Below are positions 1 to 64,000 of a DNA stretch of 64,000 bases, one piece after another. How positions within the stretch are numbered: the stretch's first letter is position 1; each line of letters begins with the position of its first letter. Location of the stretch: assembly GCA_905250025.1 (NCBI GenBank), contig CAJNOJ010000072.1, forward strand, positions 73,456-137,455, written 5' to 3'. The position numbers were made by a program, and so were the translations under genes. The notes beneath the pieces are model-generated. The model saw nothing but the letters and a program-made list of their open reading frames with translations. It made no database searches and was not told where the DNA came from. The DNA comes from Adineta ricciae. Taxonomy: Eukaryota; Rotifera; Eurotatoria; Adinetida; Adinetidae.

Positions 1-3000
1 TCGCGGACTCTGGGTTAGTAATGATTGTTCGCCAGTGGGTGGAATGGTAGCTGTGGCAAAGACGAAAAGATCATCAATAATACGTGTTTCGTATGGTTTC
101 TGTTGTGTTATAAATTGACGATGATCAATGAGAGTACGAAGAAACTATAATGAAGAAGGGTTGGTTTATACAAAGGAAAATTGCGAGTAAATGATTTACT
201 TCAGGTGCATTTTTGAATTTATCTAATTTGGCTGTTGCTGATGCTTGTAAATCATCAATGAATAAGCAGAACTTCTTGGCTAGTGGAGCTCCATATGTAA
301 AACCTTGTCGATGAACAACATTGGCTTCGATAATCTTTTGTAGATCGGCTGAATTAGTTGATTTGGAAAAATTCGTTCGAGTCGTTTGAAAATGAGTAGT
401 ATCTAAACACAAATTCATTCGATATTCTTATTAACAATGGATTTGATTTTCAAGACAAACCTAAACCACTGAGAAACGTATCGAGGAGGAATGTTTTACA
501 CGAGCCAGTTGTCCCGCTAAGTAAAATATTAACTTGCGCCATTGCAGCATATTTCAAAAAGTAATGTGCACGGGCTAAGTCAACTGTTTGCACAAGAACA
601 TTGCCGAATATGTCAATACGATCTTGAATATTTTCATTCAATTCTTCAACCCTAACGCAAAAAAAACGAAGGAAATCAAATGTGATTTGATTAAATGTTT
701 TGTAATGTTTACTTCGCAGTCCAAAGATCCCATTCACAAGCTTCGTCAACATAATAATCAAAGACTGATATTTCGCGATCATCATCTGGTAGAACAGCTG
801 TTACAGTCTTCAGCAAATCTGAATAACCTTTTTGTTCATCAGGATTAAGTATAATTTTCAAGACAAATGTCAAACAGAAAATAAAGAAGCGTTCGATGTG
901 AACATCAGTTGTAATATGCGTATTCTCAAGCAAGATTGCATCCAATAAGCGAAGTGCGATGGCAAATAAGCTCATTTCCGAATAATAAATTGACCTGATA
1001 AGAAAAAGATACGCTGTAAGTTTTCAGACAGACAGACATTCATTCATAATCGTTTTCATTACCTTGGACATTCTTCGCGAAGGTACGTTAGCACGGGATC
1101 CATCACTCGATCGAATGCTCCTCGAAGACACTAGAAAATCATACGAATAGTTTGTGGAGAAGATTTCTCTTGTTCTGAAACGAACTTCTAATTGACGTCG
1201 ATCTTTCAACCAAGTACCAGCAAGAACTTTCCAATCGATAACAGACTTATCGAAGTAGATAACTGTCTGGAAAGAAAGTCCGATGGTTTATAAACGAGAG
1301 AAAAGTTCGCCTTACTGAATTCGCAATAAATGCTGGCGACGCATCGGTTAACTCGGATGTTTCAAACATAAACTTCACTTGATCGAGAAGGTATAATTTA
1401 TCCCCAGTACGTATTTGTAATGATGCTTCTTTCTCCAGTATTGATGGAAGTAGATCTGCCCATGTTCGGCTGATACTTCCATCGAAACAAAACCAACTCT
1501 TGTGGCAATTCTATTCGAAATTAAACATCTCAAATTTGCTTTTTCCTCCTTGCAGTACTTTACTCGGTTTGCTTTGCGTAACATCGTAGTAAGAATACCA
1601 TCTTGCCATTCATTAGCTAAGGAATAGTAACCAAGAAGGATGCTTTCCGATTCAATAGCTAATGGATTGATTCTATCGACGAAAAACAACATGCTAGTAT
1701 GTCTTAATCAATATAAAACCGAGAAAATCTTTACCGATAAAGTTTATGGGTTTGCCCAGCTGATTCTTGTGTATAATTGGCTTCTTGACTGATTGAGCTT
1801 GACTTTTGTTGTTGATACGCGGATAGTAATTGTTGCTGTTGTTGTATTTGTGTTAGAACATCGATCATTAACATTGCTGCACTGGATTTGCCGCTATAGG
1901 GTGAGCCACATAGTATCATATCTAAAGAAACGATTGACTACAAGTTTCGATATGAAATTTCGACGAACTTTTCGAAACATTCGCTGCGTGAATCATTTGT
2001 GTGCATTTAGCTATCCAAAGTTTTTTAGGAATAAAATCATGATCTGGTGCTTTGTCACTGATAATTTTCTCTAAGATTGCGCCGGTAGTATTCATTGCGG
2101 CCAGTTTTGCTTCGTCACGTCCAACGAAGATATCGAGAACGAATACACGGAAAGTCTTCGCATGCTAAAAGACGCAAAAAATGTATCAAGACACGGTGGG
2201 AAACTTTCATACCTCGGGATCTAATCGAGCACCGATGACATCAATGAACAGTTGAGCTAGAAGGAACTGATCTGATTTAGTGCCGGTGTACGATGTTGTT
2301 TTGATTGTTAGGGATCGTCGAACTTCTACAAAATAAAATGGATTTGTTCGAAGCTGCACGAGTAAGAACTGATTCGTACCATCGATTTTATTTCCACCGG
2401 ATGTCATACTGTTTGGTCTTGAATTGCTACGCTTTTTCAAATTATTAACGTACTGAAGTAGATCGAGAAACGATGTTAAGGATATTATTGAACGTTGCTC
2501 AATTGGTCTAAACAGATTGAAATTGAATAAGAAGAAAGAATTCTGACTGAGAATATCTTACAAATATAAACGAATAGATTCGTAAAGAAGCGAGATTTTT
2601 TCTGCAATATTATTGGGATTCTTGAGGTTATGTTCGAAACATTTGATGCGGAAAATTTGGTCAAGTTCAGGTTTAACCAATGAAACAATACGAAATCGAG
2701 AACGTATTTCAGATGATAAAACCATACGATGGTCATTGTTAGGATCAAGAGCATATGGATTTCTGGTTGCCATGATTCCTATCGATGGTTGAATGGCGAT
2801 CTGTAAGATTGAAAAGATAGTACTTTTATTAGGTTGTTCGATGAAAACAAACCTCTCTGTTCTCAGAAATAATCGTAGCCGATGGATTATTTGCTCGAAG
2901 CGAATCACAGACAACTGTGACGTACTCCGCCAGTGACGATAAAACATTTGCAGATAGAGTATGAATATTATGAAAGACTCCCCAGCAACCATCCTGAAAT

Positions 3001-6000
3001 ATGCAGATGATTCTTGGTAAGAATTGATAAAAGTAAAAACACTTACCGTGGCCAATCCGGTGATAAACATAGCCACGGCAGATGGATCAACATGTTGAGA
3101 GCACTCGAAAGTAGCGATAAATCGACCAAGAAAACGAGCCAAACTCTAACAAAATAAAAATTTGACTTCTCGATCCCAACAAATTCCATCGCGAAAGTAC
3201 CGTTATTGTATACATTTTTCCAACTGCTGCTTTGCCTTGTAGAAGTACAGGTCGTTTAAATGACAGTGCAACCCATATGCCAAGAAAACACTTTTCTGTT
3301 GTCGGTGTGATACATAGCGTTTGATGAACACCATAGAATTCACTACCATAAGTAAAAACATCATCTAACACTTGCATTCGGACTGGTTCAGCAGGTGCAG
3401 GTGTTGCCACGGCACTACTATCGGCCGTTTTTCGTTCGGCTTTCTGAAATGGCGGCGATGGTGTTACTTGATACACGCGAAAACATCGTCGCCAATCGAA
3501 ATCCTTGGCAGATAAATCGCGGCGCCGTGAACAGACAACTTCGATATTATCACGTAAATAGGCAACGAACTATTTCATTAGAGAAGAATTTATGAACGAG
3601 AATATAAAATCAGACAAAACTTACGGATAGAACTCCTTCTAAACGTAGTTTATGTATAGGTAAAACGGGTTGTGTTGGCGTTTTCCATTGTGATCGTGTT
3701 AGTACAGACGACATCTTTTGAATTGATGTTAAGAATCGTTTCGATGCTGCTTGTAGACCCTTTCGATCAGTTTTCGAATCAATCATACCCGTCTCGATTT
3801 CACGTGTCCAAGCATATAATAAGCCTACTAATGCTACTTGACATGTGTACTACAAAGTCAAACGATCAAACAATTGATTTATTACTGAAAAGTCATACTT
3901 TCGAAACGAGCTCGTCGAACGGTAAACCACTATCGATGTCTTTGATACACGAAGCAACATCGTTTCGAATCGTATCTGCAACTGTTTCTTGTAATTGGGC
4001 AAGCCATTGTTCGACAGATTTTCGTAATGGAACCGTGTGCATCAATTGTAGACATTCGCCATCATCACTTAGAACTTGTTCGATATCATGTTGACTTAAA
4101 AGGGTGATATCGATATGAGAACGCGAATCGCCATTATTCGCTGCACTCTATACCAAAATAAACCGAACAGTTTTCTGGAAGAATAAATACAGATCTTACT
4201 CGTCGTCCACTTTCGATTTTTGGTTGGTCAAGAGTAGTCACAGCTATTTTCAAATCATCAATACCGTTAAACAACGAACGAAAATGTGGTTTTATGTAAC
4301 TAATTGTGTCTTGTCGACTTAATAGAGAAATCAACGTTCGATCGGTAAGAAAATAAAATCGAGGAAATAGTTGACGTTTTCGATCCAAATATAATGCAAT
4401 GGATTTATTACATATTTCTAATTCTTTTTGCATTTCTCTGAGAATACCTTTCTTTGGTGGCTCACTTAAACAACATTGTAAAACATTTCGAATTTCCGCT
4501 GATTGTCGTTGCGTTTTCAACCAAGTTTTATCGACACGCACGAATCGTTTCGATTCTAATGAAATATCTTTTCCTGCTGATGGATTATTAAATATGCTCT
4601 CAGCTCCTAACCACATATCTTGCACTTCAAGCCAAAGTTCAAGAATTTCCCCAATGGTCTTCAACTTATCCGACCAAGAGGCAACTTCTTCACGCATTGG
4701 TTCAATATATCGTGTTGTTAACATTTGTGCAAGCCTAACGTTCAGATAAAAAGTCGAATGAGAAGAAGAATATCAATCAAAATGGCTTACGTTTCTTCGC
4801 CGTCTTCTAAATGTTCGAGCAGATGTTCAACATAGCGTTTTTCCAATAGAACTGAACCGTAGTCTTTGTACGGTTCAAAACTAAGAATCTGTTCCGTCCA
4901 TTCTTCTTCAATACTTCGCATTTTCGTTTCTAATTCCAGTTCCTTTTGTGCCGAAAAGCACACTGCGGAGATCTCTTCTCGATATTTATCCAGTGGAATC
5001 TCTAATAGATCATTCAATTTGAATATACTCGATTCTAATTGAAATTGACATCCAGTTATCTGCATCACTTTCAACCAATGACGACTTCGAATTTCCCTTG
5101 CATTTAAAATGAATAAAATCGGAAATAACTCGAGATATTTCCTCAAATGTCCTTCCAAATCATAGTAAGCTGTCCACGTTCGATCCTGTAATTTTTCCGG
5201 AAGATTACAAAACTCCGTCCATAGGTCATTCAATTCGTTTTGACTTTGAATCAGATCCACTTCCGACCAAAGAGTATTACGGAATGTTGTATCGAATGCA
5301 ATGTATTTCTTGTACAAAATGTACAATTGATCGAGTAAAACCAGTTCCTAAAATAACCAAATTCTATGTTATTCATGGTTTTCAATTTCCACTACAACAA
5401 AATCGATAAAGATATGTATATATAGAAAGCAAAAGAGCGGATAATCATGCAGTCGATAATATCTTGACTCTCACCTGTTCAAAAATATCTCCTAAAAAAG
5501 ATTTGACATTCTCTTAGTTGTTACTGGTTAGTTATAAACCATTGAAAGAAGAATTCGTTCAAACAAAATAACAAAGAACGTACTTCGCCGGTTTTGTCTA
5601 ATTCAGAGAATTGTTTGGGTTGTAGACTAAAAAGCGTAGAAATCGAATTTAGTGTTTGTTTACGCCGATGCATGATTTTGTATTGTCCTTGAAAATCTCT
5701 CAGACGCTTCGCTGCTTCCAATGGTGCAATATCAGGAACATTGGGTCCTTCGACATCGAATGCATTTCGAAAGCGAATCACTTCCACGACGAAGGATTTC
5801 ACTTGTTTATCCAACTCTTGTTCTAATTGTTGACGACGTTCTTGTAATAATAGTTTTCGGACGCGATCAGCATTTAACATCAACGCCGACCATTTATCCC
5901 GTAATTGGGAACATTCATGCAATTCATCACGTGGAATCGGTACGTTATAAACTCGAGTTAATAGAGAATAAGTTGTTTCAATTGGTAAATAAATCGAACT

Positions 6001-9000
6001 AAAAGATTGAGAAGAATTTTTGAGAAGAAAATAAAAAACGAGCTCTCTTACTCAATTTTGTTTTCCATTTCGCTCAATTCTTCCAATAAAATCAATGCTT
6101 CATCCAACTGTTCCAATGTAGATACATTATCATTGAAGCGTTCTTGAATTTGTTGTCGATAGGCGACCACTTCATCCAATTGACTTTTCGCAAATCGATG
6201 CAATAATTTCGCATATTGACTTTTCCAACTGAAGATAAATGTTCGGAGAGAATTAATGATGGGAACTGTTTCAATGCAAACACAACCAATTTGAATTTCG
6301 TGTGGAAAGAAGTTCAAACGTTCTTCGATATGCACAAGACGTTCCAATTCACCTTGAAGATATTGCCGAGTTTCTCTCGTTGGAATGCCATTCGGATCAA
6401 TTACAATTGTATAGTCATCACCATCTTCGTCTTGTTGAGTGATCGTCTGGTATTGCAACTGTGAATCATCATGCCAAAGAAAATCGAATGTGCGAATATA
6501 TTGAACAGCATTTTGAGATATACGGGTGACATCGGCATCGATGGAAGATAAACGACTGACGATTTCGGCGACATATGGATCTGCTGTAATCGTCGATGCT
6601 AAGCGCTGTGATGTGTCATTGTCGAAAGCAGCCGATTCTAAACAGATATTTCGTGATTCAATGTTTTTGGATCGATGAAGCCGATTCACACTTACCACTG
6701 ACTCGTTTTTCGCAATTCATTATCGCGTATGCAACATCACGAATAGACTTCTGACAGAGAATTAGTTCTGGATCAATACTTATCTCTGGAATAGCATATT
6801 GCATTGTACAACCAATTCTAAACTTGATGTCAATACGAACACTGTTTACTTTTCGAAAGAAATTCATACCTAATTCGTTCGGTATCAATCTGATTGAATT
6901 GTTCATCGATGGATTGTCCATCGAATAATTCTCGAACTAACTTCTTTTGATCGGTCAGGTAACTTTCTTCGGCGACTGAAGCTAATCGGACAAAGACATG
7001 CAAACTACGTTCGACTATTTTTTGTACACAAGATATCATTTTATCTTGATAATAACGTATGAATGTCAGCATAGCTTCGTTGGGCGCCGTTGGTGTCTTA
7101 GTTCGTCGTGTTGATGATGTTGACGTTCGAGATTTTTGCGAGGTATTCAATTTCAATATTTCTTCGACTTCTTGAAATCGCTGTTGCACTTCGAAAAACT
7201 TCTTACCAATCAAATCTGCTTGTTCGTTTATATGTGCTGATACATTTTCGTAAAACTCCGCCGGTGACCATAATTTCGATCGAATATAATCCGGAGAGAA
7301 CAATAAATATGAAGAGTTGATCAAATCATTGTCAAGAATACTATCGATTTTCTCCGCAATTAAACCATTGAGATTCAGAATGAACGTTTCGAAACGGTCG
7401 AGTGCTCGATGAACTTTCGAAATATACACATCGATATTGAGAGTTGACCATTTGATTGTATGTAGACCGGGTTCGAATGCTCGATAGATTTGAGCTAACT
7501 GACTAGTGAATAACGGATAAAATGGCGGATATATTTGAGACTGTAAATCGTGAAATCGTTTAAGAAGATCTTCAAGTAAAGATTTGTATTGTTTGAACGT
7601 TTGTTCCTAAAATGACACACAATTTTCGAAAAATTTCCTCTCCTTCGATTTAAATTTCCTTTACCTTTTGTATACAAGCAATGGCTGCCTTTGGAATATC
7701 GACATCTAATCGTTTAAACCATTTTGCTTCATCGAATATTGAGAATAATTCCAAATTTGAGTTGATTCGAAGTTGTTTATTATTATCATCATCGTTTACT
7801 AAACACAATAAACTCGTATCCAAATGTTCTTTCCATATTTCAAGTTTTTCCTTCCATCGAGCTAATAACAATTGTTCGTATACAAGCAAAGCTTTTGCTG
7901 TACGATTGTAAAGTTTCGATATGACTGGAAAATTTCCAAGAGCAATGATATGACGATTGGTTTTAAATATATCCATAGATTTCTCCATTTTAGTTAGCAA
8001 TGTTCGCGACCAGGCGATTGCACCTGAAGAAAATCAATTGTGCATCTCGAATGATCAGCGAGAATGGAAGAGAAACTTACCAGCTATGGGTGGTGCATTG
8101 CGCGGTATGGGTGGATCATCCTTTTGAGCTTCGAAATTGGTTCGAATATCCAAGAGATCGTTTTCGAAATCTAGAGAAGATGTATTGGAAACTTCTTGAA
8201 AACGAATTAATTTAGTTACTTAAGAATAAGTTCACATAAGCATCGCGGAGTATCGGACGAAGATAGTTCCGTTCGCAGATCGGTTCGAAACAAGCGAGAA
8301 TCGCCAGACCTTCTTGTGTTCGTTTAGTTTTCGAAAATGTCACATTAATATAAGCACCAAGTAACTGTTCAAGTTCACGTGCACTTGCAGCAAACTGATT
8401 ATGTATCAAATCGAACCTTCGAAGAGTAGAAAACTCGTCTTTTTCTGCTGGTCAAAATCTGATCTATATACTTATTTGTTTCTTCATCCGGCGATGGTGT
8501 GGTATCGACCAGCAAGGCTTTGAGTTGTTCAACACCATTGGCAATGAAAACGTTCAAAGGTAAAGACTCTTCTTCATCTTCATAATGTTTCTCTTTGAAA
8601 GCGGATGGAACGAACGGTTTTTGAAGAGAACGAAAGAAGTCGAGCATACTTATTAAATCAAGATCAGCTTTGGACACCGTGGACAGAAGATAATCGTAAG
8701 GAGCAGCACCTGAATCACTCTCGCCATCGTCAATACCTTCATCAGATGCATTCTCGCCGCCATGATCATCTTTATGAGTCGAAGTATCTAAGAACGAATG
8801 CCATACATCAGATATCCATTTTTCATGTACTCATTTCTTACCAGTACGATTAGCAAGCTGTTCAGCATCGAGAATATCCTTTCGTTTTGGTTTCGGTAAT
8901 CGAACTGTTGTACGAATAAGTCTGAAATTCGGTAAAATTAACCAAAGAAACGAAGATTTATTGTTTTTACTGAGAAAATTGATTTAATGTAATTGTCATA

Positions 9001-10823
9001 TCAATCATCTGTTCGATCCGACGACAGAAATCTTCCAAATTTTGAAAGATCTTTTCATCTGCGGACATTAATACTCCACTCGCCCGTCGTATTTGCTGTC
9101 GTAATTGGCTCAGATCACGATTTTGAGAGCTCCTAAACGAACACACTATTCATTGTATCAAATTCATTAGATTTCCGATTGTACTCACGTTGTGCCACTG
9201 ACAGTGGATGATGCCGACGAAAACGCAGTTGTTGCCAACATTTGAGCACCGCCAAGTGCATCTCTTAACGCGTGAAAAGTTTCTCTGTATGATGCCAGTA
9301 ATAGAAGACAGTTTTTTAGACGTTGAAAAGTACTTTCGCCAGTTGTAGTGGTTTCTGATGGCACCGAACCTTTCGGAACTTCACGAAAACGTTTGATATC
9401 CTACAAATTTGATAATTTGACAAGAGCTTTTTTTCTTTGAGAAAAATTACTCGTTTATCTAAATGAAAGTTCTCTTTGATATCATCAATCGATCCTCCAG
9501 CTTGAATTTCATCAAAAAGCTTTGGCCAAAGTTGCGTTAAATCGTCATCATTGATATGATGTTTACAGATTTTCACCAATTGATTCGTTACTTTGGAGAA
9601 AATCAAGCCTAAATAACCTTGTCGAGCATAATATCTTGAAACGGATTCAACCGTTCGCATGGCATCACATAATGCCGGTAAAATATTCACAGCACAGTTT
9701 TGCGGATGAGCATCTTCAGTTAAGTTCTCTAAATAACGTCGAATTGATTCGAGAAATTTCGTTTTATCCCGACATTCATTTTGAGCTTCAGTTATTCTAA
9801 ACAAAAAACGCGTGTAATGAAATCATGCGATTGATGTTGATTCAATTTTTACGAAACATCGATTGCTTTCCATTTTCGAATGACTTTCGATTTCGATGTG
9901 ATCAAAGCACCAATGACTGCTTTGCATTCTTTCGATTTCAATTGTTCAAGTAGATTATTAATCAAACGTTGTTTACGCGTCCATCGTTCGATTTCACTCA
10001 ACGGGCCAAGTGCCGGATGACTTGAACTAAACGGAAACTCACATCGATGAAAGTACTCTTCCCAACACTAAGTCAACGTACTCGTCGCCGAAAATATCTT
10101 GAAGAACATTTTCGATTGTTGTTATCCATGATAGAACTAACGTTTCGCAATTGCGAATAACTGGACTGTCTGTGGTTGAGCGTGCAGTTTGTTTTAGCTG
10201 ATGCAATGTTTCGGCATCTGCACGTTTCAATAGCTTTCAAGAGAAGGAGAAACACTAAGTGTCTCTATTGTTACCTATATACTTACTAAGTTTTTGTCTT
10301 TGTGTAACGAATGACACGTCGCATTGATTCCATCGATTTGTTTTTCCATTTGAGTAACAATTGCGGTTTTAGTGGATGTTTGGTTATAACTGTCATGTGT
10401 ATTAGTTGATAATTCTTTTTTAAACAAAGGCAACAACGTTTGTGAGTATAATAATGATGTCATTTGCGTTGGATGTTTGATTTCTCCACAGTAAATATCT
10501 GATGCAGGCGAAATTGTTGCATCGGAACTCGTATCCGACCGAATAAAAAATAATAAAACTAAATTATCTAGCGGTTCATTGACGAGGACATATTCATCGA
10601 CGATATTGTTACAACAGATGATCTCTTTGGCATAGAGATTATCTCGTGTTGTGTAGAAAAATAGTTTATTCGAACCTTTGGCACAGAGAAAGCTGTTGAT
10701 TTTACTTAGCACGTCTGGTCGACGAAAGAATGTTTCAGTAAATGAAGCATCAGTCGAAGATGTCTTGTCAATGCAAAAGGTTTGCTCGACTTTCGAGGCA
10801 ATCCACCAGTGGCGTTCATCCAT
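1..10823 (-). CDS. Dynein heavy chain, divergent (partial; C-terminal part beyond window start)
   Basis: A multi-exon dynein heavy chain reads from the ATG at 10823 down to the window edge, with introns mostly 50-70 bases. The N-terminal tail covers about 10.8-6.0 kb. The linker (DHC_N2-like) covers about 5.9-3.8 kb and contains the family signatures LLEHLED (near 4.8 kb), WLEVQ and RFYFLTD. AAA1 lies at about 3.4-2.5 kb, AAA2 at 1.95-0.7 kb (P-loop GSPYSGKS near 1.9 kb; TDASPA motif near 1.35 kb) and AAA3 from 0.78 kb (P-loop GTTGSCKT at 515-492, FIDDLQ near 0.28 kb). The AAA1 P-loop reads GKAAVGKM instead of GPAGTGKT, and its Walker B reads CWGVFHN where CFDEF is expected, so the main motor ATPase site looks dead. 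AAA3 is also altered. The stalk and microtubule-binding domain lie outside the window. It may be a divergent axonemal class or a DNHD1-like non-motor heavy chain; I cannot assign the class. Confidence 0.9.
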
Positions 10824-11214
10824 ATTTTCGATTCAAAATTGATTTAAGAAAATCGTTCGGGAAGAAGTTTCATTTGCATATCTGTTTCTTAGTTACATCC
10901 ATCGACTGAAAGACAGCCGATGATAGCGACATCTACGGAAAACACTAATAATAATTGGAATGAAAAATTCAATTGAAAATAGAATTATTGAAGAAAATGA
11001 ATGGAAAATATGAAATGGTTTCAAAGTCTCTTTCGAGCACATATTTTGTCATCATTTTTCTCTTTGCTAAGCAATTGTTATTCGTACACACACGACATTT
11101 GTTTCTATCTGCCTATTCGTCTGTTTATTTGTTTGTTGCATAGAATGATGGATGGAAATTAATGTTTTGTTTTTCTTCTTATTCAGATTTAACTCCATAT
11201 CGGTAAAGATAAGA
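10824..11214. promoter_or_regulatory. Divergent intergenic region, dynein heavy chain / makorin-like gene
   Basis: This 391-base gap separates two genes transcribed away from each other and so should hold both promoters. I see no recognisable core element. A pyrimidine-rich stretch ending in TTATTCAG at 11186 precedes the makorin-like ATG by 28 bases and looks like a splice acceptor for a 5' UTR intron or a spliced leader. Confidence 0.4.
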
Positions 11215-12776
11215 ATGAGTTCCGAACGATCAATATCGCCCGAGCCTTTGCCGCAATCTCATTCCCGTTCGAGTTTAAATGCTACTGATGCAAAAGAAAG
11301 TAATGGACATTCGGCTCGACAATCATCAGCCGTACAAAGACGTCGCCGAGAGAATCCTAAGTATTGCCAAGCACACCCACGCCTGAACTGTTTTTCACTG
11401 TAGTTCTTTGCATTTAGTCGTACACCTTCGCCACGTTCGGCAACATCGCGTTCACGTAGTCGTAGTTCTATAGAAGGTTCCAAGTCACCACCACCCCGCA
11501 ATAATACGAATAACAACAATCATCGCTCTCCGTCACCTGCGCGTCATTCAAGTTCATCAACGAAACGACGCCGTCGAAAAGATAGCGATACTGATTCTGG
11601 TCGACATATTTGCGCCATTTGTTCAACTGATGTCGAAGCAGCCAAACGTCTCTTTGGTGTCTTAGACAATTGCGATCATGTTTTGTATGTTCACATATCA
11701 CAATTCACTATTCCAATGGTGACTTTCTCTCTTTCTAGTTGCTACGAATGTGTCGTATCGTGGAAACGTTCAAAGTATAGTAATGCTGAATCGGAAAGGT
11801 AAGAGATGACCGACAAAGAATGAAAGAATAATATTTGTGTTGTTGCTGTTGTAGCTGTCCAGTGTGTAAAATTCGTTCAGCATTTATAACTCCAAGTAAA
11901 CATTGGTTTGAGAACAAAGAAGATAAATATCGCATCGTGAAAAAACATAAGAACCACTTAAAGTAAGTACGAAAACAATCGTAGACGTATTTTGTTACAT
12001 CAGCGAGCTAAAGCTTTTGTTTTAATCAACGAAAAACTTAATCATTCATCCATCCTATTAGGAAACATATCGTCAGTTACGAACACACTCTCTGCATTCT
12101 ACTAGAGCTGTGCTTTTATTCATCGCACGAGTTCTTCCTCAGTTTAAGCCAGTTGTTCTTAACTTAAACAGACTTATTTATAACTTTACATGAATTATTT
12201 ACTTAAACGAGTATCACCGTCGCTTTGGCTGTTTGTTAGAAGTATTTTATATCCAGTTTTATTTGGCAGATGAAACAACCTATCTTATGTTAATACACAC
12301 ACACAGACACGAACTTTTTATAAACACATACATATACCAAGATATGTTTGCAATGTATGTATTGATGTGCTGTGTTTCCTATCTATACCAGCATCAGATG
12401 CTCAACATTTGTATTAAATGGAAAACTATTAAACGAACATATGTTCTTTCTCAAACTGATATCTGAATGAATATATTTGATAAACTTTTCTTTTCGTTTT
12501 CATCTCTCAAGGACATTACCTTGCCGGTATTATCTTCGTCATGGATTTTGCCGATACTCGGATCGATGTTTCTATGATCATCATGAAGCTGCCAAACAAT
12601 ACAAACAACAAAATCAACATTCAAGAGACCGAGACCATGATCGCAGTCGTGATCGCGATCGCGATCGTGAACGTAGTCGACATAGCCCACACAATGGCGG
12701 TCGATCTTATCATCGTTCACCATCGCCCTCATCAAGTCGATACTCGTCGTCACGTTACCGCGAACGAGCCTATTAA
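11215..12776 (+). CDS. Makorin-like RING / CCCH zinc finger protein
   Basis: Spliced exons 11215-11360, 11418-11684, 11739-11798, 11855-11962 and 12512-12776 give a 281-residue protein with intact frame. The first ~110 residues are Ser/Arg/Pro rich (SR-like). A RING finger follows (CAIC, CDHVFCYEC, CPVC), then the makorin-type stretch after the RING (PSKHWFENKEDKY) and one CCCH finger (CRYYLRHGFCRYSDRCFYDH). The C-terminus is an Arg/Asp repeat with SR pairs. Makorins are RING E3 ubiquitin ligases that bind RNA through CCCH fingers. This protein matches only the C-terminal half of a makorin: the N-terminal CCCH fingers and the makorin Cys-His motif are absent. The SR/RD tracts suggest association with splicing bodies (inference). 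The last intron is 549 bases, about ten times the local norm. Confidence 0.8.
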
Positions 12777-13158
12777 AAACTCCAATGAAGAATGATTTGA
12801 AAATCAAGAATAAACAGGAAAAAATGTTCCCTTTTTTTCTTTGTATAGTTGTTTGGTTGGACACACGGACAAACAAACAAACAATACTGATTCCTTTTTC
12901 TTTCTTTCTTTCTTTTTTGTTTCTGTTGAAAATTTATATCTATATCTACTACAGATTGTGTTGCTGTTGTTTATCTTGACTTCTACCTTTTCTTCCTCTT
13001 TTCATTTGTCAATTGTGTCTTTACTTTTCTTGTCCCGACAATCATTGCTTATTTCGAATCTCGTCGTTCGATAATAGCACATACGTGTACTAAGTGGAAG
13101 ATCAAAAAATATCTAGCCATTGTATTGTTTGTTTGTCTTTAAGATTAAAATTTTAGAT
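12777..13158. other. Intergenic, makorin-like to CCT4
   Basis: This short tandem gap is T-rich with long pyrimidine runs. It carries the makorin 3' UTR and, at its end, the acceptor-like sequence AAAATTTTAG two bases before the CCT4 ATG. No other gene is seen. Confidence 0.4.
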
Positions 13159-15428
13159 ATGACTACCAGTGATTCAACAAAATCATTCGCAGCAGCTGCC
13201 AGCGCAGGAGTTGCAAAAGGAACAGCAGGATCAGGTCAAACGAATGACGTAGGATTCAAAACACGACAACGACCAGATGCAATCCGAAATTCGAACATCG
13301 TTGCTGCAAAAGGTACGAAAATCTCGTGTGCTTTTCGATCTGTGAAAATCATCAATTCAATTTTAGCCGTTGCTGATGCTGTGCGAACAAGTTTAGGACC
13401 ACGTGGCATGGACAAAATGATTCAAACAGGTAATGGTGAAGTAACAATTACGAATGATGGTGCTACGATCCTTAAACAAATGTCGGTTATACATCCTGCT
13501 GCAAAAATGGTTTGTCATATGTCAGTTGAATTCTAACTGTTATTACGAATTTCTTCTAGCTGGTTGAATTATCTAAAGCACAAGATATCGAAGCAGGCGA
13601 TGGTACAACAACTGTTGTTGTTCTTGCTGGTAGCCTACTCGACGCCGCCAGTCGTCTCGTATCTAAAGGTAATTGGAAAGTTCGTGTTCAATTATTGATT
13701 GTAAGAAAAATTCTTGCTTGCAGGTCTCCATCCAACAGCTATTGCTGATGCATTTGAAAAAGCAGCTGACAAAGCAACGGAAATCCTCAAGGGTATTAGC
13801 ATACCTATAGAGCTTAGCGATAATGATTCGTTACAGCGAAGTGCATCAACATCGTTGAATTCTAAAGTATGTTCTGACAAAACAATTTTCTTTTCGGGTA
13901 CATTTGCATATTATATTAGGTTGTCTCACAACATACTCATCTTCTCGCTCCTATTGCTGTCCAAGCTGTTCTGAAAGTCATCAATCCAGCTGTTGACAAC
14001 AATGTCGATCTTCGTGATATTCGTATCGTTAAGAAATTAGGGTAAGAAGTCACTTGCAAGATGGCATCTTCTATTTAAATATTTCTTTTACTTTCGTAGT
14101 GGTACTATTGAAGATACTGAACTGGTTGAAGGTCTCGTTCTCGATCAAAAAACTATTGGTTTCGGTGCACCAACACGTATTGAAAAAGCTAAAATTGCTC
14201 TGATTCAATTTTGCATTTCACCGCCAAAAACTGATGTGAGTGGGCTTTTCATTAACAAAGTACTCATTTTAACTTTTACTGACTCGTACAGATGGAAAAT
14301 ACCGTCATTATCAGTGATCATGCTCAAATGGATCGCGTGATCAAAGAAGAACGACAATATATTCTGAACATAATTAAACAGATCAAAAAGACCAACTGCA
14401 ATGTCTTGTTAATTCAAAAATCCATCTTGCGTGATGCAATTAGCGATTTGGCTATCCATTATCTAGCTAAAATGAAGATCTTAATCGTCAAAGACGTCGA
14501 GCGTGAAGACGTGCCATTCATTGCAAAGGTAATCTTTCGAAGAGAGTCGCAATAGTAGTCTGACGGAATATTTTTAGACTCTCGGTTGTAAACCAATTGC
14601 AAGTTTAGATCATTTCCAACAGGATATGTTAGGTACAGCTGATCTTGTTGAAGAAATCACCGCTGGTTCCGATAAAATCGTTAAGGTAAGTGATGACTTG
14701 TCATGCGTCAAGAAGTTTAATACTCGAAATGTCAACCTAATCTAAAAAGATAAGAATAACCTCTAAGCATCATGCAGTATCTGACTGGAGTGTCTATTTG
14801 AATGGTTTTCTATTAGATTACGGGTGTTGCCCATCCAGGTCATACAGTATCAATTTTATTACGTGGTTCAAATAAATTGGTACTTGAAGAAGCTGATCGC
14901 TCTATTCATGATGCTCTTTGCGTGATTCGTTGTCTTGTAAAAGAACGGTTAGTTGATGAGATTACTACTTGACTTCTCTATGTCTTTTGTTCTCATGATT
15001 TAGCGCGTTAATTGCCGGTGGTGCCGCACCTGAGATAGAATTGTCTGTTCGCTTAGCAGAATATGCCCAAAGTCTATCAGGTGTTCACCAATATTGCATT
15101 CGAGCGTTTGCCGAAGCTCTTGAGGTTATTCCGTATACGTTAGCGGAAAATGCTGGATTAAATCCGATTGCCACCGTTACAGAATTAAGAAATCGCCATG
15201 CACAAAACGATACAAATGCTGGTATTAATGTTCGAAAGGTAACTATCGATAGAAAATGTATTGTCGAAACTGAGTGTACAAAAACCATTTGTTGTTTTTT
15301 TTCAGGGTCTTATCTCGAATATTCTCGAAGAAAACGTTGTTCAGCCATTATTGGTTTCTGTCAGCGCTATTCGTTTAGCTACCGAAACAGTTCGATCAAT
15401 TTTAAAGATTGACGATATAGTAAGATAA
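13159..15428 (+). CDS. CCT4: T-complex protein 1 subunit delta (CCT4)
   Basis: Eleven exons (13159-13312, 13367-13509, 13560-13668, 13724-13866, 13920-14041, 14100-14235, 14292-14528, 14578-14685, 14817-14947, 15004-15238, 15306-15428) join to a 546-residue protein, close to the ~540 residues usual for CCT4. It is one of eight subunits of the cytosolic TRiC/CCT chaperonin that folds actin and tubulin. Group II chaperonin motifs are clear: [12 protein letters not shown] near the N-terminus, the nucleotide loop [30 protein letters not shown], and [10 protein letters not shown] near the C-terminus. The Ala/Gly-rich N-terminal extension ([17 protein letters not shown]) is typical of the delta subunit. 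The start is the first ATG after an acceptor-like TTTTAG at 13156, consistent with trans-splicing. An AATAAA poly(A) signal lies near 15.72 kb. Confidence 0.97.
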
Positions 15429-16136
15429 AGTCTCTTGAATATTTCATTTCCAAAAATTTGCTTTTAGATCGAAACAATGTAAACGGGAAAGATCAACATC
15501 AAAAAAAAAAGAAAACATTGATTCTCAACATAATTGTTTGCATGTGTGGTTTGTTCTGTAGGAAATCTTTTTCTCTTTTTTTGTTGTTGTTGTTTGTTAT
15601 TGTTATTATCATTATACCGTTTTTTAAACACCCGTGCTTATCGAAACCAGACACTAAGTGAAAACAAACTGAATGATTGCGATATGAACAAGACCAGTTT
15701 TTCTTTTTTTTTCTTTTATAACAATAAACATTTGCACTGCATATTCATTTTTCTCTCATCCTTTGATTATTCTTTCGAATAACCCTAAAGAGGCAGTCAT
15801 GTCTTCGTTGTTCTTCTACTCTTTAACAAACTAGAATCATGGAAAAGATATCGTAACGGAAATAATTAGAACTTCAAGAGTACTTATGGTTACCTTCACG
15901 TCGATGAGTATAAGTTGTTCTTGAAAATGAAAATATTTTGCGTGTTCGTATAGAGATCTTTCGGACCGTCTGCCCTTCTCCTTGTCATAATTAAACTAAG
16001 TCGATTGACAGTCTACCAAAGAGAATCTTTTTACGTCACCGGGCATATATTTTTTTAATACCGTACAAAAGTATAACATTTATATTACAAAACAAAGTAA
16101 TGACGATAAATATTTATTGTCTTTTCATCATAAGTT
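15429..16136. other. Convergent 3' intergenic region, CCT4 / GPCR
   Basis: This region holds the 3' ends of two convergent genes. A plus-strand AATAAA occurs near 15.72 kb for CCT4, and a minus-strand AATAAA near 16.11 kb for the receptor. T-rich simple sequence occurs at about 15.57-15.62 kb. No coding sequence is supported. Confidence 0.45.
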
Positions 16137-18454
16137 TCATTCACCACAGTAGACACCACCGTCGTCGGTGATCCGTGCTGGCAGAGAATTTGAATACGTT
16201 GATGACTTTGTACCTAACCTAGCTGGAGCTGAATGATGCGTGGATTGAGACAAAAAACAGACTTGTCGGTTGGGTGACATTTTGCACGATGACCAACGAT
16301 CGTTTTTGTCACCGAGTCCTGGCGATAGACATGATGGTGAAGGGCATGGTGCTTCGTTATTTGACCGAGGAAAAGTAAAGTTTAATGAGCGGTACTCGAG
16401 AGGTATGTCATCAATAAAGACACTATGTTTAGCCTTTTTAATAGCAGTTTCACGACGTTTCTTCAAGAGACTCGGCGTTCGCTGCGATGGCTTGGATTTT
16501 TTCTCATACTGGCGGATAATCTCTAGTTGCAGATTATTTTCTTGAGTCGATCGATCAAAATGAAAACAATTCAAGACCATTAGATATTCTTCCCGAAATG
16601 TATCAGAAAGAAAAACGTAGAGAACAGGATTGAGACAATTATTCGCGTAGCCAATGATTGTCGTCAGATGTGTTAATTCTTTAAGAAAGCGCACATTCGG
16701 ATTGGAAGAAAATATTGAGAAATTGAAATTCAACGACTGAATCAATGGATCAATGGTGATGAAGATTTGAAGAAACCAATATGGCACCCAACAGATGAAG
16801 TAAGCTGTTATAACAGCCAGAACGACGCGTGTTACTTTTCTGTGCGAACGCTGTTTGAGTTCGGATTGATGTTTGCGGCGTATATGATGAAGGCGGATGA
16901 GAACGAGAATATAGAATGTTGTGATCATCGAAACCGGCAGGAGGAAACCAATTAAAAATCCATAGTAAGTAAAGACGATCTCGGGAGGAATCGTGAATAT
17001 AATCGATGGAAAGTCGATGACGCATCTAAAGCATCAATATATGTAAATAGTCAAAGGAATTTCATTTTCTTGACTTTCTCAATAGTTCCACACGTCAAAA
17101 TTATATCCTTAATTAACGATTATTGTAAACTCCTTACTCGACATTTTCAAATGCAATTAGAATGAAAACAGAGTACTCTATATGTCAAAAATCGAATATT
17201 TTCTTTTGATGCTGTCTCCGTAATAAGTTCATTCAAGTACATTTTCGTTTTCTTTCCTAGTAAATCATACGTATCACCAGATCAATGTTATACGATAATT
17301 ATAATTGCATTCTTGTTCCTTCAATTCTACGCTCCGTTTACGATTACACAAAATAATTATTTCAATCAAAAGAGGAGTTTTATCAATAAATTCTCATCGA
17401 TACAATTGTATTTGCTAAGTCTTTTGCAATAGAAGTAGTTATGCGGATAATTAAATATCTATAAATAAATCCTCAGACTATCTGATTATCCATAGATTAT
17501 ATCAGAGAGTCGTACTTTCCTCGAATAAAAATATCACAGCAGTTAATCGTCCTGTGCTCAAACAACCCACATATAATTTGCAGGCGACTATACGTATATA
17601 AATATCAATGCGTCATGTCAGTGACGTTCGCTTGTGATTCAAAAGTCTGTATAGGTTTAATCATGTGAGTTCTGGTGTATCTCAATGCTTTAATTACTTT
17701 TTTTTATTGTGATGCTGATTTTTTTTTTGCGAAAACTGTAAAGCGTTACACAATATTAATAGCATTGTGATTCTCACAGTTAACAACACATTCTTATAGT
17801 TACTACACGATGCGCAACTCTATAGGGATTTGTTGTGTCTTCACCTACCGTTGTACCTGATAGCCAAACCAACGGATGAGACGATCAGATGTCACTGTGG
17901 CGAAAACCCACGTTGGACATAGAAAGAGTATTGAGATAAGCCAACAGCCTATAGAAAAACAGAAAAACAAGTACTTTTAGGTACCATTGGAGTCATGTTG
18001 GTTGGTATTTACCGAAAATAATTAAGGCTGACTTTGTTCGAGTGCGAAATTCTATCGCCCGTATCGGATGACAGACAGCAAGATAACGGTCAAATGATAA
18101 GGCCGCCAATAACAATGAACTGACGTACTGGTTGATGTGAATAAAATTATAATACATTTTACACAGAACATTACCAAATATCCATCCGTTAGCAAGAATA
18201 GTAACAATTAGAAATGGTATACTTAATAATAATAAGAAGTCGGCTATCGCTATGTGTAACAAATAAGTGTTTGTCACCGTACGAAGACGAGACGAACGAA
18301 GAATACTAATAAAAACGAGACCGTTACCGAACGTTCCAATGAAAAAGAGTATTGTATAGACTGGAACGAAATAGTATGTTAAAAGATGATTTGGGGCCGT
18401 AGATGCAGACGGGATGGTTGTGTTAACTACGAGATCGGTATGCTGGTCCAACAT
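16137..18454 (-). CDS. Rhodopsin-like GPCR, somatostatin/allatostatin-C receptor type
   Basis: Exons 18454-18013, 17948-17849 and 17025-16137 join in frame to 476 residues. The protein is a class A seven-helix receptor with GN in helix 1 (GTFGNGLVFISIL), IADFLLLLSIPF in helix 2, a DRY motif followed by LAVCHP, CWVPYW in helix 6 and NNCLNPVLYVFLSD in helix 7. The RKVTRVVLAVI entry to helix 6 and the YAN-C-NPVLY pattern match somatostatin, opioid and allatostatin-C receptors, so a peptide ligand of that class acting through Gi/o is likely (inference). The N-terminus carries an NTT glycosylation sequon. The C-terminal tail is long (~170 residues), Ser/Pro rich and basic. The second intron is about 820 bases, far longer than the 50-60 bases typical here. 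No paralogue is seen in the window. Confidence 0.88.
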
Positions 18455-21400
18455 AATTTAACCAATTGTGAAAGTACAAGAGGAGTAGAGTGAAATAAAG
18501 AGACGTAGATATTAATGAAAAGAAGAAAGGAAGAGAAAAAAAGAAGCACAGAGGGAAAGAGAAAGGAAATACGGGTTTTCTCTCTTTTTTCTTTCGTCGT
18601 TCGTTGTTTCCTATAAACAACAAAACGATGTCTATATTCAAAGTTGTTGACGTGATACTGGGCGTTGTCTATGAATATACAATGAACTCATCACTATGTG
18701 AAATTATCAGAAATGATTTCATTTTATTGTATATGAATACCATTCATCGCTCAGCTAATTTATTTGTTTATCAGGTCTCGAACTATTTACACATGTCGAC
18801 AGCCGGCGACGAGTTTTTTTCGAGAACAGAACATTTTTCTTTTGTTATCATTGTGCTCGTTTTCGGAAAGGAACAATGTCGCCTTCGGACTATCGACTTA
18901 TCTTGTAGATTTAATAAATCTTTTTCAGATTTATTCAAATGACTAGCCGCACGAGACATGCAAAGTTCTTCCAATCTGTCAAATTCCTAATTATCATAAT
19001 AGCAATTTACAACTTGTCAAACGATTGTTAACCATTAGGTTTCTCGTTGGGATTCAACAAACTTTGATTATATTTAGTTTCGAGATTGTAATTTGCCAGT
19101 TTTGAATTCCATTCATCAACAATCATAAATAATAGAAGCGAAATTAGAGCTCATACGCCAATGAAACGTCTAGATTTCCTTGCAGAAAAACAAGCAAATT
19201 CAGCGCAAATGACATGTTTCAAACGGAACTAAATACCGATGATAATGACGTCTTATTCCGTTTTGGGTATCCGCATGGTTTAGAAGTTGTCATGATAATC
19301 ATTTCCGAAGAGTATTCCACAAAACATGAGAATAAAGCTTTCATACAAGTTTACATAAATTTCATTTCGTTTCAACAGTTCAATGCATTAGCAACCGAGG
19401 CCGTAGTTATAATACTCTCTTAGCCGGCTATTTTATTATCGTGATGAAAAATCTGACATTTCTCGCACGTAAAACTAATCATCCATTTGTCTCTTCATTC
19501 AAGAGTAGATTAAAACTCAGAACATGATAATCACCTACTAGATCTGCCTCTAGGATATAGTTTTACCGAATACTCAGACCACCCACGCTATACAGCACGT
19601 AAAGGAAGCATTCATGATTGATAAGAACACTCTTCAAATAAATAGGTTTTACAGTTTTATTGTCATCTTGCACAACGGAAGACTCTGCGCACTCTCTAGT
19701 GTTTTGAGTAAAAACGCTCTTGTTGGCAGTCTTTATCAACATTGCCAGATGTGTCAAGTGCTGAGTACATGTGTGTGAAAAGGAATGTTCAGCATTTAAA
19801 GTTTTCTTCTGATCACATTATTATTCATGTGCACAATCTACTTGATAATATCAAAGTACGAAATATTGTCGGTGACATACTTAGCTGATGAGATTTCATT
19901 TCCCCGGCACCTTTTTTAAACTACCAAGTCAAGAACAGACATCGTTCATGAATATTTTGACAAATCTACAAATGAGATTCTCCGCCAGGTACCTATTACC
20001 TTCACAAATACGTTTACTGACACTTCCTAAAGAAACGTCACTAATCACAACGCAGAACAGTAGCCATTAACCTTATTTGACGTCATCCATTTCCTAAATA
20101 TAGTGACAGAACATGCAGGTAAATAAAATTCTAGTCAGCAGGTCGACATTGGTGACAATGATAAAGTGATAAAACTAAGTTCTCATTGCCCATATTGTAT
20201 ACGTCGAGAATAGGGAATACGAACATGATATAGAACTTCACACTATATATAATTAAATTAAGAGGCAAAAAAAACATGAATATGAAGCTTTCAAATCAGA
20301 CAGAATAAAAGCAATTTGATGATTATTTCCAAAGAAATGACTTTTTCTTCACAAGTCGTCCATTCAAGTAGGACTAATTTTCTTATTTAGAGCATAACAC
20401 ATTGAAGTCAGTAAGCTTACCTAGACTTTTATTCATGAATTCATTATTACATTCAATTTATGCTATTATTCAGAATTAGTCTGTGCATTGCAAGTTTTGA
20501 CGTGTGAAAAGGAAAATGTGTCTTAATAAATCTGCAACACTGAAAGAAATGATTGAAGATGAACGTAAAAACACAATATACCTTTTCTCAATTAATAATG
20601 ACTACTTTTGAATGGAGAAGTTCTTACAAGGGTTATGTTACATAATCGAATATTTGTTTCGAAAGTAAATCGTAAGTGATAAACCTATTAGTGAATGAAG
20701 AACATTTGTGTGAATCGAGCCTTTTCTGTTGTTTTGAAGATTTCTTCTATTTTTATATAATTCTTCACTAATAAATCTCACGTAGACGGACAATTTATTT
20801 ATTATATCTTATAAACGATCTCTACAAGCTCAAGAAATATGTGTGCGTGTATGGAAAGAAGAACCACAGTTGCTTTGTAAGTGTTAACTGTTGATGTTTA
20901 TATTGGCCATTTTGTTAATAATATATGGGTGGGCAAGAGACACAAGAGATAAAAGCATATACCCGCATATCTTCGATGCGAATAACATCATGCATTCTCA
21001 TGCGCGTTTAAAAAAAAGAAACTCATAATTAGAATTTGAAAGTGTTCTCTTCGCGTAAAAAAACAATTTCAACCCGCTATGAATGCTTCCTTTCCAGAAA
21101 CCTTTCTACACATGATTCGACTATGTCGATCTTGGATACATAATCTACATTTCTCTTTATTGCAACGAATAATGTTTATGTAATAGCTCCTAATATATGG
21201 AGAAGAAAGCTAAGTACATAACAAAAAATACACGATTCTTCTATACAAGAACTATGACATGAAATAGCAAGGGAGAAATCATCCGTGGATAGTATTTGCA
21301 TTCAGCCTGAATTAATTTTTCTATGGAATACACTTGAGATATCTAGATGATTTGCATATTATTCATACTAACTCGGATTTGCTAGAATCGAATATTTTCA

Positions 21401-21877
21401 TGCGTTATTAAAGAATTACGAAATTAGCGAAGTGATGAAGAGAAGCGGATCAGAATCATGCAACGTCAATCGAGCAAATGAGTTCATTCTTTTCTACAAT
21501 CAAAACAATATGCCTGGAGCTTTACGCTAATACAAGAAAATGTGCGCAGAAAACTACTTTGCCAATCATAGTATTTTCGCTGTAGATCATTAATGGCACT
21601 TGCTCGAAATACCCCAAAGCATATGTTTGTTCTGTAGGCCATGGATAAGAGACTTTATAACGAATGATTTATGTGCACGTGTACTCGTAACATAGAAGTC
21701 TTCCATAAAACATCTCTACGAAGAAAATGACATTTTTATAGTGAAGCAAATGTTAAGTTCCTGTTAACCCTGTTGTCTTCTTAAGAGTAGGAAAGTCGTT
21801 CTGATTAAAGCAAACACTAATTATATATTCGATATCAAAGTTGAAAAAGCTGAAATTGAAAATGGTTAGAATAAAAA
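18455..21877. other. Gene-poor AT-rich region
   Basis: I find no convincing coding exon, domain, tRNA or repeat in this 3.4 kb stretch. Open frames are short (under ~115 codons), lack recognisable motifs and do not splice into longer products. It includes the receptor promoter at its left end and the 3' flank of the hydrolase at its right end. Long-range regulatory DNA or decayed mobile sequence cannot be excluded by eye. Confidence 0.5.
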
Positions 21878-23053
21878 CTAATGAATGGTCTTTTCTTTTA
21901 TCCATTTTTTAATATTCTCAAGCGTATTTCTTGCTTCGGGATAGAAAGAATAAAATAATGGATATGCATGTGCCAAGTGCAAGCCTTCCTCCAAGGTTAC
22001 ATCAACTCCAGCTTGTTTCGCTTTGTAAAACACGTGCCGAGAATCATCTTCTAAGACTTCTGCCGTACCTACAGTGATGTACATTGGTGGAAATCTTTCG
22101 AATGAACCAAACATAGGACTGTATACCGGATCATCTCGTTTGATTTGTTCATGATTATCACCGAGAACTTGCTCAATAGTCCAACTTAATATTTCAGGAC
22201 GAATTAGAACATCGGTAGGACGATTACGTATATAACTTTCTCCAGATGAGGATAAATCAGTCCATGGAGATACAAGAACAACACAACGAGGAATAGCATA
22301 TTGTCGAGATATTAAATTTTGAATTGTCAATAGCGAAAGACCACCTCCAGCTGACTCTCCCATGATTATGATTTAAGATGAAGTTATATTCTCACTAAGT
22401 AGTGCATGATATAACGCAACAACATCATCAACAGCGTGCGGTAGAGGATGTTCAGGTGCAAGTCGATATTCCACATAAATCAATGACATATCGAATAGAT
22501 GTGATAAATAACACCCGTACCCGCTATAACCTTGATGAAAACGGAAGAATCAGTGGGTTTGAAACAACATAGAAGACTTACTATGAATATCTCCGGCTAG
22601 ATAGGCTCCACCATGGAGATACATCAGAATATTTTGTGTACGTGGTTGCTCATTTGTTCCACGGTGATTTACCCAATATGCTTCGACGGTATGTCCTTGA
22701 TGATTGTAGATTTGTTTTTGAATTTGACAGGATTTTGGTTTTGGAATGATGGTGGCCAATGTAAATAATGAACGAAGTTCTTTCACAACATTTGTTGTAT
22801 CAGCTGATGGATCAAGTTCATATACTGATCTTAGACGAAGCATTGTTTCAAATGCCCGGTAGTCGGCACTAAGTGTCGGACGATTTTCGTCTCTGATGAC
22901 CGTATATGTTAATGATAATAACGAATGCACACAACGAATACGAAGATATTCAGGGTCAATTGATCCATAACGTAAGGGAATTAGAACGGAAAGAATTAAT
23001 ATAAAAATCGAAAGATTTCGAACGACGATCCCACTCTGCTTAATCGAAACCAT
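21878..23053 (-). pseudogene. Alpha/beta hydrolase (arylacetamide deacetylase/HSL-like), interrupted by an in-frame stop
   Basis: Exons 23053-22582 and 22530-21878 join in frame to 375 codons. An N-terminal hydrophobic segment (signal anchor) is followed by the oxyanion motif HGGAYLAGD, the VEYRLAPEHPLP motif, the nucleophile elbow GESAGGG, an acid region (VGTAEVLEDD) and the His region LHLAHAY. This is the HSL / AADAC carboxylesterase family, usually a membrane-anchored luminal esterase. Codon 210, at 22375-22373, is TAA in the stretch ENITSS-stop-IIIMGESAGG, just before the catalytic serine. Everything downstream remains open for 165 codons and keeps all catalytic residues. No GT/AG intron removes the stop. 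A single C-to-T change from CAA would explain it, so this is a very recent null allele, a readthrough case or an assembly error. Confidence 0.75.
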
Positions 23054-23509
23054 ATTGCAAAACAGTTTGACTGTACTATATCATCACCTCTATCATAAAT
23101 AACGCACGTGAGTCTTTTTCTTTTGCGTTTCTGTTGTTTTTTGTTTTCTTCCCTACGAAAAACGTGTCTTTGTATATATCCCGATTAATAATTATTCCCT
23201 TGACAGACGCACAGTAGGTCACTGTAAACAATAGACTCAATATTTTTTCAATCTCTTGCTGTTCCTTTCATTCTTTTATTGAGAAACTAACGGCACTCGA
23301 CGGTGCTAAAAAATTCTTGAAAAAAGTCATTCAGAAGCGAACATATGATAAAGTCTAGAGTATTTGAAGGAGCTCAATGAAAACATTTCACTTGGCAGAT
23401 TCCAATAGGGTTAAAACATAAAATCCTTTGAAATGTTTATTCGAAAATAAAGTGATTTCTAGTTGACAATATACAACGTCTCGATAACGAACAGAAAACC
23501 GATGACGAT
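23054..23509. other. Intergenic, hydrolase 5' flank / ART-TPR gene 3' flank
   Basis: This tandem minus-strand gap contains the promoter region of the hydrolase gene. It is AT-rich and T-rich near 23.1-23.3 kb. No gene or structured element is seen. Confidence 0.4.
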
Positions 23510-25216
23510 TTATGAATTTTTATTCATCAATTTCTTGGCACTATGAATTCTAGTCTTCAAGTCCGAAACAAATGAATCATCGTTCATTTGTGGATTGACA
23601 ACAACTAAATCGACAGCTTTCTCATAGTTATCCACAGCCTTTTGATATTCACCCATATGAAAATAACTTTTACCGATGTTATCATATAACGGAGCTAGAT
23701 CCGTATGTCGAGGTGGTAAATAACTTAGACTAACATCTAACGCATTTTGAGATTGCTCTAATGCTTTCGCATATTCACCTCTCGACATGTAATTAGCTGC
23801 AAGACCATTATGTACACGTACGAGACGGCGAGGTTGACTTTGAACAGATGTGTCTTCCAGCATTGCGAGAAAAAACTTTTCGGCATGTTCGTACTCTTCC
23901 ATGTCCATGAATAGTTTTCCCATATAAGAAAGCGGATTTGCGTGAACTTCACTACTTCGTAATGGTGCGACGATCCGAAGTAGTTGAGGATCGTCATCAG
24001 CAACGAGAGTCAGCTTAATATGCCAGATTGTATTATCTAATTCGTCGATAGAGTCTATATGAAAAACGGTATTTAAACCAAATAAAAGACCGTGATTGGT
24101 CTGCTTGTCATCGTTGTGAATGATATCGAGCGACGTGAATGGACTTCTCGTACTTCGAATGCTTGGATTAATGTGTATTTCGAAAAGAACGCCAGTAGCC
24201 GTTGGCAATGCAGCTAGACGTTGTTGAATAAAATCCAGTTCAATTTGTTTATCCGTATGACCTATGAAGAGGTTTCCAAACGAAATTAGGCCATTACAAT
24301 TCGATTTGATCAGCGAATGAAACTTTTCCGTGAACATTGTTTTGCCTCGGTACACAACCAAATGATGTTCGTCCATCATAACATTATTGTCTAGAAAATT
24401 CGTCATTTGTGTATGCGCATGTTTAACCAGAAAACCAAGTTTATAGAGAATATCGATTTCATACGTCCGTGGCATACGTTGCAACACACGCCAGATAAAA
24501 CTTTGACGTGTTAACCACCATAGTGCTTTTTGAGGACGATAGTTGGCTTCGAAATCGTCGATTATACGCAATTGTTCGGGATTGTTGGCGTAATGCATTC
24601 GGCAGAAGTGAACGAACTCGGTTTTGGCATTAGTTTCGAATTTCAGTCGATAGACAATCTCGCGAATAAATTGCGCGTAAAGAAATATCGCCTCTTGTTT
24701 CTTGCCATTGGAAGATGTGAGATCGTTAGAAGTCGCTGGTGGTGATGCTGTGAGAACTAAGAGATCGAGTTCACATAGTTCAACATCAGTGGTTAACTGT
24801 TTACAAAGATTATCAATATTAGAAAACGTATTTGCTGAAGATATTTCATCGGTAGTTTTTTCGTTGAAAATGTAGATCTTTTCCAATTGTGGTAAGACTC
24901 GGATTGAATCAAGAAATGGTTCCAACGTTGGAAGAATGAAAAAGATTTTTTCCACACGAATCGAAGTTATATAAGCTATACATTGATCTTGATCGGTAAA
25001 CATTTTAATTGTCGAAACAATATGACGTAGTTTTGCTTTGTGATTTTCAATATCTTTGCAAATGTCTGGGAGAAACCAGACAATAATACAATCTTCGACA
25101 ATACGATCTGATTGTTTTATAGGAGAAGCAGGACGATACTTTGCTGATTTTGAACGAGGTTCAGGTTCGATGGACGTTACAGGACATCCAGTATTTTTCG
25201 AAGGTGAACAACCCAT
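23510..25216 (-). CDS. ADP-ribosyltransferase-like domain plus TPR repeat protein (568 aa, intronless)
   Basis: A single 568-codon exon starts at the ATG at 25216. The N-terminus MGCSPS fits the N-myristoylation consensus (Gly2, Ser6) with adjacent Cys for palmitoylation, so membrane attachment is likely. Residues ~230-420 resemble the arginine-specific ART fold: the first catalytic motif is present as VVYRGK, and the final strand pattern LLFGLNTVFHI is recognisable. However, the STS motif after ISFGN is replaced by LFIGH, and the acidic ExE motif before LLFG reads TNHG, so the R-S-E triad is largely lost. Residues ~430-560 hold TPR repeats (MGKLFMDMEEYEHAEKFF; YDNIGKSYFHMGEYQKAVDNY). ART+TPR proteins form a large family in bdelloids. 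This member is probably a non-catalytic scaffold (inference). The lack of introns contrasts with conserved neighbours. Confidence 0.8.
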   Translation of the reverse strand: MGCSPSKNTGCPVTSIEPEPRSKSAKYRPASPIKQSDRIVEDCIIVWFLPDICKDIENHKAKLRHIVSTIKMFTDQDQCIAYITSIRVEKIFFILPTLEPFLDSIRVLPQLEKIYIFNEKTTDEISSANTFSNIDNLCKQLTTDVELCELDLLVLTASPPATSNDLTSSNGKKQEAIFLYAQFIREIVYRLKFETNAKTEFVHFCRMHYANNPEQLRIIDDFEANYRPQKALWWLTRQSFIWRVLQRMPRTYEIDILYKLGFLVKHAHTQMTNFLDNNVMMDEHHLVVYRGKTMFTEKFHSLIKSNCNGLISFGNLFIGHTDKQIELDFIQQRLAALPTATGVLFEIHINPSIRSTRSPFTSLDIIHNDDKQTNHGLLFGLNTVFHIDSIDELDNTIWHIKLTLVADDDPQLLRIVAPLRSSEVHANPLSYMGKLFMDMEEYEHAEKFFLAMLEDTSVQSQPRRLVRVHNGLAANYMSRGEYAKALEQSQNALDVSLSYLPPRHTDLAPLYDNIGKSYFHMGEYQKAVDNYEKAVDLVVVNPQMNDDSFVSDLKTRIHSAKKLMNKNS

Positions 25217-26236
25217 TGTAGATGAGTTAATCTAGAAAAATAATGACAAGAGTTCTTGTTGTTTTTACTATTCAGAAGCCACATAATGTTCTCAACTGTA
25301 GTTGTCTGCAGAGTTCTTCAAATAAGACGACTAGTTCGTGAGTAGTTGTTGAGTGCCGCGCCTCCACTAGAAAAACATAATCTCGAAGAACAAATTTACA
25401 TTTCATGCATCCGATTTCCATCAACCATCTTTTGATTGAATTCCGGTTTTATCTTGTCTATATACTTTCCTTCAACATCTCGAGAGTTCACTGTGAAATT
25501 TTTATTCTAAAAAAAACTTTGCAGTTTCAGTATAAACATCCACTAATACAAGATCGTACTTTACTGTCGTTGACTTGTTAACATTCTGATCCCTGTCTTT
25601 TTTAGTTCATACTATCATTGAACAAAAAGAAGGATTTATCATTACCTTCCGTATTACTCTTGTCCTATTTTTATACTCAATGAAAATTAAATTCTAAAAG
25701 CGCAGTCTTTACTTGTATATTAGTAGATTAAAGAATTCTTATCGGCGTTTTTCTTCACATCCGCACTGATATGTGTTTTCATTAGAGGGCGTTTCTGAGA
25801 CAAAATGAAAATAATTCCAAGTTGCGAAATATCCGAGCGACTTCATATCGACTTACCCATTCGAGTAAATATCCTTTTTAGTCGACTTGTACTGGCTAAA
25901 TATTGTATTTATACGAAAAAGCTATGAATTGCGCACTGAGAAGAATCTCGATTTTTACTGACGTGCTTGTCAATTGATTTACTATTAATATTAATGCCGA
26001 ATTAATTAATCAAGTTCAATAGATCCTTTGATCCGACGGGTCTTTCTGCGTAGATAACGAGCAAATCTTTCTCGACTATTCAAATCAAATAAGATTGATT
26101 ATCCATATGATAAGAATGTATCGAAGTGTTATGATGAATGTTTTCTTTCAATATATGATTGTCAGACAAGCGGAATGACATGTGACATTTGTCTTTCACT
26201 CAGCTGTCGATTTGATATTTATTAGAAAATCAAAGA
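25217..26236. other. Intergenic between two TPR-family genes
   Basis: This stretch of about 1 kb is AT-rich and holds the promoter side of the ART/TPR gene and the 3' flank of the next TPR gene. No open frame over 60 codons, RNA gene or repeat is visible. Confidence 0.4.
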
Positions 26237-27100
26237 TTATTTAAGTTTTTTACGTAGAATGTTCAGATATTTTTGATAGTGGGATAGTTTACGTCGATGG
26301 AGATGATCTGTTTGTTTTAATATGTCGATAGCCTGTGTGACATGCTCGAAAGCATCTTCGAAACGCTTTAAACCTTCTAATGCTATTGCCATGTTGAAGT
26401 GTCTTGTAGCTAACAAGAGATTATTCAATGGAAGAAGATCTTCTTGAATATGCAATGCTTTTGTTTGACAGGAAAGAGCTTTCGAATAGTCTCGCATTAG
26501 ACAAAACACACTGCCGATTTTGTTATATGTATAGACTAATAATGCCCGTTGTTGAGGAAGATTCTGCTTGATGATTTCTAGAGATCGTTCGAAGTATTCG
26601 ATGGCTGATGGATACTCTCGTAATGAACGGTATGTTGAACCAAGATTTGAATAAGTTGCCACTAGTGAGAAATCATCGGGTGAAATATTTTGTAATTGGA
26701 TTTGTAGAGCATCATGAAAATGTTTCAATGCTTCTTTGTAATTCTTCTGAGCTTTCAAGATCAGACCAATCGCATTGTAACGATTAGCAATTCGTAGTTG
26801 ATTCGCTTCACGATCACGAAGATCGAGATCCAATCCACGTCGGTTATATTTCAATGCTCGATTGTAATCAGCACGCTGACTGAAAAGATTTCCAAGATGT
26901 TCATATGTTAAATAAAGAAGATCGTCATCCGTTGGTCGATAATACAGATTGATCTCGATTGACTGTTGGAAAAATGATATTGCCTGATTGCTATTACCAG
27001 CAAGACATCCTAATTGGTGGTAAACACTGGCGAGTTCTTCTAATTCTTCATTTTCTGTTTTACGAAGTAATGCTTCATAATTTGAGCTATCCGATGACAT
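26237..27100 (-). CDS. TPR repeat protein (287 aa, intronless), kinesin-light-chain-like repeats
   Basis: A single exon of 287 codons runs from the ATG at 27100. It is almost entirely tetratricopeptide repeats of the 42-residue kinesin-light-chain/Nephrocystin-3 type. At least five units are visible, for example LTYEHLGNLFSQRADYNRAL, YNAIGLILKAQKNYKEALKH, YSNLGSTYRSLREYPSAIEY and YNKIGSVFCLMRDYSKALSC. TPRs are protein-binding superhelices with no enzymatic role. The repeats resemble those after the ART domain in the neighbouring gene, but no ART domain precedes them here. The protein could be a domain-loss paralogue of that family or an independent TPR protein. The basic C-terminus ends in KKLK. 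No signal peptide is seen. Confidence 0.8.
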   Translation of the reverse strand: MSSDSSNYEALLRKTENEELEELASVYHQLGCLAGNSNQAISFFQQSIEINLYYRPTDDDLLYLTYEHLGNLFSQRADYNRALKYNRRGLDLDLRDREANQLRIANRYNAIGLILKAQKNYKEALKHFHDALQIQLQNISPDDFSLVATYSNLGSTYRSLREYPSAIEYFERSLEIIKQNLPQQRALLVYTYNKIGSVFCLMRDYSKALSCQTKALHIQEDLLPLNNLLLATRHFNMAIALEGLKRFEDAFEHVTQAIDILKQTDHLHRRKLSHYQKYLNILRKKLK

Positions 27101-27497
27101 CGCTCCAGTTTAGTTCTTTTTCACTCGTATACTTGAATCTATTGGTTAATTTTTGTAGTAACGAAAGAAAATAAATGTTTGTCGTCATTACAACGCGCAT
27201 AACACAGGAAAATGGCGTTGTTAGAACACAAAAAAATTATTTCAATCAGGCACACATTGAGTATCAATGGAAAGAGAACGTTGACGACAGCTGCTTTTCA
27301 AGTGACTGTTGTTTTAATAATACAAGACAACTATTAACACATCGGATATGTGAAGAAGCGACCTCTTGCTGAAGAATCGCGAATAGAATTAGTAATAAAT
27401 ACTAGTGGACGTTTTCGGACAATTATGCAACAGATACTGAGTCATCCGAGAGAAGAATTTACGATATTCTTTTATTCTTCATTCATTCGAACATCGG
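27101..27497. promoter_or_regulatory. Divergent intergenic region, TPR gene / CHAP amidase gene
   Basis: These 397 bases lie between divergently transcribed intronless genes and must hold both promoters. No clear TATA box or operator is recognisable, and the short plus-strand open frame at 27175-27372 has no supporting feature. Confidence 0.35.
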
Positions 27498-28124
27498 ATG
27501 TCACGTGAAATCGTCAAATTCGTTCCATTCAACGAAATTGAAGGAACAGCTTCTTCAAACGTTCATGCATATTCGAACAAACGCACAAGCGGTTGCCGTG
27601 GCGGTCGGCACTATCACTACGGAATCTTCACCGGCTATCAATGGCAATGTGTAGAGTTTGCTCGTCGATGGTTATTAATTCGTAAGACGTGTACATTTCG
27701 AGATATACCCTGCGCATGCAATATCTGGGCTGATGTGCCTCATGTCGAACGAGTTACCGATGGTCGATGTTTTCAACTACGTCCTGTTCCGAACGGCTCT
27801 TTCGAACCACCAAAGAAGGATTCATTACTGATTTATAAGCGCAATGCCAAAAATCCCTATGGTCACGTCGCTATTATAACTGATGTGACGTCAGATCATG
27901 TTTATATTGCTGAACAGAACAATTTATACTATTATTGGCCGGGTGATTATGCTCGACGGGAGCCATTGAGATGTGAAAATGGACGTTATTATATCGACGA
28001 TGAAGATCCAATCTATGGTTGGATGGAAATCGAGAATAACGATGAATTGCAGCCCTTTGACGAAGCGAACATCGCCAATATTCTCGAAAACTATCTAGAG
28101 CATCAATCAGGTGATCATTTTTAA
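27498..28124 (+). CDS. CHAP-domain amidase, glutathionylspermidine amidase-like (208 aa, intronless)
   Basis: A single exon encodes 208 residues with a CHAP (NlpC/P60-type cysteine amidase, peptidase family C51) domain. The arrangement matches the N-terminal amidase half of bacterial glutathionylspermidine synthetase/amidase and trypanothione synthetase: GYQWQCVEFARRWLL with the nucleophile Cys, the FPNGS-like PVPNGSFEPP, YGHVAIITDV with the catalytic His, and IAEQNN with the third polar residue. That enzyme class hydrolyses glutathionylspermidine or trypanothione back to glutathione and polyamine. Here the C-terminal ATP-grasp synthetase domain is absent, so this is a stand-alone amidase. 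Animals normally lack it. No introns and the accessory neighbourhood agree with horizontal acquisition, well known in bdelloids. No signal peptide is present, so it is probably cytosolic. The substrate in this organism is inferred, not shown. Confidence 0.85.
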   Translation: MSREIVKFVPFNEIEGTASSNVHAYSNKRTSGCRGGRHYHYGIFTGYQWQCVEFARRWLLIRKTCTFRDIPCACNIWADVPHVERVTDGRCFQLRPVPNGSFEPPKKDSLLIYKRNAKNPYGHVAIITDVTSDHVYIAEQNNLYYYWPGDYARREPLRCENGRYYIDDEDPIYGWMEIENNDELQPFDEANIANILENYLEHQSGDHF

Positions 28125-28327
28125 GATGTAAAATTCGATTCTTGTTGTGTATCGAATGGCTGTTGAAATTTTACTGTTAAATTTATATACGAATCTATTT
28201 GATTAAATGACAAACTGCTAGTGCATCTATTTTTATCATATTTATTAAATTCCAATACATATCAGATGAGTTTTAATGCTGATACATTTTTCGTTAAACA
28301 GAACAAAGGTCTCTTGCTTCGATCGGA

Positions 28328-28958
28328 CTAAAATTGAGCATGGCTAGCTAAAATTTGTCGAACAACTCGCGGTAATTCAACAACAAGGGTTGGCCCATCG
28401 ATTTGTTTACGAACGACTTTAACAAGTAAATCATAGATTGGATTTAAATCACCAGCTCGAAGTTTGTTTTCGAATAATAATGTGGCTAATTGAATACCTT
28501 CGTCTTCGAGTGCTTTCAATTCTTCTTCCTGTTCGCGAGTGATATTTTCTTCGGCGAATTTCACTGTCTTTTGAATAGCAGTAATGAAATCAATTTTCGA
28601 ATAGGCTTGGAAGGCTTGTAATTCTTTTAAACATCGGAGAAGAAATTCATGACGAACCATACCGAATTGAAGAGCAGTGGAATCGATTTGATCACGAATA
28701 TTCACTGGAAGAACATTGACGATTTGATTGATAAGAAGCTATACAAACAGAACAGAAACGCTCCGATTATTTTCAACAATTATATAAACATACTTGTTGC
28801 AAGAAGTTTCGTGACTGAAACAAACAAAAGGGAAAAGTTCAGATCTATTTTAATAGATTAAAACATACTTCGACAGCGTCATTCGCTTGATAGGCACCAG
28901 TGCAGCCAATGGCGAGAACGGTAAAGAGAGCAATGAGAGCAACTGTTGAAGACTTCAT
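28328..28958 (-). CDS. Small secreted helical protein, function unknown (166 aa)
   Basis: Exons 28958-28869 and 28738-28328 join in frame to 166 residues. The start at 28958 gives a clear signal peptide (MKSSTVALIALFTVLAIGC, cleavage probably after TGA). The mature part is predicted helical, rich in Leu, Glu and Gln, with one Cys, and contains an acidic run (REQEEELKALEDEG) and a basic C-terminal half (VVRKQIDGP). I do not recognise a family. The 130-base intron contains a second possible acceptor, so an alternative exon start is possible. A TATA-like TTAAATA lies ~40-50 bases upstream of the ATG. It shares its 5' region with the Ly6-like gene. Confidence 0.7.
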
Positions 28959-29700
28959 GATTATAATAATCGACGTATCGAAATACAAGATGAGATATTT
29001 AAGTGCACTAAAAACCGATGCGAAATTTTGCCAAATGTTGTTTGCGTTAATCAGATGATACTACATTACCATCAAATATCGATTTTATGTTCTAAACTAT
29101 TTCATGCGGTCGATATGATGAGAACGAATGTCAGGTGATTATCGAGATTTATATTGAGAAATCTCAACACCCACGTTGACGAAAATATCATGAAGATAAC
29201 GAAAGAAAAAATAGGTTTAATCGGAGTAGAGAGAGAGAGAGAGATTATGTCGTTTTGCACGGAATCATCAACATTATTCGTACGATGACTTTCAAAAGTC
29301 GGTTTGTTCAAGTTAATCAATTCTTATTACATCATCGACATATACTTCGGAGAAGAAGCCGATGAGTAAGGTCGAAAATATGCAAATTAATACGATGAAG
29401 TAATTATCATGACAACAGTACATTGAGATTTGATCGAATGGGTAGTTTTTTGTTTATCATCAAACATTGACACGGCCCACATGTGCCTCCTCGTCATTTT
29501 CGTTTGAAAATAACGTTGAATATTTATTAAAATGAGCAATTTATTTTATTTTTCTTCTTAATATTGAATTAAGCAACCTTCCAGACAAATATTTTGTAAG
29601 AAACAACGAGGTGGATAGCAAAGATGGTGTTCGAGTGGATGAAATTTAAATAGCGAAGTTAAAATCACAAACTTAGTTACTTTTATCGATTGTCATCACC
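28959..29700. promoter_or_regulatory. Divergent intergenic region, secreted protein / Ly6-like gene
   Basis: This 742-base region separates two divergent small secreted-protein genes. It contains an (AG)8 microsatellite at 29228-29244 and AT-rich sequence. A TATA-like TTTAAATA occurs near 29.65 kb upstream of the Ly6-like start. No coding exon is supported. Confidence 0.4.
29228..29244. repeat. (AG)8 microsatellite
   Basis: An uninterrupted dinucleotide AG run lies in the intergenic region upstream of the Ly6-like gene. Confidence 0.9.
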
Positions 29701-30127
29701 ATGAAAGCATTACTTGTATGTTCGCTTTTCATTGCCCGTAAGTTTCAAAACTCCGAGATGATCTCTTAGATAAGTTGGTTTCTTCGTCTAGTTCTTGGAT
29801 GTAGTTACGCAGCATTTCAGTGCTACAAATGTAACAATTGTGGTACATCATGGGATCCTAGTAAAGCCACTTTAGTTTTGACCGAAGGTGGAACAAATTA
29901 TTGCGTTGTAAGTTTTTCAATGACAGACTTGACAGAATCTGATGTTTCATATTTAGAAACGAGTTTCGGGTACCACAGTAAGCAAAGATTATAGTTCCAC
30001 GTGTTCACAAGGTAATGGTGTGTACTGCTGCCAAGATAATTTGTGTAATTCATCGAATTCAAATTCTTCGATGAACTTTGCTATGATCGTTCTGTTTTCT
30101 ATTATTGGTTTGGCCTTCAAATATTGA
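29701..30127 (+). CDS. Ly6/uPAR (three-finger) GPI-anchored protein, 107 aa
   Basis: Exons 29701-29737, 29792-29907 and 29957-30127 splice in frame to 107 residues. A signal peptide (MKALLVCSLFIALLGCSYA) precedes a small cysteine-rich domain starting FQCYKCNNCG. The domain ends with CCQDNLCN, the hallmark CCxxDLCN motif of Ly6/uPAR/CD59 three-finger proteins. A hydrophobic C-terminal tail (MIVLFSIIGLAF) follows a Ser/Asn-rich linker, as expected for a GPI-attachment signal. The protein should sit on the outer cell surface. Ly6 proteins modulate receptors or ion channels, but the partner here is unknown. The small exons hide it from a simple open-frame search. All three domain hallmarks agree, so the model is strong despite its size. 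Confidence 0.88.
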
Positions 30128-30261
30128 GAAGAATGTGTTTATGTTTGGAACTACGAAGCGGTGATTGCTTATTATTTAGTCCACATCTATTTCTTTTACT
30201 TCTCAATGTATTTTGTTTATTTAAAAGAAATATATAATCTTTAAATACCATTTTTAGTAAA

Positions 30262-31206
30262 CTAAGTCATCGATGCAACTGTTCCTTCACTCAGTGGTTC
30301 ACTATGGCAGTGGCGTATACTGTAAAGTATATGAAGCAATTGTTTTCTATAGACGCGACTAGAGAGAATGTAGGTAAAGAAAGGTGTGACGAAAGAAATT
30401 CCGAAAAGAAGTTGATTAATGCTAGAAATGAAGGAAAAGAGAAGTGTGGTGCGAACAGAGTTAGGTAAAGTAGCGATCAGGAAAGTAACAGATGTTGGAA
30501 GAGTCAAACCGATGTGTGTGCCGACTTGGAAAAAGAGCATGCGGGCAAGCTGACGTTCCGTGCGATGGAAACGTGACACCAACATTGGAGAAACTCGTGA
30601 ACGTTTCGTATGCCTGATTGTAATTAAACCAAAAGATACCATTAAACACGGTGGAACGACAGCAAAGAGGATAACTTGTGTAATGATGTATACTTGATAA
30701 TAGGTGGTTACCGCTTGTGACATGCACAAATATCTAGTGCTCGCATTGATATCAGTCATGAAGACAACATTGATAAAGAGCAAAGCGAAGGCAATGATGA
30801 CTATGCATATCATGCCATGAGCCATTCGAATACTGGTAAAGTTACGTATTTTGGCATGCGATGAACTTGCACAGCAACGGTCTAGTGAAGCTAACACAAT
30901 GATATAAGGTGAAAGAAAGCAACATAAAGTGTTGATAAACGTGTAAGCTTTGCAAAAGGCAATAGAATATCTAGACACGTCGATTTGATAACCATTTTTC
31001 AATAAACTGATAATACAGACAACGCTCGAATAAAATAGATTATTTCCCGATAGAGCAAGAAAGTATCGGGAACATGCATGATAGAATAAACTGTGCCGAG
31101 TAAGTACGACTGCGTTAAGTGAATTACCTATAATACCAACGACGATAATGATGGGTAAGACAGCTTGCTGAAGTGTAGTACTAGTTTGCATTAATGGGCT
31201 AGACAT
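30262..31206 (-). CDS. Rhodopsin-like orphan GPCR, single exon (314 aa)
   Basis: A single 314-codon exon from the ATG at 31206 shows seven hydrophobic helices. Helix 1 has GIIGNSLNAVVL, and the end of helix 3 reads LASLDRCCAS, a DRY variant in which Tyr is Cys. The helix 7 region (FGISFVTPFFTYILSS) lacks the NPxxY Asn-Pro pair in canonical form. The N-terminal extracellular segment is short and has no signal peptide. The last ~35 residues form a short cytoplasmic tail. Such short, intronless, divergent class A receptors form large lineage-specific families in bdelloids (family knowledge). The ligand is not inferable. No NxS/T-rich ectodomain is present. Confidence 0.82.
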   Translation of the reverse strand: MSSPLMQTSTTLQQAVLPIIIVVGIIGNSLNAVVLTRHSLFYHACSRYFLALSGNNLFYSSVVCIISLLKNGYQIDVSRYSIAFCKAYTFINTLCCFLSPYIIVLASLDRCCASSSHAKIRNFTSIRMAHGMICIVIIAFALLFINVVFMTDINASTRYLCMSQAVTTYYQVYIITQVILFAVVPPCLMVSFGLITIRHTKRSRVSPMLVSRFHRTERQLARMLFFQVGTHIGLTLPTSVTFLIATLPNSVRTTLLFSFISSINQLLFGISFVTPFFTYILSSRVYRKQLLHILYSIRHCHSEPLSEGTVASMT

Positions 31207-32193
31207 CGCACAGATTAGTTGGTGTTCTGGCTCGTTTTGAAAAAGAGACCGCTGCTTTTATAGATCTCGGCAGTTCGACGACTAGGACAGCATGGCTTGT
31301 AACATTTGAAACCAAATCGGATGTTGTTAACTTCTAGTCATGATTTCATTTCACACTGTGTTTCAGACATTGTTACATTGCATGACATATCAATGAGGTT
31401 CGACTCACAGCTGTTTAGGTTTTAGCCAGTTGAATCTCGTCATTTGTCGCATAATCATTCTCGATACTAACGTGCTTTAATCAAGGTTCTACATATTTAA
31501 CAAAGAAAAATTTTCAAATTTCCCTTGAATACAGGAACTTGCGCAGTACGAATGTCAAGAAAAAATATAATTTGTATGTCTCCCTTAACATAGGCTACAG
31601 ATGGGGTCCGTAAAAAAGTTCTCTCAGTAGTTCTGTCGCTACGTCATTATTAAACTACTCACATACGCAATTAAAATAATTCCCGCCGGTCTTGGCTGTC
31701 TTATGCTACTCATTCTTTTCCGAATTGCTATGAAAACTATTCAACATCAAAGATCGATTGTCAACATCGGTTGAGAAGTACTATGGTTGTGCATATTGAA
31801 ACATGTACGAATGCCGAATATAACAATTCTATATACCGCATCACGGTATTCTTTATTAAATCAGATTTTATCACATATAGAAAAAGCTTACTCATGCTCA
31901 TCAATGTCCATTTCCCGCTGCATGTCCCATTATCTCATTAGTTTAATTTTATTAAGCTCATTGTTAGTGCAAAACGCAGGCTATATCTGTGCCACCGTGA
32001 CTCCGCTACATCAGGCCTTTTTAATTTGAAAAAAGCCAGTATAATTCGTGAGCTTGAATGAGCACATTTTGACTTTCACTTATACACAAGTATTTAAACC
32101 CTACTGGAGTCTCACGTAAAATATGGATCGTCCTTCTGATTGGTTAACTGCACCGATGACGAAATTATCGTAAATCTTCAAGTTCCAATTGAC
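31207..32193. promoter_or_regulatory. Divergent intergenic region, GPCR / MEMO-family gene
   Basis: Nearly 1 kb separates two divergent genes. An 80-codon plus-strand open frame at 31787-32029 has no recognisable feature. An acceptor-like TCTTCAAG lies 11 bases before the MEMO start at 32194. A short ATG-initiated frame at 32124 stops after about sixteen codons and could act as a uORF. Confidence 0.35.
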
Positions 32194-33176
32194 ATGGCTA
32201 GTAGTGCACTTCCAAAACCAAATTTTCGTTCTGCACTCTGCTATTATTACTCATCAGACAAATCTGAATGCTTACAAGAAATAGTCTCCTCGTACTTACA
32301 TCGATTAGGGCCTCGTCAGCTGCCCACACAGTTCGCTTTGACTGATATATCGTTCATTCCATGCATGCTCGTACCACACGGTGCTTATTGTGATTCTGGA
32401 CCGCTCTATGCTCATGCTTATTTCTGGATTAATTCATTTCTTTTCGATACAGTGTTAATCATCGGAACAAACCATAGTGGGGCAGGCTCATCAAAGATGA
32501 GTCTTTCACCAGATAGTTGGCAAACACCAATCGGTACTGTAGATATTGACATGGATTTGTTCCACGCATTCGTATCGATGTTCGGTGAGACAATCATCGA
32601 TCGCGAAGCACATAGAAGTGAACATTCAGTAGAAAATCAATTGCCGTTTTTGAAACATCTACGATCCGATGTCAAATTCGTTGCATTGTCATTTTCGAGA
32701 TTGAAAGACCTAACTCAAGGTCATCAAATATGTCAGCAAATCCAACAAGCTATTCAACTCTATCGACAACGAACAGGTATTCGCAGAATTGAATTTTTTC
32801 TTCTAATTTACGTGAATATTCTTTAGGCAAACGAGTAGTTATCGTTTCTACAACGGATTATACACATTACGGTCCCGGGTACAATGATATTCACGCTAAA
32901 AATTTATCCGAAAACGAAGAATATGCTCGTGTTCATGACAAACCAATTCTCCAGTCGATTTTATCGAACGATGCCTCACAATTATTCGAAACTCAGCGAA
33001 CGACTCAAAATTCCATGTGTGGTCTATGGCCATCATTAATCATCATGATTCTGTCTCGACTTTTGAACGAGAACAAAGGACAATGGAATCTTCTCTGCTA
33101 CCACGTTAGCTCAGAAGTGATAAAACGTGGCAACGATGTTTGTGGCTTCGCATCTTTTGTTTATTCGAATAACTAA
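32194..33176 (+). CDS. MEMO family protein (MEMO1/AmmeMemoRadiSam protein B-like), 310 aa
   Basis: Exons 32194-32776 and 32827-33176 join in frame to 310 residues. Conserved MEMO features are present in order: a YYYSSD motif near the N-terminus, MLVPHGAYCDSGP, LIIGTNHSG, the GTVDIDMD segment, REAHRSEHSVENQLPFL, VSTTDYTHYGPG and CGLWPSL. The metal-site candidates are the His of VPHG, the His of TNHSG and the Cys of CGLWP. Human MEMO1 binds copper or iron and acts in cell motility; prokaryotic homologues sit with AMMECR1 and radical SAM genes. The motif spellings (SGP, EHSVENQLPFL, YYxxD) look closer to the prokaryotic type than to animal MEMO1, so transfer is possible. I chose the ATG at 32194 because upstream in-frame codons lack an ATG. 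Function in this organism is unknown. Confidence 0.82.
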
Positions 33177-34339
33177 AAGATTCCATCACTTCTTTTATGT
33201 CATATGAAGTTCAGCAGAGCGCTAAAACATTATCGGCAATCGATGAAACAATTCTAACTCAGTAGTCCTTGGCATATTTTCGACATTCTATCTTTATGAA
33301 TTGCATAATGATTTCGAAGTACATTGTTCTACATTGAGATTCTTTACATAATCATCGGCTCCATTATGCCAAGCCCAATGAGGAAAATGTTTGATTTAGT
33401 CGCGCTCTTCTGCTCCGGTTTTCTTTTTCTTCAATTTCATTAGCATCAATCAATGCAGATCGGAGGTGTCGAGATGCATCTCGTCTTATCTCTTCTCCTA
33501 ATAGTATCATGCATGTCGAACGAATTAGACAGTACAACAATAATGATGACGACGACACACTCCATCGATCATCGTCACTGACAACTGGTGTTATATGTTA
33601 TCATGGCAAACAAATCTTAACTGTTCGATCATTTGCGCGTTCATTGCGATTCTATCATTGCTGATCTTTTCCTCAATGCAGCAATTAACACGTTTCTTTT
33701 ATTTCCTCTCGTCAATCATCGATTCTCAGTTTTTCCTTTTCGTCACCATTGTAATGTTTTCACAACTGGAGCTTGTCTTACATTCTCATTAAGGACAAGT
33801 ACATAGAACAAATACTTTTTTTCTTGTATCGAAGATGAATTCCTTCTTCGAGATAGATAAATTGGATGAGAAAAGAAGAAATGAGAAGATCAACGATATG
33901 GTAAATTAACTTTGTTTCGTCTGACACAAGTCAATAAATCACCGTCGTGTTGTTTTTCTTCAAGACACAATCATCTCGAGCGATAGACATTGGAATGTCT
34001 GTATCGATTGGAAAAAAAAGAGAACGAACGAATCAAATGAGGGCAAAAGAGAGAATCTTGAAAAATAATTTATTAGAGACGAGAACGAAAAAAAGAGCAA
34101 AGAAAATGATAGCAGCAAGATGAAGAAGCCGGTTGTGGTACAAGCAGAAAAGCAAACGAAAAACAAACTACATGTTCAAGAATAATAATAACGAAAGAGA
34201 GGAGCAAACTCGAACAAAAAGAAAAGACAGTATGATGCTGAAAGGGAAAAGAAAAACAAACGAAATGAATGATCAATATATCTGCACTGCCATTCGTTAG
34301 GCATGATTTTCAAAAAGAAAAACTCTTATAGATACATTT
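33177..34339. other. Convergent 3' intergenic region, MEMO gene / TEAD
   Basis: This 1.16 kb stretch contains the 3' ends of two convergent genes. From about 33.99 to 34.27 kb the plus strand is strongly purine-rich, so the TEAD transcript's 3' UTR would be pyrimidine-rich. Short open frames on both strands (33364-33558 minus, 33595-33792 plus) show no signature and are not accepted. Confidence 0.4.
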
Positions 34340-37301
34340 CTAATCGCACAAACGATAAGCAGCTGATTGTGTACCGCCCAATGATGATGATTCGCTGATT
34401 TCGAATATATACGCAATACATAAAAGTAATTCATCTGTGTCCTTGGTTACCACCGTCTAGAAGAAAATATTCAGCATATACAGATCAACGGATGATGCTG
34501 TCTTACTTGAAGAACGCCCAAATGTTCGAGAATAACATTCATCATTTCTCTTGTGTACATCTCTGTTTTGAGTTTCTTTATAAAATCAATCATGAAACTA
34601 CACATTGCTGTATCATTCGAACGGTGAATACATTTGCCCGTCATATCGTTATATTTTGTTATGCCAGTCTAAACAGTGCGAAAGACAAATATGGACAAAT
34701 GATAACAACGAGTGGAATACATACTTCAAGTTTTTCAGCTACAGTTTTTCCAAAAGAACAAGCTTTTGTTGTGATTGTAAATTTTAAATTCTCTTCCGAA
34801 CTTTCGAATCTGAAACAACCGGATTAGTATCCGCATGAACGAACGAAGATTGAACTTACTGTGAAACGTTGTGGTATGCATTCGGAGTATTTTCTTGATA
34901 GTTCATATTGACCTAAAGCAAAAACGAATCTATTGAGTAAAAGGGCGATTGGAAGCAAAAGATTGCTTACCCAAACTTTAACAACATAAAATGCATCTTG
35001 TGGTCCTTTGTCGTAGAGTTCTTTTAACATTGGAAATAGATCGATGATTTGGCTCACTTTGATACGCTTTACACAGAAATAAATATGCCCCATCTCAATA
35101 CAATTGACGTGGAAACGCTTACCTCAGGTTTGACATCAGTACCAGCTTCTTGACTGATGTGAAGAAGATAGTGTCTCTAAAAGATTTCAACGAGAATGAA
35201 CAGCTCAATTTTGAATGAAATATAATCCTTACTGAATCAAGATCACGTTTTGATTCGACATAAGCAGCAAACTCGGCTAATTTTATTCGATTTGAACTGA
35301 TGAAACGTGTTGTTAATGAATTTGTTGTACTTGCAGTAGGGATCAGGTCCAGTTGGACTGTCGAAGACGGAGAGAATGGTTTAATACTAGAATAAGACGA
35401 GCAAACTCATCAACTGTCAGAAAGATTCCTGCAACTTACTCAAGATATGGTGTTGTTGGTTGTTGCCAAAGACTCTAGAAGCATAAGAGAAGAAATAAAT
35501 TGATAATACATGAAGAATCAGTCAACGAACGATAGCTGATTGTGATGAATATGGAGAAAGAGTTGCAGTCGGTTTGAATGGCGATGATGACGATGATGCT
35601 GATGTTATATTCATATTTGTATTTGGTGAAAAAAGTGATACAGCAGGTCGATGATGTGTGTAGTAAGGTGAAGTGCCATCGGTGATAAGCGATGATGTTG
35701 TCGTATCGCGTAACGGATGATAATGTTGATTCATAACAAATGGACGATGTTGTTCTTTTAAATTCGTATCCTAAAAAGAAAGCTTTGACTTCTACGTCTT
35801 TGTGTTTGGTTATCAGTACAAACCTTGAATAATGATTGAAGTTCTTTAGATTTTCGTTTGGCAAGAACCTGTATATGTGATGAAACTTGTTTTCTTGTAC
35901 GCGATTTACCCGTACGCATTTTAATATAACGCGAAATCAATTCATTTCTTCCGAACATTTTTCCTTCATCAGATAGAATGATTTTTCTTCGGCCACATGG
36001 TGGGTAAATAGCTAACGCTTCCTAAATTAATTCACATATGTGTTTCATATGAAGACAAGTTGTCGATTATCGTACATGAAAACTCTGCTCGATATCCGGA
36101 CTCCAAACACCTTCGCCATCATTGTTTTGATCATCGTCTAATTCATCAGTCGAGGTCGATTCTTCCGATTTGATTGAACAACTTGTCCGATCAAGATCTT
36201 TAACAAGCTGCAACGAGGTCGGCCAGCCAGACGGCATACTATCAACGACAAAAGAAGAAAAATTAAAGTTAATAGATCCAAATCATGATAGTGATGATTG
36301 TCGAGGACAGAATAGATCAAGTAACAACAATCAAGAATGAAAAAAGTTACATCACACACACACACACACACACAAACACAGAAGTTAATTCGATGAGCAA
36401 ACAAGACATGTTGTTTGTTTCGAGCTTAATAAGAAATGATCTTCGTGTGGCGATGGTCCATCACATGTGGTGGTGGTGGTAGAAACAAATAAATGATAGA
36501 AAATACAATGACAAAGAAAAAGAGATATGATTGCTTTTGTGTGTCTTTGCAATTGTCGACACATGTGTCATCAAACGTTTTATCAGCGTACACACACGTA
36601 TATATATATTCACTTACTTACTTGAATCGTGCCGGCTCAATTAGATTGCTAGCGGTGATCATTTTGGATAAATATGTCTAGCTTTTTTTGTTTCAAATAA
36701 TTAAGCAAAGACAAACACACTGATCAAGGTGTAAAGAAAGAGATAGATAGATAGGTTCGATCTGAATAAAAGAGAAGAAAACAATAGATTATCTTCGTTG
36801 TTCTCGTTGATGATTTCAAAGATTTTCTTTTTCAGTAATGCTACTGATGAATGTATATGTACAGTGCTGAATAAACACACACATATACCAGAGAGAATCG
36901 ATGAAAGCGAGAGAATGTCGAAGATTGTTCGTCTATGCAATGTAATGGATAAAATAGTTCCGCTATCATCCACCCACCAATAGATTCTGTTAACCAATCT
37001 CTGTACACTTCTCTCTTTTCTCTTTCAGGTATGCAATATTATCTCTTTTTCCGACGAAGAAGAAAGAGCGAGAGAGAGAATTCTCTCTCTCTTTCTCCTT
37101 CTCTTTTCTCGTCAGAAGAGGCGAGAAATGGCTTGGGGGATCGGACAGACAACGCACTTCATCTTTCATACAAACATAGAAGCACGAGCGAGCCTAAACG
37201 GTTTGATGAAAGTACGTTGATCAAGTGTAACAAAAAAGATTGACGAACAACGTTTTCTTTAATATGATTAAAACGGCTTACCTTGATACAATTTTCGTCA
37301 T
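34340..37301 (-). CDS. TEAD: TEAD/Scalloped transcription factor
   Basis: Eleven well-supported exons (36237-36076, 36021-35824, 35770-35531, 35474-35440, 35386-35233, 35176-35123, 35066-34971, 34912-34860, 34809-34725, 34668-34507, 34456-34340) encode 451 residues from the ATG at 36237. A likely extra first exon, 37301-37282, adds seven residues in frame (MTKIVSS) through a ~1 kb intron. The TEA DNA-binding domain starts [20 protein letters not shown] at about residue 44 and includes [19 protein letters not shown] and the recognition helix [16 protein letters not shown]. After a Ser/Thr/Pro-rich linker comes the YAP/Yorkie-binding domain, from [19 protein letters not shown] through [12 protein letters not shown] and [14 protein letters not shown] to [15 protein letters not shown]. 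It is the nuclear effector of Hippo signalling. The first intron holds a CA microsatellite. Confidence 0.95.
36353..36374. repeat. (CA)11 microsatellite
   Basis: A perfect dinucleotide run lies within the proposed long first intron of TEAD. Confidence 0.95.
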
Positions 37302-39301
37302 GAGTGTTCTTCCGAAATGATAAATGTTTTCGATCTAAAAGCATAAAAAAGAAAATTATTGAACAGCTGCTCTTAACCATTTCCGTGAGTGAAGTGTGTG
37401 CTCGTGCGCGACAATTATCGTAGAAAAAGGGACAAACGTAGTTGAACAGTTGGTCACCTGCATCCCATTTTTCGAATGCAAAACGGATAATTTAAAAAAT
37501 AAAAGCAAGCAAGCAATGCTTTACATACGATTCGTCCGATGGATGAGATATGTCTTGTTTTTTTCTCTTCAAAAATAAAAAATACGGATGCATGACATCA
37601 TGTGATTAAGGATGATAGTTACATCTGTTTTTTTTTCTTCGATTCCCTCTTTTCTTTTTCGAATAATAATACAGTTGAGTACGTGCTGGTATTGTGTGCG
37701 ATGAAGAAAAAACCTTATGGATAAATAAGACACTGTAGATAGATATTTATAGAAAGAGAGATACGGAGAAGAAGAAAAAATGATGTCATGAAGAACGGAC
37801 TAGTGGAAGATCAACGGAGCGCAAATGATTGATGTTAGATTAGTCAACAGTGGCAGGCGACTGATGAACTCGAAAGAAGGAAAGAGAAAGTGAGAACAGC
37901 TTGTTTTCTTGTTATGCTCATTGTCGATGGATTTATTGAGACAATGAATGACATAAGAATATTGAAATCGATCGTTTCCATCGATGTATAATGAAGTGTA
38001 AAAATGGATATAATTCGCGTCTATGAAGTAACTTCAATGATCGTGTGAACGAAACCATCTTGTTTTGTGATGTGTTCATCATTGGTCACTTGACGATTGG
38101 GAAATAACGTTGCCACCGGTGTACGGAGATTTGAATGAAATTTTGTTGTAAGTCTATGCTTCTATTCTCAATAAAAAGAAAATGCTCGAGATATATATTT
38201 TATTATTATCTTCGCTTATTTGTCACACTTAAACCGCCGTTATCCGAATCAAAAGGACCTCTTTCTGTTTTGTTCATTTCAATAAACGATGTATCAACAT
38301 ACATAAGTGTGTAATGAACATTAGAAGAAGTCTTCATATTCTATGGATCAAACACAATGTTCAACCGTGAATTTACTTCACATATGGAGCAAGCCTTTCG
38401 GCAATGTATGAGCACATATATATCCAGTCGAAAAGGAAAAGAAATAAATATATACATGTTCATACCGAATCAAAGTCACACCAGTCCTCGGAGTAATTAT
38501 AACTAATTAGGTGTCAATGACCGCCCCTCTCTTCTGCATGTGTATTGTAAGAAGAGAACATATGTCTCGTGATCTGTATAAATTTTCTCTTGAGTGGATG
38601 ACATGTCGATTCGATCATTCAATTCTCTTGTTACTTTCTCTAGTGTGTGTTAAACACACGTTTCAAACGAAAGATACTTGATGTATGCTCGGGAAAAATC
38701 ATCGATAGAAACATAAGGTGCTGAATTAGATTATAAAATGAAATTTTCATTTTGTATTCAATGAAACAATATTAGTATGACGTACGTGGTTATTTGTAAA
38801 CGAATCAATTTCATTTCATTAAGCAATTCATTAAATCAACGCTATTTAGATCTGTATCGATTACGCGGATGCAACAAAGAATAATCAATAGCTGATTGAA
38901 CTTTATGGAAAGAAAACATTGTATATTGAGATTAGATATCAATACTGTCTGGGGATATCGTTTTCATCTGGAGAACGAAATGTTTAATAACAGTGTCGTT
39001 TCACATGCAGAATTGATTTTTTCTTTTTTTTTCTTGAATAATTCTTATCTGTTTCGTTTCCAGTCAAACATCCATATCCACACATTAAAAAAATGAAAAG
39101 AGAGAGAAATGAACAGACAGAATGCTCGTCAATATGTGTATTTATATGTCCTGTATGTAATACTGCTTTTCAGCGAGCAAGGAAATCTATCCAGATTGAA
39201 TAAATCGAGCGAAGTTGATGTAAAGAAAAAGAAGACATTTAATAGCATGACCAAGAAAGGAAAAAAAAGAGGAGATAGTTAGAATTGATATATTGTAAAA
39301 G
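37302..39301. other. Intergenic region, TEAD 5' flank / ubiquilin 3' flank
   Basis: About 2 kb lies between the proposed TEAD first exon and the ubiquilin stop codon, both on the minus strand. An acceptor-like GCTTTTAG at about 37335 precedes the proposed TEAD start by ~30 bases. The rest is AT-rich with several homopolymer T runs. I see no further gene. Confidence 0.4.
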
Positions 39302-41656
39302 TTAGAATTGGCCAAGAAGCCGTTCGACCGCTGCATTTACATCTCCCATCGTTGCCGTTAATGCTAAAATCGATAAAGATTAGTTTTCATTTTCTTCGTT
39401 ATAGAAATATCTACCTTGTAGATTTGCCTCTCGGTTGGTAAAACCCATGGAAACAAGTTGTTCTAATTGAACAGCGTAGCGTTGATCCGGTGGAGTATTC
39501 TAATCAATTAGCAAACGACAAAATTTCGAAATAAATTGAAATGAAGAGTATGAACATACGATATTTTGATTAGACATCATATTTAACATTTGGGCAAATA
39601 CACCTGCATAGTTGCTTGGATCAGCTGGGGATGGTGCGGGTCGAGTGGCACCTGCTGCTGATGATGGTGTTTGCCCGGTCGAAGGTTGCGATGTTGGATT
39701 GTTTGTACTACCGGGAGCAGCTGGTGAAGCCAAACCTGTTGGACCAAATCGAAGTGCGGCTGGTAAACCACCACTAAAAGAAAGAAATTTTGCGTTGGAA
39801 GAGAAACATTGACTTCCACCTACGCTTGAAAAAGATTAGGTGCTGCTGTATGTAAGCGTTGAAGTCCTAAGGTGAAGCGATAAATCGTTACGATTTGTTT
39901 GAATATTGACGAAATCATTTACCTTCTTGCACTTGTGTAATTGCTTCAAGTGCTTCACGATTTTGCATTAAAGCTTGTACCTCCGGGTTTCGCATTTGTT
40001 CCATCATTGCTGGCAATGCATTAACCATTTGTTCGCGTAATTCAGGATTATTCGTGAACATTGGATTGTTTTCAACCATTTGTCTCGATATATCTGGATT
40101 GGCAGCAAGTGAATCCATCAATGGCTGCATATATGGCGCGTTGAGAACACTTTCAAGCAAACGAGGGTTTTGAACTAATTGTGACATATAATTTTGCATC
40201 ATTGGTGAAATTAAACCGGGTGAGCTACCAGCAGCGCCAGTTGGAATAGCCGATGCCGACGGTTGCTGTTGCTGTTGCTGCTGTTGTTGTTGTTGTTGTT
40301 GTTGACTATTATTAGTTGAACCAGTTGATGGTTGTTGATTATTGGGTGCTGCTGGTGCACCAGTACCGCGAGGCGCCCAAGGATTTGGCAATGGGCCAGT
40401 GTTTTCTGTCCGAGATGCTGTGGACGCTTCTGATGATGGTAAAGATGGAGAAAAAAAGGTCAGAAAGGAAATCAAAATTCATCTAACCATTTCCGGTGAA
40501 TACTTGGGCAAATGGGTTGTTTCCGAATTGTTCTTGCGCTGCGGAATACATTGGTTCTTGAACATCATGATAGATACGTTGTAGAGCATTGAATCCTCCC
40601 GGAATACTCTATAGTAGAACAGACAAATAGTATTGCAGAACATCGAAACCAAGTTTTAGTACTTCAAGATTGCTTAAAGCCCGATCATGATTACGCATTA
40701 ATTCTTGCAATGCTGAGGGGTTTCGAGCATATTCCATTGTTTGCCGAAGTAAATCAGGATTGTTCATCAGATGTGAAATTTCCGGATTACGCTAAGAGGA
40801 AATTTCGAAACATAGGAAGAGAAACAGAAAAATGCTGACGAACTTTACCTCCATTAAATCACGCATTTGTGGATTGCTAAGTAACAACGAACGGAGTAGA
40901 TCTGGATTGCTTGTTATACTTTGCACCATCGGACTGTCCATTAATTGACGAAGCTGAGCTGGATTACTCATAATCTAGTAGAACAAACAAAAATAATTCC
41001 AACTCTCCATTTCATCGATTCCCACCTGTTGCTGAAGTTGTTGTTGCATATCAAGAAAATTTGTATTAGCAAAATTTAAATTTCCCATGCCGGGTGCTGC
41101 ACCGAACGGAAATCCTCCTAGATTGGGTAGTGGTGCATTCGGTTGCGTTGCGGACGCTTGAGCGTTACCCGCAGGTGTTGCCGTGGCTGTTGAACTAGCC
41201 GGTGCACTTGTACCATTTTTAGGTGCGCGAATAACCAAATGAATAGTAACACCATCTTTAATATCTATTCAGTTAACATAAAAATTTCAAATGCACTCTT
41301 GGCTAAATTTCGAGAGCTTTACCATGTTTTTTTAAATCTTCGTCGTCTTTCAAGATTTTACCGGAGTAAATCAAACAGATTTGATCAATGGATGTGCTAA
41401 ACTCATTGGCCACGACGTCTTTTAACTAAACATACAAAGAGAATTAGGAGCGAATGATTTTCTTTTCAGTATACTTTACCTGTTTCACAGTTGCAGATCC
41501 ATCAATTGACACATCTTTCTTATCTTTGGGTGTTTTTATCGATAATTTCAATTCCGATGTTGCGCTTGTCTCGGCTTTTGAACTTGTTGTCGATTCGACA
41601 GTATTACTTGCAGCATTTCCTTCAAGATCCATTTGTTCATTGTTATTGGCACTCAT
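39302..41656 (-). CDS. UBQLN: Ubiquilin (UBL-STI1-UBA shuttle factor)
   Basis: Eleven exons (41656-41480, 41425-41323, 41264-41026, 40974-40849, 40791-40663, 40608-40488, 40429-39923, 39866-39824, 39773-39560, 39499-39415, 39363-39302) join to 601 residues. A ubiquitin-like domain at about 35-105 contains [16 protein letters not shown] and TIHLVIR. STI1/HOP-type repeats follow ([39 protein letters not shown]). A UBA domain ([20 protein letters not shown] to VERLLGQF) closes the protein. Ubiquilins carry ubiquitinated and aggregation-prone proteins to the proteasome and chaperone membrane-protein precursors in the cytosol. Between the STI1 blocks lies a run of 14 Gln (40304-40263), with Pro/Ser/Thr-rich linkers. 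PRPF8 lies 320 bases upstream on the same strand. Confidence 0.97.
40263..40304 (-). repeat. CAA/CAG tract encoding Gln14 in ubiquilin
   Basis: Fourteen consecutive CAA or CAG codons lie between the two STI1 blocks. The mixed codons suggest an older, less mutable tract than a pure CAG run. Confidence 0.95.
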
Positions 41657-41976
41657 TGTTTGGAAAGAAAAGTAAAAAATTCAAAGAATATTTATTCGGT
41701 TTTAGTCTGCTTTTTTCAAATATTAATCAGAATAATCTAGAAATAATGAATCAAAAAGTTTCTCATATGTAATGTTAATATTCGTCTGACGAACGAACGA
41801 ATAGGAAACTAAGAAGTAGATGGCGTTAGATTGATGACATTTTATTTTCTGGTTGTGAAAGAACAAGAAAAAAGGGAACAAATCACAATAACAACAGCAA
41901 GACAAAAAGAAATTTCTTTTTTGCTAGTTTATTTTACAGACGACACTATCACTTGTATTTTGAGTTTTCACATAGT
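41657..41976. other. Short tandem intergenic gap, PRPF8 to ubiquilin
   Basis: These 320 bases follow the PRPF8 stop and precede the ubiquilin ATG on the minus strand. They should contain the PRPF8 3' UTR and the ubiquilin promoter. An acceptor-like ATTTCTAG occurs at about 41739 in minus orientation. Tight tandem spacing would also suit polycistronic processing by trans-splicing (inference). Confidence 0.35.
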
Positions 41977-49409
<7,433 letters not shown>

Positions 49410-49883
49410 GTCGGTGATCTAGAATAAGAATTGATTGAGTGCAAAGTGAAAACACTGCAATTCTATTGCGAAAGAATTGGTAGAACAAAGGAAATATGCT
49501 CTGTTGAAATATTCTACCATGTTTTTATTTGAGATTAATATTCCTCTACGACGAATTGGATAAGCTCATTGGTGACATCTATACATTCTTTTGTATAAAC
49601 AAATGAAATTTGAAAATTTTCCTATGTTCTCGAGTGAATTGTGTTTCTCTTCGAGAACTGTTGTATTATTCGATTCAAAGTAGAGGATTTTTAAAAATTT
49701 TAATTGGTTAAGCACTTGTTTAAGCATCTGGACATTCATTTTCTTTTACAGAGAAGAAATAATTCAATTCTGCTCAACCACTACTCATCTACACTCGAAT
49801 TCTGTTTGTATATATATGCCGATCGTTTGGATACATCTGCTGTGTTGATAATTCGGTTCTAAACAGAAGAATACCATTTCAAA
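49410..49883. promoter_or_regulatory. Bidirectional promoter region, PRPF8 / CARM1
   Basis: This 474-base gap lies between divergent start codons of two conserved RNA/chromatin factors. The PRPF8 side carries the acceptor-like TTATTCTAG ending at 49419. The region is AT-rich with a TATATATA near 49.81 kb that could serve CARM1. No coding sequence is seen. Confidence 0.45.
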
Positions 49884-52424
<2,541 letters not shown>

Positions 52425-52647
52425 GCATTCGGAGAGACCAAGGCCAACCAATTCTCTTTACTTAATCATAAAAGACATCTCTTCTCTGTATTTTTTGTCG
52501 TTTATTTGTTGTAACTCAGGAGAATGTTAACGTACGTATTTTTGCTGTTCCACAGAAAAACATACATTCCTCTAGGATCCAGTCATGATGTTAAACAATG
52601 GTTTCTTCTTCTTTTTGGTTCTTAATCCTTTCTCTTATAGATAAATC

Positions 52648-53822
52648 ATGACATTGAATATCTCGCCTTCCACATTCGAAGATCTCAGTGATGATATTAT
52701 CATGGATATTTTCGATTTGCTTGATCCACCTGTTTATATTTATCATTCATTCCTGAATTTAAATCGCCGTTTCAATCGAATTATTAGTGATGCACGTTTA
52801 TTAATTTCACTTGATCTAAGTCAGTTAACTAGTCCAGCGAATTTTGCGTATCATTGTCAAGTGATGTTATCAAAAATGTCGAAGCAGCTCATCTCATTAC
52901 GTCTATCAAATGAACAGAGATTCTATGCACAGATCCAACAATTCATCACACACGTGCGTTTAGGACACTTTCAAGCACTACGACAATTGGCATTGATACA
53001 AATCACATTCGATCAATTGCGACGAATGCTCGCTGATATTTTGTCACTAAACAAACTTATTCGATTGGATATTGATATGTTCGACATTTCCGGTGTAGCT
53101 CCAAGTGAATTGAATGTCGTCGCAAATGCATTGTTAAGTAAATCTTCTTCTATACAAGTAAAATTGAAAATTTTGCATTGATGAAATCTGATGACTTTTC
53201 TTTGAAGTGTTTAAATCTTCGTTTCAATCGTGAAATCATTATTTGTGAATCGGTTTCATCATCAATGCGACATTTGACACTCGATGCATGCTACTCTTCT
53301 GATCTTCCTCATTTATTATCTCTTTGTTCAAATCTCTCGTCATTGACTGTGAAAGTTGAACAATCTCGTCGTCGATTCCCTCTCTTGAATCTAACAAATT
53401 TCGATCAACCAATCCATCGACAGCCGCTCTCGTCGATCATGTGTTCGTATTTAACATATTTTTCGCTTGATATTAATGACTTAACCTTATCCGACGTGAA
53501 AAAGTTTCTTCCGGCAATGCCATATTTATCTCATTTTCGTTTGGAAGGTTTGACCTATGATATTGACTTTTCCAAAGGTGATCTCTGGGAGAATATTTTC
53601 GAGAATCAAACCAAAAAACTAACGCAATTCTCCATCTCTGGATTACGCATCTGGTTAGGCAACAATGCCGATGACGATGAAGATAATCATAATCTAATCG
53701 CACAAATCATCCAGTCATTTGATACAAATCACAGATATTGGGGCAAATATTGGTCCGTCCATCAAACACATAAACTTCGACCGAATCATCTCAATCTAAC
53801 ACTACATGCTAAAAGTCTCTAG
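52648..53822 (+). CDS. F-box protein with leucine-rich C-terminal region (374 aa)
   Basis: Exons 52648-53157 and 53208-53822 join in frame across a 50-base intron to 374 residues. The N-terminus holds an F-box: FEDLSDDIIMDIFDLLDPP followed by LNLNRRFNRII. The rest has repeated leucine-rich strand/helix segments (LRQLALIQITFDQLRRML; LTYFSLDINDLTLSDVKKF; LSHFRLEGLTYDI), suggesting a degenerate LRR fold. F-box proteins recruit substrates to SCF ubiquitin ligases through Skp1, and the C-terminal part should choose the substrate, unknown here. This architecture forms a large lineage-specific family in bdelloids (family knowledge). An acceptor-like TCTCTTATAG ends eight bases before the ATG. It lies 223 bases downstream of CARM1 on the same strand. 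Confidence 0.8.
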
Positions 53823-53986
53823 TCAGATGCGTTTTGTTTTTTATTTATTTCAATACGAATGATTTTATACATATAGTTTTTGCTCTTGTTTTCTTACTGT
53901 ATTTCTATTAGTTTTGTGATAAAGAAAGATACGAAGATTTTATCGAGATATACATTCTTTCTGTCTGTCTGCTTTTGTTTTTGAAG

Positions 53987-56900
53987 ATGTTGCATTCCGA
54001 TCAAGTGACATGGCCAATTGATCGAAAAATCACTCGACAAATCACACCACGTGAACATCTCTCCGGCAATTCGTTGGCATTGTGGGATTCGAAACCAATT
54101 GGTAAATCAATATTTCTTTATTTATGCCAACGTGAACAGTTGTCACCGCAACTAATACTTGAAGATAAAGTATTTCGTTCGGCCATACGTTTACAACATG
54201 GATCGACATACCGAACTCAATTGCAATTCGTGGGAACATTAATTGTTGATGATGAAACACAACGATTGACATATGTCGTCGATCGAATTCAAGTCAATGA
54301 TTCGCCAAGAAATGAATCGACGAATCAGCAGATGTTGTTATCGAATAAACAACTGAATGGAGAATTTCTCATTCCAATTCGATGTGATAATAAAACATCG
54401 ATGACAGTTCATACTGACAGTAATCTAATTCAAGAGGGCATGAAAGTATGCTTCAATCAGATTCTTCTTCTGAAAGTATTGTTTCATTTGATTTTATTTA
54501 GACAATTGATGCATATTGTCATTCGTCGTTGCCGATTGAACTGCATCAGTTTTCATTCCTTCATGGTCAAATGTCATCGCGTTTGTCTCCATCCATCAAT
54601 GCTGATCTTTCGTTTGATCTTTTAACAATTAAGAATGGTTTTAAATTGACACCGATCAATTCGGAATCAATCCAGATCTTACCGACAGCTCTATTAAAAA
54701 ATATCAGTTCATCGACAGGAAATGGTGTTTACATTAATCAGCCACACTTTGGTTATTGCGGCTTAGATCGTGTATCAGCAAACAAAATTCTGCTGATATT
54801 AGAAAACGATCCACAAGCATGTGCATTACCATTAGTTGGAATGTAAGATTGAGAAGACTCCGAAAGGAACATCTAATTTGTCATTTTCTCTCTATTTTAG
54901 TTGGGTATCAGGCATTGTTGATGTTCAATGCACTTTTGTTTGGGCAGCATGTCTCCGCTATTGTCTGAATTCGTCGCTTAAGCAACGTCTTCGTACAGGT
55001 GTCAATACAGCTAATACTACACAACAATCATTTTTATTAGCGTGTTATCCGTCGACATCACGTGGCCAATGTGATTTTTATGAAGTGAGCTCTATGACGA
55101 TGAATTCGACATCACCATCGTCATTTATTGTTGATTATGATCTTTGGACATGCACCAAAAAGATCATAATGCCAAATCCTCCTACAACGCATTCGCAGGA
55201 TACGAGCGGAACAACACATTTGCCATATGATTTCGAGTTTAAACATGTTCATGATGGTCCCAAAATGCATGCGTTGTTGGGAGCGCACACAGGAAATATC
55301 TCTCCGTTGTCTATTCCACATCCACCGATTCGATCAATAGCAAACACGCAATTACCAACAGATATATCATTTCTTTCCGCGGAAATTCCCACCGATGATG
55401 ACGACGACGACGAAGAGAATGGCCATGGAACTATTCATTCGAATCGAGTTCAAGGACTACAAACCGAACATCATCAAACTATGCTTTCGTCACCGAACAC
55501 AAATGGAAGCATATTCGGTGTCCCTCGCCTCCCACCTAAACAATTCACCCATCAATCACCATCATGGGACACGATTTCTCCACCAACGATAACAACACCA
55601 AAGTGGATTGCACCTGCACCGACAGTTATTCCAACTTCCACTACTCCAGCACCTTCACAACCGCAGCCACTACCACCGTTACGATTTTCATCACCGGCTC
55701 CATCGACAATTGCACCATCCACTGTGGCTGCTGATGCACAGTGGAAAGAGGAAATGTTGGAAAAAATGCAAGCATATGATGCTCATATTCAATCTTTAAA
55801 TGCTCTCATTGCACAACTCTTAGCGGCTCAACAGCAGCAACAACATTCTTCGATTTCAACGCCAACGAGAGAGATCACCAAATGTGATGTTGCTGTGCAA
55901 AGTGAACCACCGTCGCCGTGCACAAGCGATGTTGGAGAATCAGCATCCATGATCAAAAGTAATCGAAATAGTCCACCATCACCATCGCCACAAATCGATC
56001 ATCTTCAACGCTATCAACAACAACAACAACAACAACAACAACACCAGACACCAGTCATGAATGCAACAACAAGAGTAAATTAACGGCATACACAATTATT
56101 CTATTGTACCTTTGTTTTCTATATTTAGCTAACATCATCACTGGCTCAATTTCAATCACCAGTGTCTGCTCCTGCTCCTCCTCCGCCGCCTCCATCAGGA
56201 CCGATAGTTCGTCAACCTGAATCTATTATTAATTATGCATCCCTTCGAAAATCAGCTGATTGTGAACGGCCTATCTTGGACAACACTCCAGTTCCATATC
56301 AATCTAAACCTGTACGAACAATCTCACCACCGCCTTCATCCACTCCAGCCGATTTGAATCCGGTGGATATTCTCAAACCATTTTTTCAATTCATGGCCAG
56401 TCAACAACAGAAACAGCAGCAGCAGCAACAACATATCCAAGAATATCAGAGACCGTCGTCGCCGTTAACAGTGACAGCATCGAAATCGTCCGATACATCA
56501 TTAATGAAAATGGGCGACGAAGAAAATGGCCGTCAAATAGAGAAAATGTCTCAGTTAGCCAACGTTATCCAACAGCAACAGCAACACGTGACATCCACCA
56601 CTACAACAGGAATTAGTTTTATTTCCAATGGACTTCAAATGCAAATCATCAATCAACAAAGTAGTACAACTACTGTTTATCCGCCCGCACTTCCAACATC
56701 ATTACCACCCGCACCGACATCATCTTCGTCAGCACCCACACCAACAGCAGCTACTCCATTGAATGATCTCATTTCTCCATCGCACCCTCAATCGGAAACT
56801 GATCTTTCGATTGAAGTTCGTAGTTTACAAATGAAATATCTCGACGATGATCAATTAGCTATTGCTAATGATTACGATCACCATTCCCCTGCACCGTCCA

Positions 56901-57196
56901 GTATTCTATCATCTCAATCACCACAGATCTTTGACAAAAACATGTCATTTGCTACGCAAAAATATTTTCAAAAATATAACATTCTCACAGGTTTCAATCG
57001 TCAACAACAATGTTATTTATCATCTGATGAAAATGATATACTGATATCATCTTCTCCACCACAGCAACGTATGCTTCTACCATTGCCTCAAGCATCGCCG
57101 CCGCCACCTGTATTTACTCAACCTCAACTTCCGCATGCGCCTCAAGCCAAAATACTCGATTTGAGTCAAATACGTAAATTACCAAAACTACTTTAG
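53987..57196 (+). CDS. STIL: STIL/Ana2 centriole duplication factor
   Basis: Exons 53987-54445, 54502-54842, 54901-56074 and 56129-57196 join in frame to 1013 residues. The N-terminal ~340 residues match the STIL N-terminal domain (LWDSKPIGKSIFLYL; VVDRIQVND; ALPLVGIWVSGI; WAACLRYCLNSS). A short coiled coil at about 546-578 (MLEKMQAYDAHIQSLNALIA) corresponds to the PLK4-binding/oligomerisation helix. The STAN motif lies near 885-945, ending NMSFATQKYFQKYNILTGF. The C-terminal ILDLSQIRKLPKLL matches the conserved end of vertebrate STIL. STIL binds PLK4 and SAS-6 to start procentriole assembly. The middle is low complexity, Ser/Pro/Thr/Gln rich. The ATG follows immediately after an acceptor-like TTTTTGAAG. 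All key modules are intact. Confidence 0.93.
56015..56041 (+). repeat. (CAA)9 tract encoding Gln9 in STIL
   Basis: Nine consecutive CAA codons lie in the low-complexity part of STIL exon 3, just before the exon end. The tract is pure CAA and could vary in length between alleles. Confidence 0.95.
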
Positions 57197-57444
57197 AGAA
57201 AATTCCAAAAACATTGCCATATTTGCCTTAGTCGTATTCGATGCCGTCCATTTTTTTTAGGGGATATACGTATATTCTTATTTTCATTTCTTAATTGTTG
57301 ATTAGTTTTCTTTTTTTTTTATTTCTCATCCAATAGTGAATGACAATGAAGATCAAAGTACAATTTTTTTTTCTGTGTCTTTTTGTGTTTGTATATGAAA
57401 AAATAATAAATGAATGATTTTCTCCAATCAAATCTTCTCTTAAA

Positions 57445-57957
57445 TTATCGCAATTGTAGCAACATTCGATAGGCATGCGGATTTTCCTTTGGTGTTTGTC
57501 TATAATAGTCCTGTAAATATTCATCAGGACGAAAACCTACTTTTTCATACAGGCCAATCGCTTTATAATTATCAACATGCACATGTAAATAAATATATGC
57601 ATATCCGCTTTGATGTGCCCAACGAACGACTGATTTTAATAACTGCGTACCAACTCCGCGTTGTTGATTGGATTGTCGTACACCGAATAACATCAGGTAG
57701 AGTCCACCTTTTCTACCCTTATTATTGACTAATGCGCAGGCGACGCAACGTCGTTGAATTCGATCATATGAACAAAAGATATGATCACTATCAGTTATCA
57801 TTCGTATGAAATCATTATATGGGTAGTATTGTCCGAAGAGTGGATAGAGCACAGCAAGAATTTCTTCTATTGGAAACGGTTGATTGTGATAAACTTGAAT
57901 ATTCGATGATCGTGTTCGGCTTTTGACCAGATGAGACGGGAATACGAGATTCATCAT
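57445..57957 (-). CDS. GNAT N-acetyltransferase, NAA50/NAA60-like (170 aa)
   Basis: A single exon of 170 codons starts at the ATG at 57957, with a second in-frame ATG next to it. The GNAT fold is shown by the acetyl-CoA pyrophosphate loop QQRGVGTQLL, preceded by the strand LYLMLFGV, and by the later strand/helix pair YIYLHVHVDNYKAIGLYEKV. The sequence after it, GFRPDEYLQDYYRQ, matches the double-tyrosine tail of NAA50 and NAA60, N-terminal protein acetyltransferases. YYPYNDF near residue 45 aligns with the PVSYND substrate motif of NAA50. N-terminal acetylation of proteins is therefore the best guess, but small-molecule acetylation is not excluded. It converges on STIL, whose stop is 248 bases away. 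Confidence 0.75.
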   Translation of the reverse strand: MMNLVFPSHLVKSRTRSSNIQVYHNQPFPIEEILAVLYPLFGQYYPYNDFIRMITDSDHIFCSYDRIQRRCVACALVNNKGRKGGLYLMLFGVRQSNQQRGVGTQLLKSVVRWAHQSGYAYIYLHVHVDNYKAIGLYEKVGFRPDEYLQDYYRQTPKENPHAYRMLLQLR

Positions 57958-58367
57958 GATGAGAAGAAAAGTTATTCTCTACCCAATAATGAAGGTTGGA
58001 AACATATGTCATGTCTTTCTACGTGAATATGATGGGTAAAAATCGCGAAGAAGAATATGCTTGAATGATTTTTGCTTTCTACTATTTTTACAAACAACTA
58101 TACGATGACATTGACTAACATGTTTCATTTGATGTACACAACGAAAGGAAGTCCATGTTGCAATTTTCAGCAAACAGACAACGGTTAAATGAGTAATCAT
58201 CATCATTACTGAGCAAAAATATTTTGGTACTTCCACAAGTAATATGCAATGTATTTTATGAGAAATCGTTTATTAGCGTTTAATGAATAACTTCTGACGT
58301 AAACAAAAAAGGAAGAAACAAAAAAGATAAGAAATACTTTCTAAAGAAGTAGGATGAAAATTTCAAA
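57958..58367. other. Intergenic, tetraspan gene 3' flank / acetyltransferase 5' flank
   Basis: These 410 bases lie between two minus-strand genes. A 75-codon minus-strand open frame (58009-58236) has no recognisable feature and is not accepted. AT-rich otherwise. Confidence 0.35.
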
Positions 58368-58835
58368 TTAGGATATTTGTAATGTGGGATTAGATGCTTG
58401 ATTCTTCGATTGTCCTACTGTGCTACCGCCTTGTCGTGCACCAAATAACCAATATGTAGCTAGAATAGATGAAAGGTACGTGAATGTAAACGATGTGATT
58501 ACTAAATTGTAGGCATAATTGTATGAATTAGAACTATTGACTGATGTGAAAGCTCCGAGAAGAAAGATCGATGTAATAACTAATAATCCGACAAAGATTA
58601 ATGGTAAATGTATATGCTGTACGATGCCCAATAAAATAATAACTGCTAAGACTACACAGCCGATGAGTAAAAGAAAGGAAATAACACATAGAGCTGCTGG
58701 TGCTGATTTTGGATAGACGAAAACATTAACACCACCCCAACCTGGTAGAGATATACCAAGTAAACAGAAGAATGTAGCAACGCCCATAACCGTTAGAATG
58801 ATTATGAGCACGAGACGTTCACTAATCGGTTGCAT
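58368..58835 (-). CDS. Four-helix membrane protein, function unknown (155 aa)
   Basis: The open frame from the ATG at 58835 encodes 155 residues with four hydrophobic helices (LVLIIILTVMGVATFFCLLG; ALCVISFLLLIGCVVLAVII; LIFVGLLVITSIFLLGAF; AYNLVITSFTFTYLSSILAT). A short loop after helix 1 contains PGWGG, reminiscent of the WGLW-type loop of claudin/PMP22-like proteins, and the tail is short and polar (GGSTVGQSKNQ). A claudin-like or MARVEL-like role at the plasma membrane is only a guess. I chose this ATG rather than an upstream in-frame TTG, because an acceptor-like TTCTATTCTAG ends four bases before it. Location in a membrane is well supported by hydrophobicity. Confidence 0.7.
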   Translation of the reverse strand: MQPISERLVLIIILTVMGVATFFCLLGISLPGWGGVNVFVYPKSAPAALCVISFLLLIGCVVLAVIILLGIVQHIHLPLIFVGLLVITSIFLLGAFTSVNSSNSYNYAYNLVITSFTFTYLSSILATYWLFGARQGGSTVGQSKNQASNPTLQIS

Positions 58836-59220
58836 TCTGCTAGAATAGAATTTGGCAAATGAAAACAATCTTTCGAGTTAACTCACGAATATCGTCAGGT
58901 AAACTGTTATCTTATCAGAGATGTTGCCTGACCGATGCGTTTTACAAAACAAGATTTGTAATTATCTGAATCATTATTTACACATGACAATGTCGTTTTG
59001 CGCGGGTCGGATGAGTTTGCGCTATTAAAATAAACTTGACGAATAAGTAGATTACTAAGACCGCGCATATCAGCCGTACCAAAGTTATGATGATAATGAT
59101 TACTAGCGACATCTACGATGTGTATCTTCGAATTGGTTTGCGTAAGAAATACTATTCAATCACCAAGATATAAACACTGGACATTAAAGGAACGCAACTT
59201 TCTTCAGATCTACATTAACT
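58836..59220. promoter_or_regulatory. Divergent intergenic region, tetraspan gene / small protein gene
   Basis: This 385-base gap between divergent genes should contain both promoters. On the plus strand an acceptor-like ACTTTCTTCAG ends at 59207, 13 bases before the start codon at 59221. No other feature is visible. Confidence 0.4.
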
Positions 59221-59584
59221 ATGCCTGTTTCGCGTAACTACTGGTACCGTATATGGGGAGCACATCGTCACGTAAGTTTATTTTACAAAACACCGATCGT
59301 TTTCTAAAGAAATCATTGGATTATTTTAGCCATTTACTTTAAAAGAAGCTGGTCTTTATTCCCGTCGTGTAGATCAACGTTTACGTACGTATTTAGTGAT
59401 GGAACAACATGGTCCTGGCAAAAGTCGTGCTCCAACTCAGTACGATACTCTACGTGAACCAGTATATCGAACAAAATGGATAAAAACCTGGAATGCTGAT
59501 ACTCCGATAGATACTCAACGTATTTTTAATGAAGTACGTCAAAAGTATAAATTTGAAAATCCATATGATGACGTTGCGAAGTAA
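59221..59584 (+). CDS. Small conserved-looking basic protein (101 aa), unrecognised
   Basis: Exons 59221-59271 and 59330-59584 join in frame to 101 residues beginning MPVSRNYWYRIWGAHRHPFT. The protein is basic and aromatic at the N-terminus, with no signal peptide or full transmembrane helix, and ends ENPYDDVAK. Its size, basic N-terminus and compact structure would fit a subunit of a mitochondrial complex, but I do not recognise it and do not assign one. The clean intron, good start context after an acceptor-like TTCTTCAG and a poly(A)-like AATAAA at about 59.62 kb support it as a real gene. Confidence 0.7.
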
Positions 59585-59652
59585 TTCGTCTTAAAGTTTT
59601 CTGTATTTAGTACTGATTAATAAACGATTTAGTTTATGTTTTCTGTTTTCTG

Positions 59653-60788
59653 CTATTCACGAATGTCTTCTGTGATGATCTGTTCAATTCCATTCCACAT
59701 ACTTCGAATAATATGAAACTCAGTGCGCCCTAGACGGATCAGATTGGAAAAGCTGATGATACACCGATCATGAGTTAGTTTCGAACCAATATCGAGCCGT
59801 TTGCTCAATTCGATCAATTGATCAAGCCTCTCCGGATGAGTTAATCTTACTCGTACAGTTATTTCTAGTGCCGTACCGATATTCAGTGGCGAGAGATTTA
59901 AATAACCTAAGCGTTGGTGCTGTTGAAATTCACAAAATTGATTTATTTGATCTGTAGCACGAGTAAGACGCTCATACGTTTCGCTCAGTTTGCCATTGTC
60001 TGATTGAGAAATAAAACTCAGATGATCTTCTTCGTTGACCCATACAATGAAACTTTCCTTTTCATTCATGTAGAAACCACGTCCTTTGATGAAGTAGAAC
60101 ATAACACAAATCATTATCGCATTTTATTCATTGTTTACCATTAGGCCAATGATTGTACGCACCAGCACTTTCTAAATACCGATCGATTGGTTCCTACGAA
60201 AATGCTCAATGTCAGTCTACGTTCTCAGCAAAACGAAGATGCCCTAACTTGAAATAGAATTCCTTTTTCTCGTAACTTCATCTGCTCAGTGTCAGTGATA
60301 TCCTTCAACGAACAATATTTCCCGCGCAAGTCTTCATCGAAACGTTCGAATACATCTTTAAAGCGTTCTTCAATCTCAACCAACTGTTCTACCGTCAATT
60401 TCGGTATCATTGGATAATTTTGAATTGAACGATTGAGACGAAGCCGTATCGAAAGAATCTGCTCGTTTACTTCAGATGATAGATCTTCAAGATGATCGAC
60501 ATGTCCAAAATCATGTTTGAAAACGAGATTCCGAAGATCTATTCTGTGACAATCCATAATAACTGGCCAAAATAGGCAACGAAACAATTCATAACAATCT
60601 CCGTCAGTGGCATGTAAACCACAGGTTGCATCAGGATTTTCTAATGCTGCTTGAAGACAATCGTAAATCGACGAGTTAAATCGAGTTCTCTTACGTAGTA
60701 AGCACCAAATTTCACACGATTGAAGCCAAAGAAAATATTTTTGTGCTAAAGATTTCTTCCTTGTTTCGACATTGAGATTGCCACTCAT
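59653..60788 (-). CDS. Phosphagen (arginine) kinase homologue, probable pseudoenzyme (341 aa)
   Basis: Exons 60788-60249, 60193-60139 and 60083-59653 join in frame to 341 residues, near the ~355 of arginine kinase. The N-terminal helical domain (SSIYDCLQAALEN), FGHVDHLEDL, the LSIRLRLNRSI strand, and [26 protein letters not shown] define the ATP:guanido phosphotransferase fold. Key catalytic positions differ: the reactive Cys motif CPTNLGT reads SPLNIGT; the ATP-binding Arg after NEEDHL is Ser; the Arg after GTT is replaced by ALE; and the flexible loop RGTRGEHTEAEGG is shortened to IGSKLTHD with loss of the Arg and Glu. The two Arg of the first nucleotide motif and the NEED Glu remain. Arginine kinase buffers ATP in the cytosol; this copy is unlikely to do so. 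LIPT2 starts divergently 79 bases away. Confidence 0.85.
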
Positions 60789-60867
60789 GAAACAAAAAAA
60801 AAGTATCAATTTTTTTCTTAGCAACAAAATTTTCTCTTCCTTTTCAGATGCCTGATGAACGAAGATA
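60789..60867. promoter_or_regulatory. Very short bidirectional promoter, phosphagen-kinase-like / LIPT2
   Basis: Only 79 bases separate the two divergent start codons. The plus strand contains the acceptor-like CTCTTCCTTTTCAG ending at 60847. It is followed at once by a six-codon uORF (60848-60868) whose TAA overlaps the LIPT2 ATG as TAATG. Confidence 0.5.
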
Positions 60868-61593
60868 ATGCCTCATTCACGTCTTGTTGTCCAATTGATA
60901 AAATGTAAGAAGTTAGTCTCTTACGCCTATGGACAATCTCTTCAATCTCATTATATTCAACGTCTTGCAATAGGCCGTGGCTCACCCACTTTATTACTTC
61001 TCCAGTTTGAACCTGTTTACACTTGCGGTCTTCGTCGATCATCGTCTATTATAACTTCAACGGATGTTGATCGACTTCGTTCACTTGGTGCGGATTTTCA
61101 TGAAACTGATCGTGGTGGTCTTTTGACATTTCATGGCCCGGGTCAACTAGTTGCTTATCCAGTTCTTCCACTTCAACATCCACAACTACGATTAGCACTT
61201 CGAACTTATATATCTCATCTGGAACAAACTCTAGTTGATACATGTGGAGAAATTCTCGGTCATACGAGAATTTATTCCGGGATTGACACTGGCAAAAGCG
61301 TTAGTTATGCTGGAGCATGGGTAGATAATCAACGGAAAGTCGCATTTATGGGAATACGTTATTCGCGAGGAATAACATCACATGGTGTTTCGATTAATTG
61401 TTCGATTAACATGAATTGGTTTGATCATATTGTACCGTGTGGTTTCGATCGACGACAAATAACTTCACTCACTGATGAAATACCTGATAAGAAAATGATG
61501 ACCGTCGAAGAAGTTATACCAATATTTATAAAACATTTTCAAAAAATATTTAATGTTGAATTGATAGAAAGTGATTGTGATTATAAACAATAA
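60868..61593 (+). CDS. LIPT2: Lipoyl(octanoyl) transferase, mitochondrial (LIPT2/LipB)
   Basis: A single exon of 241 codons carries the LipB signature: PVYTCGLRR, the central RGGLLTFHGPGQLVAYP motif, AWVDNQRKVAFMGIRYSRGI with the catalytic Lys, ITSHGVSINCSIN, and FDHIVPCG with the catalytic Cys. The enzyme transfers octanoyl from acyl-carrier protein to lipoyl-domain lysines of the glycine cleavage H protein and 2-oxoacid dehydrogenases, the first step of mitochondrial lipoylation. The N-terminus (MPHSRLVVQLIKCKK) is basic and hydrophobic, compatible with mitochondrial import. The start at 60868 was preferred because the upstream ATG at 60848 opens only a six-codon frame ending in TAATG, overlapping this start by one base. 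Length fits the family (about 230 residues). Confidence 0.95.
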   Translation: MPHSRLVVQLIKCKKLVSYAYGQSLQSHYIQRLAIGRGSPTLLLLQFEPVYTCGLRRSSSIITSTDVDRLRSLGADFHETDRGGLLTFHGPGQLVAYPVLPLQHPQLRLALRTYISHLEQTLVDTCGEILGHTRIYSGIDTGKSVSYAGAWVDNQRKVAFMGIRYSRGITSHGVSINCSINMNWFDHIVPCGFDRRQITSLTDEIPDKKMMTVEEVIPIFIKHFQKIFNVELIESDCDYKQ

Positions 61594-61812
61594 TAATTCA
61601 TTTGTAATATGTTTAATACAAAGAAAAATTTGTTTGTAAATAAAATATGGAATCAAGAGGTAAACATTTATGATTATCAACTAAATGACGAGAGAACAAC
61701 ATGCCCTGATGATAAGTTCTGTTTAAGGAAATACGTCAGTAAATAGTTCAATATGTCTATAATGACAAACAAAATTCTTTTACATAATTTAAAATGAGTT
61801 GTTTTTCTCGCG
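61594..61812. other. Intergenic, LIPT2 3' flank
   Basis: AT-rich sequence follows the LIPT2 stop, with AATAAA-like signals near 61.64 kb. No coding exon is seen. Confidence 0.35.
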
Positions 61813-62120
61813 ATGAATATGTAAGATATCGTTGTTGTTTTTTATTCGCCATTTACGTATAACTCTTTTTCAGTAAACGAAAAATCATCGTCTTAGTTAT
61901 CAGTTTATTGTCGTTAATTATGATACCGGTTATAATTGTTCTGCCGATTCTTTTCAATCAAATCGAACATGTGCCAACACTTAACACCACACTAAGTTCG
62001 TAACAAACACATTTGTATTCTTGAAAGAGAAGTCAATGTTTTCTTCTAGCACTGTATATCAATTCGTCTATTTCAAGAATCGAAGACAATTACCGTGCTA
62101 CTACCGATCGACACGTTTAA
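61813..62120 (+). CDS. Candidate micro-membrane protein (66 aa), uncertain
   Basis: Exons 61813-61820, 61874-61995 and 62050-62120 can be joined with GT/AG introns of ~53 bases to give 66 residues. The product starts MNIKRKIIVLVISLLSLIMI, a basic start followed by one long hydrophobic helix, and has a polar tail with NTT and NSS sequons, so a type II membrane topology is plausible. Without the second intron it would stop at 62003 after ~45 residues. There is no homology support. A longer gene with further exons toward 62.2 kb is also possible. Confidence 0.35.
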
Positions 62121-62921
62121 CCTATGCTATTTATTTCCTACTTCGTCCAACGGATGACCTTCTCATAGACAATAAATGTTGCAAAGAGAATTTTATCGAC
62201 GTTTAAAACTACAACAACTTCAGTGTGCTTTTATTCAAAACTAGCTCTTTTTGACATCTGTTTTCATCTATAACAGAGACAGCTACCAATGTTGTTAGCC
62301 TTTTTCTCCGTAGTTTTCCGTAACAAAAATACATAATTAATGACAATACCAGTTGTTCATCGCGTATTCTCCAAAAAAATAGAATTTCAACATCGGTGCC
62401 AAATCCTCTGTAATTGATATCTAAGAAATAGATCATGTTAGATCTCCCGCGTCTCAAAGCCAAGTAACATCGTCATCATTTACGAAAACGCGGATCATCA
62501 TGAAACAATAGTCGTCTGTCTGTTTTCTTTGTTGTATTGAATCACTAAATATAATTAAAAATACGCGAGACAGAGAAGAAATGCTCATTTTTTGTTAGTA
62601 TTACTTAGTCAAATAGAATCGATTTCTGGCCGAACAGAAAAAAAAGTAGAAATATCATGTATTATTTTCTCACTAAAACAGACGGGAAAAAAGTCGTAGA
62701 AACAGCTTGTCTGCTATTTTATTATTTATTTTCATTGAAGCTTGAAACTATGAACACAAACGGACGCCATCAAACGAGAAGAAATCAACACCAACTAACT
62801 GTTGACTTAGCTGATTACTTTTCAGAAAATAAAAATCTTCTATTTTTTTTGTCTCTCTCCACCGTCATTCGAGTCTTTTCTTCATCAGAGAAAGGGAACG
62901 TTTCTGTAAAACGAAGAATAC
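62121..62921. other. Intergenic / 5' flank of the lectin-EGF gene
   Basis: No convincing gene is seen. A 98-codon plus-strand open frame (62657-62953) overlaps the proposed start of the next gene in another frame and shows no recognisable domain, so I did not accept it. Confidence 0.35.

Positions 62922-64000
<1,079 letters not shown>

Follow-up and report, generated by a model that had tools for sequence, protein, structure and literature searches.

Pseudo-motors, in which the motor fold is retained and catalysis is lost, are represented among the kinesins by KIF26 and Vik1/Cik1, and Vik1 is the non-catalytic partner of the kinesin Kar3. Dyneins form a different and unrelated ATPase family in which, to our knowledge, hydrolysis at AAA1 is held to be indispensable for a working motor, and no description of an outer-arm heavy chain with a dead AAA1 was found in the literature among the matches listed, a coverage mostly outside subscription papers. 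The nearest precedent is human DNHD1, termed a "ghost gene". One article describes it as a dynein-related orphan that may be what is left of a duplicate or an incipient pseudogene (PMC8754002). Another names Dnah5 as a paralogue of Dnhd1, reports that loss of dnhd1 leaves ciliary motion unimpaired and points to a reduction in the number and length of the cilia (PMC9749982). In men, loss of DNHD1 has been linked to abnormal sperm flagella, and one patient mutation has been located in a "hydrolytic ATP binding site" of the protein (PMC9916431).

The dynein heavy chain gene considered here lies on the minus strand of a 64,000-nucleotide stretch of the genome of the bdelloid rotifer Adineta ricciae (contig CAJNOJ010000072.1, positions 73,456 to 137,455), hereafter the window. 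It begins with an ATG at 10823 and runs past the low end of the window, the last in-window exon crossing the edge, to position 64585 of the contig (C72:64585). The gene model, home-made and in its later version provided with an intron-length term, places 34 predicted exons in the window (1 to 10823), corresponding to ~2,945 of the ~5,270 amino acids of a nearly complete predicted heavy chain. The sequence-only reading had called the gene open over 10 kb, which is true of the spliced gene, these 34 exons being stop-free; over its whole length, this copy (copy 1) has 65 predicted exons and zero stops. DHC_N1 (4.3e-90), DHC_N2 (2.9e-80), AAA_6 (1.7e-28), AAA_7, AAA_8, AAA_9, AAA_lid_11 and Dynein_C all exceed the Pfam cut-offs, and the DHC_N1, DHC_N2, AAA and C-terminal domains follow one another in the order of a dynein heavy chain. 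DYH2-5-8_CC was matched at 2.4e-6, Dynein_heavy stays at 28.9 bits, under its cut-off of 30.5, and the microtubule-binding domain gave no Pfam match in the stalk pieces submitted.

On the reverse strand, the AAA1 Walker A motif, or P-loop (3213 to 3236), reads GKAAVGKM, preceded by LLQ, exactly as first reported, where GPAGTGKT is expected; the Lys is retained and the Mg-binding Thr is replaced by Met. The Walker B region (2967 to 2993, minus strand) reads DGCWGVFHN where ...WGCFDE is expected, and the stretch continues as DGCWGVFHNI down to 2964. VFHN thus takes the place of CFDE, with His for Asp and Asn for Glu, which bears out the earlier claim that both acidic residues are gone. The two introns said to separate the motifs are predicted as well: the exon ending just past the P-loop (3201 to 3569) is followed by a 55-nt intron, GTACTT...TTAG (3146 to 3200), and a further intron (2994 to 3046) divides the P-loop part of AAA1 from the Walker B part. 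With the 55-nt intron, the AAA1 segment aligns without gaps across the P-loop to dyneins of the PDB (phmmer, best E 1.8e-27; DNAH5 1.9e-27), so that GKAAVGKMYTITSLARFLGRF pairs with a 21-residue stretch of human DNAH5; in the same protein WGCFDEFN is aligned to WGVFHNIH. The combination found in motile dyneins, GxxxxGK[T/S] in AAA1 and a Walker B with DE, is therefore replaced by GKAAVGKM and VFHNI.

The gene is present as two copies, probably haplotypes, with dS 0.166, dN 0.013 and omega 0.080 over 3,683 codons, after codons in poorly aligned stretches (identity <60% in 21-codon windows) had been dropped. The whole pair shows 365 synonymous against 114 nonsynonymous changes, and AAA1 alone 20 against 6 (omega 0.083). 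A true tandem duplication is not favoured, because dS is as in other pairs and the second copy has its 5' part on a different contig, C165 (~26834 to 31767). Both AAA1 catalytic motifs, the Walker B substitutions included, are missing in both copies, whose P-loop and Walker B codons differ by a single synonymous GGA/GGG change. The omega of 0.080, which describes one copy pair within one genome, falls inside the range of 0.008 to 0.165 given by 10 other dynein pairs of similar age, from which the L043/L044 pair (dS 1.69) was left out and the C118 and helicase pairs were kept separate. From these omega values, in AAA1 as in the whole, it follows that the gene is maintained. The proposal of a maintained non-motor dynein thereby gains ground from the shared loss of the motifs, the intact frame, the low omega and the lack of any splice rescue.

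The fast evolution of the motor domain would suit a gene in decay towards a pseudogene, but such decay is most improbable here, since the predicted frame is open throughout all the exons of copy 1 rather than broken and omega, far from being near 1, is that of comparable dynein pairs; on this value the pseudogene reading was rejected. Hardly more credible is an artefact of misassembly or of a wrong splice model, even though the locus contains a suspicious assembly join and the gene model is our own, because two copies that far apart share the dead motifs and VFHN sits within an exon. Moreover, when in-frame and stop-free GT-AG, GC-AG and AT-AC introns of at least 36 nt were enumerated between LLQG and LGRF, a GxxxxGK[T/S] loop was restored by none of the 7 splicings obtained, and splice rescue of the P-loop was rejected. 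One of them, a weak GC-AG splicing (donor 3230), sets a Ser after GK (LLQGKSLARF) and creates no P-loop because it deletes the loop's first Gly together with six residues. A non-canonical AT-AG intron, noticed by eye outside the enumeration, would yield GKAAVGKS; its use is very unlikely. The first ab initio model, which had no intron-length term, spliced out VGKM, and the intron-length model together with the gap-free alignment favours GKAAVGKMYTIT, a preference for the 55-nt intron that depends partly on the length prior, the model lacking it having picked a different splice. GPAGTGKT and CFDE are present at every one of the 30 further dynein AAA1 loci that were read in this genome (excluded from this count is L040, a giant AAA protein that we take to be midasin), and a general fault of assembly or reading was therefore rejected.

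Among the other sites of the ring, AAA4 is dead too, Walker A and Walker B both being missing. AAA3, read and aligned on the minus strand, has the P-loop GTTGSCKT (492 to 515) and a Walker B, CLFIDD (251 to 268), with both acidic residues present; the usual Gly before the Lys is absent from this P-loop as it is from GEQGTAKT of human DNAH5 and from the corresponding motif of L028, a gene of a different class. At AAA2, manual reading of an open frame gives the P-loop GSPYSGKS (1884 to 1907, minus strand), whose inclusion in the protein is putative, as the automatic gene model splices around it. The best phmmer match of the AAA2-AAA4 region in the PDB is DNAH5 (1.9e-88). The tail matched 81 PDB sequences, and in the best 60 of these 81 the top nine form the outer-arm set, led by the Chlamydomonas gamma chain (8.6e-162, 544 bits) and DNAH5 (1.5e-147), several of them, labelled "putative" or otherwise, being placed in this set by our own assignment; the best match outside it reaches 331 bits. 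In the linker tree, the gene joins the genome's own DNAH5/8-like gene with a support of 93/91, below the starred threshold. In the AAA2-AAA4 tree it has an end branch of 4.37 and no supported place, its motor part being highly divergent. By its tail, the predicted chain is of the outer-arm gamma class, tail and linker both being nearest to DNAH5/8 and Chlamydomonas gamma. With DNAH5, DNAH8 and Chlamydomonas gamma it has in common the tail, the DYH2-5-8 coiled coil, the linker, the order of the ring and the C-terminal domain, and it differs from them in the loss of Walker A and B in AAA1 and AAA4 and in the long motor branch.

A second dead heavy chain is found in the same genome on contig C118 (L038, L039 and L053). 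Like the gene of the window, it has dead AAA1 and AAA4 sites, a retained AAA3 P-loop, a low omega (0.077) and a DHC_N1 tail. Unlike it, its predicted tail is of the outer-arm beta class (DNAH9/17), the AAA1 P-loop is absent outright instead of substituted, and the AAA3 Walker B reads IDN in place of IDD. In the AAA2-AAA4 tree both dead chains sit on very long branches, neither with a supported place. The linker tree, in which its branch is flagged as long, draws the C118 chain next to L002, a cytoplasmic dynein; the AU test does not reject its joining L034 of the beta class (p-AU 0.451). The gamma-class assignment and this second, putatively beta-class dead chain are both new with respect to the sequence-only reading.

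The window gene could be the bdelloid orthologue of DNHD1, so that the loss would perhaps be an old feature of that family. We regard this as possible and rather doubtful. Compared by description only, both are animal dynein heavy chains suspected of not being ordinary motors, and the orphan or remnant status and the kinship with Dnah5 fit this view, as do the effects of dnhd1 loss, which suit a non-motor role (PMC8754002; PMC9749982). On the other side, a hydrolytic ATP binding site has been ascribed to DNHD1, which is tied to sperm flagella (PMC9916431), whereas males are not known in bdelloids (PMC5916493). No statement on the AAA1 motifs of DNHD1 was found in the literature among the matches listed, no chain of that name occurs among the PDB matches listed (the best 60 in four of five phmmer listings), and another very divergent dynein, at C100:265262-271998, could equally be DNHD1. 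One more dynein locus of unusual character lies at C29:123977-137327. An unlikelier alternative, modelled on Vik1, is a regulatory head paired with a live beta-class chain as a brake or spacer in a working outer arm. Four loci (L034, L046, L051 and L052) look beta class by their motifs with AAA1 intact, and it is in the gamma-class tail that the window chain is well conserved, but the C118 chain, with its own AAA1 and AAA4 lost, offers a more economical partner.

Judged from sequence, the window gene is quite probably a nearly full-length outer-arm gamma-class (DNAH5/DNAH8-like) heavy chain turned pseudo-motor. Such a chain would keep the tail (DHC_N1), linker, ring and C-terminal domain, an AAA1 hydrolysis cycle should be impossible and, consequently, there would be no power stroke; it would most likely be incorporated in cilia through its conserved tail, as an immobile arm, a cross-bridge or a partner with a regulatory function, close to the structural heavy chain tentatively suggested by the sequence-only reading. 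Since gamma and beta chains normally pair with each other in the outer arm, the boldest reading, offered tentatively and with the balance somewhat against it, is that the window gene and the C118 chain may pair as a heterodimer with AAA1 and AAA4 destroyed and the AAA3 P-loops retained. This would be a complete, catalytically silent outer arm, which the cilia of a sperm-less animal would use as a fixed arm or as a passive cross-bridge.

Two constrained full-size chains with AAA1 seemingly destroyed suggest that the motor-shaped part can be kept after pulling is lost. DNHD1, the animal chain discussed as a possible non-motor, has so far been treated as a relic. If the present interpretation is true, the dynein scaffold alone would be worth keeping, since two chains that lack both AAA1 motifs, corresponding to the two halves of the outer-arm heterodimer, evolve under strong constraint. 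In a ciliated animal without known males, sperm function would be excluded as the reason for retaining dead chains, and roles of the outer arm besides pulling, such as docking, spacing and passive cross-bridging, would become testable.

On the minus strand of the window, the gene for a predicted outer-arm gamma-class (DNAH5/8-like) dynein heavy chain reads LLQGKAAVGKM at 3245-3213 and DGCWGVFHNI at 2993-2964. These translations, together with the alignment to PDB dyneins, bear out the sequence-only reading of AAA1, according to which Met replaces the Thr of GKT in the P-loop, and His and Asn replace the Asp and Glu of CFDEF in Walker B. Once an intron of 55 nt (3200-3146, minus strand), a length within the commonest sizes of the first gene model (about 49-58 nt), is removed, the AAA1 segment aligns without gaps across the P-loop to PDB dyneins including human DNAH5 (best E value 1.8e-27). 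Among the seven splicings enumerated between LLQG and LGRF (introns of 36 nt or longer with GT-AG, GC-AG or AT-AC ends, counted where in-frame and stop-free), none restores GxxxxGK[T/S]. One of the seven, using a weak GC-AG intron, places Ser after GK (LLQGKSLARF) and removes the remainder of the loop; GKAAVGKS would need a non-canonical AT-AG intron, a type outside the enumerated set. The Walker B motif lies within one exon.

A home-made gene model, based on codon usage, splice sites and an intron-length prior, predicts a protein of 5,273 aa encoded by 65 exons that run from an ATG at window 10823 (C72:84278, the window being C72:73456-137455) to C72:64585; all predicted exons are free of stops, in agreement with the open frame claimed earlier. 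Pfam matches were found for DHC_N1 (4.3e-90), DHC_N2 (2.9e-80), the DYH2-5-8 coiled coil (2.4e-6), AAA_6 (1.7e-28), AAA_7 (1.4e-34), AAA_8 (4.6e-36), AAA_9 (1.3e-24), AAA_lid_11 (1.1e-15) and Dynein_C (1e-27), with Dynein_heavy at 28.9 bits, under the cut-off. The stalk pieces gave no Pfam match to the MT domain; reading by eye suggests that a stalk is present. The AAA2 P-loop, GSPYSGKS (window 1907-1884, minus strand), stands in an open frame and is spliced around by the automatic model; the presence of the motif suggests that it is part of the protein. AAA3 has GTTGSCKT and IDD, where human DNAH5 has GEQGTAKT and IDD, and both AAA4 motifs are lost (GTVGSHLSK versus GVGGSGKQS in the P-loop, LLTYKHL versus IFTDNEI in Walker B).

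From the tail query (1,658 aa), 81 PDB sequences were matched. Among the best 60 of these 81, Chlamydomonas gamma (544 bits) and DNAH5 (497 bits) come first, followed by two protist 'putative' chains (496 and 481 bits), a 4,730-aa chain labelled CFAP57 (479 bits) and four outer-arm alpha chain sequences (430 bits) that close the top nine; the next match falls to 331 bits. We take the chain labelled CFAP57 to be DNAH8 and the alpha chains to be from Tetrahymena, and the classes given to the unlabelled chains are likewise our assignment. The AAA2-AAA4 region has DNAH5 as best match (1.9e-88). In a linker tree of 14 rows the window gene joins the DNAH5/8-like locus of the same genome, L003, at 93/91, under the starred threshold. 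A motor tree of 13 rows leaves it without a supported place, on an end branch of 4.37; end branches of the conventional rows range from 0 to 1.65, and the stem of the L036/L037 pair reaches 2.48.

Two copies of the gene were recognized. On C72, 13095-44864 and 46500-78586 form a head-to-tail repeat (offset about 33.7 kb) with its edge inside the dynein gene: copy 2 starts at 44,864, and the matching stretch of copy 1 stops at 78,586 (21 kb at 94.4%). What copy 2 lacks at its 5' end is on contig C165 (DHC_N1 matches; 94.9% identity to about C165:31767), after which comes an inverted piece of 154 bases, 100% identical; locus L054 (C165:29500-31915) holds the rest of copy 2, ending in this small perfect inverted piece. 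The arrangement probably reflects two haplotypes joined, or else broken at one shared spot. The neighbouring genes predicted in the window look like ordinary animal genes: from translation, we take them to resemble PRPF8 (41977-49409, minus strand), ubiquilin (39380-41656, minus), a CARM1-type methyltransferase (49884-51902, plus) and the CCT delta chaperonin (11215-15482, plus), the last joined by the gene model to a zinc-finger protein.

Over 3,683 codons the copies differ by 365 synonymous and 114 nonsynonymous changes (dS 0.166, dN 0.0133, omega 0.080). AAA1 shows 20 and 6 such changes (omega 0.083) and AAA4 22 and 1, so that the proposal of a maintained gene is upheld, for one copy pair of the same genome, by omega overall and in AAA1. 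Among the other dynein pairs, ten of comparable age have dS of 0.097-0.161 and omega of 0.008-0.165, an eleventh (L043/L044, dS 1.69) being set aside, and a neighbouring helicase pair has dS 0.149 and omega 0.108. The highest omega among the pairs tested, 0.165 over 440 codons only, belongs to a same-contig pair at 374 kb and 451 kb of C35 (L049/L050, dS 0.128). Since one study reports a mean KS of 0.135 between Adineta ricciae homologues and males undetected in every bdelloid (PMC5916493), the two copies are probably haplotypes of a bdelloid genome.

The AAA_6 family search of the genome (130 Mb) gave 139 exon-wise matches. GPAGTGKT and CFDE were each present in 30 of the 30 other dynein AAA1 loci read, spliced or in raw translation (L040, a giant AAA protein, was left out), and are missing from both C72 copies and from both copies of a second chain on C118. 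Such a search scores the best candidates only, so more divergent genes may escape it, and two loci may be such cases. That at C100:265262-271998 has weak DHC_N2 and AAA_8 matches, with AAA_6, DHC_N1, AAA_7 and Dynein_C absent among the matches listed, and is a very divergent dynein, possibly the orthologue of DNHD1 or else a third chain with a dead motor site. That at C29:123977-137327 has DHC_N1, AAA_7, AAA_8 and Dynein_C, with only about 3 kb from tail to AAA3 and neither DHC_N2 nor AAA_6 among the matches listed; it would be a dynein without linker and AAA1, or one in which these were missed by assembly or search. On C25, AAA_7, AAA_8 and Dynein_C occur twice with near-equal scores (476.6-481.9 kb and 484.6-498 kb), so that a gene resembling DNAH5/8 may have its 3' portion duplicated locally.

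The window gene could itself be the DNHD1 orthologue, a reading for which the C100 dynein is a rival candidate. DNHD1 has been described as an orphan among heavy chains, a 'ghost gene' that may be turning into a pseudogene (PMC8754002), and abnormalities of the sperm flagellum in men have been linked to its variants (PMC9916431). Dnah5 is named as its paralogue, and zebrafish without it have unimpaired ciliary motion, the authors pointing to lost cilium number and length (PMC9749982). These descriptions would fit a structural role.

The C118 chain (C118:121400-135299, L053 and L038; C118:198800-208799, L039; copies about 73 kb apart) has LGAAGGTLILNQNSDY where the AAA1 P-loop is expected and LFNHL as Walker B. 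AAA2 reads GQSQSGKS (GQCQSGKS in the other copy), AAA3 keeps its P-loop, GDRGVGKS, with IDN as Walker B, and AAA4 is without a P-loop. The chain is under purifying selection (omega 0.077). Its tail matched 38 PDB sequences, the top nine being beta-class chains (Chlamydomonas beta at 192 bits, outer-arm beta chains that we take to be from Tetrahymena, DNAH17, DNAH9 and two 'putative'), and the tenth drops to 98 bits. Its motor matches DNAH17 best (3.3e-58); the linker tree supports no position for it, and a grouping with the beta-class L034 is not rejected (p-AU 0.451).

The dynein power stroke is driven by AAA1 hydrolysis and tuned by AAA3 and AAA4, and cycling is not expected of a chain that lacks AAA4 together with the Thr/Ser of Walker A and the Asp/Glu of Walker B. 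Arms assemble and dock by the tail, which is the best-conserved part of the window gene. From this tail, the kept AAA3 P-loop and the expected lack of cycling, we infer that its product would be an arm with a static or a regulatory role. Gamma and beta heavy chains occur as a pair in outer arms and, given the similar pattern of loss in one chain of each class, the boldest reading is that the window chain and the C118 chain may form a silent heterodimer.
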